Assembly (NCBI GenBank): GCA_037447655.1
Contig: JBBHKE010002469.1
Coordinates: forward strand, 217,820 to 277,819
DNA length: 60,000 nt
Direction of reading: 5' to 3'
Origin: Zygnema cylindricum
Taxonomy: Eukaryota > Streptophyta > Zygnematophyceae > Zygnematales > Zygnemataceae
Shown here: positions 1 through 60,000 of the stretch, in pieces
Numbering within the stretch: the first letter of the stretch is position 1
How the letters are laid out: each line of letters begins with the position of its first letter
Made by a program: the position numbers and the translations under genes
The notes under the pieces: generated by a model
What the model was told of the DNA's origin: nothing
What the model saw: only the letters and a program-made list of their open reading frames with translations
Databases searched by the model: none

Positions 1-608
1 AAATTGAAACGGATATTGCGCAAGTATTTATTACGGCTGAGATTCCATTTCGCGTCAAATCTAACGGCGCACATCATCGCCGAAATCTCGGAATGGTCAC
101 TTTGGAATTTAGTGACGTGGCATGACCTTGCGCCACGTGGAGAGATGACATTTGGTCGCGGGAATTCCGAGGAATGTACGGACGAGTGGAAAATGGACAC
201 GAGTCCGCCTAATGGCCTTGTCGTACAGAGGCCGTACAGAAAGTACATCGGCAGTAGTACTTCCAGGTACTGTACAGTGTTCTGATTGGTTCGTACAGGC
301 AGTAGATAGGAGTTGTGAGAGAGAACTAGGAAAAACTAGGACTTAGGAAAAATCAGGTAGATAGTCCTCTCTCTCTTTGAGAGTTTGTATAAATTGGCAT
401 CTTTGCCACCCTGTAACTTATCGCATGGTTGGGCGTTTCCAGAGATTTCTTTTTCTACGAACTTAAGGGAGTCCAAGCTGCACAGGGGTGCAGTCGGATT
501 GTCTGGTTGTCTGCTTGTGTTGAAGTGGTTACCATTGAAAGTTGGGTAGTTAATAACTATCTAAAGGCTTCCTGTATTCTGTAGTCCAATGGAGGACACA
601 TAATTGCA
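1..608 (+). repeat. Copia-family LTR (3' part, truncated by window start)
   Basis: This is the 3' part of the same LTR family found at 14462-15493, 27225-28221, 31721-33114, 35215-36351 and 38982-40121. It shares the GTAC-rich U3 block (about 231-285), a TATA-like TGTATAAA near 386-393, the 'tggttgggcgttt' and 'aggggtgcagt' blocks, and the conserved end '...ATGGAGGACACATAATTGCA'. The sequence after base 608 is not the family primer site (GGTTATGGGCCC) but remnant pol of a Ty3 element, so this is a solo LTR or a 3' LTR inserted upstream of the DNMT segment. Its 5' end and left target duplication lie outside the window. Confidence 0.8.
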
Positions 609-1843
609 TAATGTTCATGTGTCTGGCTGTTACCTAATGAATTCTACATCCTCTCCGGCGGAGTTGTTTAACAGTTCAACAGATATCGCAGAGGACATCT
701 AGCATTTCCCGATTTCCAAGCGGTGGGAGGGGGAATACGTAAATAGATTGTTGCAGTTGGCAAAACTCCAGCGGGGAGTAGATCATGCTTTCTCGGTCTT
801 ATTATTACCAAAAAGAGATTCGACAACCCGGTCAGATGTTTTCCACACCAAGACTGGTAACGAGGACTTTAATTCACAAGCGTTTTCATTGAGAGTCCAT
901 GACACCAGACTTCTGATTTTATCTTTATTTTCAGGAATTAGTTCGGACTTGGAAGCCGTTTTGAAATCAAGATATCGCGTGGAATCATATACAGCAGTGG
1001 AAATTTCAATGGAGGCAAGAGCTGTCAGTGAACACCGGCTCCATCAACTGCACCATTTATATCCTCAACAGCTTTCAGTGTTTGCCATTTCCAAAGCTCA
1101 CCGGAGTCTTCCCCAGAATGTGGATAACATAATGGCACCTCATTTAGCTAGTCTGGGCAAAGTAGATATGATTGTGGCGGGTTGGCCTTGTCAGGGATAC
1201 TCCCTAGCAGGATAAGGAAAAGGACATGAGGACCACAAGAGTGGCACATTCTATCGGATGATTACCTTAATATCATGGATCCAGCAGCTCCAGGAACACA
1301 CCAGTGGGGTAAATCCTGGAGAATGTTCACCCGGGAGATGATAAACGGAAGAAGGTTATTGACAGCTGGAAACAAGTAACCCAAATTTTAGGAGCTCCCT
1401 TCGTTTTTGACGCTGCTCAGATGGGATCCCAAGCACACAAACTCCGAGCATATTGGACCAATATGATCCCGTTTCCAGTCCTCCGGCAACTGTTGGAAAA
1501 GTAGACCCCCGACCCACAGATTTCAGTACATGAGATACTTGGGAAAGGGAGAACGGCAACACCTGTAACAAAACCGGATCGAACTCCTTTCTTCCTATGC
1601 AATACGCTCGAATATCTACGCCGAGCCCTCTCCACGTTGGTCTCTTTCCCCCGGAGTCACGCCTATCGGAAATGAGCAAGTGGGATGATTTTTGACAGCA
1701 AGGCAGGAATTGAGAAGTCACAAACCATTTCGGAACGAGAACACGCCATGGGATTCCATCCGTGCGAACCAGGTATTTCAAACCCACAGAGGTGCAGCTT
1801 AATAGGGCAGAGCATGGATTTGAATGACATTACATGGGTTACA
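609..1843 (+). pseudogene. E1: DNA cytosine-5 methyltransferase domain of a Ty3/gypsy polyprotein (decayed)
   Basis: The first 260 bases are a remnant that aligns in protein with the post-protease linker of E2 (about 13600-13790). The rest is a methyltransferase of the class that transfers a methyl group from SAM to C5 of cytosine. Visible motifs in order: I 'LSLFSGI' (919-939), II-like 'AVEIS', IV 'AGWPCQGYS' with the catalytic Cys codon at 1189-1191, VI 'ILENVHP' (1313-1333), VIII-like 'AHKLRAYWTN' (about 1430-1465), IX 'ISEREHAMGFHP' and X 'LIGQSMDLNDITWV' (about 1725-1840). The order and the AHRxRYxWxN-like motif VIII resemble DNMT3/DRM enzymes rather than DNMT1. A stop at 1213-1215 and later frameshifts break it. 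It runs on in frame (from 1685) into the Ty3 RT tether, so it belongs to the element's pol and is not a neighbouring host gene. A bacterial Dcm-type enzyme is less likely because of the pol fusion and the second copy at 13800-15840. Confidence 0.85.
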
Positions 1844-3770
1844 AAACACGCTCTTGCCTATTCCAGTCTCGATTCTCCAAATTCACGCAGAAGTTTCTTT
1901 GAAGCTCCTAAATTGTTGTCCATGCAAGCAACTCTGGAGCTTGAGGGGGGGAGAGAGAGGAGAAAAATTCTACACCCAAGAGTTCCTTCAGTGGGAGGGA
2001 AAGGTAGTTCAAAAGGGGACAGCTTAGCGGAAATTGTCAGCAGTAAATTATTATCCGGAGGGGTAGATGCGGATCCACAAGTTGGGCTAGAATTCAACAT
2101 CAACCTCCGGGGGAGACCACCGGAAGCTTGGGCCGCGGTTGAGCCGAAAAAAATGGTCTTGACTCTGGGGGAGCAGCTGGACCCTCAACAGAAAGAGCAG
2201 CTAACAGAACTTTTGGCTAGAAAGAATCGGGTTTTCTCATGGTCAAAAACAGATGTCGGAATCTACAAAGGAACCCCCTTTTGGATTGACTTGATCAACG
2301 AAAGCGCAACTGTCTGGCAAATACAATATCCCCTAAGCTTCAAGGAAAAGGAGTTTATTACCGCAAAAGTCCAAACTTTGGTGGACGCCGCGTTAGTCCA
2401 GGAAAGTACTGGACTCCATGGGTTTGCTTCCCCCACAGTTCTCCCTCCTAAGAAGGACTCATCCAAGAAAAGTGTGGATTTTCGAATGTGTGGGGATTAT
2501 CGCATGCTGAACACGGCCACTATACCTGACCGATATCCAATGCCAACCCCGGAAGAGATATTCGACTCTCTTGCTGGGGCCACTATCTTCTCCACCCTGG
2601 ACATGAAGAATGGATTCCACCAGATTGCCATGGAAGCAAAATACCGGCAGAGAACGACATTCTGGGCAAGATCCAGACTTTATGAGTAAATTTGCATGCC
2701 CTTCGGACTGAAGAATGCACCCACCAATTTCCAACGGGCCATGGACGAAGCGCTCCGAGGAATCAATTGTGCCCGGTGCTACATCAACGATGTGATAATA
2801 TTCTCCGAGACCTTTGAAGTACACCTGGAGCATATCCAGATCCTTCTCCGGGCTCTTCAAGCAGCGGGTTTGAAATGTCACCCGGGCAAGGGTGTTTTTG
2901 GGGTGCAGAAAAATATTTACCTCGGACATGAAGTGACTCCCGAGACAGTGGGTCCCCATATGGTTAAGGTTGCCGCCCTGGACGCTGTTCCTCTCCCCGG
3001 GACATTTTTGCCTTGTGCACCTTTCTCGGACTGGCTAACTACTATCGTAGGTTTATTCACGAGTTTAGTAGTCACGCCCAGCCCCTAAATAAGCTCTTGT
3101 GCAAAGATAAAGAATGGCAGTGGGCCGAGGAACAACAGATCTCTTTCTAGTTCGTGAAGGATGCCTTGAAGCAACACACAGTGCTCCGGAGGCCCGATCA
3201 CCAAAGGCCTATCCTCCTTTACACTGATTGGAGCCGAATTGGATTGGGAACTGTTTTTGCTCAAGTTGATGACGCCGAGGCCGATTATGTGGTAGCTTAC
3301 GCCAGCCGGAGCAACAACCGAGCTGAGGGGAATTATAGTAGTTATCATGGGGAGATTCTGGTAGCTGTTTGGGCTATCCAGCATTTCAGGCCTTATTTGT
3401 ATGGGGTCCATTTCATAGTGATTACCGACCACCAACCCCTGAAATGGATCATGGAAAATAGTAAGTTGACCACCAGATGGGTGCTTATCCTGCAAGAATA
3501 TGATTTCAGCATTATCCACCGGGTAGAGGAAATCCATGGGAATGCCGACGGACTTAGCCGAATCCCTGATCCTTCTACACTGGATTCCACCGGGGCTCGG
3601 CATGACGAAGACCCGGAAATCAGTTTAGGACTCATCCGGGTATCCTCCGCCTTAATTTGGCTTCCTTCATTTGGGGGGGCATTGTCAACTTTTGCAGCAA
3701 ATGTTGAGGGGCAGGCACCCAAAGGAGCCGGAAGGAAGGACATGTGGAAAGACTCCGAAGCTCTCTAATC
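1844..3770 (+). pseudogene. E1: Ty3/gypsy reverse transcriptase and RNase H
   Basis: The frame continues from DNMT motif X through an acidic linker into a typical Ty3 RT start ('EQLDPQQKEQL', 'VFSWSKTDVGIYKGTPF'). RT blocks follow: 'DFRMCGDYRMLN', 'FSTLDMKNGFHQI', a stop at 2687-2689, 'MPFGLKNAPTNFQRAMDE', then 'CYINDVIIF' at about 2776-2802. The catalytic YIDD box reads YIND, so the first catalytic Asp is lost. RNase H begins near 3154 with 'ILLYTDWSRIGLGTVFAQ' and holds 'AYASRSNNRAEGNYSSYHGE' and 'ITDHQPLKWIMENSKL'. The RT would copy the element RNA to DNA and the RNase H would remove the RNA strand, in cytoplasmic particles. Several stops and frameshifts (2689, 3088, 3153) make it inactive. 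The protein is close to the copy at 15772-17560. Confidence 0.93.
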
Positions 3771-4960
3771 TATACAGCAGGGATTCCCTCTTCCCCATTT
3801 GGTTGGAGTTCAACTGTCTTGAGTGTAGACTCGGATGGCGGCGTATGAATGGGACCGAGGTGTTCCCCCTCCGAAAATTGTCAGATGGTACGAGGAAAGT
3901 GATTCCTCCTCCATCAGATTGAGAAAATCTGATTTCCAATCTCCATAAGCAACGCGGACACTTCGGACAGAAGCGCACCGCTTCCCTAATTACAGGTTCT
4001 TATTGGTGGCACGGGTTATGGGCCCAAGTCAACCAAATTGTATAGACTTGCTCTTCCTGCGATCGAGTTAAGGCATCTTTTGACAAAAAGGCGGGACTGA
4101 GTTTCATTCTCTTCCTATCCGGGGAATGTTTTATCCGTGGTCTTAGGATCTTTTGGGACCTCTTTCGACCAGCCGACGTGTGAATCGTTTTGTCCTGGTC
4201 ATGATTGAACATTTCTCAAAATGGAAAGAGCTTGTGATTATTCCCCAAAAGGAGTCCAAGTCCATTGCCGACTCCTTCTTGCACAGAGTCCTGTCAAAAT
4301 TTGGAGCGCCAGCAAAGGTTCTGACAGACCAGGGATCGGAATTCGCAGGAGAATTTACCAATATTTTGGAGAAACGCCTCATTGACCATCGACTTACCAG
4401 TCGCGACCACCCTTAAGCCGACGGTTTGGCGGAAAGGTGCGTACAAACAGTGAAGCGGTCACTACGAAAATATGTAGTTGATGAAGACTTGGGTGAGTGG
4501 GAAAAAAGGGTGCCTTGGATTGCCATGGGATACAAATTCAGCGGACATGCTTCTCTCCACTCCTATAGTCTTTACTTCATTTTACTTGGACGATATCCCA
4601 TTCTGCTCCGGGCTGCTTCGGCCCAAGCGGTGGTCTTCCCTGGAATGGATGAGAAAGGAACCGTCGAAAAACTGATCGCCGACCGTGCCAAAATTTTCCA
4701 TCGAGAGATACCTCTTGCCATAGGGAATTTACAGGCGGCACAACACCGGGATCAATTCTGGTAGTCCCAGCGCCGGAGCAAAGATTATGTTCCCCAACAG
4801 CGACAATTTATGCTGGGAGACTTTGTGTATCAAATGAAACAGAAAATGGATACGCTTGACATTTCTACTGGGCAGGTGATATTGAAAGTGGTGGAAGTTT
4901 CAAACAAGGGAGTTTTGACTTTGGAGGGGAAAGATGGTCGGAGAATTAAAGAGAATTAGA
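3771..4960 (+). pseudogene. E1: Ty3/gypsy integrase
   Basis: After a linker, the HHCC zinc-binding module is visible ('GHFGQKRTASL...CSSCDRVK', about 3955-4075), followed by the catalytic core: 'DLLGPLSTSRR' with the first Asp just after a stop (about 4143-4152), 'VLTDQGSEFAGEF' and 'ADGLAERCVQTVKRSL' containing the catalytic Glu (about 4320-4455). The core inserts the element cDNA into chromosomes. A GPY/F-like end follows ('FMLGDFVYQMKQK', 'VILKVVEVSNKGV', 4808-4920). Stops at 4141-4146, 4414-4416 and 4762-4764 and one or more frameshifts break the frame. Unlike the E2 copy, E1 keeps the catalytic Glu and both Cys of the zinc module. Confidence 0.9.
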
Positions 4961-5040
4961 TCAATGTGGCCCTTTGCCACCTCCGAGGATTGGAAGATGG
5001 ACCCACTTTCCACTTGACTTAATTCGTTGATCCTCTTTCT

Positions 5041-5183
5041 TGTTCATTATCCTGCAACTTGTCCTACCCGCAGCACGACATCTTGGTCTGCAATCAGTGC
5101 GCTCAGTGTTGGCATCCAACTTATCACCCTCCTCGTGGGAACCACGCTCTCCATCTCCAAGTCCATGGTTTGCCGGGAACTGT
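5041..5183 (+). pseudogene. E1: PHD-type zinc finger at the end of pol (decayed)
   Basis: Directly after the integrase end lies 'CSLSC...HDILVCNQCAQCWHP', and in another frame 'PSPWFAGNC'. The spacing Cx2C-x4-H-x2-(C)...W-F-x-G-N-C is that of a PHD finger, a domain that commonly reads histone H3 tails. Relative to E2 this copy keeps both Cys of 'CNQC' but has lost the Cys after His (now Tyr) and one Cys of the last pair (now Ala). A frameshift separates the two halves. Between the E1 and E2 copies all eight zinc ligands can be recovered, though the first pair is spaced Cx3C here instead of the usual Cx2C. Confidence 0.65.
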
Positions 5184-5188
5184 CTTTT

Positions 5189-5224
5189 CTTAGTCACGGT
5201 TGACTAAGAGGGGGGGGGGGGGGG
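5189..5224 (+). other. E1: perfect hairpin plus polypurine tract at the LTR edge
   Basis: An 8-bp perfect inverted repeat (CTTAGTCA, loop CGGT, TGACTAAG; 5189-5208) is followed by A and a run of 15 G (5210-5224) immediately before the LTR. The G run is in the position of the polypurine tract that primes plus-strand DNA synthesis. The same arrangement occurs at 19212-19239 in E2, with a changed loop (CGAT) and a shorter G run (7), so the stem is preserved. Confidence 0.7.
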
Positions 5225-6694
5225 AATTAGGGCACCGACCCGATAAACCAAAAACCCAACCCCTTTTCCCCGGTTCGATGGGGAAAGGAAGGGGGAGGGG
5301 AGATCTTTTTGCCTTCCCATGCACTCATTCCTATTCTCGGTCCTTTTGCCCCTCCTATTTGTGCATTCATGTCTATGGGAGGGATGGGGGCAACAATAGG
5401 CATGATCATTATTATGGGAAACCTTTGCAATGGTGGGTTCTTTGCAGGACTCTAAGGCCAACCACTTCGGGCAGTGGGCCTGCCCTTGGAATTCTCGGGC
5501 ACGCTCGATAGCTGTCAAGCTCGAGTGCTTTTCAGGCACCCTTAAATATTACCGAGGATTTCCGTACCCTATCGACCCGTGCTATAATTAGATTACGAAG
5601 AAGCGAGCACCAGCAGCCATAAGGATTATATTTTTTCCTCAACTGAACAGGATGCACTTTATTTCGCGCGTAATGGAGGCCGGACGACAAAGTTCTGTCG
5701 TTTGAAAGATCGCAATTCCCTTACCTAACACTAGCTTCCACCAGCCCTAGTGGTGGGGTACATTGTGGATTGCCACGTAGACTTCCAGACTTTAATCTAG
5801 ATTTTTCTGTTAGCTGTCTGTAGCAATTCAGTTCAGGTACAGCTGAACCAGTGGTCCATTCATTACATCAAGTCAAAGCTTGGCACTTCCGTGTCCTTTT
5901 CGTACTTTGTCTTAAAATTGTGGAACAAATAATAACTTCCGGCCGCGGATCTAGCCGTAGTCAGAGGTCTATTTTTTTGTCCTAAGTGTAGTACACATTA
6001 TTTTGTCTTATGGCAGTTCGGTTGCTGTTGCTTGTCGCTCATTGGCTAATAGCATTGGTTTGACTTTTGGGCCCGAAATTGGACAAGCTTTTGCTGTATA
6101 AGGCACTTGGGACCTAATGAGACAGGTTGCTTTTCAGTAGTGTATCCTGTGAAAACCCTCAGAAAATCCAACAAACCTTCTTTTGGAAGAATCTTTGTTT
6201 TGTTTTGAATCTATTGCCATCTTTGTTTTGGATCTGTCCATTGTGGGAATCATAGTTTGGGCTGGTAGTTGGCACTATCGTCCCTTTAGGTGATTTTTGG
6301 ATTTTTCGCTGCTTGAAACTGAGAAGAGTCTAGTCGGTTCCGAACAGCGGGCACCGAGGGTTGAAGGAGTTCCATACATATTTACATTACCATTGGGGAG
6401 AGTTTGCCTTTTATCATTGTCATCGTAAATAATCAGGGTATGTTAAGCTTGCTTCGCCATCTTCTATATCTTCCATCTGATATTTTATTTATGTGGTCAA
6501 GGTGATATTGCTAAATCTGAAACAGTCATTCCTTTTTATTTCTATATGTCAACGTGGTAGTGCATTTGTGTATTCGCTTGTAGTTTCTTTTGCTTTGGCG
6601 TGAACTTCCCGGAGTAAAATTGCAACTTCCTTGCATAGAAACAGTGGGTTTTGAGGGAACAAATGCTATAGACTTCCCGTGGATAAAGTGGGGG
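5225..6694 (+). repeat. E1: 3' LTR (about 1.47 kb)
   Basis: It begins AATTAGGGCACCGACCCGAT right after the polypurine tract and aligns along its length with 6695-8596 and 19240-20724. It consists of a 5' block (to about 5510) with a C-rich/G-rich self-complementary stretch (CCCCTTTTCCCC...GGGGAAAGGAAGGGGG), and a longer block containing three ATTGG (inverted CCAAT) boxes and GTATAAGG (6096-6103), which read as a promoter. The length matches the E2 LTRs once the insertion in E2 is removed (1470, about 1471 and 1485). The ends are not clear TG...CA. The next LTR starts at once at 6695. Confidence 0.75.
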
Positions 6695-6972
6695 AAATTG
6701 GGGTATCGACCCGATAAACCAAAATCTCAACCCCCTTTCCTCGGTTCGATGGGGAAAGGAAAGGGGAGGGGAGATCTTTTCGCCTTCCCATGCACTTATT
6801 CCTATTCTCGGTCCTTCTGCCCCTCCTATTTGTGCATTCATGTCTATGGGAGGGATCGAGCGATGGGCATAATCATTATTATGGGAAGCCTTTGCATTGG
6901 TGGGTCAGGACTCCGACGCCAACCACTCCGGGTAGTGAGCCCTTCCATTGGAATTCTCTGGCACGCTCGACA

Positions 6973-7403
6973 CGCCACGTAGGTTACAGTTTAAGATTCT
7001 AAAAATCTTGAAAAATATCTACAAATGAAATATCTGTACGAAATTTCTGTACCACCAGAGGTAATTAATGATTCGTATATAAAGTTTTCGGCTAGAATTT
7101 GATTTTGAAAGTGAAAATTAAATTTTCGAAACAGAATGGCAAAAAGACGCGAAAAACTTTAAAGGTCGCAGCAAACATTGAATGTCGGCGGATGTGAGAC
7201 GAAGTTTGCGAGGATATTTTCACGTGATGACTTCCATTCAACGTGGCATGAGGAACATGGCATGTACGACGTGCACGCCTGTGATCGCTTGAACAACGTA
7301 GATTTTATTTTTCTTTTTCACGTGTACCAATGGTAGTGAATGGCATTCATGTAGTGGGCCCCAACTCTCCTCCGCAAGGAGAGTTGAGGCCCACTAGACG
7401 ATG
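6973..7403. mobile_element. Insertion of unknown type inside the E2 5' LTR
   Basis: The other two LTR copies pass directly from '...GCTCGA' to 'TCAAGCTCGAGTG', while this copy has about 431 extra bases between them. The insert is AT-rich in its first half, has no coding potential, contains CACGTG twice-like stretches and ends with a strong hairpin (7353-7395). No clear terminal inverted repeat or target duplication was found, so its class is open (a short non-autonomous element or a piece of one). Confidence 0.5.
7353..7395. repeat. 19-bp-arm hairpin
   Basis: The arms AGTGGGCCCCAACTCTCCT and AGGAGAGTTGAGGCCCACT are reverse complements except at one position, with a 5-base loop (CCGCA). It lies at the right end of the insertion in the E2 LTR. 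It could be a structural end of a small transposon. Confidence 0.8.
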
Positions 7404-7930
7404 TGTCAAGCTCAAATGCTTTTCAGGCACCTTTTTATATTACTGAGGATTTCCGTACCCTTCCGACCCGTACTGTTCTCAGATTACGGAGAAGCGAACA
7501 CAACCAGCCAGAAGGATTATAATATTTCCTCAACTAAACAAGACGCACTTTATGTCGCACCTAATGGAGGCCGGACGACAAAGTTCTACCGTCTGAGAGA
7601 TCGCAGTTCTGTTACATGGCACTAGCTTCCACCAGCCCTAGTGGAGGGGTACATTGTGGGTTGCCACGTAGACTTCCGTACTGTAATCTAGATTATGATT
7701 TTAGCTGTCTGTATCAATTCAGTTCAGGTTCAGCTGACCGGTGGTCCATTCATTTCATTAAGTCAAAGCTTGGCACTTCCGTGTCCGTTTTGTACTTTGT
7801 CTTAAAATTGTGGAACAAATAATAACTTCCGGCCGCGGATCTAGCCATAGTCAGAGGTCTGACTTTTTGCCCTAAGTGTAGTACACATTGTTTTGTCTTA
7901 TGTCAGTTTGGTTGCTGTTGCTTGTCGCTC

Positions 7931-7991
7931 ATTGGCTAATAGCATTGGTTTGACTTTTGGGCCCGAAATTGGACAAGCGTTTACCGTATAA
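7931..7991 (+). promoter_or_regulatory. E2 LTR promoter: three ATTGG boxes and TATA
   Basis: Three ATTGG motifs (7931-7935, 7944-7948, 7968-7972; inverted CCAAT) precede TATAA at 7987-7991. The same array occurs in the LTRs at about 6040-6103 and 20050-20113. The spacing and conservation suggest the RNA polymerase II promoter of the element, which would place U3 upstream and R-U5 in the last 600 bases of the LTR. Confidence 0.5.
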
Positions 7992-8865
7992 GGCACTTAG
8001 GGCCAAAGGAGACAGGTTGCTGTTTTCAGTACTGTCTCCTGAGAAGAACCATTGAAATTCCCACAAACTTTCTTGTGGGGAACTTTTGTTTTAAATGTGA
8101 TTGTGACCTTTTTGCCATCTTGGTTTTGCATTCGTCCTTTGTGCAAATCGTAGTCCGGTTTGGTGGTTGGCACTGTCTTTCCTGTTTGGGCGATTTGGGA
8201 CTGGTGTTTGTTGGAAACCGAGAAGGGTCTTGCCGGTTCCTGGTTGCGGAAACCAAGGAGTTAAAGAGGCCTTACCAATTTCGGTGTCTGCGGGAGAGAT
8301 TTCTTTCTCCTCTTGTTGTCAGCGTTACGTCTTGGGGGTAGGTTGAGCTCGCTTGCTATAATTCTACATTCTACCTTTATACTCTATTTTTTTCTTCTAC
8401 GGCAAGGTGATTGTGAGACAACATATCTATATTTTATCCTTTGATTTTTCTTAGTGAATGTATCTTTGTTCTCTCTTTGGTAGTCTTTATTGGGGCTTCG
8501 TTCGGTTTCCTTTCGGGGGTCAATTACCACAATCTTTTGGACCAAGATAGTGGATTTTGAGGGAATCTTTGCTAGACTTTCATCACGTCCGTTACAGTAC
8601 TGAAAACATCCACCTGTCACTTTAGGTTAAAGAGGACAAGCGCTCAGGTCGAAGTACTTTCATAACTGGATTAAGTCCTTCTTTTCCCAGTCAGCTACGG
8701 GGGGAGGAGAAGTTCAGGATAAGGATCTTCCGGGCGTCCCATCGGAAGAGCAAGAGAGGCAAGCAGCTGTTCTCAGGAAGAAGAGTCACAGATGCCCGAG
8801 GAACCAGCCCAATTCGGCTCACCGTCGCACATTGAGCAGTTTCTTAAGGGAATGGTGCTCGGCTG

Positions 8866-11690
8866 TTGCAGTTGAGACCTCTCCGAAGCAGTCAGACGAG
8901 AGACCCTATCCTCCACCTCCACTTGTCTTCTCACCCGAGAACTTCCCAACTTTGTCTGAAGTTGCCAGAGTCAGGGCCGCGACGAAGGCGTAGAAACCTC
9001 CATTCTCTCCTAAATCACGTAGGACCCACAAGGAATCGGTCTCGGGTCCCCGCCCCGAAATTGGATGCTATATCGGATCTAAGGCCCCAACAGTTGAAAT
9101 GTTCATGGATTCGGCGATATTGGCAGACCCTACCTGGCCAGGTCGAAAAGAAATTTTAGCCCTTCAAAATCTCCATGAGTTGAAGGTTAAGAAGGAGTTG
9201 GTGCAGCGGGTAGCGAGAACCGACAATGTCATGATTGTACGCCCTGTGGGAGGAGTTGTTGAGATACTGAGTAGTTCATATGGGAGCGACTCTTCGACCC
9301 CCAACCGGGAGCAACGAGGGATGCCCTCCAATTCGCGCCCACAGCCCACCCAATCTCATGACACTGCGACTAGCAGACCATCCAGGGGCGGGCAACCTCT
9401 CGGACCCTAGTCGGAGGGGGGGGTAAGCCAGCATGGATTACCGAAGCCTGAGAGAGTGCATCGGTTTGATCATCAGGACCACAAGGGCAGGTTCGCTCTC
9501 CGACCCAAAGAGGAGCCATTCTTCCCCTCCGCCTTTATATCTCTTACCTCCCTATCTCCACCAGCACCGGTTGTTTGACCTTCCAAAGGGTTGTGGCGTT
9601 CCCGACCCACAAACCCCGAGGTACCAGGCTTGGGGATTGCGGATCTCGCAGGGGTCGTGAGCAGCACCCAAAAACTTGTGGACATTCTTTTGACACAGAA
9701 CAAGGCTACGGCGGGGACCGGACCTGTCACCATATCCTAGGAGGCTCTTGAAAAGGAGAGGAAGGAGGCATTTGAACATGAACTACCTCTCATTCAAGAG
9801 GCTAAACGGAGGGTAGGAGGAATTCTTAGGGGACAGGTATCTTCTCCTCAGAGGACTGTAGACCACCCCGGGGTCAGGCAACTCAGCATGCAACCCAGGC
9901 TCCAAGGACTTCTTTGGGTTTTAGACCGGAATCTCCTGTTCAGCGGGAAGGGGAGGAAACCACAGGGCCTAACATGAAGGGTTTGGGTGCAGATTACCGC
10001 CTGAGTCCGCTTCTCTGCTCGTAGAGCGTCTACCTTTGTCTCAGTGGAGGTTGCTTCCGCCGTGGAGGCTTTGGTGGAGTTATGACCAGACGAGAGGGTG
10101 CACATTCCCTTGAGAGCGTCAATAACCCTTTCCCCATCACCCGGAATACCTTCAGATTCTCCACCTCCTCCTCCTCTATATTTCTCTCACTCCCCGGGTT
10201 CCACTACGGAACTGAGGGACACTCCTTCTCCAACTGTTTCTCCAGTAGGCGCCGTCCGTGGGTCCCCGGATCCACCAGTATTACCGTACAAGTACGACGT
10301 ACCCGCCTACTCCCCACCTCATCGACGTTCCCCTTCTTCCAGCTTAGGGGTTCCGCCGTCAAAGACATCTAGGAGGCGAAATAGGAGACAAACCCCCTTT
10401 CCTACCAAGGTGCAGCAGTCTCCACCACAGTCCGTTCCACAACATTTGGACAGACCTTGTCTCCACATCCCATCAGTGGAGGCAGTTCTAAAAGAGGAAC
10501 AATACGCTTCTGGATTCAGAGGAGTCCTGCATCCGACTTCTCCTTTGTCAACCAGATCATCCCCAGAGGGGGGAAAGAGAACAGAAGTTTCACCCGTCCA
10601 TTTCAGTGGAGGGGAAGGCGGTCCGGATCCCAAAGACGCGGATCTAAGGGTTGTTTCATCGGTTCAATTTGCCAGTCCCACTCGGCCTTCTTCGCCCCAT
10701 TTTAAAAACCTCGTGGAGGAGGAGAAAATGGGTGACGTAAGGATTTTTACAGGGGACAGTTCAGGGATTGCTTTCTCAGATTTCGAATTGTTGTGGAAAT
10801 CTTTTACACAATCCAAGATAAACAAATATAGGGGTGGAGCAATTCCAACTGACTTCGAAACTACCCTATTTCCCATGATGGTAAATTATCTCGCTGGGGG
10901 GGCTTTAGCGGACTACAAAGAGCGACAGCCTCTCTTACTGGCTCCCAGCATCAAAATTTCAGATCCTATCCTTGATGCGGCAGTCTTACAAGCCGAAGCA
11001 GACTTGGCTGCAGGTGCAGCCACTCCAGTCACAGCCGGCTTTACAGATGATATGGAACTTGAGGCACAAAGTCAAGCCTATGTCAACCAGCTTCAAGCCA
11101 TCCAAGCCGCCAGGGCAGCTACCCGGATGGTTGTAGATCCAACACCCTTTACTACTCTTTTGTACTACTCTTTTGGACACCTGGAGGCTCCTTTACACCG
11201 AAAGGAATGAATCGGCTAACAAGGAATTTACAGAATTCCGTTGTCAAAAGAGTGAAACTCCCCAGACTCTTTTGAACAGATTGTCGAGCCTTTGTCAAAA
11301 GACAAAACTATCAACCATCGATCTTCCAGCTATGACTGCCAAATACTTTATCGCGGTTCGAAACTCCTTTGGACCCACGAGGCAGGCATCCCTCGATAAT
11401 TCGATTGCCGGGCAGGCCATTTAGGACATCAATCCATCAGCTAAAGAAATCTAGTTGGCCGCAATGAAGCTTTACGACCATTTCGTTCATAGAGAGGCCC
11501 AAGAGAAGACGGGGACCGGCAAACACAGGGGAAACTTTGCCGAATTTGCCGGAGAAATGCCTCCTGAAAATTTTGAGTCGGTCGAACTCCTAGCTTTGCG
11601 GAAGATTAAGGGGAAACAGGTGGTGGATAGCGAATCAAACCCGCAATGGGGGCCAATTACCGTGTCTTCCTATACAACTCTTTAAATTGT
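8866..11690 (+). pseudogene. E2: gag, N-terminal and capsid-like part
   Basis: This stretch follows the 5' LTR and a short leader. It is open in pieces: about 9099-9410, a long frame 10098-11210 (370 codons), then about 11170-11690 in other frames. The 10098 frame starts with a Ser/Pro-rich low-complexity region (first 170 residues) and passes into a capsid-like helical region ('VRIFTGDSSGIAFSDFELL', 'FPMMVNYLAGGALADYKER', Ala-rich coiled stretch 'AILQAEADLAAGAA'-like), continuing after a frameshift as 'KEFTEFRCQKSETPQTLLNR' and 'VRNSFGPTRQASLDN'. This is the layout of Ty3 gag (capsid that packages RNA). The assignment rests mainly on position before the zinc knuckle and protease. The Pro-rich N terminus is unusually long. 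Confidence 0.6.
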
Positions 11691-12912
11691 CTACAAACAG
11701 GTTGTGGATGGAAGCGCTGCCCCGGGAAACTCAAACCAGAACTAGCTCTCAAGCAAAAGGAATGGGAGAAGGAGACAGGTGAAAGGACCAAGAGGCAGCA
11801 GGAAAGGAAACAAGGAGGAGGATCGGAAGACAAAACTCTGGTTAACAAAGACAATTACTGTCCTACCCCCCGATGCGAAACTGCAAAGATGTCATAAACC
11901 CAGTTGCGACAGATCAAACTTCCAAAATTCCGCAAATCTCTAACGAATTGAGGGGCAAATATACCACTGAGGGTTTCAAGTGTGAGGCTTGCGGGTTCAT
12001 GGGTCACAAAGAGAGACAGCGTTTCTAAAAGAATGGGGTCTTAAAGGAGATGATGCAATATGCACTGTTTACCGACGGAGGTGAAACTGTTGTGAATCCT
12101 CTTCCTCTGCAACTTCTCCACCATTGGGGACGCCGTACCACGGAAGAATCAGAACGACAGCAAACAGGTCAAACAGGACTCACTCCGGAGATTATCATCC
12201 AAAAGCATAGCCAACACATGGCCGCAATGGCAGCAAAATTGGCAGCACTGCGATTAGCAAACCCTTCCGGACTACTGTTTTGACGGCTGCTGAGAAACTC
12301 CACCGGAGAGAACAAGAATTACTACAAAAGCTTGAGGAGCTTGAACAGGAAACCGCGGCGGGCAAAGACGATGACGATATAATGGGATGGGACATGGAAC
12401 CTCTTAAAGCTCATCACGCACAAACCTCCCTTTCTGGAGCCTGGAATGTCGGCATGAGAGACAGTAGAAGGCAGTTTCGTAACTAAACATCGGCACAAAG
12501 AAGAGACAAGCAAAGACTGGCTCCAGGAGACCACCATTAGAAAATGAGTGGACCTTTGTCCTTCACCCCCAGGGTAGTCATCCTGAAAGACACATTAGGC
12601 CTCGGAATCAAACCCACAAACCCGTCACCTCCAGTCGCAAAGAAATTGCCTACAGGATTCGAGAATTATAGGACTACTGACACCAAAGAGATGGAGAAAC
12701 AAGCAAAAGAGGAAGAGAAACAGGACAACCAAGACTGGTTCGAAAAATATTTGGCGGAACGTCCTCAAGATACCACACCCGAAACGCCACCCGAACAGGA
12801 ATCCGATCAGAAAAGTGAGGAAACCAGAGGTGGGGAGCAGGAAATATCAAGGGAACCTGCCGATTCCCCAATTTAATCGCCAAAAACTCAACCTCCTTCC
12901 TCCAAACCAACA
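11691..12912 (+). pseudogene. E2: gag C-terminal part with nucleocapsid zinc knuckle
   Basis: A Lys/Glu/Gln-rich charged stretch (11700-11900) is followed by 'CEACGFMGHKERQR' at 11981-12022, a CCHC zinc knuckle (Cx2Cx4Hx4C) in which the last Cys has become Arg by a single base change. Such knuckles bind the packaged RNA. After a stop, a Glu-rich probable coiled coil (12280-12400) and an acidic linker (12544-12876) lead to the protease. Stops and frame changes are frequent. Confidence 0.6.
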
Positions 12913-13545
12913 GTGATGTTAGTGATGCATTTAATGCCCAATGCCCTCACTCACGTGAAAACACTGACATCTTCCCATAACCTGCTGGAAGAAATTATCA
13001 TCCATGCCCTTGGAGAAGAGATTCACTCAGGGGGTGAGAACACAGATCAGGCCAGATCCGTCTTTTGGTCAGCAGATCCAAAGACACCTATTACGAATAG
13101 GGATTATAAAATTTTTTCTGTGGCTCTAATACTCAATCGGACAGGAAATTTCAAACTCAATGGATACAGCGGATATCACGACGCGGTTGTCGATACAGGA
13201 GCACTCCCAAATCTAATAACCACATCGGTCGTGCAACAAATGCCTGAAGAACTCCGACCAGAAATCTGTCCCAATAACTTTTGCCTAAGCATTGTTAGAA
13301 CTGGAAACCAGCCCGTCCATGGAATAATCAAAGCTATGTTAATCAAGTTGACCGATGATCCAGGTCAGAAAGTCCGCATTCAGCTTCCCTTCTTGGTGGT
13401 GGAAGGCAAACAATTTGAAATTCTGCTGGGAATGGCCACTTGGATAAGGTTGAATATGGAATTAAGTGTTTGGAAAAAACAGTTTACTGTTCGGGATCCT
13501 GAAGATCTAGAAGGGGTCAAGGTGGTGGTCCTCCTGGATCTATGA
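12913..13545 (+). CDS. E2: aspartic protease (open frame of 210 codons, part of a broken polyprotein)
   Basis: The frame holds 'DAVVDTGALPNLITTSVV' with the catalytic DTGA (about 13187-13201) and, 60 residues on, 'FEILLGMATW', the conserved ILG block that closes the retropepsin fold. It would dimerise and cut Gag-Pol. The upstream ATG at 12913 is unlikely to be a true start, since in an intact element this would be read as part of gag-pol. It is followed after a frame change by the DNMT segment. This is one of the best preserved parts of E2. Confidence 0.8.
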   Translation: MMLVMHLMPNALTHVKTLTSSHNLLEEIIIHALGEEIHSGGENTDQARSVFWSADPKTPITNRDYKIFSVALILNRTGNFKLNGYSGYHDAVVDTGALPNLITTSVVQQMPEELRPEICPNNFCLSIVRTGNQPVHGIIKAMLIKLTDDPGQKVRIQLPFLVVEGKQFEILLGMATWIRLNMELSVWKKQFTVRDPEDLEGVKVVVLLDL

Positions 13546-15840
13546 AATCGAGGGAAAAACAATGCCCCAGTAGCCGGATGTTATCCTGTCTATGCAACCC
13601 ACACTCTTACAGAATTGCTCGCAAGCGCCACCAATATCGGAGACGTGATATATCAATTCCCTATTTCCAAGCAGGGGGTAAAAGGATACCAGAGCAAATT
13701 AAGACAAATAGCAACACTTCGGCTTGCCAAGGAAAAACACCTCAAGGAGAGCCTTCGGAGGTTCCTCCCGAAAATCACACATTCCATCGACAAGTGGTGT
13801 CATTATCAATTACGGATTTGGGTTTCCGGATATCATCCTTATTTTTTCGAATTAGCTCAAACTTAGAGGCTGTATTAAAAGCAGGATATAAAGTGGAGTC
13901 TTTTGTGGCCGTAGAAATCTCACCTGAGGCTCGGGCCGTCAGTGAACACCGACTACAACAGCTCCACCAATTGTATCCCCAGCAACTACCAGTATCCGCA
14001 ATCTGTAGATCTCACCGGAGCCTTCCACAAAATATAGACTATATCTTGAAACCTCATCTAGCTATGCTCGAACGAGTAGATCTGGTAATAGCAGGATAGC
14101 CATGTCAGGGATACTCACTGGCAGGGAAAGTCAAGGGGCATCAAGACAGCAGAGGTCAAACCTTTTTCCAAATGATCAATTTAAATGCCTGGCTGCAACA
14201 GTCCCAAGACACACCAGTGGGGTACGTTTTGGAAAATGTTCACCCGCGAGATGTCAAATGAAAACAGGTCGCCCATAGCTGGAATCAAGTCAAGCAGATT
14301 CTAGGAGCTCCACTTATTTTCGATGTAGCACAAATGGAATCCTGGGCTCACAGAGTTCGGGCGTACTGGACAAACTTGATACCTATGTCAGTCCTAAACA
14401 AACACTTACATAACCACAAGAGAAATCCCCAGATTACTCTGCAACAAATACTAGGGTCAGGTGTAGAAACTAATGGTTTTAAAGTATTTTCTAGGTCTGA
14501 AAAGAAATAAAGAAGCTGAGGCAGTCTATCTCTAACTTCTCTCTCCAACTCTCAAACTTGTCGCAGTCACTGAGAAATTGGAGAGGAAGCTAGAGCCATG
14601 GCTACCTAGGCTATCCTGAGGTTTACGGGAAATTTATATTAGTTAAGGTTTATTTATTTAAAATGTATGTGGCGGCGACAGGAATTGATCCTTGTACCTA
14701 CCGGCCCGCAGACAGGAAATAGCCGGTAGCCTTAGCCGTTAAGTCTAGGATTAATGTTATGTAGTATATAGTTTGATAATTAATTAAATACGTATACGTA
14801 TGATAATTCATTTAACTATAACAGATTACAGGATACATAGATCCGGTAATATATTAAGTACGGATTACGGTACGGACTAAAATTCAATACCGCGCATTTG
14901 TTTCGTAAGTGAAACAAATACCGCGCATGTATTTATTACGGCTACGATTAAATTAGATTCTAATCGGACGACCCCAATTAGCGCCGAGATCGCGGAGGAA
15001 GATTTCGGCGGTTTGTGGGCATCGCCACATCGGATGACGCGTGGTGAAATTACGTTGGATCGTGGAATCTCCGGAGATTAAGGCACCGAATTCGGATATG
15101 ACATGTGTCGACATTTAGGCCATGTCGTACAATGTCCGTACCCAAAGTACACCGGCAGCTGTACTTTTGCGTACGGAACTCTATTCTGATTGGTTCCGTA
15201 CATCAGTAGATAGAGTCTGTGAGAGAGATAGGACTTAGAAAAATTTAGAAGATAGGACCCTCTCTCCCAGAGAGCTTCTGTACAAAAGGTCAACTTTGAC
15301 CCTCCATAACTTACTGCTCAGGGGAGCAAATTCAGAGATTTTTTTTGCTATCGACCCAAGGGAGTCTTGCCTTCACAGGGGTGCAGGTGGTCAAGGTTTT
15401 TGTCTGCCAGGGTGGCAGTTATTTTTGCTGAAACACAAAGAGGCTTCTTGGAAGCTGTCTACTCTGAGGACTTATGGAGGTCTCAGAGTTTCATCAGGGT
15501 GGATGGCCGCTCTAGTGACCAAGGCTGATCGACCTCCATTCTACCGCTGCAACCAACCAGGGGCACCACGACGAGCTTTGCCAACCTTGGTTTCTTTCTC
15601 CAACAGCCACGCGTATCGCAAAGTAGCGGCAAGAATGATATTCGACAGCACAATTCGAGTTTGGACCACACCAACAGTGATAGAACGAGAACAAGCAATG
15701 AGATTCCAACCTGACACCACGGCAGCACCAGGTATTCAGACCTCAAAAGGTGCTGCCTTCTTGGACAAAGCATGGATCTCAATGCAATCACTTGGGTGAT
15801 CAAACATTCTCTTGCCTTTTTTAGCCTAGAGTCTCCTCAG
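13546..15840 (+). pseudogene. E2: DNA cytosine-5 methyltransferase domain, split by a solo LTR
   Basis: This is a second copy of the DNMT seen at 609-1843. Motif I is degenerate ('LFFRISSNLEAVL', about 13840-13880). Then come 'VAVEISPEARAVSEHRL', motif IV 'VIAG*PCQGYS' with the catalytic Cys kept but the Trp codon changed to TAG (14097-14099), motif VI 'YVLENVHPRD' (about 14222-14252), motif VIII 'AHRVRAYWTNLIP' (about 14348-14386), and the start of the target recognition region up to 'LGSG' at 14461. A 1032-bp LTR interrupts here. After it the frame resumes (15499 on) through 'LVSFSNSHAYRK', motif IX 'VIEREQAMRFQP' and, after a frameshift, motif X 'MDLNAITWVIKH' (15772). It sits between protease and RT in pol. 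DNMT3/DRM-like order, inferred by motif reading only. Confidence 0.85.
14462..15493 (+). mobile_element. Solo copia-family LTR inserted in the DNMT domain
   Basis: The LTR starts TGTAGAAAC and ends GAGTTTCA. It is flanked by a perfect 5-bp duplication TCAGG (14457-14461 and 15494-15498). Removing the LTR and one TCAGG restores an uninterrupted DNMT reading frame across the site. Family marks are 'GTATTTTCTAGGTCT' near the start, the 'GAGCCATGGCT' block, the antisense tRNA-like block (14681-14747), the GTAC hairpin (15136-15176) and 'CAGGGGTGCAG' near the end. No internal sequence is present, so it is a solo LTR. Confidence 0.92.
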
Positions 15841-17560
15841 TCCCGGGCTAGCTACCTTCAAGCTCCACAGTTATTAGCAGCACAGGCCGCTTGGCAGCTT
15901 GAGAGGGGGATGGAGGCAAAGAGACGGAGACAGATTTTGTCATCAAAATTTTCCAGTCCCAGCATTTCACCCAAATTAAGGGATTTTTCAGTGGGGGGGA
16001 GCGGAGGCTCGGAAGGTGACAACTTAGCGGAAGTTGTTAACATCAGCATTTTGACAGGAGGAGGGGAAGTACACCCACAAGTAGGGTTGGAATTTGATAT
16101 CTCCCGGTGGGGTAGACCCCTTGAGGCTAGGGCAGCGATGGAACCTGGGAAGATGGATTGGACCTTAGGAGAGCAGTTGGACCCTAAGCAAAAGGCCCAG
16201 CTTTCCAACCTGTTGGAGAAGAACAAACAAGTATTCTCCTGGTCAGACACCGACGTTGGCATCTACAAAGGGACCCCCTTTTTGATCGATTTAATAGACG
16301 AGACAGCTACTGTTTGGCCGAAGCAGTACCCGCTCAGCTCAAGGAAAAGGAATTTATCACGGCAAAGGTACAAACCCTGGTGGAAGCAGGATTGGTGCAG
16401 GAAAGTACTGGACTCCATGGGTTCGCGTCCCCAACCGTTCTACCTCCCAAAAAAGACTCGTCTGGGAAAACGGTAGACTTTCGAATGTGTGGAGACTACT
16501 GGATGCTTAACACGGCAACCATACCTGACCGATACCCAATGCCTACTCCAAAAGAGATTTTTGACTCGGTGGCCGGGGCCACCATTTATTCCACATTGTA
16601 CATGAAAAATGGGTTCCACGAGATCGCATTGGAGCCAAAGCACCGGGAGAGGACATCGTTTTGGGCGGGGTCCAGGTTGTATGTATGGCTCTACATGCCA
16701 TTCGGGCTAAAAAATGCACCAGCCAAATTCCAACGTGCCATGGACGAGGCGCTTCGGGGAATTGACTGTGCACGGTGCTACATCGACATTGTTATTATCT
16801 TCTCGAAGACTTTGGAGGAACATCTGGAGCACATACAGATCATACTCCGAGCTCTCCAAGCAGCGGGCTTGAAATGTCACCCGGGTAAGGGAATTTTTGG
16901 GGTGCAGAAAATTATTTACCTGGGACATGAAGTTACACCCGGGACAGTGGGTCCCCATATGGTCAAGGTGGCAGCCTTCGATGCCCTTCCTCCTCCTCAT
17001 GACGTCTCTGCACTACGCACTTTTTTAGGCCTGGCTAACTAGTACCGAAGATTCATCCCTGAATTCAGCAATCACGCTCAACCATTGAACCAATTGTTAA
17101 GGAAAGACCACGAATGGCAGTGGGCGGAGGAGCAACAGATTTCCTTCCAGTTTTTGAAGGATTCCCTTAAGCAACACCCAGTGCTCCGGATGCTCGATCA
17201 TCAGAGGCAGTTCCTCCTTTACACGGATTAGAGCCAGTTTGGATTGGGAGTTGTTTTAGCTCAACTGGATGATGTATGGGCTGAATATGTAGTAGCTTAC
17301 GCCACTAGGAGTAACAATCGGGCGGAGGGGAATTACAGCAGCTACCACGGGGAATTACTGGCGGCAGTTTGGGCCATCAAAAATTTCGGCCATATCAATA
17401 CGAAGTCCACTTCACTCTGATTATAGATCACGAACCTCTCAAGTGGATTATGGAGAACAGCAAGCTCACTGCGAAGCTCGCCAGGTGGGTGCTAATACTG
17501 CAAAAATATGATTTCGACATAATCCACCGGGCCGGAAAAATCCAATGCTGACGGACTTGG
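15772..17560 (+). pseudogene. E2: Ty3/gypsy reverse transcriptase and RNase H
   Basis: The frame from DNMT motif X runs into 'GEQLDPKQKAQLSNLLEKN' and 'VFSWSDTDVGIYKGTPF', then shifts to 16314-17042 with 'DFRMCGDYWMLNTATIPDR', 'MPFGLKNAPAKFQRAMDE' and 'CYIDIVIIFSK' (about 16780-16806). The YIDD box reads YIDI, so the second catalytic Asp is lost. After a stop at 17040-17042 ('GLAN*YRRFIPEF') the thumb/RNase H region continues with 'QFLLYTD*SQFGLGVVLAQ', 'AYATRSNNRAEGNYSSYHGE' and 'IIDHEPLKWIMENSKLTAKL' to 17551. Protein identity with E1 is high, so the copies are from one family. Confidence 0.93.
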
Positions 17561-17627
17561 CAAAAATCCGGATCCTTCCACTAGAGGTTCCACCGGGGCC
17601 CGTCACGATGAAGATCTCGAAATCAGT

Positions 17628-19015
17628 TTGGGACTCATTCGAGCATCCTCTGCCTTTATTTGGCTTCCTCAATCTGGGGGGGAATTGTCAACTTTCTCAG
17701 TAGACATGGAGGGGGAAGCACCAATAGGAGCCGGGCGTAAGGATATTTGGAATGATCCCGACGCCCTCCAATCTATCCAACAAGGTTCTCCTCTTTCCCA
17801 TTTGCCTGGAATGCAGTTATCTCGCGTTCAAAGACAAATGGGGGCGTACGTGTGGGAGCGAGGCATTTTAATCCGAAAATGGGCAGACGGTACGAGGAAA
17901 GTGGTTCCTCCTCCGGGTGATAGAGAGACTCTTATTTTTCGCCTCCACCAACAATGTGGTCATTTTGGGCAGAAACGGACCACCTCCCTGGTCACACGAT
18001 CGTACTGGTGGCACGGGTTGCGGACCCAAGTCAACCGGATTATGCAGACGTGCTCTTCCAGTGACCGCGTTAAAGCAGCTTTCAACAAAAATAGAGACAC
18101 CCAGCTTCATTCCCTACCAATCAAGGGAATGTTTTATCGGTGGTCTCTGGATCTGCTGGGTCCTCTCCCCACCAGCAGACGAGAGAACCGCTTTGTATTG
18201 GTAATGATAGAGCATTTTTCCAAGTTGATCGAATTGGTGGTCTTACCTCGGAAGGAGTCCAAAGCGATTGCGAACGCATTCTTGCAGAGAGTGTTGTCCC
18301 AATTTGGGGCCCCAACCGAAGTTTTGACAGACCAGAACTCCGAATTTGCGGGAGAATTCTCCAACTTGTTGGAATTGTGCCTCATCGACCACCGCCTTAC
18401 CAGCGAAGATCACCCACAAGCCGACAGTTTGGCCAAAACATGCATACAGACAGTGAAACGGTCACTGCGCAAATATGTTGTGGAAGAGGATATAGGAGAG
18501 TGGGATAGAAGGGTGCCTTGGATCGCCATGGTGTACAGGTTTAGCCGGCAAGCCTCCCTCGACTCCTACATCCCTTACTTCATTTTATTCGGACGACATC
18601 CCATTCTTCCCGGGGATGCCTCGGCCCAAGCAGTGGTCCTCCCGAAAATGGATGACAAGAGAACCGTCGAAAAATTGATCGTCGACTGTGCGAAAATTTT
18701 CTACCGGGAGATACCTCTCGCCATGGGGAATTTGCAGGCGGCATAACACCGGGATCAATTGTGGTATTCCCACCGCCGGAGCAGAGAATATGTGCCTTGA
18801 CAACGACGATTTATGCCGGAAGACTTTGTGTATCGAATGCAACATAAAAAGGATACGCTTGACATTTCTGCCCGGCGGGTGATTTTGAAAGTGGTGAAAG
18901 ATTCCAACAAGGGAGTTCAGACTTTGGAGGGAAAAGATGGTGGAAAATTTAAAGAAAATCAGATCAATGTGGCCAATGCTATCTCCGAGGACTGGAGGAC
19001 GAACCCACTTTCCAC
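17628..19015 (+). pseudogene. E2: Ty3/gypsy integrase (372-codon open frame plus tail)
   Basis: The open frame 17628-18746 contains the zinc module 'LHQQCGHFGQKRTTSLV...CSSSDRVK' (second Cys of the last pair changed to Ser), then the catalytic core: Asp in 'WSLDLLGPLP' (18149-18151), Asp in 'VLTDQNSEFAGEF' (18328-18330) and 'ADSLAKTCIQTVKRSL', where the catalytic Glu seen in E1 has become Lys (18435-18437). The core could therefore not catalyse integration even if expressed. The tail to 19015 (after a stop) has 'FMPEDFVYRMQHKKDTLD' and 'VILKVVKDSNKGVQTLEGK', the GPY/F-like C-terminal domain, and leads straight to the PHD finger. Confidence 0.9.
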
Positions 19016-19042
19016 TTGACTTACTTTGCCAATCCTCTTGCA

Positions 19043-19186
19043 TGTTCATCATCCTACACCCTCTCCTCCCCGCAGCACGATATCCTTGTCTGCAATCAGT
19101 ACAGTCAGTATTTGCATCCAGCTTGTCTCCCCTCCTCGTGGGAACCACACTCTCCATCCCCTAGTCCATGGTTTTGCGGGAACTGT
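19043..19186 (+). pseudogene. E2: PHD-type zinc finger after the integrase
   Basis: The frame 19016-19198 reads 'ACSSSY...DILVCNQYSQYLHPAC...SPWFCGNC'. The spacing C-x2-(Y for C)-x4-H-x2-C-x16-C-x2-C, with Trp two residues before the last Cys pair, matches the PHD consensus. 'DILVCNQ..QY.HPAC' corresponds to the usual 'LLLCD.C.R.YH..CL' core. Two ligands are lost (Tyr for Cys twice) compared with E1. In chromoviruses a chromodomain sits at this place and directs integration to marked chromatin; the PHD may play the same part here (inference). It is an 'add-on' after integrase and before the polypurine tract. Confidence 0.7.
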
Positions 19187-19211
19187 GAATTGGGCGGGTA
19201 ATTTTTTTTTT

Positions 19212-19239
19212 CTTAGTCACGATTGACTAAGAGGGGGGG
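19212..19239 (+). other. E2: hairpin plus polypurine tract
   Basis: CTTAGTCA-CGAT-TGACTAAG (19212-19231) is followed by A and seven G (19233-19239), directly before the 3' LTR. It has the same stem as at 5189-5208. Confidence 0.7.
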
Positions 19240-20724
19240 AAATTAGGGCACCGACCCGATAAACCAAACCCCCTTTCCCCGGCTCGAGGGGTAAAGGAAG
19301 GGGGAGGGAATATCTTTTCGCCTTCCCATGCACTCATTCCTATTCCCGGTCCTTCTTCCTCTCCTCTTTGCGGATGCATGTCTATTGGGAGGGATGGGGG
19401 CAGCAATGGGCATGATCATTATCATAGGAAGACTTTGCATTGGTGGGTTTTTTGTAGGACTCTACGGCCAATCACTCTGGGCATTGGGCCTTTCCTTTTG
19501 AATTCGCGGGCACACTCGACAATTCTCAAGCTCGAGTGCTTTTCAGGCAGATTTTTATATTACTGAGGATTTCCGTACCCTTCCGACCCGTACTGTTCTC
19601 AGATTACGGAGAAGCGAAGGAAACCAGCTAGAAGGATTATAGTATTTCCTTCACTAAACAAGAAACACTTTATGTCGCACCTAACAGAGGTCGGACGACA
19701 AAGTTCTTCCGTCTGAAAAATCGCAGTTGCGTTACATGGCACTAGCTTCCACCAGCCCTAGTGGGGGGATACATTGTGGGTTACCACGTAGACTTTCGGA
19801 CTTTAATCTAGATTATGCTTTTAGCTGTCTGTATCGATTCTGTTCAGGTTCAGCTGATTGGTGGTCCATTCATTTCATTAAGTCAATGCTTGGCACTTCG
19901 ATGTCCTTTTTGTACTTTGTCTTAAAACTGTGGAACAAATAATAACTTCCGGCCGCGGATCTAGCCATAGTCAAAGGTCTGACTTTTTGCCCTAAATGTA
20001 GTACACATTGTTTGGTCTTATGTCAGTTCGGTTGTTGTTGCTTGCCGCTCATCGGCTAATAGCATTGGTTTTACTTTTGGGCTCGAAATTGGACAAGCGT
20101 TTACTGTATAAGGCATTTAGGGCCGAAGGAGACAGGTTGTTGTTTTTAGTACTGTCTCTTGAGAAAAACCCTAGAAATTCCAGCAAACTTTTTTGTGGGA
20201 AACTTTTGTTTTATATGTGATTGTGACCCTTTTGCCATCTTGGTTTTGCATTCGTCCTTTGTGCAAATCGTAGTCCGGTTTGGTGGTTGGCACTGTCTTT
20301 CCTGTTTGGGCGATTTGGGACTGGTGTTTGTTGGAAACCGAGAAAGGTCTTGCCGGTTCCGAGTTGCGAAAACCGAGGAGTTAAGGAGGCCTTACCTGTT
20401 CCGATGTTTGCGGGAGAGATTACGTCTCCTCTTGTTGTCAACGTTACGTCTTGGGGGTAGGTTGAGCTCGATTGCTATAATTCTACATTCTACCTTTATT
20501 CTCTATTTTTTTCTTCTAGGGCAAGGTGATATTGTTAATTCTGAGACAGCATATCTATATTTTATCCTTTCATTTTTTTGAGTGAAAATATCTTTGTTCT
20601 CTCTTTGGTAGTCCCTATTGGGGCTTCGTTCGGTCTCTCTCTGGGGGTCGATTACCAGAATCTTTTGGACCAGGATAGTGGATTTTGAGGGAATCTTTGC
20701 TATACTTTCATCATGCCCGTTACT
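19240..20724 (+). repeat. E2: 3' LTR (about 1.48 kb)
   Basis: It starts AAATTAGGGCACCGACCCGA after the polypurine tract and matches 5225-6694 and 6695-8596 throughout, including the ATTGG/TATA array (TATAA near 20107). It ends at ...GCCCGTTACT, where a further LTR start (AAATTGGGGCAGCGACC) follows without any spacer. Confidence 0.8.
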
Positions 20725-21006
20725 AAATTGGGGCAGCGACCTGATAAACCAAACCCCCTTTCCCCGGCTCGATGGGGAAAGGAAGGGGGAGGGAAGATCT
20801 TTTCGCCTTCCCATGCACTCATTTCTATTCTCGGTCCTTCTTCCTCTCCTCTTTGCGCATGCATGTCTATTGGGAGGGATGGGGGCAGCAGTGGGCATGA
20901 TCATTATCATGGGAAGCCTTTGCATTGGTGGGTTCTTTGCAAAAATCTGCAGCCAATCACTCCGGGCAGTGGGCCCTTCCCTTGGAATTCGTGGGCACGC
21001 TCGCCA
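20725..21006 (+). repeat. Third LTR fragment of the DNMT-Ty3 family
   Basis: This repeats only the first block of the LTR (compare 19240-19520) and stops after '...GGGCACGCTCG', beyond which the sequence is unrelated. It is directly joined head to tail to the E2 3' LTR. Bases 21007-21207 hold nothing I recognise. Confidence 0.75.
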
Positions 21007-21809
21007 GATGTGCTCGATTGCTTCGCTGATCTCAAAAAATGAAGCATCCAACGGTCAAGAATTACGCCTGCATCATTGGAGCTTCCTCACAACTTTCCAG
21101 TAACGATGTTTCGTCCGACAAAAAAAAAGATCAGGTACGACTCTGTACGAAAACATACGGCATCCAATAACAAACCCCACTTCTAATCCAATGGAACGTC
21201 ACCCTCATAGCCTATACCCACCGGAGCATTTGTAACTTTTTGCCCATTCCGATGATTTTCCGAAAAGTCATCGGAAAACGGGTCTTGTTCACGTCAATAT
21301 TTGGCACGTATCTTCGATTGGAGGTTTTTTGTGACACGTCACATGCTTCAACGTCATAAAACATAGGCGCAAAAAGAAACCTAGAGATTTTCAAACTTTT
21401 AGGGTTTAGGTTGGACTCTTTTTTCGTTGGGGAACAACGAATAGCCGTTCGGATGTTGTTTTTGCTTAGTCAGCTTTTCGGGTTACCGTTGGCCTGTTTC
21501 ACAAAAAAACGCAACTTTTACCCTACTTCTATATCCGGCAATATTTTGAGGAAGTTCGTTTGTACGGATTTCCAAGAACTTCTGAAATCTACAAAGTCGG
21601 TGCTCGGAAAGCCGTACATTATTCGAACGTCCGTCTGTTGCGGAAGTGATTTATTTTCCGGTGGGAATAGACTCTCAGATTGGAGTCAGAGCACTAAAGA
21701 CAAGGGGGAATTGTACCCAAATCGTAATTAAGACTAGGGTAACCAGAATTAACTACAGTACAATACAGTAAAGTACACTGTGTATCGCTATTAGTTTAAT
21801 ACTTTTTTT

Positions 21810-21957
21810 CGCCACTTACACCATGTTTTCTCCGTACACACTTGTCGGATTATGGATCTGACGGTTGCGATTGAAAGCCAAGATTCTTGCCTTCCCATTT
21901 GGGTCTCCATGTGAAAATAGGATAAGTGTGTGCGGAGAAAAGATGTTGTAAGTGGCG
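21810..21957. mobile_element. MITE, 148 bp
   Basis: The ends CGCCACTTACACCATGTTTT and the reverse complement of AAGATGTTGTAAGTGGCG are near-perfect inverted repeats of about 34 bp. There is no coding capacity. A diverged relative lies at about 40815-40953 (shared 'TTTTCTCCGTACACRC', 'TCGG...GATCTGAYGGTTGC', 'AAAAGATGTT'). Confidence 0.7.
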
Positions 21958-22300
21958 GAAAAATTATTATTAAATAGTGTTATTCTGAGTGCGCTTTCTC
22001 GTGTCAGAGCCACTCACTTTACGGTCTCGACCGTGATATGTGACAATATTCTGTACTTTTGTACGAGAAAACGAGTAGTTCTAGTACGGAATGGCGCATT
22101 TCATACACTGTACTATTTAAAATCCAGCCAAACTAGAGTCAACGACGCTAATCAAACCGTACCTATATTAAAGTTAAAAAAAATAGTAGTATTAATCCTA
22201 TTTAGGGTTCAAAGGTCAAAGTTTAGGGGCGCGGATATAGTGTCATTAAATATAAACACTAAGAACTATTCACGGTGTAGTGGATTGAAGTCGTAAGTTA

Positions 22301-23079
22301 GGGTGCGTCTCCATGTGCTTGAAACTTAGAGAATTTACTTTGTATTTTAGCGCAGATCCGACGGACCCGGATTTCGGGTGTCCCTATGTGTACCAAACAA
22401 AGTTGTTACTTAAGGGCGTGACGATTATATACGTCTACAATGCCCGTGACGGTTGTCGACAGTGTACAACCTGTAATGACGCACGTTATTTTTTGTAAAT
22501 GCATGTGACTTCACATGAATTTTTCGTGACATTGTAGACGTACCGCCATCCAGCTTGTGCCGTTTCACGGTTGAAGAAGATGCACTTTACCTTTGCGTCT
22601 CTTGTCCGCTCGACGTGAAATGGCATCGGATCTTAAGACCCCTGGCGAAATAAAATCCGTACCAGGCGCAAACAGACAAAACCAAACAAATTGTGTACTT
22701 TTATTTGTCGTACATGAACGCAAACAAACAAAACATAGCGGATCTTGCACTTTTCGTCGTCGCTTGAATTCTTTTGAAATTTCTTCAAAAAATTTTGCAC
22801 GTGCGACTACGTGTTTCTATTTGTTTTTCGAAATTTCTTTGTTTTAAAACACATCTTCCCTGTGTTTTAAATAAAAATTTGTCGATGACGTTTTTTTGGC
22901 GTGGCCGTGGGTCGAAGAACACAAAACGACAACATGTAGTACATCTTAAATTCGATGATGACGCAAAATGTACTTCTCATTTTCTCATTTTTTTTGTACT
23001 GTTTTTACGCGGTACTGCTCTAAGTTTTACTGGAAAACGACAGAAAAAAACCCTTACTTAGGCACATGGAGACGCACCC
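22301..23079. mobile_element. TIR element with TTA target duplication (PIF/Harbinger-like, non-autonomous)
   Basis: The 18-bp ends GGGTGCGTCTCCATGTGC (22301-22318) and GCACATGGAGACGCACCC (23062-23079) are perfect reverse complements. TTA flanks each side. A 3-bp TTA duplication with GGG-starting ends is typical of PIF/Harbinger elements. The 743-bp interior has no transposase frame. Confidence 0.75.
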
Positions 23080-24216
23080 TTATTTTTGTTTCCATTCACT
23101 TTTTTTTCTCGGAACTTTTCGTTGGTTAGGTGCATCGCAGCCAATTGGATGGATCGCGATTCTTACGTAGACAAGTATTAGGGTTTACTAAAAAACCGTA
23201 CGATTTATTCATCTCGTCTCACTGATAACCTATTCCCATCGGAAAATTCACTTCCGCAACAGACAGACGTTTGAATAATGTACGGCATTCCGAGCACCGA
23301 CTTTGTAGATTTAGGAAGTTCTCGGAAAACCGTACAAACAAAATTCCTCAAAATATTGTCGGATATAGAAGTAGGGTAAAATTTGCGTCTTTCTCTGAAA
23401 CAAGCCAACGGTAACCCGAAAAGCTGACTAAGCAAAAACAGCATGCTAACGGCTATTTCGTTGTTCCCCAACGAAAAACCAGTCCAACCTAAACCCTAAA
23501 AGTTTGAAAATCTGCAGGTTTGTTTTCGCTCCTATGTTTTATGACGTCGAAGTATGTGACGTGTCACAAAACACCTTCAATCGGAGTTACGTGCCAAAAT
23601 ATTGGTGTGAACAAGACCCGTTTTCCGATGACTTTTCGGAAAATCTTCGGAATGTGCAAAAAGTTACAAATGCTTCGATGGGTATAGTATATGAAAGAAT
23701 GTATCGTTTCCTTGCACACCCATAAACGTCACCGTTGGCCTGCAAGTATTTTACTTGGTTTGTTTGTTTTCACGATGTAGGAGATTTTTAGCACACCGAT
23801 TTTTTTTTTGTCTACAATAATTTAAACGTTTTTTCCCGGGAATGTCGTCAGCGTGACAGATGTTTGTCAAGTCATCCTGAAAACTTATCGTGTAGCTTGA
23901 TAAAACGCTAAAGCTAAAGGCCAATATTTATCAACTGACGGCTACAACATTTCCGTCTAATTTCAATAGACGTCAAACTTTTTCGAGTTGACGGGCCCTC
24001 CGTTTCAACGGTGTGTTACCAACTTACCACAAAGCTTCAAACGATTAAACTACCATAAAATGTTTAGTGCTTTTTAGAATGAGCGAAAATGCAGCAGAGC
24101 TATTAGGATACACAATGTCTCTTGCTTTCCCTCGTTAGGCATAATTCACAGTTTACAGAGAAGAGACTTTAAGAACATGGATAGCTTAAACTATTTGTAG
24201 ATGTTTGAAATGTATT

Positions 24217-24501
24217 TATATATTTTATACATATATATACATACATATATGCATGTATATATGTGTATACATATATACATATATATATATATACATATAT
24301 ATATACATATGTATATACATATTTATATATATAAATACATATATATACATATATATACATATATATATGTACATATATACATACATATATATACATATAT
24401 ATAAATACATATATTATATACATATATATGTACATATATATATACATACATATATATACATATATATATATACATATATACATATATCCATACATATATA
24501 T
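24217..24501. repeat. AT/CATA microsatellite
   Basis: The stretch is almost wholly (TA)n mixed with CATA and TACA units, and reads open on both strands only because of its composition. It ends at the assembly gap. Bases 23694-24216 hold nothing I recognise. Confidence 0.97.
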
Positions 24502-24511
24502 NNNNNNNNNN
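24502..24511. other. Assembly gap (10 N)
   Basis: Ten unknown bases lie within the microsatellite edge. The true repeat length is unknown. Confidence 1.
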
Positions 24512-24588
24512 CCATAGCAAGTAAAAGCTGTAATAGAAATGCCGTTCGGTAAGTGCGAGGATTGACTGTTAGTTGGGGAAGTAACCAA

Positions 24589-26351
24589 CTACTGGTTGCT
24601 ATTCGGAAGTCCCTTCGAAACGTCGTACTCTTGTAAAATTAAAGCCCATCGGGCAAGCTTCCCTGAAAGCTTATCGTTGGTCATCAACCAATGAAGGGGT
24701 TGATGGTCAGTTAGGAGCGTGAATGGCTTGCCGTAAAGATAATGTCGAAAATGAACGATACCCCATACCGCAGCGAGACATTCACCCTCGTAACTACTGT
24801 AATTAGATTCAGCTCGGTTATTGCTCCGGCTAGCGTATGCCACTACGTATTCCTCTCCATTCAACTCTCTTTGCGTTAAAATAGCCGCGATGCCTAGCTT
24901 CCCGAAATCAGTTTGTAGGCAAAAGGGAAGCTTGTGGTTAGGAGGTCGAAGAATGGGGGCGCAAGAGAGGGCGGTTTTCAGTTTTTGAAACGCTTCTACC
25001 TGGGTGGGTCCCCAAACAAAAAGCACTTCTTTTTTGAAAAGGTCATTGAGGAGAGAAGCAATCGTACTAAAATTTAGTACAAACTGACGGTAATAATTGG
25101 CTAGTCCGAGAAAAGCCCTCATACTAGTGAGATCCGTGGGGGGCGGCAGTTTGGTGATCGCCTCTACCTTAGCTTCCAAGGGAGTGATGCCCTTAGCCGA
25201 AATAAAATGGCCGAGATAGGGCACTCCCTCTGCACCAGAAATGCACTTGGTTGGGCGACACTTCAGCCTGACTTTCTTTAACTCGGTGAGAACCCACTCA
25301 ATATAACGGGCGTGCTCCTCCACCGTGGCGGTAGCAATTATAATGTCATTGATGTAGCACAGAGCAAATTTACATCCACCTAGCACTGAATCCATGACTT
25401 TCTCAAACAGGCCAGGTGCGTTCTTAAGCCCGAAGGGCATGACTGCCCATTCCCACCGACCATCACTACCCCAAAATGCAATTTTATGGCCATCATTTTC
25501 CTTGATTTCAATCTGGTTAAACACTTGACGTAAGTCTAGAATGCTAAAATCCTTCGCACCACCTACATGGTCAAACTTTTCCTCCGCTAGAGGTCAAGGT
25601 GGCGGTCTTGAACGGTCTGGGCATTGAGCTCTCGGTAATCCCCACACATTCTTCGCTCAGTACAATTTTTGTCTGAATCTTTCTTCCTAGGCATGACATT
25701 TGGGGGGCCAAAGGTGGAATTTGACCGATAGATTAGACTAGTTTTTGCCGATTTCGCGCATCTTTTGTCCACCATCTCCCATTCCACTTCAGAGCGACGG
25801 TGTTTCAGCTTAAAGGTTGGTCGATCGTCTTCAAGGTCGATTGACATTTTGAAAGTAGAATGACGTCCAAGGTCAGACATGGAGAAAGCAAAGGCATCTA
25901 TATGATGGGTGACTATGTCAATTAATAATGCATGTTTCACCTTTGTGAGACTGGTACCGAACTTCCACTAGGGCGTCTGAGGACTCTTAATGATGAAAGC
26001 TTCCATGGCCTGAAGGAATGCGATTTGCTCATTGGCGATGAGGGAGTGGCCTAACTCGTATTTTACCGGGGTCTCCTGCAGGAAGTTCTTCCAGTGGTGC
26101 CAGCTACGTGTCTGAAATGCAACTGTCCAGTGCGGTGCCGAACCCGGAAACAATGAAATTGTGGATTGAACGGCTGTATAGGTAGAGATTTCCTTAGACA
26201 TATGACTGATGTTGAGGAAATCATAGATACAGATGTCCTTCACCGCAGGTGTGAGAGAAGGGAAGAGAAAAAACTGAAATGGATTTCCGTTGAGACTAGG
26301 AGAGGTGCGAGAGGAAACATGACGTGAAGGAGCCTTCGTATCCCCCCCCAA
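24589..26351 (-). pseudogene. Ty3/gypsy RT-RNase H fragment
   Basis: Read from high to low coordinates: a tether region (26351-25968), RT N-terminal blocks ('RRMCGDYRELNAQTVQDRH' near 25650) and, after a frameshift and stops, the frame 25524-24589 with 'WAVMPFGLKNAPGLFEKVMD', 'ALCYINDIIIATAT' (YIND in place of YIDD), 'MRAFLGLANYYRQFVLNFS', RNase H 'FCLQTDFGKLGIAAILTQ', 'AYASRSNNRAESNYSSYEGE' and 'LLTDHQPLHWLM'. The RNase H motifs are nearly the same as in E1 and E2, so it belongs to a related Ty3 lineage. No integrase, LTR or DNMT sequence is seen with it. The low-coordinate end stops near the gap-flanking unique sequence (24512-24588). Confidence 0.88.
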
Positions 26352-27224
26352 GCTATATGAATTATGCCAACTACATTAAGAATAGAGTCCTTACCTCAGC
26401 TATAAAGGGAATGACACCTTATGAGAGGTGGGTGAGAAGGAAACTCGATATCTCTCACCTTAAAGTATTCGGTAGCCAAGTTTAGAGTCTTGACACGGAT
26501 AGGAAAAACTGGAAACTAGATGCTAAGTGAAAACTTGGATACTTTGTAGGATATGATGAGGATGTCAAGGGATATAGAGTGTATGACTTAGCAAAGAGAG
26601 ATATCATTTTGGTCAAACACCTAGTTGTCATCGATAAAGGGAAGTCATTTGACCCTTTTAAATATATCAAAAAGATAAGAATCATATTTGAGTCTGAAGG
26701 TGAGGAGGACTTCATCCTTCTCGAAAGGGACATGAGTGAAACAGGATCTGCAAATTCAGGGGAGATCTAAGACACAGGAGATCCACCAAAAACCTCACAT
26801 ATTGTTATGGATCTTGAGGAGACAGAAGAGAAGAAACCAGAACTAGCTTCTATGGATAGGGGAGCCGATGAGACAGGAAGGAGAAATCTAAGACTTCCCT
26901 CCATCCCAACTTCAAAGTTTGAGGGGGGGATAAGGTGCAGCAAACGAATTGAAGAAAAATATAATGCTCACAAGGTAACTAAGCTATCTCACCCACATGA
27001 GCCTCGGTCATACTCAGAGGCACTAAACACTCCAAAAAAAGACAGATGGATTAGGGCTATAAATGATGAGATGGATTCTATCATAAAAATAAATAGTTGG
27101 GAACTAGAAGACAGTCCTCCGGACAGAAAACCGATTGGCTATAATCGGGTGTTTAAACTGAAACTGAACCCAGATAAAACCATTGAGAGATATAAGTCTT
27201 GATTGGTAGCAAAGGGGTTCATCT
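26352..27224 (+). pseudogene. Copia fragment: integrase end and RT start
   Basis: This aligns at nucleotide level with 30325-31185 of the copia element downstream: 'NYIKN', 'KGMTPYERWVxRKPDISHLK', 'VKHLVVxDKxKSFDPFKYxK', then 'SYSEALNTPKKDRWIRAIND' and 'KPIGYNRVFKLKLNPDKTI' (RT start, 26985-27200). It is cut at 'LVAKGF' by the LTR at 27225. Stops occur at 26769 and 27200 and elsewhere. The left junction with the minus-strand Ty3 fragment is near 26350. Confidence 0.85.
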
Positions 27225-28221
27225 TGTTGAAATTACTGATTTAGGGGAGGTATTTTCTAGGTTTTAATTAATTAAAATAGTTAAAAAAAAACGTAGGCAA
27301 CTTGCCTCCACCTTCTCTCTTTAGCGCCCACACTTGTTGCATTCACTAAAGGAGAGAGAGGGCGCTGGAGCCATGGCTGCCTCAGCTCCATAGGCACGAA
27401 AAAAGAGTGACCTAAGTCACTCTCAACAAAAAGGTTGAGTTCGGCAGGACTCGGACCTCCGACCGGTAGAGCGAGGCGTAGCCGTCAGCTTTTCCCAGGC
27501 TGTCGTAGTAGTCCGTTGGGACACATAGGGTTTGATATTTATTTAACCATTAGCTAAATCATTAATCCGATTCACGGAATAAGAAATTAAAGACATAGAG
27601 ACTAGTTGAGTTTTATTATGCACGAAACAAATGTACCAGATATATGTTGTTTTGGACGGCGGGCATTTAGAGCAAGTTTAAATCCGACGGCTCACATCAT
27701 TGCCGCGATCCCGTAATGGCCGCCTTGGCGACTTTTGGACGTGATGTGACCTAGTGACATGTGGCAAGGTCTCATTGGAAAGAAGAAAACTCGGAGAGCA
27801 TGAGTACAAGTCTCAAGGAGACAGACGTCCACTCCATGGCCTTGTCGTACACAGGCCGTTATGAAAGAATATCGACCGTAATACCTTTCTGTACTGTATA
27901 GGTATCTGATAGGTTGGTAAATTAGTGGATAAGGGCTGTGAGAGGGGTTTAGGACTAAGAGGATTGAGGGGGTAGCCGCCTCTCCCTCAACAAGCATTTC
28001 ATAAATATTATATCGTTGCCAGATGATAATTAATCGCGTGGTTGGGCATTTTGAGTGATTCTTTTTGCTGAGGACTAAGGGGAGTTCAAATTGAAGAGGG
28101 GTGCTGTTAGATTTTCTGTTTTTCTGCTTGGGTAGTAGTGATCCTATTTGAAAGTGGGCTAGCCAAAAGCTATCTAGAGGCTTCCCTAATTGTGTGATCT
28201 AATGGAAGACAGAGAATTACA
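27225..28221 (+). repeat. 5' LTR of a plus-strand copia element
   Basis: It starts TGTTGAAATT and ends GAGAATTACA, immediately followed by the primer site at 28222. It is 997 bp long. It shares 'GTATTTTCTAGGTTTT', 'GAGCCATGGCTGCCT', the antisense tRNA-like block (B-box-like at 27447-27457), the GTCGTAC block (27844 on) and 'GAGGGGTGCTGTTAG' with the other LTRs. It is inserted in the RT of the upstream copia fragment. Confidence 0.88.
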
Positions 28222-28236
28222 GGTTATGGGCCCACC
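28222..28236 (+). promoter_or_regulatory. Primer binding site: initiator tRNA-Met anticodon arm
   Basis: GGTTATGGGCCCACC is the reverse complement of GGTGGGCCCATAACC, which is the anticodon stem-loop sequence (anticodon CAU) of plant-type initiator tRNA-Met. It sits flush with the LTR end, where the minus-strand primer site must be. A site inside the tRNA implies priming by a cleaved 5' half of the tRNA, as known for Drosophila copia and yeast Ty5. The same 15 bases occur at 35200-35214 and, with one change, at 38967-38981 on the minus strand. Bases 28237-28530 are untranslated leader. Confidence 0.8.
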
Positions 28237-28537
28237 CTCTAGGGTGCCATCATCAACGGATCCTGGTTCATTTATTGGGAAGCTATGATGAAAGGGGATT
28301 TGTGTGAGAAACGATACTGGGGTATTATAAGTGGACAAGTGAAACGTTCGTCTTTGGGAACACCACCAGGGTTTGGTGGAGTGAAGTTTTATGCAGCCGC
28401 ATCTGCTCCAACGTAGGAGGCAGACAGTGGGGACAGCAGTATGTCCAAAAAGGGGAAAAAAAAGGAGATACCTCTTACTCCTACTGTCACGACACTTAAG
28501 CGACGGCTTTTAAAACTGAGGAAAAGGATATTTAAAT

Positions 28538-29300
28538 GTGGAATACACCAACATGGCCGCCAAGCACTTCATTCTGAGGCACCTTAATCCAGCGTTGGCA
28601 ACCTCTCATCTTCACATCTTCAAGGTTGCGGAGTTGTGGGAGACTCTAGTGGAGATCTATAGAGGTGGTACCATTCAAGAGCTCCTGTTGGCCGAGGAGA
28701 AACTAGTGAGCTACACTCATAAAGGGGGAAAAATGTTAGATTACTGTAATGGTCTTTCATGTCTATTTATGGAGATGGAGAGTGTTGGGTGGAGAGGTAA
28801 AATGAAGATGAAATTCAACACCCTCCTCATGAAGTTGCCCGATGAGTATGAGAACATAGTTTATCTTGTGCAGGAAATGGATGACAGATCATGGAAGTGG
28901 AACACCGTGGTTTGAATGATACTTGTACAAAAAAAGACTATTGAGATCCGAAGAGGAGGTAAGAGGGTTCAAGCTCTGGCTTCCGGAGCAGAGCGACGGG
29001 GAAAGGATTCAAGGAAGCCGTATGGAGGTTTCAAAGGAGAGAAAGATTAGTCTAGAGGAGCGAGGCCCCCAAAAGGTCTTTGTCATTTCTGCAAAAAGCC
29101 GGGACACTTCATTGGGGAGTTTACCAAGCTCGTTGAGCTGAGGCTACAAGAGAATCGTGGAGGAATCCCTTCCAGAGGGAAGAAAAAGACGCTTGTTGTC
29201 ACACAAGTGAAAGGGGAGACCGAGGAGGATGAGTCCTCCGAGGAGGAGAATGGAGAACTTATTCTCCATGAAAATCTGGAGGAGAAAGAGATCCCTCGAT
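28538..29300 (+). pseudogene. Copia gag with zinc knuckle
   Basis: The frame 28538-28915 has the copia gag core: 'AAKHFILRHLNPALATSHLH', 'AELWETLVEIYRG', 'MKLPDEYENIVYLVQEMDD'. A stop at 28913 and a frame change follow, then a basic stretch and the knuckle 'CHFCKKPGHFIGEF' (29081-29122), in which the last Cys is Phe. Gag forms the particle that packages the element RNA. The sequence is homologous to the minus-strand gag copies at 33700-35000 and 37120-38010, which keep the knuckle Cys better. Confidence 0.85.
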
Positions 29301-30814
29301 TACAAAAATGTGCCGTTGGAGCTATTCAAGAAGCTCCACAGGAAGGATGGATCATTAGCTCATGTGCATCTTTGCATATGTGTCGTGATTGCAACCTCTT
29401 TACCAAACTCAAAAAGATCTCAACTCTAGAGATAAAGTATGGGGATGGAAGAGTAGTTACTATAGATCTAGTGGGATCGATAGATCTAAAAGTCTTATTG
29501 AAAGGTAAGACTTTTATTCTCACTTTTTCAAATGTGCTCTACATTCCTCAGCGGATTAAAAATCTTGTGTCTACTTATGTGCTAGATGATAAGGATTTTG
29601 ATACTTTCACTAGAAAGGGAGATTTTAGAGCTAAGTATGGAGATAAAATTTACTTCACAACAGATTAGGGTAGCCAACGAATGTTTATGCTTAACCTGAG
29701 TAATGAAAAGAAGAGTGCTTACTATGGTGGTGTCCCAAGCTTGATGATCAAGCATAAGCGGTTTGGGCATGTGCATTTTGATAGGCTGAGGGAAATGAAG
29801 AAGCTTGGTGTAGTAGAAGGCATTCAGTTTGAGGATAATGAAATGATGGATGATTGTAGTGGCTGTGCCCAAGGTAAGGCTCACAGACTGCCTTTTCCCA
29901 AAACTGCCACATATAGAGGTGAGAAAGTATTAAATCTAGTCCACACAGATATCGAGGACCAACGAGAGTGCCTTCGGTTGGGGGGGAGAGGTATATGCTG
30001 ACAATTACTGATGACTGGTCTAGATATTCTACAGTCTTCTTCTTAAAAACAAAGTCTGAAACACCAAAGTACTTTAAAGAATACCAAAGAGTGGTGTGAG
30101 AAGTTGCACAAAACCCATATTGAATAAATAAGGAGTGAAAATGGGGAGAGTACACCTCTAACCAGTTTGAGAAATATTTGAGAGATGAGGTAGTTCAACA
30201 TCAAAAAACTGTACAGAATAATCTAGAACAAAATGGGGTAGCTGAGAGGTTAAACCGAACTTTTGGAGATAGTGTGTGTAGTATGTTGGCTGACAAGAAA
30301 ATAGGAAGAAGATTTTGGGTAGAAACCATGAACTGTGCTAATTACATTAAGAATATAGTCCTCACTACAACCGTCAAAGGAATGACACCTTATGAGAGAT
30401 GGGTAGGGAGGAAACCAGATATTTCTCACTTGAAAGTATTCGACAATCAAATTTACAGTCTTGACAGAGATAAGAGAAACTAAAAACTAGATGTTAAGGG
30501 AAAACCAGGGTATTTTGTGGGATATGATGAAGATGTTAAGAGATATAGAGTCTATGACTTAGCTAAACAAGATATTATTTTGGTAAAGCATCTAGTTGTC
30601 ATGGACAAAAGAAAGTCATTTGATCCCTTCAAATACACTAAGAAAATAAAAATCAGTTTTGAGTCCGAGAGTGAGGAGGACTCAGATCTTCCCAGAAAGG
30701 AATAGTGAAAACATAATTGCAGATTCAGGGGAGATCCAAGATGAGGGAAATATACCGTAATCTCTTCATTTTTCTCTACACTTTGAAGAGGAAGAGGAGA
30801 CGGAACAAGTTTCT
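29301..30814 (+). pseudogene. Copia protease remnant and integrase
   Basis: After 'IPRLQKCAVGAIQEA' the protease start reads 'GWIISSCASLHM' (about 29347-29382), where copia elements have W-x-x-D-S-G-A-x-x-H; the catalytic Asp and Gly are lost. The frame stays open to 29666. The GAG-pre-integrase zinc module follows ('HKRFGHVHFDRLREMKKLG...CSGCAQGKAHRLPF', 29752-29900), then an integrase core broken by frameshifts: 'VHTDIE' (about 29940), 'ITDDWSRYST' (30004), 'RSENGGEY' (30132) and 'EQNGVAERLNRTFGDSVCSM' with the catalytic Glu (about 30226-30285). The C-terminal part reaches the 'KSFDPFKYTKK' block near 30610-30640. Confidence 0.87.
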
Positions 30815-31720
30815 TTGAATAGGGGAGATGATGAGCCAATACGGAGGAATCCAAGAATTCCATCCATTCGAGATTCGGACTTTGAGGGTGGACGAAGCAG
30901 CAGCAAAAGACTACAAGAAAATCAGGCTGCTCACAAGGCAACAAAGCTATCTCACCCAGATGAGCCTCAGTCATATTCAAAGGCAATGGACAGTCGAGAG
31001 AAAGATAGATGGGTTCGAGCCATAAATGATGAGATGGCTTCAATCATGGAAGCAAATACTTGGGAGCTGGTGGACTTTTCTCCGGACAAAAAACCCATTG
31101 GGTGCAAATGGGTATTTAAACTGAAACTGAACCCATATATTACTATTCATAGATATAAGGCTCCGTTGGTAGCAAAGGGGTTCACTCAAAAAGAAGGGAT
31201 AGAGTATGAGGAGACTTTTGCTCCGGTGGTTCGATTCCCATCTGTAAGGATTCTTCTCAGTCTAGCGGCAACGGAAGACATGGAAATACACCAAATGGAT
31301 ATTAAGACCGACTTCCTCAACGGTGAACTAGAGGAAGAAATATTTATGCGGCAACCCGAGGGATTTGTAGAGGAAAGAGAGGAGAGCAAAGTCTGCAGAC
31401 TCATAAAGTCCTTATATGGACTGAAGCAGGCTGCTAGACAATCGAATAAAAAACTAGATAAGTTTCTCACCTGTTTGGGATATATCCGGAGCTCTGACCA
31501 TTTTATTTACATGTCTGAGGATGAGAATGGTGTCATTTTCATTGCAATTTATGTGGATGATTTGCTCCTCTTGAGTAAGTCTATAGAAAAGATCAATAAG
31601 CTAAAGAAAGATCTTAGAAGCATATTTGACATGAAGGATATAGGGGAGGCTAAATATATTTTGGGATTTCAAATAGAAAGAGATAGGAGGAAGAGGATAG
31701 TAAGACTTACTCAGAAAGAG
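30815..31720 (+). pseudogene. Copia reverse transcriptase, first part
   Basis: The 302-codon frame contains 'SYSKAMDSREKDRWVRAIND', 'NTWELVDFSPDKKPIGCKWV', 'APLVAKGFTQKEGIEYEETF', 'APVVRFPSVRILLSLAATED', 'QMDIKTDFLNGELEEEIFM' and 'AIYVDDLLLLSKS', so the catalytic YVDD is intact (about 31547-31560). Domain spacing is that of a full copia RT. It stops only because a solo LTR is inserted at 31721; the frame continues at 33120. It is the best preserved enzyme domain in the window. Confidence 0.95.
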
Positions 31721-33114
31721 TGAAATTCTATGGGCTCTATTGCCACACAAAATTCCCAGATCTAAAGAAGCTAATCTAGATAGTGCCGACTCCAAGTTTA
31801 TATAAACCCAAATGATTGACCCCTTGACAATCAAAACCCTATTACAGCTTCACCCATGTGAAATAAGACTTTCTGTGTGCTCAGTTCCACCACAGAATGC
31901 AAAGTTAGAATATGAGTTTTGGATTATATCCCCCACTTTGACTTTCCTTTAGAAATGCAGCCACCCTGGCAGGCAAACACTCTGACCGACTACACCCGTG
32001 TGTAGCCTAGACTCCCTTGAGTCCGCAGCAAAAAGAATCACTGAAAATGGTCAAGTAAATTGATAATTATGGCTGGCCAAAGTTTGCCTTTTTTACAAGA
32101 TGCTCTCTGGGAGAGGCGACTACCTACAAAAAATATTATAAGTCCTAAAACCTACTCACAACTCCTCTAAACCAATCAAATTGCAGCACACTACATAATT
32201 TACATAGAAAGTACGGTAGCCGCCGTACTTTATGTACGGAAATATTCGGCACCACTCTAAGCATGCCACGTGGCGAAAAGTCGTCGCCGTTCTGTCCCTT
32301 TCTTCTCCGGTATCCAATAGGATGATGCCACGTGTCCATTTGACTTGCCGAATGGATCTTTGTTGACCGTTAAATTTCAACGGTCGTCATTCCGTGTTGA
32401 CCGTTGAAATTCTCGTCAACATGGAACTTGTTAGGGTACGGACCAATCACGTGAATGTACCGTACAGAAAGTACAGGTACCGGAGTACCTTCTGTACAGT
32501 CCATGTACGACATCGTCTTAATGTGACATTTTTCACATCTTGACTTATCATCTCGCGTTCCGGTTTTCCGGCAACCCTCCAGAATATTGCCACGTGTCAT
32601 CCGGAGTGGCGGCGCCAAAAAACGCCAAGACGGCCAATTCGGAATCCCGGCTCGCACCACGGCCGTCGATTCAAAATATCCTGTTTTGTCCGGACCGTCG
32701 AAACAAATGTCCGTAACATTTGTTTCATGCGGCATATAACGTACAGTGGGTGTTATGCCTTAAAATTCCGTTCTATCAGTTAAATGGAATCTTTGACGTG
32801 TAATTATTTAAGTACATATCGTACCCCATGAATGCTAACACGGGTTCTAGACTTAACGGATTAAGCTATCCGCTACTCTACTAGCCAGCAGGTACCAGGT
32901 TCAAATCGTGGATCCGTCATATGCCTGTTTTTAGTAAACGAACCATTATCTACTCTTGTTTCTCTACAGAGGTTAGGCAACCATAGCTCTAGCTCCCTAT
33001 CCAGCCTTCAGTGACTACAACAAGTGTGGGGGCTTGGAGAAGGGAGTCGGAGGTAGATTGCCTTTACTCTTTTTCTATTCTAAAACAGAACAAGAAAATA
33101 CTCAAATATAAACA
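31721..33114 (-). mobile_element. Solo copia-family LTR nested in the copia RT
   Basis: In minus orientation it starts TGTTTATATTTGAG (at 33114) and ends AGAATTTCA (at 31721). A perfect 5-bp duplication AAGAG flanks it (31716-31720 and 33115-33119). Removing LTR plus one repeat joins 'VRLTQKE' to 'AIGNMFDIFQMEN' in frame. At 1394 bp it is about 250 bp longer than the LTRs at 35215 and 38982, the extra lying in U3 (about 32170-32430), with CACGTG boxes (near 32269 and 32329) and a TTGACCGTT repeat. Confidence 0.93.
32848..32919 (+). other. tRNA-like block (A- and B-box-like) antisense in copia LTRs
   Basis: TAGACTTAACGG (32848-32859) resembles a pol III A box and GGTTCAAATCG (32898-32908) a B box, 38 bases apart, with the text between and after them tRNA-like. 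The same pair is found antisense to the LTR at 14747-14736/14691-14681 (A box identical), 36082-36093/36138-36148 and 39849-39860/39905-39915, and a B-box-like GGTCCGAGTCC on the minus strand at 27457-27447. A functional tRNA is unlikely because the arms do not pair well. It may be a tRNA-derived segment taken into the LTR. Confidence 0.45.
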
Positions 33115-33452
33115 AAGAGGCGATAGGAAATATGTTTGATATATTTCAGATGGAAAATGCAAACAATTGTACCACTCCCATGGACTTGAATAAAGTAAGC
33201 TATAGGAGTATAGAAGGAGGAGTGATAATGCTAAATGAACAAATGAGTCTAGAAGAGAGGCAGTTTATGAAATCCATCCCTTACAATCAAGTTGTAGGAA
33301 GTTTAATCTACATTAAGAATTGTTCCAGACTTGACATAGCGGTAGAAGTTAGAGTGCTCAGTAGGAGTCTTAATGATCCTAGGAAGAGAGATTGGGAGGC
33401 AGCTACGAGAGTTATGGGATACCTGGTGGGAACTAGAGAGTTATCCGATTTC
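33115..33452 (+). pseudogene. Copia RT end and RNase H start, second part
   Basis: The sequence resumes in frame with 31720 after the solo LTR: 'IGNMFDIFQMENANNCTTPM', 'NEQMSLEERQFMKSIPYNQV', 'GSLIYIKNCSRLDIAVEVRV' and 'RVMGYLVGTREL', the usual end of copia RT leading into RNase H. It is cut near 33445, where the sequence switches to a minus-strand gag/RNase H derivative of the same family. Confidence 0.88.
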
Positions 33453-35060
33453 CCCATTGTAGTTCAAAAAACCAGCCCCATCTCCAATCCGCAACACACA
33501 CCCAGATGCTAATCCTTTTCCAGGCGCACCTTCATAAATGGCATCACTCCCATTAGTGATGTCAAATCCGTTACCTTCCCAAATTTTTCCAGAACAAAAT
33601 GTCCCCACTGAGTTCCTCATAAGATCTACGTCTTCCGTACTCATGTGTTTATTCCTGATACTCACCATATTTTCTGAACATTCCTTACTCTCTCCCATGG
33701 AATTCTTTCCACTATCACTTTTTATTCACAATAAATATTTCTCCTCCTCTAAACCTTTCATTAAGTATTCCTCTTCTCCCCTATCCTTTAAGACCCCCTC
33801 TAGATTTACTTCTCCCCTTTCATCGAAATCCGTTGAAGTCTCCTTTTCCGACCAATTTTCGGTTTCCAAAATATCTTTAAAGTTATCCTCATTATTTTTA
33901 TTTTTCCCTTTTTCAATTATAGATCGTAGATCAGACTTTCTCATTTCTAAGTCATACTTTCTACACTCCTTCACGTCCTCATCAAGTCTAACTCTCTCAA
34001 GTACCTTCTCTCTCTTTACTTCCCTTATACCTCCAAAAGCACACTGTTGCCTTCGTGGAATTTCTGTATGCTTTTCACTCTTCTCCATACTATCGATGTG
34101 GAGAAGCTCCAAAATATCTTCATTCTCTTTCTCCTCTTCCCCTTCTTCCTCCTCATCCACATTCCAACTTCTAAGTTCCTCCAATCGAGGACACTCCTCT
34201 ATATTGTGACCTGATTCTCTACAAAAGAAGCAGACCCCTTTTTTCAAAGCTCCTCTTTCTTTTCCTCTCCCTCTCTTTCCACCAAAGTTCCGATAAGGTT
34301 TATCTTTGTCTCTCTTCCTCACATCACGTTTCCGCCAATCACCATCCTCCTCTCATCACGCTTCTGCTTGTCACCGCCATTCCTCTCATCATGCTTCCGC
34401 CAATCACCACCAGCTGTTAGTGCATTCACCCTATCACTTCCCCTACGAAGCTCCAAAATGTTTTCCCTCACAAGAATCATCCCCATGGTAATGCTTCAAG
34501 TCCATGAGGAGCCATCCATTTCTTGCATACGGTTAATTATGTTTTCATACTCATCTGGGAGTTACATGATTAGTGTGTTAATCTTTCTCTCCTCAGATTC
34601 CACATACCCTACACTAGCAAGCTCAACATATAACGCAACAATATCATTGCAGAACTCTATCATGCTACTGCCTTTATAAACATAGGCCTTATTTCATGTT
34701 TTACAAATTGCTGCCTCTGTATAGTCTTACTCTTATAAATCTGAATTAGTGTTTCCCAAATTTCCGAAGACTTGGTTAGATTTAACAGAGTGATAGCTAT
34801 AGACTTAGACACGTATCTAAGTATGAGATGTTTTGCTACAGTGTTTTTGAATTCCCATATTTTTCTATAACTTTCTTTAGTTTTTGGTTCAATTATAGTC
34901 CGTACAAGTGGAACGGTAGCGGAGAGCCTAGCTCCCCTCACCATCGGTGTTCCTTTTTCCTTTTCCCTGTTTTCCCTTTCCATGGCAATGTTCTTCCCTT
35001 CACCTTCCGTTGCATCTGAAATCTGGTTTGTTTTCTAGGAAGTCCCAGATGAATCGCCGT
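33453..35060 (-). pseudogene. Copia derivative H: gag joined to RNase H end, truncated
   Basis: Reading down from 35060: 'GTPMVRGARLSA', 'VAKHLILRYVSKSIAITLLN', 'SSEIWETLIQIYKSKTI', then after stops the frame 34322-33726 with a basic region, knuckle 'CFFCRESGHNIEEC' (all four ligands present, near 34240-34200), a Glu-rich stretch and 'IPRRQQCAFGGIREVKREK'. In the autonomous copy this last motif leads to the protease; here it leads to a short charged linker and then RNase H-like 'GFDITNGSDAIYEG', 'LASGCVLRIGDGAG' (33640-33450). Protease, integrase and RT are missing. It ends at the junction near 33450. It lies between the shared LTR (35215-36351) and that junction. Confidence 0.8.
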
Positions 35061-35199
35061 AGTGAGTTTCACTAAAGCCGGGTGGCGGACACCTCACTTG
35101 TCCCAAACAATCCCCCACAAGTGCTTTTCGAAAAACAACCCCTCCATCGTAAACTCCCAATAAGTGAAGTCTCTTCCATCAAACATAGGCACCCTAGAT

Positions 35200-35214
35200 G
35201 GTGGGCCCATAACC
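35200..35214 (-). promoter_or_regulatory. Primer binding site of derivative H
   Basis: The plus strand reads GGTGGGCCCATAACC, flush with the LTR end at 35215. It is the exact complement of the site at 28222-28236 and is identical to the anticodon arm of plant-type initiator tRNA-Met. Its presence shows that the LTR at 35215-36351 serves as 5' LTR for derivative H. Confidence 0.8.
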
Positions 35215-36351
35215 TGAAATTCTATGGGCTCCATTGCCACACAAAACTCGCAGATCCAAAGAAGCTAATCTAGATAGTGCCGACTCCAAGTTTATATAAA
35301 CTCAAATGATTAACCCCTTGACAATCAAAACCCCATTACAGCTTCACCCTTGTGAAATAAGACTTTCTGTGTGCTCAGTTCCACCACAAAATGCAAAGTT
35401 ACAATATGAGTTTAAGATAACATTCCCCACTTTGACTTTCCCTTAGAAAAGCAGCCACCTTGGCAGGCAAACACTCTGACGGACTACACCGCTGTGTAGC
35501 GTGCACTCCCCTGAGTCCGCAGCAAAAAGAATCACTGAATTTGGTTAACTGAGTTGATTGTTATGGGTAGCCAAAGTTTGCCATTTATACAAGATGCTCT
35601 CTGGGAGAGGCGGCTAACTACCCAAAATATTCGAAGTCCTAAACCCCTCTCTAAACCCCCTAGTACTGAGGTATTGAGCAATCACAGGACTATACCGTAT
35701 AATAAAGTATAGATGCCGGAGGACTTTTTGTACGGACAGTGTACGATGTCGCCGTAATACGATATTTGTCACATCTGGATTTGTTGTCTTCCGTTCCGGA
35801 GATTCCGTAAACCCGTATGATGTTGCCACGTGTCATCCGGAATTGCGGAGTTAGCAAACCGCCAAATTGTCCTTTCCGCAAAGCCGACGCTAACCACGGC
35901 TGTCCGATTTATATCGGTATTTAATACGGACCGTCGAAACAAATTTCCGTACTATTTGTTTCGTCCGGTACTAATAGTACAACTGTTTCTATGTCTTATA
36001 AACCGTAATCTAGTTAAATAGAAAAACCTACGTGTAAATGTTTAAATATGTATCAAACCCATTGTACCTTAGCACTAGCTCTAGACTAAACGGATAAGAC
36101 TGACTGCTATCGGAAGCTTGACACACGGTAGGTACCAGGATCAATTCTTGAGTCTCTCTAGTACCTTTTGGTAAATCTACCTAATTCACCCCTTATCTTC
36201 TCTAGTGAGCTTAGGCAGCCATGGCTCTAGCTCCTTCTCTAGCCTTTAATGACTACAACTGTGGGGGCTTAGAGAAGGGAGTCAGAGGCAGACTGCCACT
36301 GTTTTTTTTCCTATCCTAAATAAAGACCTATTAAATACTCAAATATCAACA
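35215..36351 (-). repeat. Copia LTR shared by derivatives F and H
   Basis: In minus orientation it starts TGTTGATATTTGAG (36351) and ends AGAATTTCA (35215), 1137 bp. At its start it is preceded by the polypurine-like AATAAGGGGAG (minus strand, 36362-36352), so it is the 3' LTR of derivative F. At its end it carries a primer site, so it is also the 5' LTR of derivative H. It contains TATA-like TGTATAAATGG (35592-35582), CACGTG (35827-35832) and the antisense tRNA-like block (36082-36148). Confidence 0.88.
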
Positions 36352-36423
36352 CTCCCCTTATTTTCTAGTCTATTTCTTTTCAATTCTTTACAAACAAATA
36401 AAAAAACATTCCTTTCCCCTTTT

Positions 36424-38140
36424 CCTTTTTCTTTCATAAAATTTTAAGACAACACCCTCATATTTAGTAAGGTCCATTAAATGAGCTGAAGTAAACATTC
36501 AATCTAGCTGATCATACATTTTATTTAGCATCTCATTTTTCATAAGTCCGAGCAAAGATTTTATCCACCTCATCTCTTTTCCATCCACACAAAAACCGAT
36601 TTCCCTCTTGCAATTCAAACAGCCAGCCCCCTCTCCAATGTGCACCACACACTCAGATGCTAACCTTTTTACATGCACACCTTCATAGACAGCATCGCTC
36701 TTATTAGTGATGTCATAACCATTACCCCCCAAATTTATCCTTAAATCAAGAGTCCCCACTAAGTCCCTCCTAAAATCTACATCTTTCGTACTCATATTTT
36801 TATCCATGATATTCACCCCATTTTTTGAACTTTCCTCACTCTCTCCTATGGAATTCTTTCCACTATCACTCTCTGATTTTATTCCCAATAAATATTTCTC
36901 CTCCCCTAAACCTTTCATTAAATATTTCTCGTCTCTCTTATCCTTTAAAACCCCCTCTAGTTTTACTTCTCCCCTTTCCTCGGAATCCATTGAAGTCTCA
37001 ATATCCGACCAGTTTTTTGTTTCCCACATATTTCTAAAATTTACCTCATTATTTCTAACTCCCTCAAGTATCTCCCTTCCCTTTCCTTCCCTTATACCTC
37101 CAAAAGCACACTGTTGCTTTCATGGAATTTCTGTGTGCTTTTCTCTCTTCTCTATTCTACCGATGTGAAGAAGCTCCAAAATTTCTTCATCCTCTTTCTC
37201 CTCTTCCTCTTCTTCCTCCTCATTCACAGACCAACTTCTAAGTTCTTCCAAACAAGGACACTCCTCCATATAGTGACCTGGTTTCCTATAAGCGAAGCAA
37301 ACCCTTTTTTTCAAAGCTCTCCTTTCTTTTCCTCTCCCTCTCTTTCCACAGAAGTTTCGATAAGGTTTACCTTTGTCGTTCTTCCTCTCATCACGCTTCC
37401 GCTCTTCACCGCCATTCCTCACATCACGCTTCCCCGAGTCACCACTAGCTGTAAATGTAGTCACCCTGTCACTTCCCCGACAAAGCTCCAAAGTGCTTTC
37501 CCTCACAAGAATTATCCCCATGGTAATGCTCCAAGTCCATGAGGAGCCATCCATTCCATGCATAAGGTAAATGATGTCTTCGTACTCATCTGGAAGCTTC
37601 ATGATTAGTGTATTAATCTTTCTCTCCTCAGATTCTACATATCCCGCACTAGCAAGCTCAACATATAACGCAGCAATATCATTGCAAAACTCTATCATGC
37701 TACCGCCTTTATAAACATAGGCCTATATTTCATGTTTTACTAATTGCTGCCTCTATATAGTCTCACTCTTATAAATCTGAATTAGAGTTTCCCAGATTTC
37801 CGAAGACTTGGTTAGACTTAAAAGAGTGATAGCTATGGACTTAGACACATATCTAAGTATGAGATGTTTTGCTATAGTGTTTTTATATTCTCTAATTTTT
37901 CTGTCATTTTCTTCAGTTTTAATCCCTACGAGTGGTTCAATAGGTGAGAGCCTAGCTCCCCTCACCATAGGTGTCCCTTTATCTTTCTCCCCTAATTCCC
38001 CATTCACGGCAAGGTTTTTCCCTTACCTTCCGTTGCATCTGAACTCCGGTTGTTATTCTGAGCAGCCTCAGATGATTCTCCATAGTAAGCTCCTCCAAAG
38101 CCAGGTGGCGGACATCTCTCTTGTCCCGAAACAATTCCCC
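36424..38140 (-). pseudogene. Copia derivative F: gag joined to RNase H end (internally deleted)
   Basis: Reading down: 'GTPMVRGARLSPIEPLVGI', 'IAKHLILRYVSKSIAITLLS' (38007-37753), then the frame 37698-37120 with 'MIEFCNDIAALYVELASAGY', 'IMKLPDEYEDIIYLMHGMD', a basic stretch and the knuckle 'CFAYRKPGHYMEEC' (second Cys is Tyr). After 'EIP*KQQCAFGGIREGK' the frame 37029-36499 holds a charged linker and an RNase H-like end: 'GYDITNKSDAVYEG', 'ASECVVHIGEGAG', 'GKEMRWIKSLL', ending before the polypurine tract. Copia RNase H has the same motif order (DAxxAG..., SGYVF.LG.GA, KE..W...LL). Protease, integrase and RT are gone. The mobility would depend on an autonomous relative such as 27225-33452. 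Confidence 0.8.
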
Positions 38141-38147
38141 ATAAGTG

Positions 38148-38882
38148 TTGTTTTTAGAAAGCTTTAGTCCTCTTTATGCCTCAGCTGTGAGAGAGAGCTG
38201 TTCGGGACTTAAGCTATTTTTGGTTGAGTTCGGTTCAGTACTTACCGAAATTAGTGTGAGAGTGAAGTTGGGAGTTCACGGTTCATTCACACTTGGGACA
38301 CGAGTCGTCACTTGGGAGAATGCGTGAGTATGTCCTCCGTGGACGTACGGAAATTCGGCAGGACCACTGGACTTCGTGAGGTCAATTCTACGGTGCCAAA
38401 TCCTCTAATCGGACCGCTAACAACCGCCGCCAACAAATAGTGACGAGGCGTGACTAGATCATTATCACTTTACGTTGTCTAAACTTCGGTGTAAATATTT
38501 GTGATAGAATGTTAGATGTACGGCTGGAATGCCTCCGTACAGCTTAGTGTAGTTTCGGTGTATAAAAGTAGGACTTAGTGAATTTGATTTTTAGGAACAA
38601 ATGATATGAAAACTGTACACTCAGTTTTATGTAATTTCATTTCTACATATCTCACAGATTTGTCAGCGGAATTGATTGAAATTTTGTGTGTGTGTTGTTT
38701 TTTATGTTGTCTACATTGTGGCAAATTTTCAGGACGTTTGGAGCATTTTTCTGAATGTTATAGTCTATCAAATTTTCTGTTCAGCCATCGGTATTTGTGG
38801 AAGCTTCCTCTCTTGATTTGTTCTACGATGACTACTGCTGCATCTTCTTCATCTTCAGTACCAGCACTTGTCTCAGAACAAC
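38148..38882 (+). mobile_element. 735-bp insertion in the leader of derivative F, promoter-like
   Basis: The leader of H is continuous where F has 735 extra bases, flanked by ATAAGTG on both sides (38141-38147 and 38883-38889), a 7-bp duplication. The insert starts TTGTTTTTAG and ends AGAACAAC, giving very short inverted ends (TTGTT/AACAA). It carries a TATA-like GTGTATAAAAG (about 38558-38568) and, at 38828, an ATG opening 'MTTAASSSSSVPALVSEQQ' just before its right end. This resembles the promoter and first codons of a gene, possibly captured. The class of element is unknown. Confidence 0.55.
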
Positions 38883-38966
38883 AATAAGTGTTTCTCGAAA
38901 AGCAATCCCTCCATCATGAACTCCCAATAAGTGAAGTCTGTTCTATCGAAAATAGGCACCCTAGAT

Positions 38967-38981
38967 GGTGGGCCAATAACC
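38967..38981 (-). promoter_or_regulatory. Primer binding site of derivative F
   Basis: The plus strand reads GGTGGGCCAATAACC, flush with the LTR at 38982. It differs by one base (in the position of the anticodon) from the sites at 28222 and 35200. Confidence 0.7.
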
Positions 38982-40121
38982 TGAAACTCTAAGGGTTTCC
39001 ATTGCCACACATAATTCCCAGATCCAATGAATCTAATCTAGATAGTGCCGACTCCAAGTTTATATAAACCCTAATGATTGACCCCTTGACAATCTGAACC
39101 TCATTACAGCTTCACCCATGTGAAATAAGACTTTTTGTGTGCTCAGTTTCACTACAGAATGCAAAGTTAGAATTTGAGTTTAGGATAACAATCCCCATTT
39201 GGAATTTCCATTAGAAATGCAACCACCCTGGCAGGCAAACACTCTGACCGACTACACCGCTGTGTAGCGTGGACTCCCCAGAGTCCGCAACAAAAAGAAT
39301 CATTGAATTTGGTCAATTGAGTTGATTGTTATGGGTGGCCAAACTTTGCCATTTATTTAAGGTGCTCTCTGGGAGAGGCGGCTAACTACCCAAAATATTC
39401 TAAGTCCTAAACCCCTCTCTAAACCCCCTAGTACTGAGGTACTGACCAATCAGAGGACTGTACTGTACAATAAAGTACAAATGCTGAGTACTTTCTATAT
39501 GGACAGTGTACGACGTCGCCATAATGCGACATTTGTCACATCCGGATTTGTTGTATATCGTTCCGGAGATTTCGTAAACCCGTATGATGTTGCCACGTGT
39601 CATTTGGAGTGGCGGAGTTTGCAAACCGCCAAATTGTCATTTCCGCGAAGCCGACGCTAACCACGACCGTCTGATTTATATCGGTATTTAATACGGACCG
39701 TCAAAACAAATGTCCGTACTATTTGTTTTGTCCGGTACTAATAGTACAATTGTTTCTATGTCTTATAAACCGTAATCTAGTTAAATAGAAAAACCTATGT
39801 GTAAATCTTTAAATACGTATCAAACCCATTGTACCTTAGCACTAGCTCTAGACTAAACGGATAAGACTGACGACTATCGGAAGCTTGACACACGGTAGGT
39901 ACCAGGATCAATTCTTGAGTCCGTCTAATACCTTTTGGTAAATCTACCTAATTCACCCCTTGTCTTCTCTAGTGAGCTTAGGTAGCCATGGCTCTAGCTC
40001 CTTCTCTAGCCTTCAGTGACTACAACAAGTGTGGGGGCTTAGAGAAGGGAGTCAGAGGCAGAATGCCACTGTTTTTTTTCCTATCCTAAATAAAGACCTA
40101 GAAAATACTCAAATATCAACA
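38982..40121 (-). repeat. 5' LTR of copia derivative F
   Basis: In minus orientation it starts TGTTGATATTTGAG (40121) and ends AGAGTTTCA (38982), 1140 bp, very close to 35215-36351 along its whole length. It contains CACGTG (39595-39600) and the antisense tRNA-like block (39849-39915). Its outer edge abuts a G-rich tract, so the left target duplication of the element cannot be read. Confidence 0.9.
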
Positions 40122-40291
40122 AGGGGGAGGGGGGGGGGGAGGGGGGGAGGGGCGGGGAGGGGGGGAGGGGGGGGGGGGGGAGGGGGAGAGGGGGGGTGAG
40201 GGAGGGGGTAGAGAGGGGGAGGGGGGGAGGGGGGGAGGAGGGGAGGGGGGGAGGAGGGGAGGGGGGTAGGGGGGGAGAGAGAGAGATGTTT
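40122..40291 (+). repeat. G-rich polypurine tract
   Basis: About 170 bases consist almost wholly of G runs of 3-14 separated by single A or AG, ending in (GA)n. Many four-run sets could form G-quadruplexes on this strand. It starts at the base after the LTR end. Reading frames across it (Pro-rich on the other strand) are artefacts. Confidence 0.9.
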
Positions 40292-40590
40292 CTTGAGTTT
40301 GATGTTTCCAAAGGCTTTGAATTTAAAACATTTACCTTTGAAAATTGCCTAAATGCAAATGGAACTATACGAAACACCCGGTTTAACTTCGAGAAGGCAA
40401 TTGCTACCAATTTAGTTGATATATCAGATTTTTAAAGTTTCAAACTTGACATTCTTCTTCATAGCCTTCTTCATGACATTCCGGTTGACGGACATGTTAT
40501 TTACAAAAAATTTGACAAACTTCTCGAACCCCTCATGAAAGTGTATTACTAAGATTCTCATAAATTAAAACTTGCGATGAAATGTGGAAT
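40288..40590 (+). pseudogene. Unknown coding-like relict
   Basis: From 40288 the frame reads 'MFLEFDVSKGFEFKTFTFEN', 'NTRFNFEKAIATNLVDIS', a stop at 40432, then 'KLDILLHSLLHDIPVDG', 'YKKFDKLLEPLMKVYY' before further stops. Codon use and composition look protein-like for about 100 codons, with two stops. I do not recognise the family. It could be part of a transposon gene or a chance frame. Confidence 0.25.
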
Positions 40591-40764
40591 TTAATAATTG
40601 GTACACAACCACAACAGCAACATAGAAACAAGCTTGCACATGTTGGTTTCCGAGCAATAAATCCAAAGAAAAGTGAGAAAAATATCAATCTTTAGATATT
40701 ACATTTATTCAAATGATGGTTTGTCAACGCTCATCATCAAGCAAACGTCTATCTTTTATATAAG

Positions 40765-42719
40765 ACTACACCGTGAATTGTTATTAGTGTTAATGTTTTT
40801 TTGTCTCTTTGAATAACTTTTCTCCGTACACGCATGTCGGTTTTTAGATCTGATGGTTGCAATTGAAAGGTATGATTCTTAGCTTCTGATTGACGGTCCT
40901 AAATTGAGAAGCGCACAAGAGTGTACGAATAAAAGATGTTTTGTGTGGCAAAAAAAATATTTACAGTAATAGCGATACAAGGTGTAACCCGTCGCGTTCT
41001 TTTTTAATACCATACGTAAGCGATACATAAACGTAAAAAAAGGCGAGGAATTTTCAGAAAAGACACCGATATGACTTAATCGTTCCATGACTTAATCGTT
41101 CCAGAGACGAATATCACGTGACATAGATGGGAAAAACTAGTACTTTTTACCGAGTATTTTTACTTACTTAACATGATAGATTGTTTGTCACAAAGTGATA
41201 AACTATCATGTGATTTCAATTTAGGGTACAAAAAGAAATGCTTACGTCTTTGCTTTTCATAAAGAATGAAATTTGTTATTTACTTTCTCGTTAAAACTTT
41301 GGTTTTGTGCTTTTGGTCATGGGTCATTTTCAAAATTGTACAACTTTGTGGCGTTTGCCCTTCCCTCTTCCATTAACAGTCATTCTCCTCTTCTTAGAAT
41401 GAAACACGACAATCTTGGTATGATATGAAAGACTTGTAAATTTTTTATTTCTTAATGTTTTTACATAACTTAGTGACAAATTGAGAGAGAAAAGGCAAAA
41501 AAACCAAATCGGGAAACCATGGCAAAAATTTCCGGAATTATTAACGTCGATGGTGTCACGAGCAAGCATGACATCACAATATCACAAAAACATATACATC
41601 TACGATGTCACAAAATCATATCCATCTACAATGTCACAAATAGCTATACGTTTACAACGTCATAATAAAATCAACATATACTTATTTAAACTTCACAAAA
41701 CAATGTAAAGTTTGCAACCATCACAAGATTTAGTAACAATGTCGTGTTTGGACCTTAGAACACCTTAAAAACTATAATGAAGAGTATTCACTAAAGACAA
41801 AGTGACATCGCTAAATTACGGTTACATGAGCGTACATCGTAATCTCAACTGTTCGATTTTCAATAGTAGGATGTCATGCAATTTTACAAAATATATGTTC
41901 GTGATGCCTTACCGCACACTTTGTCCATGCATAAATAGTACAACAATTTTTAAGGAGGTTAGTGTGTGGACTCAGAGCTCCATTGAGTTTAACATTTTAC
42001 TGCCCATCTTTACTAACGTTAATGGCACTAATATTGTCAAGACATTTTTCTAGCCCAAAATCATCATTGGAAATAATATCTACACTAACTTGGAAATCCT
42101 TGAGTAGTGTTAGGCATTTGATATTATGGTCGAAAGAATTAATGTTGAACCAAAATGTTATGTATGTCTGGAAAAGTCAAAGCGACTCGTTATTTGTACA
42201 ATAGTTTGTGTATTTAGCATGGAAATTAAATTCAAACAATTGTTAACTTTCGAGAATACAATAGATTTTAAGTATCACGTTTCACGGGAACAAAGAAGAA
42301 TAATCAATCTAAACTATAAAATAGGGTTAACTAAAAAGAAATAATTTTAAATTTTAATTATATCTTGTGATTTTTCAAACAATTTGTAAACCCACAAGTA
42401 CCTCACCCTACAAATGCTGCCAGTGTTCAACATTCACATTGGAAATATTGTCGATACCAGATCAACGCGCTACAAAATTGACACACAATTAAATGTTAGA
42501 AGTACTCCCCCATCATTAATATATTTAAACATTTTTCGGACAGTAAAAGTTATTTTGTGGTCACATATTATTCCGATTTTCAATAGTGACGTCACAATCG
42601 AAAGGTATGACCGTCACCTTTGTGCTTTTCTCAAAGAAAAAATCCAACGATTCATCAATGAGGTAAACGTTTTTGATTGCCCGAAAAGTGTTAAACTCTA
42701 ATAACGATTAGCGGTGTAA
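40765..42719. mobile_element. Candidate TIR element, CTACACCG family
   Basis: The left end ACTACACCGTGAATTGTTAT (40765) and the reverse complement of the right end (ATTACACCGCTAATCGTTAT from 42719) match over about 26 bases with a few changes. The AT-rich interior (1.95 kb) has no recognisable protein. It contains a relative of the MITE at 21810 (about 40815-40953) and short tandem-like phrases with CATCACAA/ATGTCACAA (41560-41650). Target duplication not seen. The pairing of these two ends is an inference. Confidence 0.4.
40815..40953. mobile_element. MITE related to 21810-21957 (diverged)
   Basis: It shares 'TTTTCTCCGTACACGC', 'GATCTGATGGTTGCAATTGAAAG' in shortened form, and 'AAAAGATGTTTTGTGTGGC' with the MITE at 21810. 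The ends are imperfect inverted repeats. Confidence 0.5.
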
Positions 42720-43074
42720 TATTATGTTTTCCATTATTTCGACATTGATACACAAACTAGCGTTACTCGCGCTTACGCTAATTTGTCATTGGTGTTAATA
42801 ACTATGTGAACTTGTGAGTTGTTGATATTGTAGTGTTGTGTATTTGTAATTTCCAATGGCTATATTTTTTCTAATTAATACAGTTATCAAATGGCAAGGG
42901 GGCTCAATGTAATGCATAGGACGAATATTTCTGTTATCGATGATGTACATGATAGTATATGCACTAATATAGTTTGATATCATTTATAGTGTTACATTGT
43001 ATACAATGTATAATATATCACGTCACGTATAATAATTTGATCCGCACTTTCAACGAAATTATAACATTGACTGA

Positions 43075-43817
43075 GGCTGACGTTCCATCAGCCGAAAGTG
43101 GGGTAGTTTACAGAAATCCGCGACTATCCGTACTGGACCGTACCGCTTATTTTGTTTTATACAATTAACAACATTACAAAGATGTCAAGCTTCAGGCACG
43201 CTCGAGAGCGAATCTTGCCAATACTCTTCCAAGGTATTGGAGGTAATATTGACCGTCGGATGTTCATCCGCGAGGCGTTCGCTAAAATTTTATCTGTAAC
43301 TGTCACATACCTCAAGAAGGTGGGTTTGTAGATACAAAAAAAAAACCGTGACACGTTGGACGATTAAGTTACGTGTCATGATGGAAAACCAAAGAAAATT
43401 GACGAAATTTGCACATGACACGCGTTTTCAAAAATACAACCGAAAATAAAAATGTAATTTCGTAACATTCCTTCGTTACGCTATTTCCGGTAACTTTTGT
43501 TCATGACACTATTTCTTCGTTATGTTCAAAAACAAAAACCCTAAAAAACGAGATGGCGTAAAGACTGGTGTTTGCAAAAAGTATAAAAGTTCTGTCGTAT
43601 GATTACTTCGTACGCAGGTACATGGTACGCAAGTGAAGATTTTAAGTTAAGTTTGTCGGTGCTCAAAATGTGAAAGATATTCAATATCGCATCGTAGCTT
43701 GCGTGGCGCCAATCAATTTAAAACAAGTGGTTTACAGACTCTGCGTGATGGAACATCGACTCAATCAACCAGGTCTGTAGAGTTGGCCGTACGATTAGAG
43801 AAACGTCTGATGGAACT
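43075..43817 (+). mobile_element. TIR element R1, copy cut by a Ty3 LTR
   Basis: It is about three-quarters alike to the reverse complement of 55419-56128 ('GGGGTAGTTTACAG', 'TCCGCGACTATCCGTAC', 'ATCTTGCCAATACTCT', 'CGGATGTTCATCC', 'AAAGACTGG'). The left end has GACGTTCCATCAGCCG. The right end reads ATGGAACT and is cut at 43818 by the LTR. No known protein. Bases 42720-43074 hold nothing I recognise. Confidence 0.6.
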
Positions 43818-44791
43818 TGTAATAGGATCTCTTACCATTCAGAAAATCCAGTTACTACAACCAATTTCAACTACAGATTCCACACATTGGAAAAATACAC
43901 ATCCACATTGGAAAGCACTCACATAAGGATAAACTTTAAATTAGAAGAAGCTTCTGCCCACATAACATTAGCTCGGTCTCTTGCCCTCGTAGCTCAACCC
44001 TTCTTTTTAAAGTATTTTCCACTGCTGTCCACTCTTAATAATTCTATCTCTTAACTACTAAAACAGTACTTAGTTTGTAAGAGATTTCAGTGCCAAAATG
44101 CTAATGCTCCAATTAGGTTTTAATCGCTCAGGACCAAGATCAGTCAGAATTTCCACAAACTTTTCCAAAGAAAAGATGTCTACTCTTCTCTTAGACTTCA
44201 CTATTTATCCATCATCCCCCTGGAATCGCTAGGCCAGAGTCAACCCTCCGTTGAACAGGTTTTACATGGGCCAATCATTGATCAGCTAGGACTCAGACCG
44301 ACGAATGCAAAAACGTGCAAAATCTTTTACTAACTACGTAGCATTTACCAACTAATCAAACGCTACGTTTCACTACGTATCATTTACGTGCAAAAGTGCG
44401 TGCCAAACTAAACGCAACTTCGCACGAATGTGCGTCGCAAATTTCGCACGCAAAACTACCTACGAAATTCCATTAAGTGAAAGTGAGGTTTCGTACTAAA
44501 AATTGTACGAAACGAACCATCGTGCGCACTAAATGACTAAATATTTCATTTGTACTTTATAAAACGTACACTCCAAATTTCGTTACTAATTTGACCCTTA
44601 ACCCATTTGAATGATACCCACTTGCTAGTTTGACTCCGCGCTATCACCTAAATACACCCATCGCTATTTCTTTTGAATTAAAACTCCAAATCACACGATT
44701 CTTTTGCGGACGTCTACCAAATTCATATCTTTATATATCTGACCTTTAAATACCCATTTACGACAAAGTTAAATCCACTATTACTGTTATA
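43818..44791 (-). repeat. 3' LTR of a minus-strand Ty3/gypsy element
   Basis: It aligns over its full length (974 against 975 bases) with 50647-51621, including 'ACTACAACCAATTTCAAC', 'TTAGTTTGTAAGAGATTT', 'GGCCAGAGTCAAC', 'ACTACGTAGCATTTA'. On the plus strand it runs TGTAATAGG...CTGTTATA. The inner edge is followed by a minus-strand purine stretch (AAGGAGGGGATGA, 44804-44792), the polypurine tract. Confidence 0.9.
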
Positions 44792-44839
44792 TCATCCCCT
44801 CCTTATTTTTAACAAACCTCAGTTAAAACATATTTCATT

Positions 44840-46150
44840 CTCAAGACGGGACTTCTATATTATTATCCTTCCAATACCTTTGTAAAAACTCCGAACTTTT
44901 ATCTTATAAAGTTAACTCATCTGTTGGCCTTCTTAGATAATGCACTTGCCAGAATATACTATTGCCGACCTTAAACTCTTGACCAACCCAATCTATTACT
45001 CATTTGTGGACCTCATGTTCTATAATTATTGAAGGATCCAATTCCAATTCTCTTTCAGTTGGCCAAAGGTTTGCTGGTTTTAGTTGACTGTTGTGCATAA
45101 CTGGATGAATTTTTGTTGAAGGCGGAAAGTCCAATTTGGCAGCAACTAACGATATCATCCTGATTACAATAAATGGTCCAATGTACTTAGGAGCAAATTT
45201 CCCCGTAGGATCCGATTGTCCCTCGATCTTACACTTGTAATGAGTTGTAGAAAGCCAAACCTTGTCACCTGTGCTTACCACCCAATTACCCCGTTTGCAG
45301 TTAGCATTAAACTCTTGCCTCCTTTGTGCCTCCACTAATGCATCCCGTACTGTTTTCCAAACTGTTTGAATGTTTTCCCAAAACTCTGTTCCAAAACCTT
45401 TACTCTCTTGATGACCCATGTTATTAAGTCTAATGCTTCTCTGGGTTGGTATCCATATTCAACTTTAAACGGTGAGAAATCCAGTACTAGCATGATTACA
45501 TGAATTGTATGCAAATTCCATTAATGGCAGTTTAGATTCCCATATGTTATGAACTCCACTGCAAATAGTCCTAAGCATTTCCTCCAGTGTACAGTTGATC
45601 TTTTCTGTCTGTCCATCTGTCTAAGGATGATAAAAGGTACTCATTTTTTCAATCCAGTGCCTAAATTTTGCTGCAATTCTTTCCAAAATGCAGACGTAAA
45701 TATAGAATCCCTATCATTGATTATAGACAAAGGGACTCCATGATGTCTAACCACGTTGTCAAAATATAACTTTGCAATATTCACAACTGAATGAGTAGTT
45801 TTGCAAGGGATAAAGCTTGCCATTTTACTGAACATATCGACGACGACCATGATACTGTCATTTATTCTAGATGTAGTTGGCAATCTGACAATAAAATCCA
45901 TACAGACAGATTCTCATTGTCTTTTGGGAATGTCTAAAGGTTTTAAGAGACTTCTAGATTTTTGGTTACTATGTTTACTTTGTTGGCAAGGGACACATCT
46001 TTCCACGTGTTTTGACACCTTCTTTGCCATCCCGGGCTAAAACAACTTACTTTCAACAAACTAAGAGTTTAATCACGACATAGATGTCCTAAATGTTGAA
46101 AGGCTTCTTGTGAAAGTTGTTTTCTTAGGTTTCCCACTTCAGGAATGCAT
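44840..46150 (-). pseudogene. Ty3/gypsy integrase with C-terminal tail
   Basis: Reading down: zinc-module remnant (about 46150-46000), core 'MDFIVRLPTTSRINDSIMVV', 'VDMFSKMASFIPCKTTHS', 'SIINDRDSIFTSAFWKELQQ' (45901-45641; first and second catalytic Asp visible), a stop and then, beyond frameshifts, the frame 45419-45000 with 'VEAQRRQEFNANCKRG', 'GDKVWLSTTHYK', 'FAPKYIGPFIVI' (GPY/F-like) and 'IHPVMHNSQLKPA'. After a stop at 44999 the tail 'VIDWVGQEFKVGNSIFWQVHY' in part and 'DELYKIRSSEFLQRY' has the place and rough shape of a chromodomain, which would make this a chromovirus; that is weak evidence. Confidence 0.8.
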
Positions 46151-46151
46151 A

Positions 46152-47760
46152 ATCTATCCCTTGTTCGTAGATATAGTAAACCATCTTCTATTCTAAAGTT
46201 TTTGACATTCCTCTCATTCAATGGGTCAGAATTCCCTCCCAAATATTATTGCAAATCACAGCAAAATAAGGATCTTTATCAAAACAATTTCTAACAACAT
46301 CTAACATCAATTTATCTCTAACCACCACAGTTATTTCAAAAAATCTAATTAAAGGAACAACGACTACAATTGTCTTTCCAGGAATATGTTTGACATTAAA
46401 TTTGAAATAGGCCAAGTTTTGCATCCACCTAATATGTCTACCAGTCATAATCGGTGCATCACTTAATCTTTGTAGATAAGAGAGTGTCCTATTATCAAAA
46501 TGAATTGTAAATTCTTTATTATGCAAATAACAACGCCATTTCACCAATGCATGAACTATTGCGCGTAATTTTTTTTTCTGTGTTGGATAGTTATTTTCTG
46601 CATCATTGAATTTCTTGGACTCAAAGGCAATAGGGTGAAAATGTATTCCGATGTTTTGACTTATGACTGCATCTAGACCTTTATCCGATGCATCAGTAGT
46701 AATCAAAACTTCAAATTCCCTAGCAGGATCAAGATACATCAGAGTAGGGGCAGAGGTTAACCTCCGTTTTAGTTCATCGAAAGCTCTCTTTTGATCAATT
46801 ACCCACACAAACGTTTTCTTCTCCCGAAGTAAATCCGTCAAAGGTCCGGCAATCATATTGTAGTTCTTGATAAAATTTTTGTAATAGGTGGCCAATCCCA
46901 AAAAAGATCTAACTTCTCTGACATTAGTGGGTTGCTTCCAATTTTTGATTGCAGTAATTTTGGATGATCTATTTTAACACCTTCCCCACTAACTATATGT
47001 CCCAAAAATAATTGTTCACTTTAAGAAAACTGAATTTTGACAATTTTTGTATATAGTTTTCTTTCCCTCAACCTATAAATGAATTACATGTTGTTCTTTA
47101 AATTCGTTGTAAATTAGAATATCATTTATAAACACCTAAACAAACTCATCTATATAATCTGAAAAGGTTTGGTTCATTAATATTTGAAAAGTAGGCGGTG
47201 CATTCGTCAAACCAAATGGCATCACTATCCATTCAATATGACCGACTCTAGTTCTAAACGCAGTTTTTTCAACATCTTCGGTTTTAATTGGCACCAGATT
47301 AAAGCCACTACGCAGATCAACCAAAGAAAATAATTTAGCACCTTTCAAATGATCTTTCAAATCAGAAATTAAATGTAATGGATACTTATCTTTCACTATA
47401 ATTTTGTTTAGACTACGATAGTCGACATAGATTCTCAACGTTCGTCCTTTTGACGAAGACAACTGGTGGTCTGTACGGTATTTTGCTGGGCTGAATATAT
47501 CCTTTCTCCACAAGCTTCTTGATCTGTTTTCTGAACTCCTCTTGCTCAAAGAAACTGTGTTTATAAATCCCTGTGATAAGAGGATTACATCCTGGTTCAA
47601 GGTTAATAACACGTTACACATGTCGGGAAGGTGGCCTCTTTGAGGGTAAGTCACTTAGGAAAACATCTATAAATTCAAAAATCAAATCTTTAACTGCAGC
47701 ATCAGATGTATTAATGTTAGTTACAAAATCAGATTTAGTTTTTCAGGATTTTTAGTCGTG
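46152..47760 (-). pseudogene. Ty3/gypsy reverse transcriptase and RNase H
   Basis: RT blocks in 47654-47136: '[20 protein letters not shown]', '[20 protein letters not shown]', '[18 protein letters not shown]', '[16 protein letters not shown]'; a stop (47133-47135 region) then 'VFINDILIY', where the catalytic FxDD has Asn for the first Asp. RNase H in 46901-46218: 'GLATYYKNFIKNYNMIAGPL', 'FEVLITTDASDKGLDAVISQ', 'HPIAFESKKFNDAENNYPT', 'FTIHFDNRTLSYLQ', 'RWMQNLAYFKFNVKHIPGK'. Between the two (46902-47135) the frame is broken. Sequence type differs clearly from the DNMT-Ty3 elements. Confidence 0.92.
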
Positions 47761-47879
47761 TCTGATTTAGAAATAACATCAATGTTCGTGTTTTCTCCCC
47801 CCTTTTCATCAATAACTACCTCAGTTACTAATAACAAGAAAGCATGATTTGTTTTATCTTTTAAATGCTTTTTAAATTG

Positions 47880-48483
47880 TTTAGCAGAAATCAAACCTTC
47901 CTCTCCCAATTAGGTTATGTTATTTATATGATTTCTATGCAATTTCTTCGAAGGTAATGCTTGCAAAACCTTCCAGCTGTTGTCACACTTCACTCTCAAG
48001 GTGTTAGTTTCTCAATTAATTTGAGGGTTATATTCTGCTAGCTAGGGCTTTCCTATTATTAACTCCTCATTACCCAAATTCATTTTTTCACACAACTTTC
48101 ATTTTATGCATTTGGACATCAACTTCTATTGTGTCAGTTTGTAAATCTAATGTGGACTTATTACCATTTGTCACCTGAACATGCAAAGGTTTTTCCCTTA
48201 TGACCGTAGGAATTTTATTTTCCTCTACAAACTTATGTGAAATAAAATTATGTGAAATAAAATTATGTGTAGCACCTGAATCTACCATAATTCTCAATGG
48301 TTTTCCTTCCACTAAAGACTCGAATCTTATCAAACTGTGTCTGGTGTAATCGTTATTTAACTGTGATAACATAGGTCCGTTGTTAAGAGTTTCATCAAAA
48401 GGATTGTTCAAACTATGGAGTGTAGTTAGCATCATAATAAATTCAGCTATCTTAGCTTTTCCATTCATTAGCTTGCCCTCCAA
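47880..48483 (-). pseudogene. Ty3/gypsy aspartic protease
   Basis: The frame 48483-48088 contains 'RIMVDSGATHNFISHNFISH', with the catalytic DSGAT, followed by a locally duplicated NFISH unit (15-bp repeats at about 48233-48275, plus-strand AAATTATGTGAAATA). Downstream are 'LHVQVTNGNKSTLDLQTD' and a decayed end with the 'LG' block in another frame. The duplication within the active-site loop region is unusual and may be a late mutation. Confidence 0.85.
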
Positions 48484-49866
48484 AGTTAACTCTTTAACCT
48501 TAGGACCTGGTCAACTAAAATGAGGACTTTTAGATAGTCTTTTTCGTTTCCCACCTTTTGGGCTTTCTGCTCAGCTAGGTATAATGCAATATCTTCTTGA
48601 AGACCTTCATTGACATCAACTGTTTTAAGAGATCTGTTATCTGTACAGTCTTTAGCGTAATGATTTGGACCTACGCATTTAAAACAAGTGACTTTTCTTT
48701 TTCGGTTTTGTGCTTTCTCAGCTGAATTGTCCTTCCTCCACAGTTATAACAGTTAATCTTCTTCAGTTATGCACACTCAGATGCCCTATGACCCCTTTTT
48801 TTGACAGATAGTGCATGTGGGTATAGTAAGATTAGGTTTATTAGCATTAATGCTCAGTTTAGGACTCTTAATGTAGCCCCTTCTATTGTGAAATTTATTT
48901 CATGTATTAACACTCTGTTCACCCCTCTGATTTCCCCTAAAGATATTTTGCCTATTTACAAGACCTACATTCAGACCCTCTTCCTCAAATTCCTCTTCAC
49001 CCCACTCTAATACTCCATTTAAATTTCCCTTGAGTGATCGAGTTTCACGATTATACCCCAACTGATCCTATAATTTTAATGTCTTATTTTGTAGTTCCTT
49101 CAAATTATTAAATTTTTGATGTTTCAGAGTAAATTGCAGTATGGGATTCAGATAATTCAAGAAATGCATCTTAGCCATTTCACCAGTCAAACCTATGACG
49201 TGAATGCTAGATGAGTCAAATTCCACAACATAACCATTGACAGATCCAGGCTGCTAACAATTCAACCACTTTTCTTCCATTTTAGATTTATAAGTGACAG
49301 ACAAGAAACGCGATTTGATTGCAGTTTTAAAAGCTTCTCAATCAACATTATCAATAATCAAATTAGAATTTCTTTGAGTGTAATACGAAATTTGAGCATC
49401 ACCTTTCAGACAGCTAATAGCAAAAGAAGTGTAATCATCGCGATCACAATTCATAGATTCCAAATAATACTTCATATCAAAAATCCAAGCATTCAACTCA
49501 TCAATCTTCTTACCATCGAAAGATGATGCTTCAGTGATAGACAATTTTATATCTCTTATCTTCTTAGGTCTATCGTGATCATCCTCCCTAAAATTTGCAT
49601 TTCTCTTACCACTCTCATCCTTTTGGTCTTTAACATCATTTCTAGACTGAATTAAATTAATTAGCTCATATAATTTCTGATTTTAAATATTTTTGTTTTC
49701 CTTAACGTCTTTTTATTCACTTTTCGACTCATAAATTGTTTCATCCACAGCAGCAGCATGATTATTATATCTTTTGACAAATTTCACACTACGTTTGTTC
49801 AACATATTCAAGGCATTTTCCATTTCACGTTTTCATGCAAAATTTGCCATTATCACACAATGAAAT
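48484..49866 (-). pseudogene. Ty3/gypsy gag with zinc knuckle
   Basis: From about 49866 down: an N-terminal region with several stops, the capsid block 'FDGKKIDELNAWIFDMKYYL' and 'ISCLKGDAQISYYTQRNSN' (49544-49338), 'KTAIKSRFLSVTYKSKMEEK' after a stop, Glu-rich linker (about 49010-48960) and the knuckle 'CFKCVGPNHYAKDC' (about 48690-48649). These are the usual retrotransposon gag signatures (Retrotrans_gag-like helices and CCHC). Stops and frameshifts are spread over it. Confidence 0.85.
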
Positions 49867-50379
49867 CAAACAATAAAAAAAATGGTGGAATATAATTATC
49901 CAAAAGAGTTTGCAATAGATTTGAAGTCCTCAGATTTCTCTAATCCAAGACTATCTTCCTTTAACAAATCTTTTGAAAGATATCAAAATCTGAAAAATCA
50001 ATTAAACATTAAAAGTAAGTTAGTGAAAATTAAATTTACCCAAACATTGAAATAGAAAGGTAAATAGTTTCCCCACAAATTTTGCAACAACAAAATTCAA
50101 AGCTCTTAAAGGTAAAATTCAATCACAAATTTTGCAACAGCAAAATTCAGAAAAATCAAAGGTAACAATTTAGGGTTTGAAAAGTTTGAAGTCATTTCTG
50201 GACACTTTCGCTGTTGAAGAAGTAAAGTGCCCCACTATTCTTCTCCACCATTAACAAATTCCCCATTTCCCACTACATCAGGATCTTTTACTCTGTAATC
50301 CTCACATCCTTACCCTTCATGGTTTTACGCTCTCCCTCTACACATGAATCATTGCTAGGAGAAGGCAAGTTTGTTTGGC

Positions 50380-50453
50380 CTGTAAGTAATTGGAGTGAGC
50401 TTCAGCGGTGGCTAGACTGTAAGTAATTGGAGTGAGCTTCAGCGGTGGCTAGA
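50380..50453. repeat. Tandem duplication, 2 x 37 bp
   Basis: CTGTAAGTAATTGGAGTGAG and the next 17 bases are repeated exactly at 50380 and 50417. It lies in the untranslated leader of the Ty3 element (49867-50632), which otherwise shows no gene. Confidence 0.95.
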
Positions 50454-50632
50454 CTGCAGCGGTAGCTGGCAGAGTAGTCACTTAGTTTTCGTCTAATCCA
50501 CTACCACTTCGCATTGTGGTTTCACTGACACATGTCAGAGCACCCTCACCGGTTACGGAAGTCGATTTTCGGGTGAGCAGACTTCTTCTTGGTTTCTAAC
50601 CAAAGCTTTGTTACATATGGTTTCTAACCAAA

Positions 50633-50644
50633 GCTTTGATACCA
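50633..50644 (-). promoter_or_regulatory. Primer binding site, initiator tRNA-Met 3' end type
   Basis: On the minus strand TGGTATCAAAGC lies two bases after the LTR end. It differs by one base from TGGTATCAGAGC, the usual plant initiator tRNA-Met primer site. A 28-bp segment including it is duplicated with changes (GGTTTCTAACCAAAGCTTTG at 50591 and 50619). Confidence 0.8.
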
Positions 50645-50646
50645 TA

Positions 50647-51621
50647 TGTAACAGAATCTCCTACCTCTCATAAAATCTCATTACTACAACCAATTTCAAC
50701 CACATATTCCACACATTGGAAAATACACATCCACATTGGAAAGCACTCACATAAGGATAAACTTTAAATTAGAAGAAGCTTTTGTCCACATAACATTAGC
50801 TTGGTCTCTTGCCTTCGTGGCTCAACCCTTTTTTTTAAAGTGTTTTCCACTACTCTCCACTCTTAATAATTCTATCTGTTAACTACTAAAACACTACTTA
50901 GTTTGTAAGAGATTTTAGTGCAAAAATGCCATTGCTCCAATTTGGTTTTAATCGCTCACGACAAAGATTAGTCATAATTTCCACAAACTTTTCCGAAGGA
51001 AAAGATGTTTACTCTTCTCTTGGACTTCACTATTTATCCATCATCGCCCTAGGCTCGCCAGGCCAGAGTCAACGCTCCGTTGAACAGGTTTTACCTGGGC
51101 CAATCATTGATCAGCAAGGACTCAGACTAACCAATGCAAAAACGTGCGAAATCTCTTACTAACTACGTAGCATATTTAATCAATCAAACGCTACGTTTCA
51201 TTACGTAACATTTACGTGCAAAAGTGCGCGCCAAAGGAAACGCGACTTCGCACGAACCTGGGTCGCAAATTTCGCATGCGAAACTTCCTACGAAATTTCA
51301 TAAAGTGAAAGTGACGTTTCGTACTAAAAAATGTACGAAACGATCCATCGTGTGTACCTAACGAAATATTAATTTCGTTTAGTACTTTATAAACGTACTT
51401 CTTAAATTCCGCGGCTAGTTTGACCCTTAACTCGTAACAATGAACACCCATTCATTATTTTGACCTCGCTCTGTCGCCTAAATAAACCAATCACTTTATC
51501 TTTTAAAATACTACCCCAAATCGTGGGATTATTTCGCGGAAGTCTATCAAATTCAAAACTCTATACTTGTAACACTTACATACCCATTTGCGAACAAGTT
51601 CGATCCACTATTACTGTTACA
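50647..51621 (-). repeat. 5' LTR of the minus-strand Ty3/gypsy element
   Basis: On the plus strand it runs TGTAACAGAA...TTACTGTTACA, so both ends have TGTAAC-type inverted termini in either orientation. It pairs with 43818-44791. The outer flank (AATAT) does not match the flank of the other LTR (GAACT). Confidence 0.9.
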
Positions 51622-51980
51622 AATATATCGTGACAAATTGTCATTATTGGCTTACTCATACATCCTGCATGTTTCCACAAATATATCATATTATTATGTC
51701 AATGTCACAAGACATGTGGTAATTATTAGTTAATAAATCAGCAGAAATCAAATTATTGAGTCAATTTCCCACGACAAATCCTAATTATTAGCTTACTCAC
51801 ATGTTTCAAACAATAAATCGATAAATTTAATTGTTATTTATGTTAGAGAAACTTGACCACAATTCAAACAAATCCTAGTCATACACCAAAATAGAGAAAA
51901 GCACTCTCGCTTCTCTTAAAACTAGAATATAAAACAAACTTCAAAAATCAAAAAATGGTGAAATTGCTCATTATTACCTA

Positions 51981-54013
<2,033 letters not shown>

Positions 54014-55190
54014 TTTTTTGTTTTGTTTTGTTTTCTAATTATTACTATTTTTTTAGTATTAGTTATATATAGTTTTTTCTTTGATTTTTTTTTTGTATTT
54101 CACAATTTTTATAATGTTTATCTTTTTTTTTTTTTAAACCGGAATGCTCATTTTTACCAAATTACCAAAGCGCACAATTTATACCACATATAGATTTATA
54201 GACTTTGTGTAATTTTTAAGTTTGAGGTTGATCATCACAATGGGTTTTTTTGTTAATTGATTTTCTATGTGAAAAACTGTGATTTTTTTTTTAACATACA
54301 TAATTAAAACTTACCTTTTTTGCATAATTCATAACATATTATCGTAGTCGAAAGAAAAATCGTCCGAAAATTGTAGCGAAAAAATAGATTTGCGAGAGAA
54401 TAAACATTAATATGAGTTTAAGCAGTAATCTAAGAGTTACACGCAAATTTAGGAACAAATCTCTTGAATAGGTGACTGTCGAGGAAAAATAATATTCGTA
54501 AAGGGAGATTACAAAAAGACAAAATAGTAAAAAGAAGAGGTACACGAGCTGTTTTTTTGCAAAGGGAGATGTACCACTACACCACTCATTGTTATTAGTG
54601 TTAATAAGTCGCTACTACTTATAGCCAAAAATAACAAAATATAGTTAACAACATTATTTAAAGACGTGGACTATAACCTGCCACGTCTCTTTGCATCAAA
54701 TAGTATTATTAATCATAATTTTCCATTAACACTACACCGTGAATCGTAATTACCATTATTAGCGCTAATTCCGTCACCACGAATTTTGACCCAAAAACCT
54801 TAAAAAGAGTAAATAACTAAATTTTTCTTTACATTATTTAGGGTACTTTTTGAATCAGCGTTAAAAACTCTAGTATAGTGCTGTTTTGAATAGTGTGGCT
54901 TACGATCGGTGTCTGACCGTACAAAATTTTACTGTATTAACGAAAAAAGTACAAAAAATGATTTAATACATGCCGTTAAGATGCAACTGCGTTTTCACAA
55001 ACCACGTGGTGCAAACGTCATAATGACGTGAAATTGTACGTTTTGACAGAATGCATTTTCACAAACCGCGTAGTGCAAACGTCATAATGACGTGAAGTTG
55101 TACGTTTGTCAGATTCTGTATGTGTACTTAAAAGATATTCAAAGCAGATAATTATTACGGACAGAAACCCAAATTAGAGTTATTGATAAA

Positions 55191-55413
55191 CTACACCGCC
55201 AATCGTTATTAGCGTGTAAGTTTTTTAAGCGTATACGAATAATGAGCGTGGTTTACGCTAATTGGGAATTTGGAAATTTTTGAAGAAATCGTCTATTCTA
55301 ATTAGGAATTAGGGTATTTTTTTAAATAGTGTGGATAATTCTATTTGAGAATAATAAAAAAAAAAGCGGGACGGAATTAGCGTACACAACGCTAATAACG
55401 ATTGGCGGTGTAG
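55191..55413. mobile_element. MITE of 223 bp with perfect 25-bp TIRs
   Basis: The ends starting CTACACCGCCAATCGTTATT are perfect inverted repeats over 25 bases (55191-55215 and 55389-55413). The interior has no gene. Ends of the same family are at 40765, 42719, 54731, 56219 and, in part, 22272 and 54572. Confidence 0.85.
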
Positions 55414-55418
55414 AGTTA

Positions 55419-56128
55419 GGGTCAAGTTCCATCATTCGTTTTTGTAATCGTACGGCCAACTCTACGGGCCGGGTTAATTAAGTCCATGTTCCATCACGAA
55501 GAGTCTGTAATCCACGTGTTATACATTGAGTGGCACCACGTGGGTTTTGACCGGATATTTAAAATATTTTAAAAATATCTTCACACTGACAAATTTCACT
55601 TCTAATCTTCACTTGCGCATAATACGACAGAACTTTTGTACTTTCTCCAAACGCCAGTCTTTACGCCAGCTCATTTTTTAGGGTTCCTGTTTTCGAACAT
55701 GACGAAAATCCTTTGCCGGAAATAGTGCGACGAAAGAAATTGCGCGACGAAGGACCGTTTCGAGATTACTTTTTTAATTTTCAGTTGCATTTTGAAGAGT
55801 ACATACCATGTGCAAATTTCGTTAATTTTCGTTGGTTTTCCATCGTGACACGTAGCTTATTAGTCCAGCGTGTCACGATTAATTTTTTGTTCTCTATCTG
55901 CCAACCCACCTCCTACAGGTACGCTGGCAGCTAGAGAGAAAAATGAAGTGAACGCCTCGTGGATGAACATCCGACAGTCAGCATTACCTCCAAGACCTTC
56001 GGAGAGTATTGGCAAGATTCTCCGTAATGTTGTTTCACGGATAAAAAAAAAATAAGCGGTACGGTTTGGTACGGATAGTCGCGGAATTCTGTAAACTACC
56101 CCACTTTTCGACTGATGGAACTCGACCC
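55419..56128. mobile_element. TIR element R1 (710 bp), intact copy
   Basis: The ends GGGTCAAGTTCCATCATTCG and GGGTCGAGTTCCATCAGTCG (reverse complement at 56128) match at 18 of 20 bases. TA or TTA/TAA lies on each side. It is homologous in inverted orientation to 43075-43817. No recognised protein. Bases 56220-57402 hold nothing I recognise apart from the 3' flank of the synthetase gene. Confidence 0.65.
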
Positions 56129-57402
56129 TAAAACTTGTTTTTTGAAAAAACGAAAGAATATAAATTAGAATGGATAACATTAATTATTTATATACGATAA
56201 TTATGATTTGCGGTGTAATAAATGCTTAACGCTAATAACAACGAGCGTTATAATTTTGTACTTTTTCGGTTACGGGCGGGTACGGTTAGTCGCGAGAAAT
56301 CGAGTTTTGGTTAACTTTTATTTTTGTAAGCGCCGGTCGGTTAACGGTTATCAATTTTAGAGCGTGACATAACTCGGTCGGGCGTCGGTTACTCAGATTT
56401 TGAAAAAAAAAACGGTCGGTTTCGGTTATGTAAAATTTTGACTTTTGCGACCTTGTTCGGCGGTCAATGTATAGACACGACATATTGAATGGCCAATGTA
56501 TTGATATAAATATCGCGATATCAACAAACATAAGTAACAATTTGCCTGTAACCCTACATTTATAGTTCATAACTTAAATTCGGAGAATTATAGCCCTAAC
56601 TTCAGAGATTGTAAAACTCAGATATCCAAATGCCGATGAATATCGAGTTTTGAACTTGCCGATGTCACAGTATATTGATATCGCAACATATCGATTTTGA
56701 TCGCTACAGAATAATAATGGTTTTTGACAACTTAATGCCAGAACAAGCCTATTCAAGAAAGTCACACTCGTGATGGTAGTAGCTAGGGTTAGAGGTGGCT
56801 GCCTGGTTCGACGTTGGCTGTCCGTCACTTGTGTCTTGCAGAAGTCTGTAAGGCAGTACATGTATGTAAAATACACCATTCCAGAGAATAACCACAAGTA
56901 GGAAAGACATATGGAAGAGGATAAAATAATACGAAGAATGAACCAGAGGTTGCAGTAAACGAGCTCAGACGTAGGTTCAAAGATCACGATTTAAATGAGT
57001 ATCAGTACTTTTCTAATAATCATTCCAACATTGAGCAACGATGAAAAAGCTTAGATGAACGCACCAAATATATAAAAACGTTATTAATGGTTGCAATGAT
57101 ATTGTTTATCTACGAACATTAAAAAAGAAAATAACGCATTCTACGCTATTCAATTTTCCTATTTTTATCTAAGCTCTGCTAGGTTAAGCCTGAAAGTAGA
57201 TTCGCAAAACGCCAAAACAAACTAAAAAGATACATTTAAATGCAGATACCTGGTTACCTTTGCCTTAGTTCCTACACTTAGAGTAATGGTCGGTTGAATA
57301 AAACATGGTCAACTCAAAACCTGACGCTACCACCTCAAAGGTTGAAATGGCGCTGAGCTAAACATTCAATAATTTTAACTTTCCCAAGAATTTGTTGTTA
57401 CT

Positions 57403-59730
57403 CTAGAGATGCCTCGATGGAGGAAGAAATCCAAGTGCATCATAAACATCCTTCATTGTAGCATTTGCAATCTCATTGGCACGATCCGCTCCCTTGGCAA
57501 GAACACTTTCAACATATCCCGGCTCTGCAATGATTTCTCCATAATTTTTCTGCAAATCACACATTTCACTCCCCAAAACACGTAAGTAAAAAATGTTCAT
57601 CCTTCAAAAACATGTCCAGGGTAAAAAGTTACAGCAAGACCTCACTGTTTCACGCAAATCTTTTAAAAAGTTTGTCCAGATAATGCGGAGCAAAATACGA
57701 TCGGGCAAGAAATATAATGACATCCATGTGCCCAGAAAAGCTCTTAACTACCGCGAGTCGAGTTTCTACAAGAATCAAATAAAGCTTTAAAAGTTGTGTA
57801 TTAGCTTCACCTGAATAGGTTCTAAGTGGGCCACCAGAGCATCCGCCAGAAGGGGCTTGAACTGTCCCCAATTGAGGTCCTTCACTTCGCTGGACACTTC
57901 CTGTTTTCCCTCAAATACACTTTCTTAGACGTCTCCCCTTGCCTCTCTCCTTCTCCAACAGACGGGGAATGAAATAGAGGGAGAATAGTCCCTCTAGTAG
58001 ACAGACAGAAAAAGGCTGACACAGCTTTTCTAGATACAGGTTAACATGCAGAACATTAAATGTCTCTGATGATATTCCTCGGTTTGTTTAACACAGCCCT
58101 TTCAAGATTTCAGTAGTGGTGTAAGTTATTCCCAATATCCACATTTGTCGTAACTCTTCATTAGTTTTTACATCAGTATGAGCTTTAGATTCACACAACT
58201 CAATTTTAAAAACCAATTTTCAACCATCATCATCAGAAGTCAACGCTTCTTCGTTCGTCTTTATCGAAGAACTGACTGGAAAACTCTACAACCGTGGTCT
58301 TGTAATCTGTGGAGATCTCAACAAAATACAGCGACAGGAAGAGAAGGCGATAGTATGGGCTTGAATAAAAAAAATGGATTTACCTCTTTTGTCTTGCCTG
58401 AGACAATCTGATAAATAGAGAGGAGATTCTGACATTCAGGTCGCTCGGGGTTATCATACTCCATCCTGCGATCTTAATCATAATCTAAGTCATTTCTGGT
58501 TTTGCATTTACTACTACCATAAAACGAACATCAAGACATACAGAGACTCAAATACTCCTGTTCTTTAACTTCCCAGCAAACAATTACATTGAAATAGGAA
58601 ATATGACAGAAAAAAAGGCAGGTATTGCTTGTTGGTTTACAAACAAACCAAGACGTAGAACCCAATAAGGTGTTTAATCTTTAGACTTAATTTCAAGCAA
58701 CTCAAATACAGTTCACTTGGGCATTCTATTAGTGAACATATTTCTGATTTCTGATTCACAATTCTAAGGTTTCCACATAATCCGCTTGAGACTTTTTAAA
58801 GGACGGACAAGGGCACATTAGAGGAGCTGTAAGAGAAAGAGAGAGAAAGAGAAAACAATAGAGAAGAGAAAACTCACCCTATGAAGCTATCTGTTTTGCA
58901 ACGTTTGACCTTTCCTGCTATTTCCTGCGAACACAAAAAACCATCCCCATCTGAGCAACATTTTTTTTTACCAAATCAACTTTCTATAACAGTTAAATAT
59001 TTCAACTGTAAGTTGTCTGCACTAACTAATACCCACATCTACAAAACCAAATGAAACAAATTCTTCTCTCGACTTCCCAAAACATTTCGTAAAGGTCAAT
59101 ATAATTCAGGCTCTCTAAAGAAGCAAGAAATGGCACTGATGGACAGGGAAGAAAGGGAGGGCTGATGTTTGAACATAAGAATGCTTTCTTCCTGCACTTT
59201 TGATATAATCTAAAAATATATTGACTTGAGGTGAGTGACAACAGTGAACGTGACAAATCATTTTTTTTTTTGTTCATCTAAAAGGCGGAGTAAAGTTATC
59301 AAATTAAAGCCAGGATTTCATTGATTTACTAAGCAATCCCAAAAAATGTAATCAATGAAAAAAAAGTTTCAAGCTTAGATTCTACCGCTTACCGAGGGAG
59401 AGTCGAGAAGATTGATGCGTGATCCGTCTTGTGGCGCTGATTTAGACATCTGTTCAAACAAAATAAAATAAAAAATGACCGGCTCATGAGCGAGCCTTTC
59501 GGGAGACTCTTTGACACACTCATGACGGCTTTCATAAAAAGTTCTTTTGTAGATCTGTTCAAAGAAATTTGGGGGATAATCATAGCTAATTTGTTTGAAA
59601 ACCCCTCCAGGGAGTTTTTAAAAGTAAAGTACTATTACTTACCTTTGAAGTCCCATCAGTGAGGGACATGACTCGAGCCCCAGCAGGAGGAATCATAACT
59701 TCTGGGACTTTAAAAACACGGCCACCTCGT
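57403..59730 (-). CDS. Tryptophanyl-tRNA synthetase, organellar (bacterial) type, C-terminal half
   Basis: The enzyme charges tRNA-Trp with tryptophan; the bacterial-type form in plants acts in plastids and/or mitochondria. Six exons with GT-AG introns, in transcript order: 59730-59643, 59449-59393, 58924-58878, 58465-58384, 57900-57811, 57549-57403 (stop TAG). Phases agree throughout: 169 codons plus a split codon at the left. Key parts: 'GGRVFKVPEVMIPPAGARVM', 'SLTDGTSK' then 'MSKSAPQDGSRINLLDSPS', so the class I KMSKS signature is split by an intron; 'GKVKRCKTDSFIG', 'MEYDNPERPECQNLLSIYQI', 'WGQFKPLLADALVAHLEPIQ', 'YGEIIAEPGYVESVLAKGAD' and the end 'YDALGFLPPSRHL'. The N-terminal Rossmann half with HIGH motif and the transit peptide must lie beyond 60000. 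Frame and splice sites are intact, so it is probably functional. It is the only host gene seen. Confidence 0.93.
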
Positions 59731-59860
59731 CTGCACGTTCAAGCACCAAATACCCATGAGGATCAAATTTTTTGAAACTTTTTTGAGTTTTCCAATTTCC
59801 ACAATTGTTACACCTTCAAGACTAGTCAGCTTTTAGTTCTATGTTCCTGGAAGGGCCGGA

Positions 59861-60000
59861 AAGAAGTAGAACAGGAAAAGGAAAAGAAAAGGAAAGGAAA
59901 AGAAAAGGGCAAAGGAAAAGGAGAAGGAAAAGGAAAAAGACAAGGAAAGAAAAAAGAGAAGGAAAAAGGGAAAACGGAAAGTAAAATAAAAACAAACACA
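59861..60000 (+). repeat. Purine-rich (GGAAAA)n-like tract in an intron
   Basis: Irregular AGGAAAAG repeats fill the last 140 bases. On the sense strand of the synthetase gene this is a long pyrimidine tract inside the intron upstream of the exon at 59730. Confidence 0.9.

What the first reader, a model, noticed from the sequence alone, without database searches (positions are those of the whole stretch)
904..15840. A cytosine-5 DNA methyltransferase is built into the pol of a Ty3/gypsy retrotransposon
Two independent copies (609-1843 and 13546-15840) place DNMT motifs I, IV, VI, VIII, IX and X between the protease and the RT, in frame with the RT tether. This cannot be a neighbouring host gene. 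Motif VIII/IX/X style resembles DNMT3/DRM. DNMT-bearing retrotransposons have been reported from charophytes and dinoflagellates; whether this lineage is the same or new is open. The element could methylate its own DNA copy, or use methylation for targeting or to evade harsher silencing (inference).
Basis: partly seen in the sequence, partly recalled or inferred. Interest (0 to 1): 0.9.

Follow-up and report, generated by a model that had tools for sequence, protein, structure and literature searches.

The report
Jumping gene carrying a DNA methyltransferase
The window holds two decayed copies of a mobile element that has built a DNMT3-like DNA-methylating enzyme into its own replication protein; this kind of element was described before from one green alga, and here it turns up repeatedly in another genome, partly undamaged, with extra features that could help explain how it works.

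Summary
Both window copies carry a C5-cytosine methyltransferase domain between protease and reverse transcriptase of an element with Ty3/gypsy-type pol. Both are dead (stops, frameshifts; copy B is split by a solo copia LTR). In the same genome, undamaged relatives carry the domain and RT in one open frame. It is DNMT3-type by sequence, motif order and predicted fold, not DRM. Two deep classes carry it at the same place, DNMT and RT distances agree, and the domain is under purifying selection, so it is an inherited part of the element. The kind is known: KnitGypsy-Dnmt3 of Klebsormidium nitens, which also combines gypsy domains with DIRS-like repeats. Features that I did not find in the text read of that paper: a UAG stop (mostly UAG-CAA-UUC) between protease and DNMT in class 1; a PHD finger at the C-terminus of pol; Pro-to-Glu beside the catalytic Cys in class 2; integrated ends (TGTC...GACA, exact 4-bp duplications in some copies, none in others) lying inside the repeat that reverse transcription would produce, suggesting a circular intermediate. 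The host is probably a streptophyte (chromomethylase); the species is not proven. Whether DNMT-free relatives exist could not be tested. What methylation does for the element is inference.

The parts
57..608 (.). copia-like LTR that cuts off the 5' part of copy A
   Evidence: 67.5% to 27680-28221 in a self-comparison; that it is a copia LTR is inferred from its match to the copia region
700..702 (+). copy A: in-frame TAG upstream of DNMT (TAG-CAT-TTC), remnant of the conserved stop
   Evidence: in related copies UAG-CAA-UUC
904..1850 (+). copy A: DNMT3-like domain, motifs I, IV, VI, VIII, IX, X; broken by stops and a frameshift
1676..2689 (+). copy A: open frame with motifs IX-X, tether and RT
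   Evidence: RVT_1 2.6e-7
3151..3768 (+). copy A: RNase H
   Evidence: PF17917 4.8e-30
5225..5507 (+). copy A: repeat Y1
5513..6690 (+). copy A: repeat X2, starts TGTCAAGC (3' limit approximate)
6695..6972 (+). copy A: repeat Y2, ends CTCGACA
7400..7403 (+). copy B: target-site duplication GATG, left
7404..8595 (+). copy B: repeat X1, element 5' end TGTCAAGC
   Evidence: 90.7% to X2
10086..12876 (+). copy B: gag region, frames broken
   Evidence: open frames; placed by order only, no Pfam hit in 10086-11207
12877..13545 (+). copy B: aspartic protease region (DTG), ends at a stop of its own
   Evidence: Asp_protease_2 0.0017, below cut-off
13720..15800 (+). copy B: DNMT3-like domain, interrupted
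14462..15493 (-). solo copia LTR inserted in copy B's DNMT, 5-bp TSD TCAGG
16188..17042 (+). copy B: RT
   Evidence: RVT_1 1.8e-21
17523..18746 (+). copy B: DDE integrase with H2C2 zinc domain
   Evidence: rve 1.3e-9, Integrase_H2C2 2.8e-12
19060..19198 (+). copy B: remnant of C-terminal PHD finger (coordinates approximate, frames broken)
   Evidence: read by eye; found in relatives
19229..19239 (+). copy B: purine run AAGAGGGGGGG before Y1, candidate polypurine tract
19240..19521 (+). copy B: repeat Y1
19525..20723 (+). copy B: repeat X2
20724..21006 (+). copy B: repeat Y2, element 3' end CTCGCCA
21007..21010 (+). copy B: target-site duplication GATG, right
24589..26366 (-). remnant of a class-2 element (RT and the stretch just after DNMT motif X)
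   Evidence: 61-86% to L015

Best explanation
It is a retrotransposon with Ty3/gypsy-type pol that has captured a DNMT3-type cytosine methyltransferase, inherited within the element for a long time and still under selection. Polyprotein order: gag - protease - [UAG in class 1, open frame in class 2] - DNMT3 - RT - RNase H - DDE integrase - PHD finger. Shown: domains, order, open frames, selection, repeat architecture X1-coding-Y1-X2-Y2, ends TGTC...GACA, 4-bp duplications in some copies. Inferred: (1) in class 1 readthrough of UAG-CAA-UUC yields a small amount of DNMT-RT-IN fusion; (2) reverse transcription runs from the purine run before Y1 to the end of X, so its product would carry Y-X at each end; (3) those ends are ligated into a circle (visible as the X2|Y2 joint), and the integrase cuts at the palindromic Y|X joint GACA-GC-TGTC, which gives the permuted, DIRS-like structure; (4) packaged with the RT, the DNMT methylates the new DNA before or at integration, while the PHD finger ties the complex to histone tails. 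Most likely benefit (weakest step, about 0.4): the new copy arrives already carrying the mark of resident DNA, which lowers its chance of recognition or of harmful expression. The confidence given is for identity and anatomy; the circle route is about 0.5.
Against: Copies C1374 and C1042 have all four repeats but no target duplication, C449 matches at 3 of 4 bases, and C544, C1920 have X-coding-Y only, without duplication. Two of five X-Y units lack it too, and C1333 has none. The window's own Y|X joints are altered. No tRNA primer site was found at the end of X (by eye). CpG o/e of class 1 (0.61-0.74) is not lower than in copia (0.58) or another gypsy (0.49) of the window, and class 2 shows little depletion (0.83-0.94), so self-methylation leaves no specific trace. 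In class 2 the Pro next to the catalytic Cys is Glu (5 of 5 loci). In class 1 the PHD finger is below Pfam's cut-off and weakly constrained (dN/dS 0.38 and 0.76). For class 2 synonymous sites were saturated, so no dN/dS value. No transcript, protein or methylation data were available.
Confidence: 0.85

Rival explanations
1. The DNMT domain serves as a DNA-binding or structural part of pol, and methylation itself is dispensable, at least in class 2.
For: Class 2 reads ECQG instead of PCQG in 5 of 5 loci: L004, L005, L015, L016 and C449, although the domain stays open in L005, L015 and L016; class 2 shows little CpG depletion. The K. nitens domain gave no methylation in yeast, which its authors call inconclusive (PMC5890265).
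Against: Catalytic Cys and the EN of motif VI stay conserved in both classes; PCQG is kept in 15 of 15 class-1 loci; SymbioDIRS-Dnmt3 domains are active.
Confidence: 0.2
2. The DNMT copies are host genes or separate insertions that merely lie next to retrotransposon genes.
For: In the window alone, frames are broken and copy B is interrupted.
Against: Single open frames across DNMT and RT; same place in two classes; DNMT and RT distances agree.
Confidence: 0.01
3. The captured enzyme is a plant DRM (permuted) rather than a DNMT3.
For: DRM2 is among the profile hits (6e-7); DRM is the common plant member of this branch (recalled).
Against: Motif I precedes IV, VI and VIII in the 10 aligned copies; DNMT3A scores far higher.
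Confidence: 0.03
4. The X-Y repeats are an ordinary LTR element seen through tandem arrays or recombination, not a split-repeat element.
For: X-Y units with 4-bp duplications look like solo LTRs; C544 and C1920 have X-coding-Y; several full copies lack duplications.
Against: In five full copies of two classes no Y adjoins X1, and an extra Y sits before X2; most X starts of one subfamily are not preceded by Y; C1344 has this layout with identical X copies and an exact TSD.
Confidence: 0.12
5. The capture is independent of that in Klebsormidium, as the two Symbiodinium DIRS types are independent of each other.
For: Domains have been captured repeatedly (PMC5890265).
Against: Same superfamily by pol, same DNMT family, in Pol in both, same DIRS-like repeats.
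Confidence: 0.3

Closest known systems
KnitGypsy-Dnmt3 of Klebsormidium nitens (PMC5890265)
   Same: Dnmt3-type, unrearranged DNMT inside the Pol frame of an LTR Gypsy element; intronless copies under purifying selection; repeats laid out as in DIRS while the domains are gypsy (text and legend of Fig. 4c).
   Different: Other genome (352.8 Mb against 104 Mb); two deep classes; 19 copies read here and 123 places scored (the K. nitens copy number was not seen); UAG before DNMT, PHD finger and TSDs were not in the text read (word search of the main text for PHD, readthrough, target site duplication: 0 each; figures and supplements not seen).
SymbioDIRS-Dnmt3 of Symbiodinium (PMC5890265)
   Same: Dnmt3 in pol with RT; split repeats A-coding-B-A-B.
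   Different: Tyrosine recombinase there, DDE integrase here; unrelated retrotransposon class.
DIRS/PAT tyrosine-recombinase retrotransposons
   Same: Repeat layout with an internal joint equal to the joined ends (recalled for PAT); some DIRS carry an adenine methyltransferase (PMC5890265).
   Different: DDE integrase and 4-bp TSDs here.
Chromoviruses (Ty3/gypsy with a chromodomain after integrase)
   Same: Chromatin-reader module at the integrase C-terminus (abstract starts in the listing).
   Different: PHD finger instead of chromodomain; DNMT added.
Orchid gypsy with AlkB m6A demethylase (PMC9289625)
   Same: A gypsy element that captured a nucleic-acid-modifying enzyme (abstract).
   Different: RNA demethylase in an extra frame, not a DNA methyltransferase in pol.

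Membership tests
Ty3/gypsy (LTR) retrotransposon | pol order PR-RT-RNaseH-IN with DDE integrase | tested here: met
   RVT_1, RT_RNaseH, H2C2, rve in this order in L022, L024, L036; PR upstream, below cut-off
Ty3/gypsy (LTR) retrotransposon | same long repeat at both ends | tested here: not met
   X stands at the 5' end, Y at the 3' end; split repeats instead, so 'gypsy' is used here for pol only
Ty3/gypsy (LTR) retrotransposon | place inside Ty3/gypsy in an RT tree | not tested
KnitGypsy-Dnmt3 type | Dnmt3-type domain in Pol of a gypsy-type element | tested here: met
KnitGypsy-Dnmt3 type | repeat layout as in DIRS with gypsy domains | tested here: met
   window B, C1374, C1344, C449, C1042; definition from the Fig. 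4c legend, figure itself not seen
KnitGypsy-Dnmt3 type | common descent with the K. nitens element in RT and DNMT trees | not testable with these tools
   protein database switched off; no K. nitens sequence held
DIRS (tyrosine-recombinase) retrotransposon | tyrosine recombinase instead of DDE integrase | tested here: not met
   rve and H2C2 integrase in pol; no phage-integrase hit at E 0.01 in the 8 frames scanned
DIRS (tyrosine-recombinase) retrotransposon | split direct repeats with internal joint of the ends | tested here: met
DNMT3 family | unpermuted motif order and best match to DNMT3 | tested here: met
DNMT3 family | PC dipeptide in motif IV | tested here: inconclusive
   PC in 15 of 15 class-1 loci; EC in 5 of 5 class-2 loci
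DNMT3 family | de novo methylation activity | not testable with these tools
   no assay
DRM (plant) | permuted order VI-X then I-IV | tested here: not met
   motif I precedes IV, VI and VIII in the alignment of 10 copies, X follows in the 8 that reach it

The most novel reading that the evidence does not exclude
The element couples a writer (DNMT3) and a reader (PHD) of chromatin in one polyprotein and integrates circular, possibly pre-methylated cDNA through a DDE integrase whose sites lie inside the repeats. Methyltransferases would then belong to the split-repeat, circle-based replication route itself: adenine methyltransferases in DIRS, Dnmt3 in SymbioDIRS, and Dnmt3 in this gypsy lineage, which reached the same repeat layout with another integrase.
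Probability: 0.25. Interest if true: 0.85.

Novelty: new variant of a known kind. Interest (0 to 1): 0.62.

Why it matters
DNA methylation silences transposons, so an element that carries and maintains its own DNMT3 is a paradox. The 2018 paper describes such elements from dinoflagellates and K. nitens. A further genome, probably of a streptophyte, with two old lineages and near-identical young copies (L015 against L016 99.9% over 1137 aa) gives a comparative system. The methyltransferase is again tied to DIRS-like repeats although the integrase is of the other type, which makes a link between DNA methylation and circular cDNA directly testable. The PHD finger and the stop-codon context give further handles on targeting and dosage.

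Tried and rejected
Single-sequence AlphaFold of L019 was useless (pLDDT 33.9). Rfam (gathering cut-offs) and tRNA scans of the window: nothing. CpG depletion as a trace of self-methylation: not specific. tRNA primer site: TGG-like stretches at the end of X differ between copies, rejected by eye. Reading the repeats as Y-X LTRs in tandem: rejected on free X starts. C1460 was dropped from the TSD count because both its X starts are preceded by GACAAC, a near-joint; C605, C1381, C597 and C742 gave no readable Y2 end. Of 20 sampled X starts, chosen among exact X starts that are not joints, 2 had no right window and 13 no true Y end (C1607 has ACGACA by chance), so 15 could not be scored. Species: assembly size resembles Zygnema cf. 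cylindricum SAG 698-1a_XF (359.8 Mb, 3,587 scaffolds, PMC11096116) but nothing here proves it; a rubisco search for the host did not complete and was dropped. RT-only search for copies without DNMT: not completed.

Papers seen: PMC5890265 outline, text parts 1-3 of 7, discussion and passages; PMC12344493, PMC9998398, PMC6338049 and PMC11096116 passages; PMC9289625 outline with abstract, and passages; others search listings only. PMC12344493 says in a passage that some DNMT3 members sit in LTR Copia and DIRS elements and cites the 2018 work; it does not contain the word gypsy. In the listings of ten paper searches and the passages read I saw no other report of a DNMT in gypsy pol; two searches found no paper at all for PHD finger in algal retrotransposons and for the leaky-stop motif in retrotransposons.
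Full report
What is there. The window starts with two gypsy-type copies in the same orientation. Copy A (about 609-6972) has lost its 5' part to a copia-like LTR (57-608). Copy B (7404-21006) is complete in outline. In both, a C5-cytosine methyltransferase domain lies upstream of RT, in copy B after a protease region. Both are dead; copy B's domain is split by a solo copia LTR at 14462-15493 with TCAGG on either side. The copies are old and not recent duplicates of each other: DNMT distance 0.43, RT distance 0.18.

Why it is part of the element. The genome in which the window lies (352.8 Mb, 2689 contigs) was searched with the Pfam family: 782 candidates, 123 scored, 123 over the cut-off. I read the best 20: 15 class-1 and 4 class-2 elements, and one host gene, L007, whose exon matches 4fsx and two more chains at about 2.8e-28 and the next group at 2e-12. 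The PDB names all of them DNA methyltransferase 1; that 4fsx is maize chromomethylase, and that chromomethylases are plant enzymes, is recalled. L006 carries DNMT and RT in one 750-aa frame; L015 carries zinc knuckle, protease (both weak hits), DNMT and RT in 1137 open residues, and the genome search gives 2395 open residues there. Class 1 and class 2 share 41.8% of 328 DNMT residues and 42.5% of 200 residues around RT. Over 17 copies DNMT and RT distances correlate with r 0.934, reached by 0 of 2000 permutations. dN/dS of the DNMT is 0.10-0.24 in the 9 usable rows of 16. These rows are not independent: seven share L006, and L019/L020 and L008/L009 are alike; of the other seven rows five were saturated (one of them the gag-protease part) and two compared nearly identical sequences. 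In one pair the ratio is 0.12 for part of DNMT, 0.07 for RT and 0.08 for integrase.

Which methyltransferase. Sequence, profile and fold all place DNMT3A first. The motif order is unpermuted, so it is not a DRM. Class 1 keeps PCQG in 15 of 15 loci; class 2 has ECQG in 5 of 5 (L015 and L016 are nearly identical, so four independent).

Expression. In class 1 the protease frame ends at a TAG and DNMT begins right after it. The codon is TAG in 13 of 14 readable loci (TAA in L017; L010 has lost this part), followed by CAA-TTC in 12 of 14, across subfamilies with saturated synonymous sites. UAG-CAA resembles the leaky stop of tobamoviruses and of some retroelements (recalled; one search found no paper). 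Window A reads TAG-CAT-TTC, window B TAT-CAA-TTC. In the open class-2 frame of L015 there is no stop between protease and DNMT. Readthrough is inferred.

Reader domain. Pol ends in a PHD finger: PF00628 at 3.3e-10, 2.2e-10 and 1.8e-11 in three class-2 frames, 2e-4 to 3e-3 (below cut-off) in three class-1 frames. Likely remnants stand at the same place in the window (by eye).

Repeats and ends. Five copies show X1-coding-Y1-X2-Y2 (window B, C1374, C1344, C449, C1042); C1974 and C1407 agree as far as they can be read; C544 and C1920 show X-coding-Y only; C1662 and C633 could not be read to the end. X starts with TGTC, Y ends with GACA, and Y1|X2 reads GACA-GC-TGTC in six genome copies; it is altered in the window. 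The class-2 joint pattern occurs 294 times at up to one mismatch, its reversed control once. In one class-2 subfamily there are 128 X starts (control 1) and 20 joints (control 0), each at up to one mismatch; the longer pattern undercounts joints, but of the 44 exact X starts listed only 10 are among the joints, and the 20 left flanks that I read of the others are all different from Y. So TGTC is a true end. Exact 4-bp duplications: window B and C1344 of five full copies, and 3 of 5 places where an X start and a Y end stand about 1.17 kb apart (taken as X-Y units; their middle was not read). C449 matches at 3 of 4 bases; C1374, C1042, C544, C1920, C1333, C1287 and C1844 have none. C1344 has X1 and X2 identical over 931 bp, hence a recent insertion. 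Before Y1 stands a run of G; at X2|Y2 the end of X is joined to the start of Y with 1-3 bases between in the three copies where I could compare (C1374, C1344, window B). The reading that fits most of this is reverse transcription with Y-X as its terminal repeat, ligation of those ends, and integration at the Y|X joint from a circle. This is inference, and the copies without duplications are not explained by it.

Comparison. PMC5890265 describes KnitGypsy-Dnmt3 with Dnmt3 in pol of a gypsy element and DIRS-like repeats. The element here meets those features. The main text has no occurrence of PHD, readthrough or target site duplication, but its figures and supplements were not seen, so these additions may be shared. 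Host: probably a streptophyte, since it has a chromomethylase-like gene; not the K. nitens assembly, from its size; Zygnema cf. cylindricum is a guess from assembly size.

Verdict. A real kind of element, known in outline, here in another genome with undamaged frames, signs of recent insertion and informative additions. Function of the methylation stays open; CpG ratios give no specific trace.

Noticed in passing
24589-26366 (-): Remnant of a class-2 DNMT-gypsy: RT plus the stretch just downstream of DNMT motif X; the DNMT part is lost next to a copia element.
   Followed up: partly
14462-15493 (-): Solo copia LTR in copy B with 5-bp duplication TCAGG.
   Followed up: yes
21205-23694: Stretch with inverted ends of about 475 bp, 90% alike, right after copy B; perhaps a DNA transposon.
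   Followed up: no
26357-40122: Copia-rich stretch with repeats 70-91% alike and strong GC skew; CpG o/e 0.58.
   Followed up: no
43818-51619: Another gypsy-like element (frames 45000-48510, minus) between direct repeats 43818-44789 and 50647-51619 (85%); no DNMT match seen there.
   Followed up: no
L007 (G000:C514): Host chromomethylase-like exons; suggest a streptophyte host.
   Followed up: partly
L004, L005, L015, L016, L039: Class-2 DNMTs have Glu in place of the Pro next to the catalytic Cys.
   Followed up: partly
24186-24552 and 52518-52670: Long TA-rich microsatellites; a 10-base gap of N at 24502-24511.
   Followed up: no
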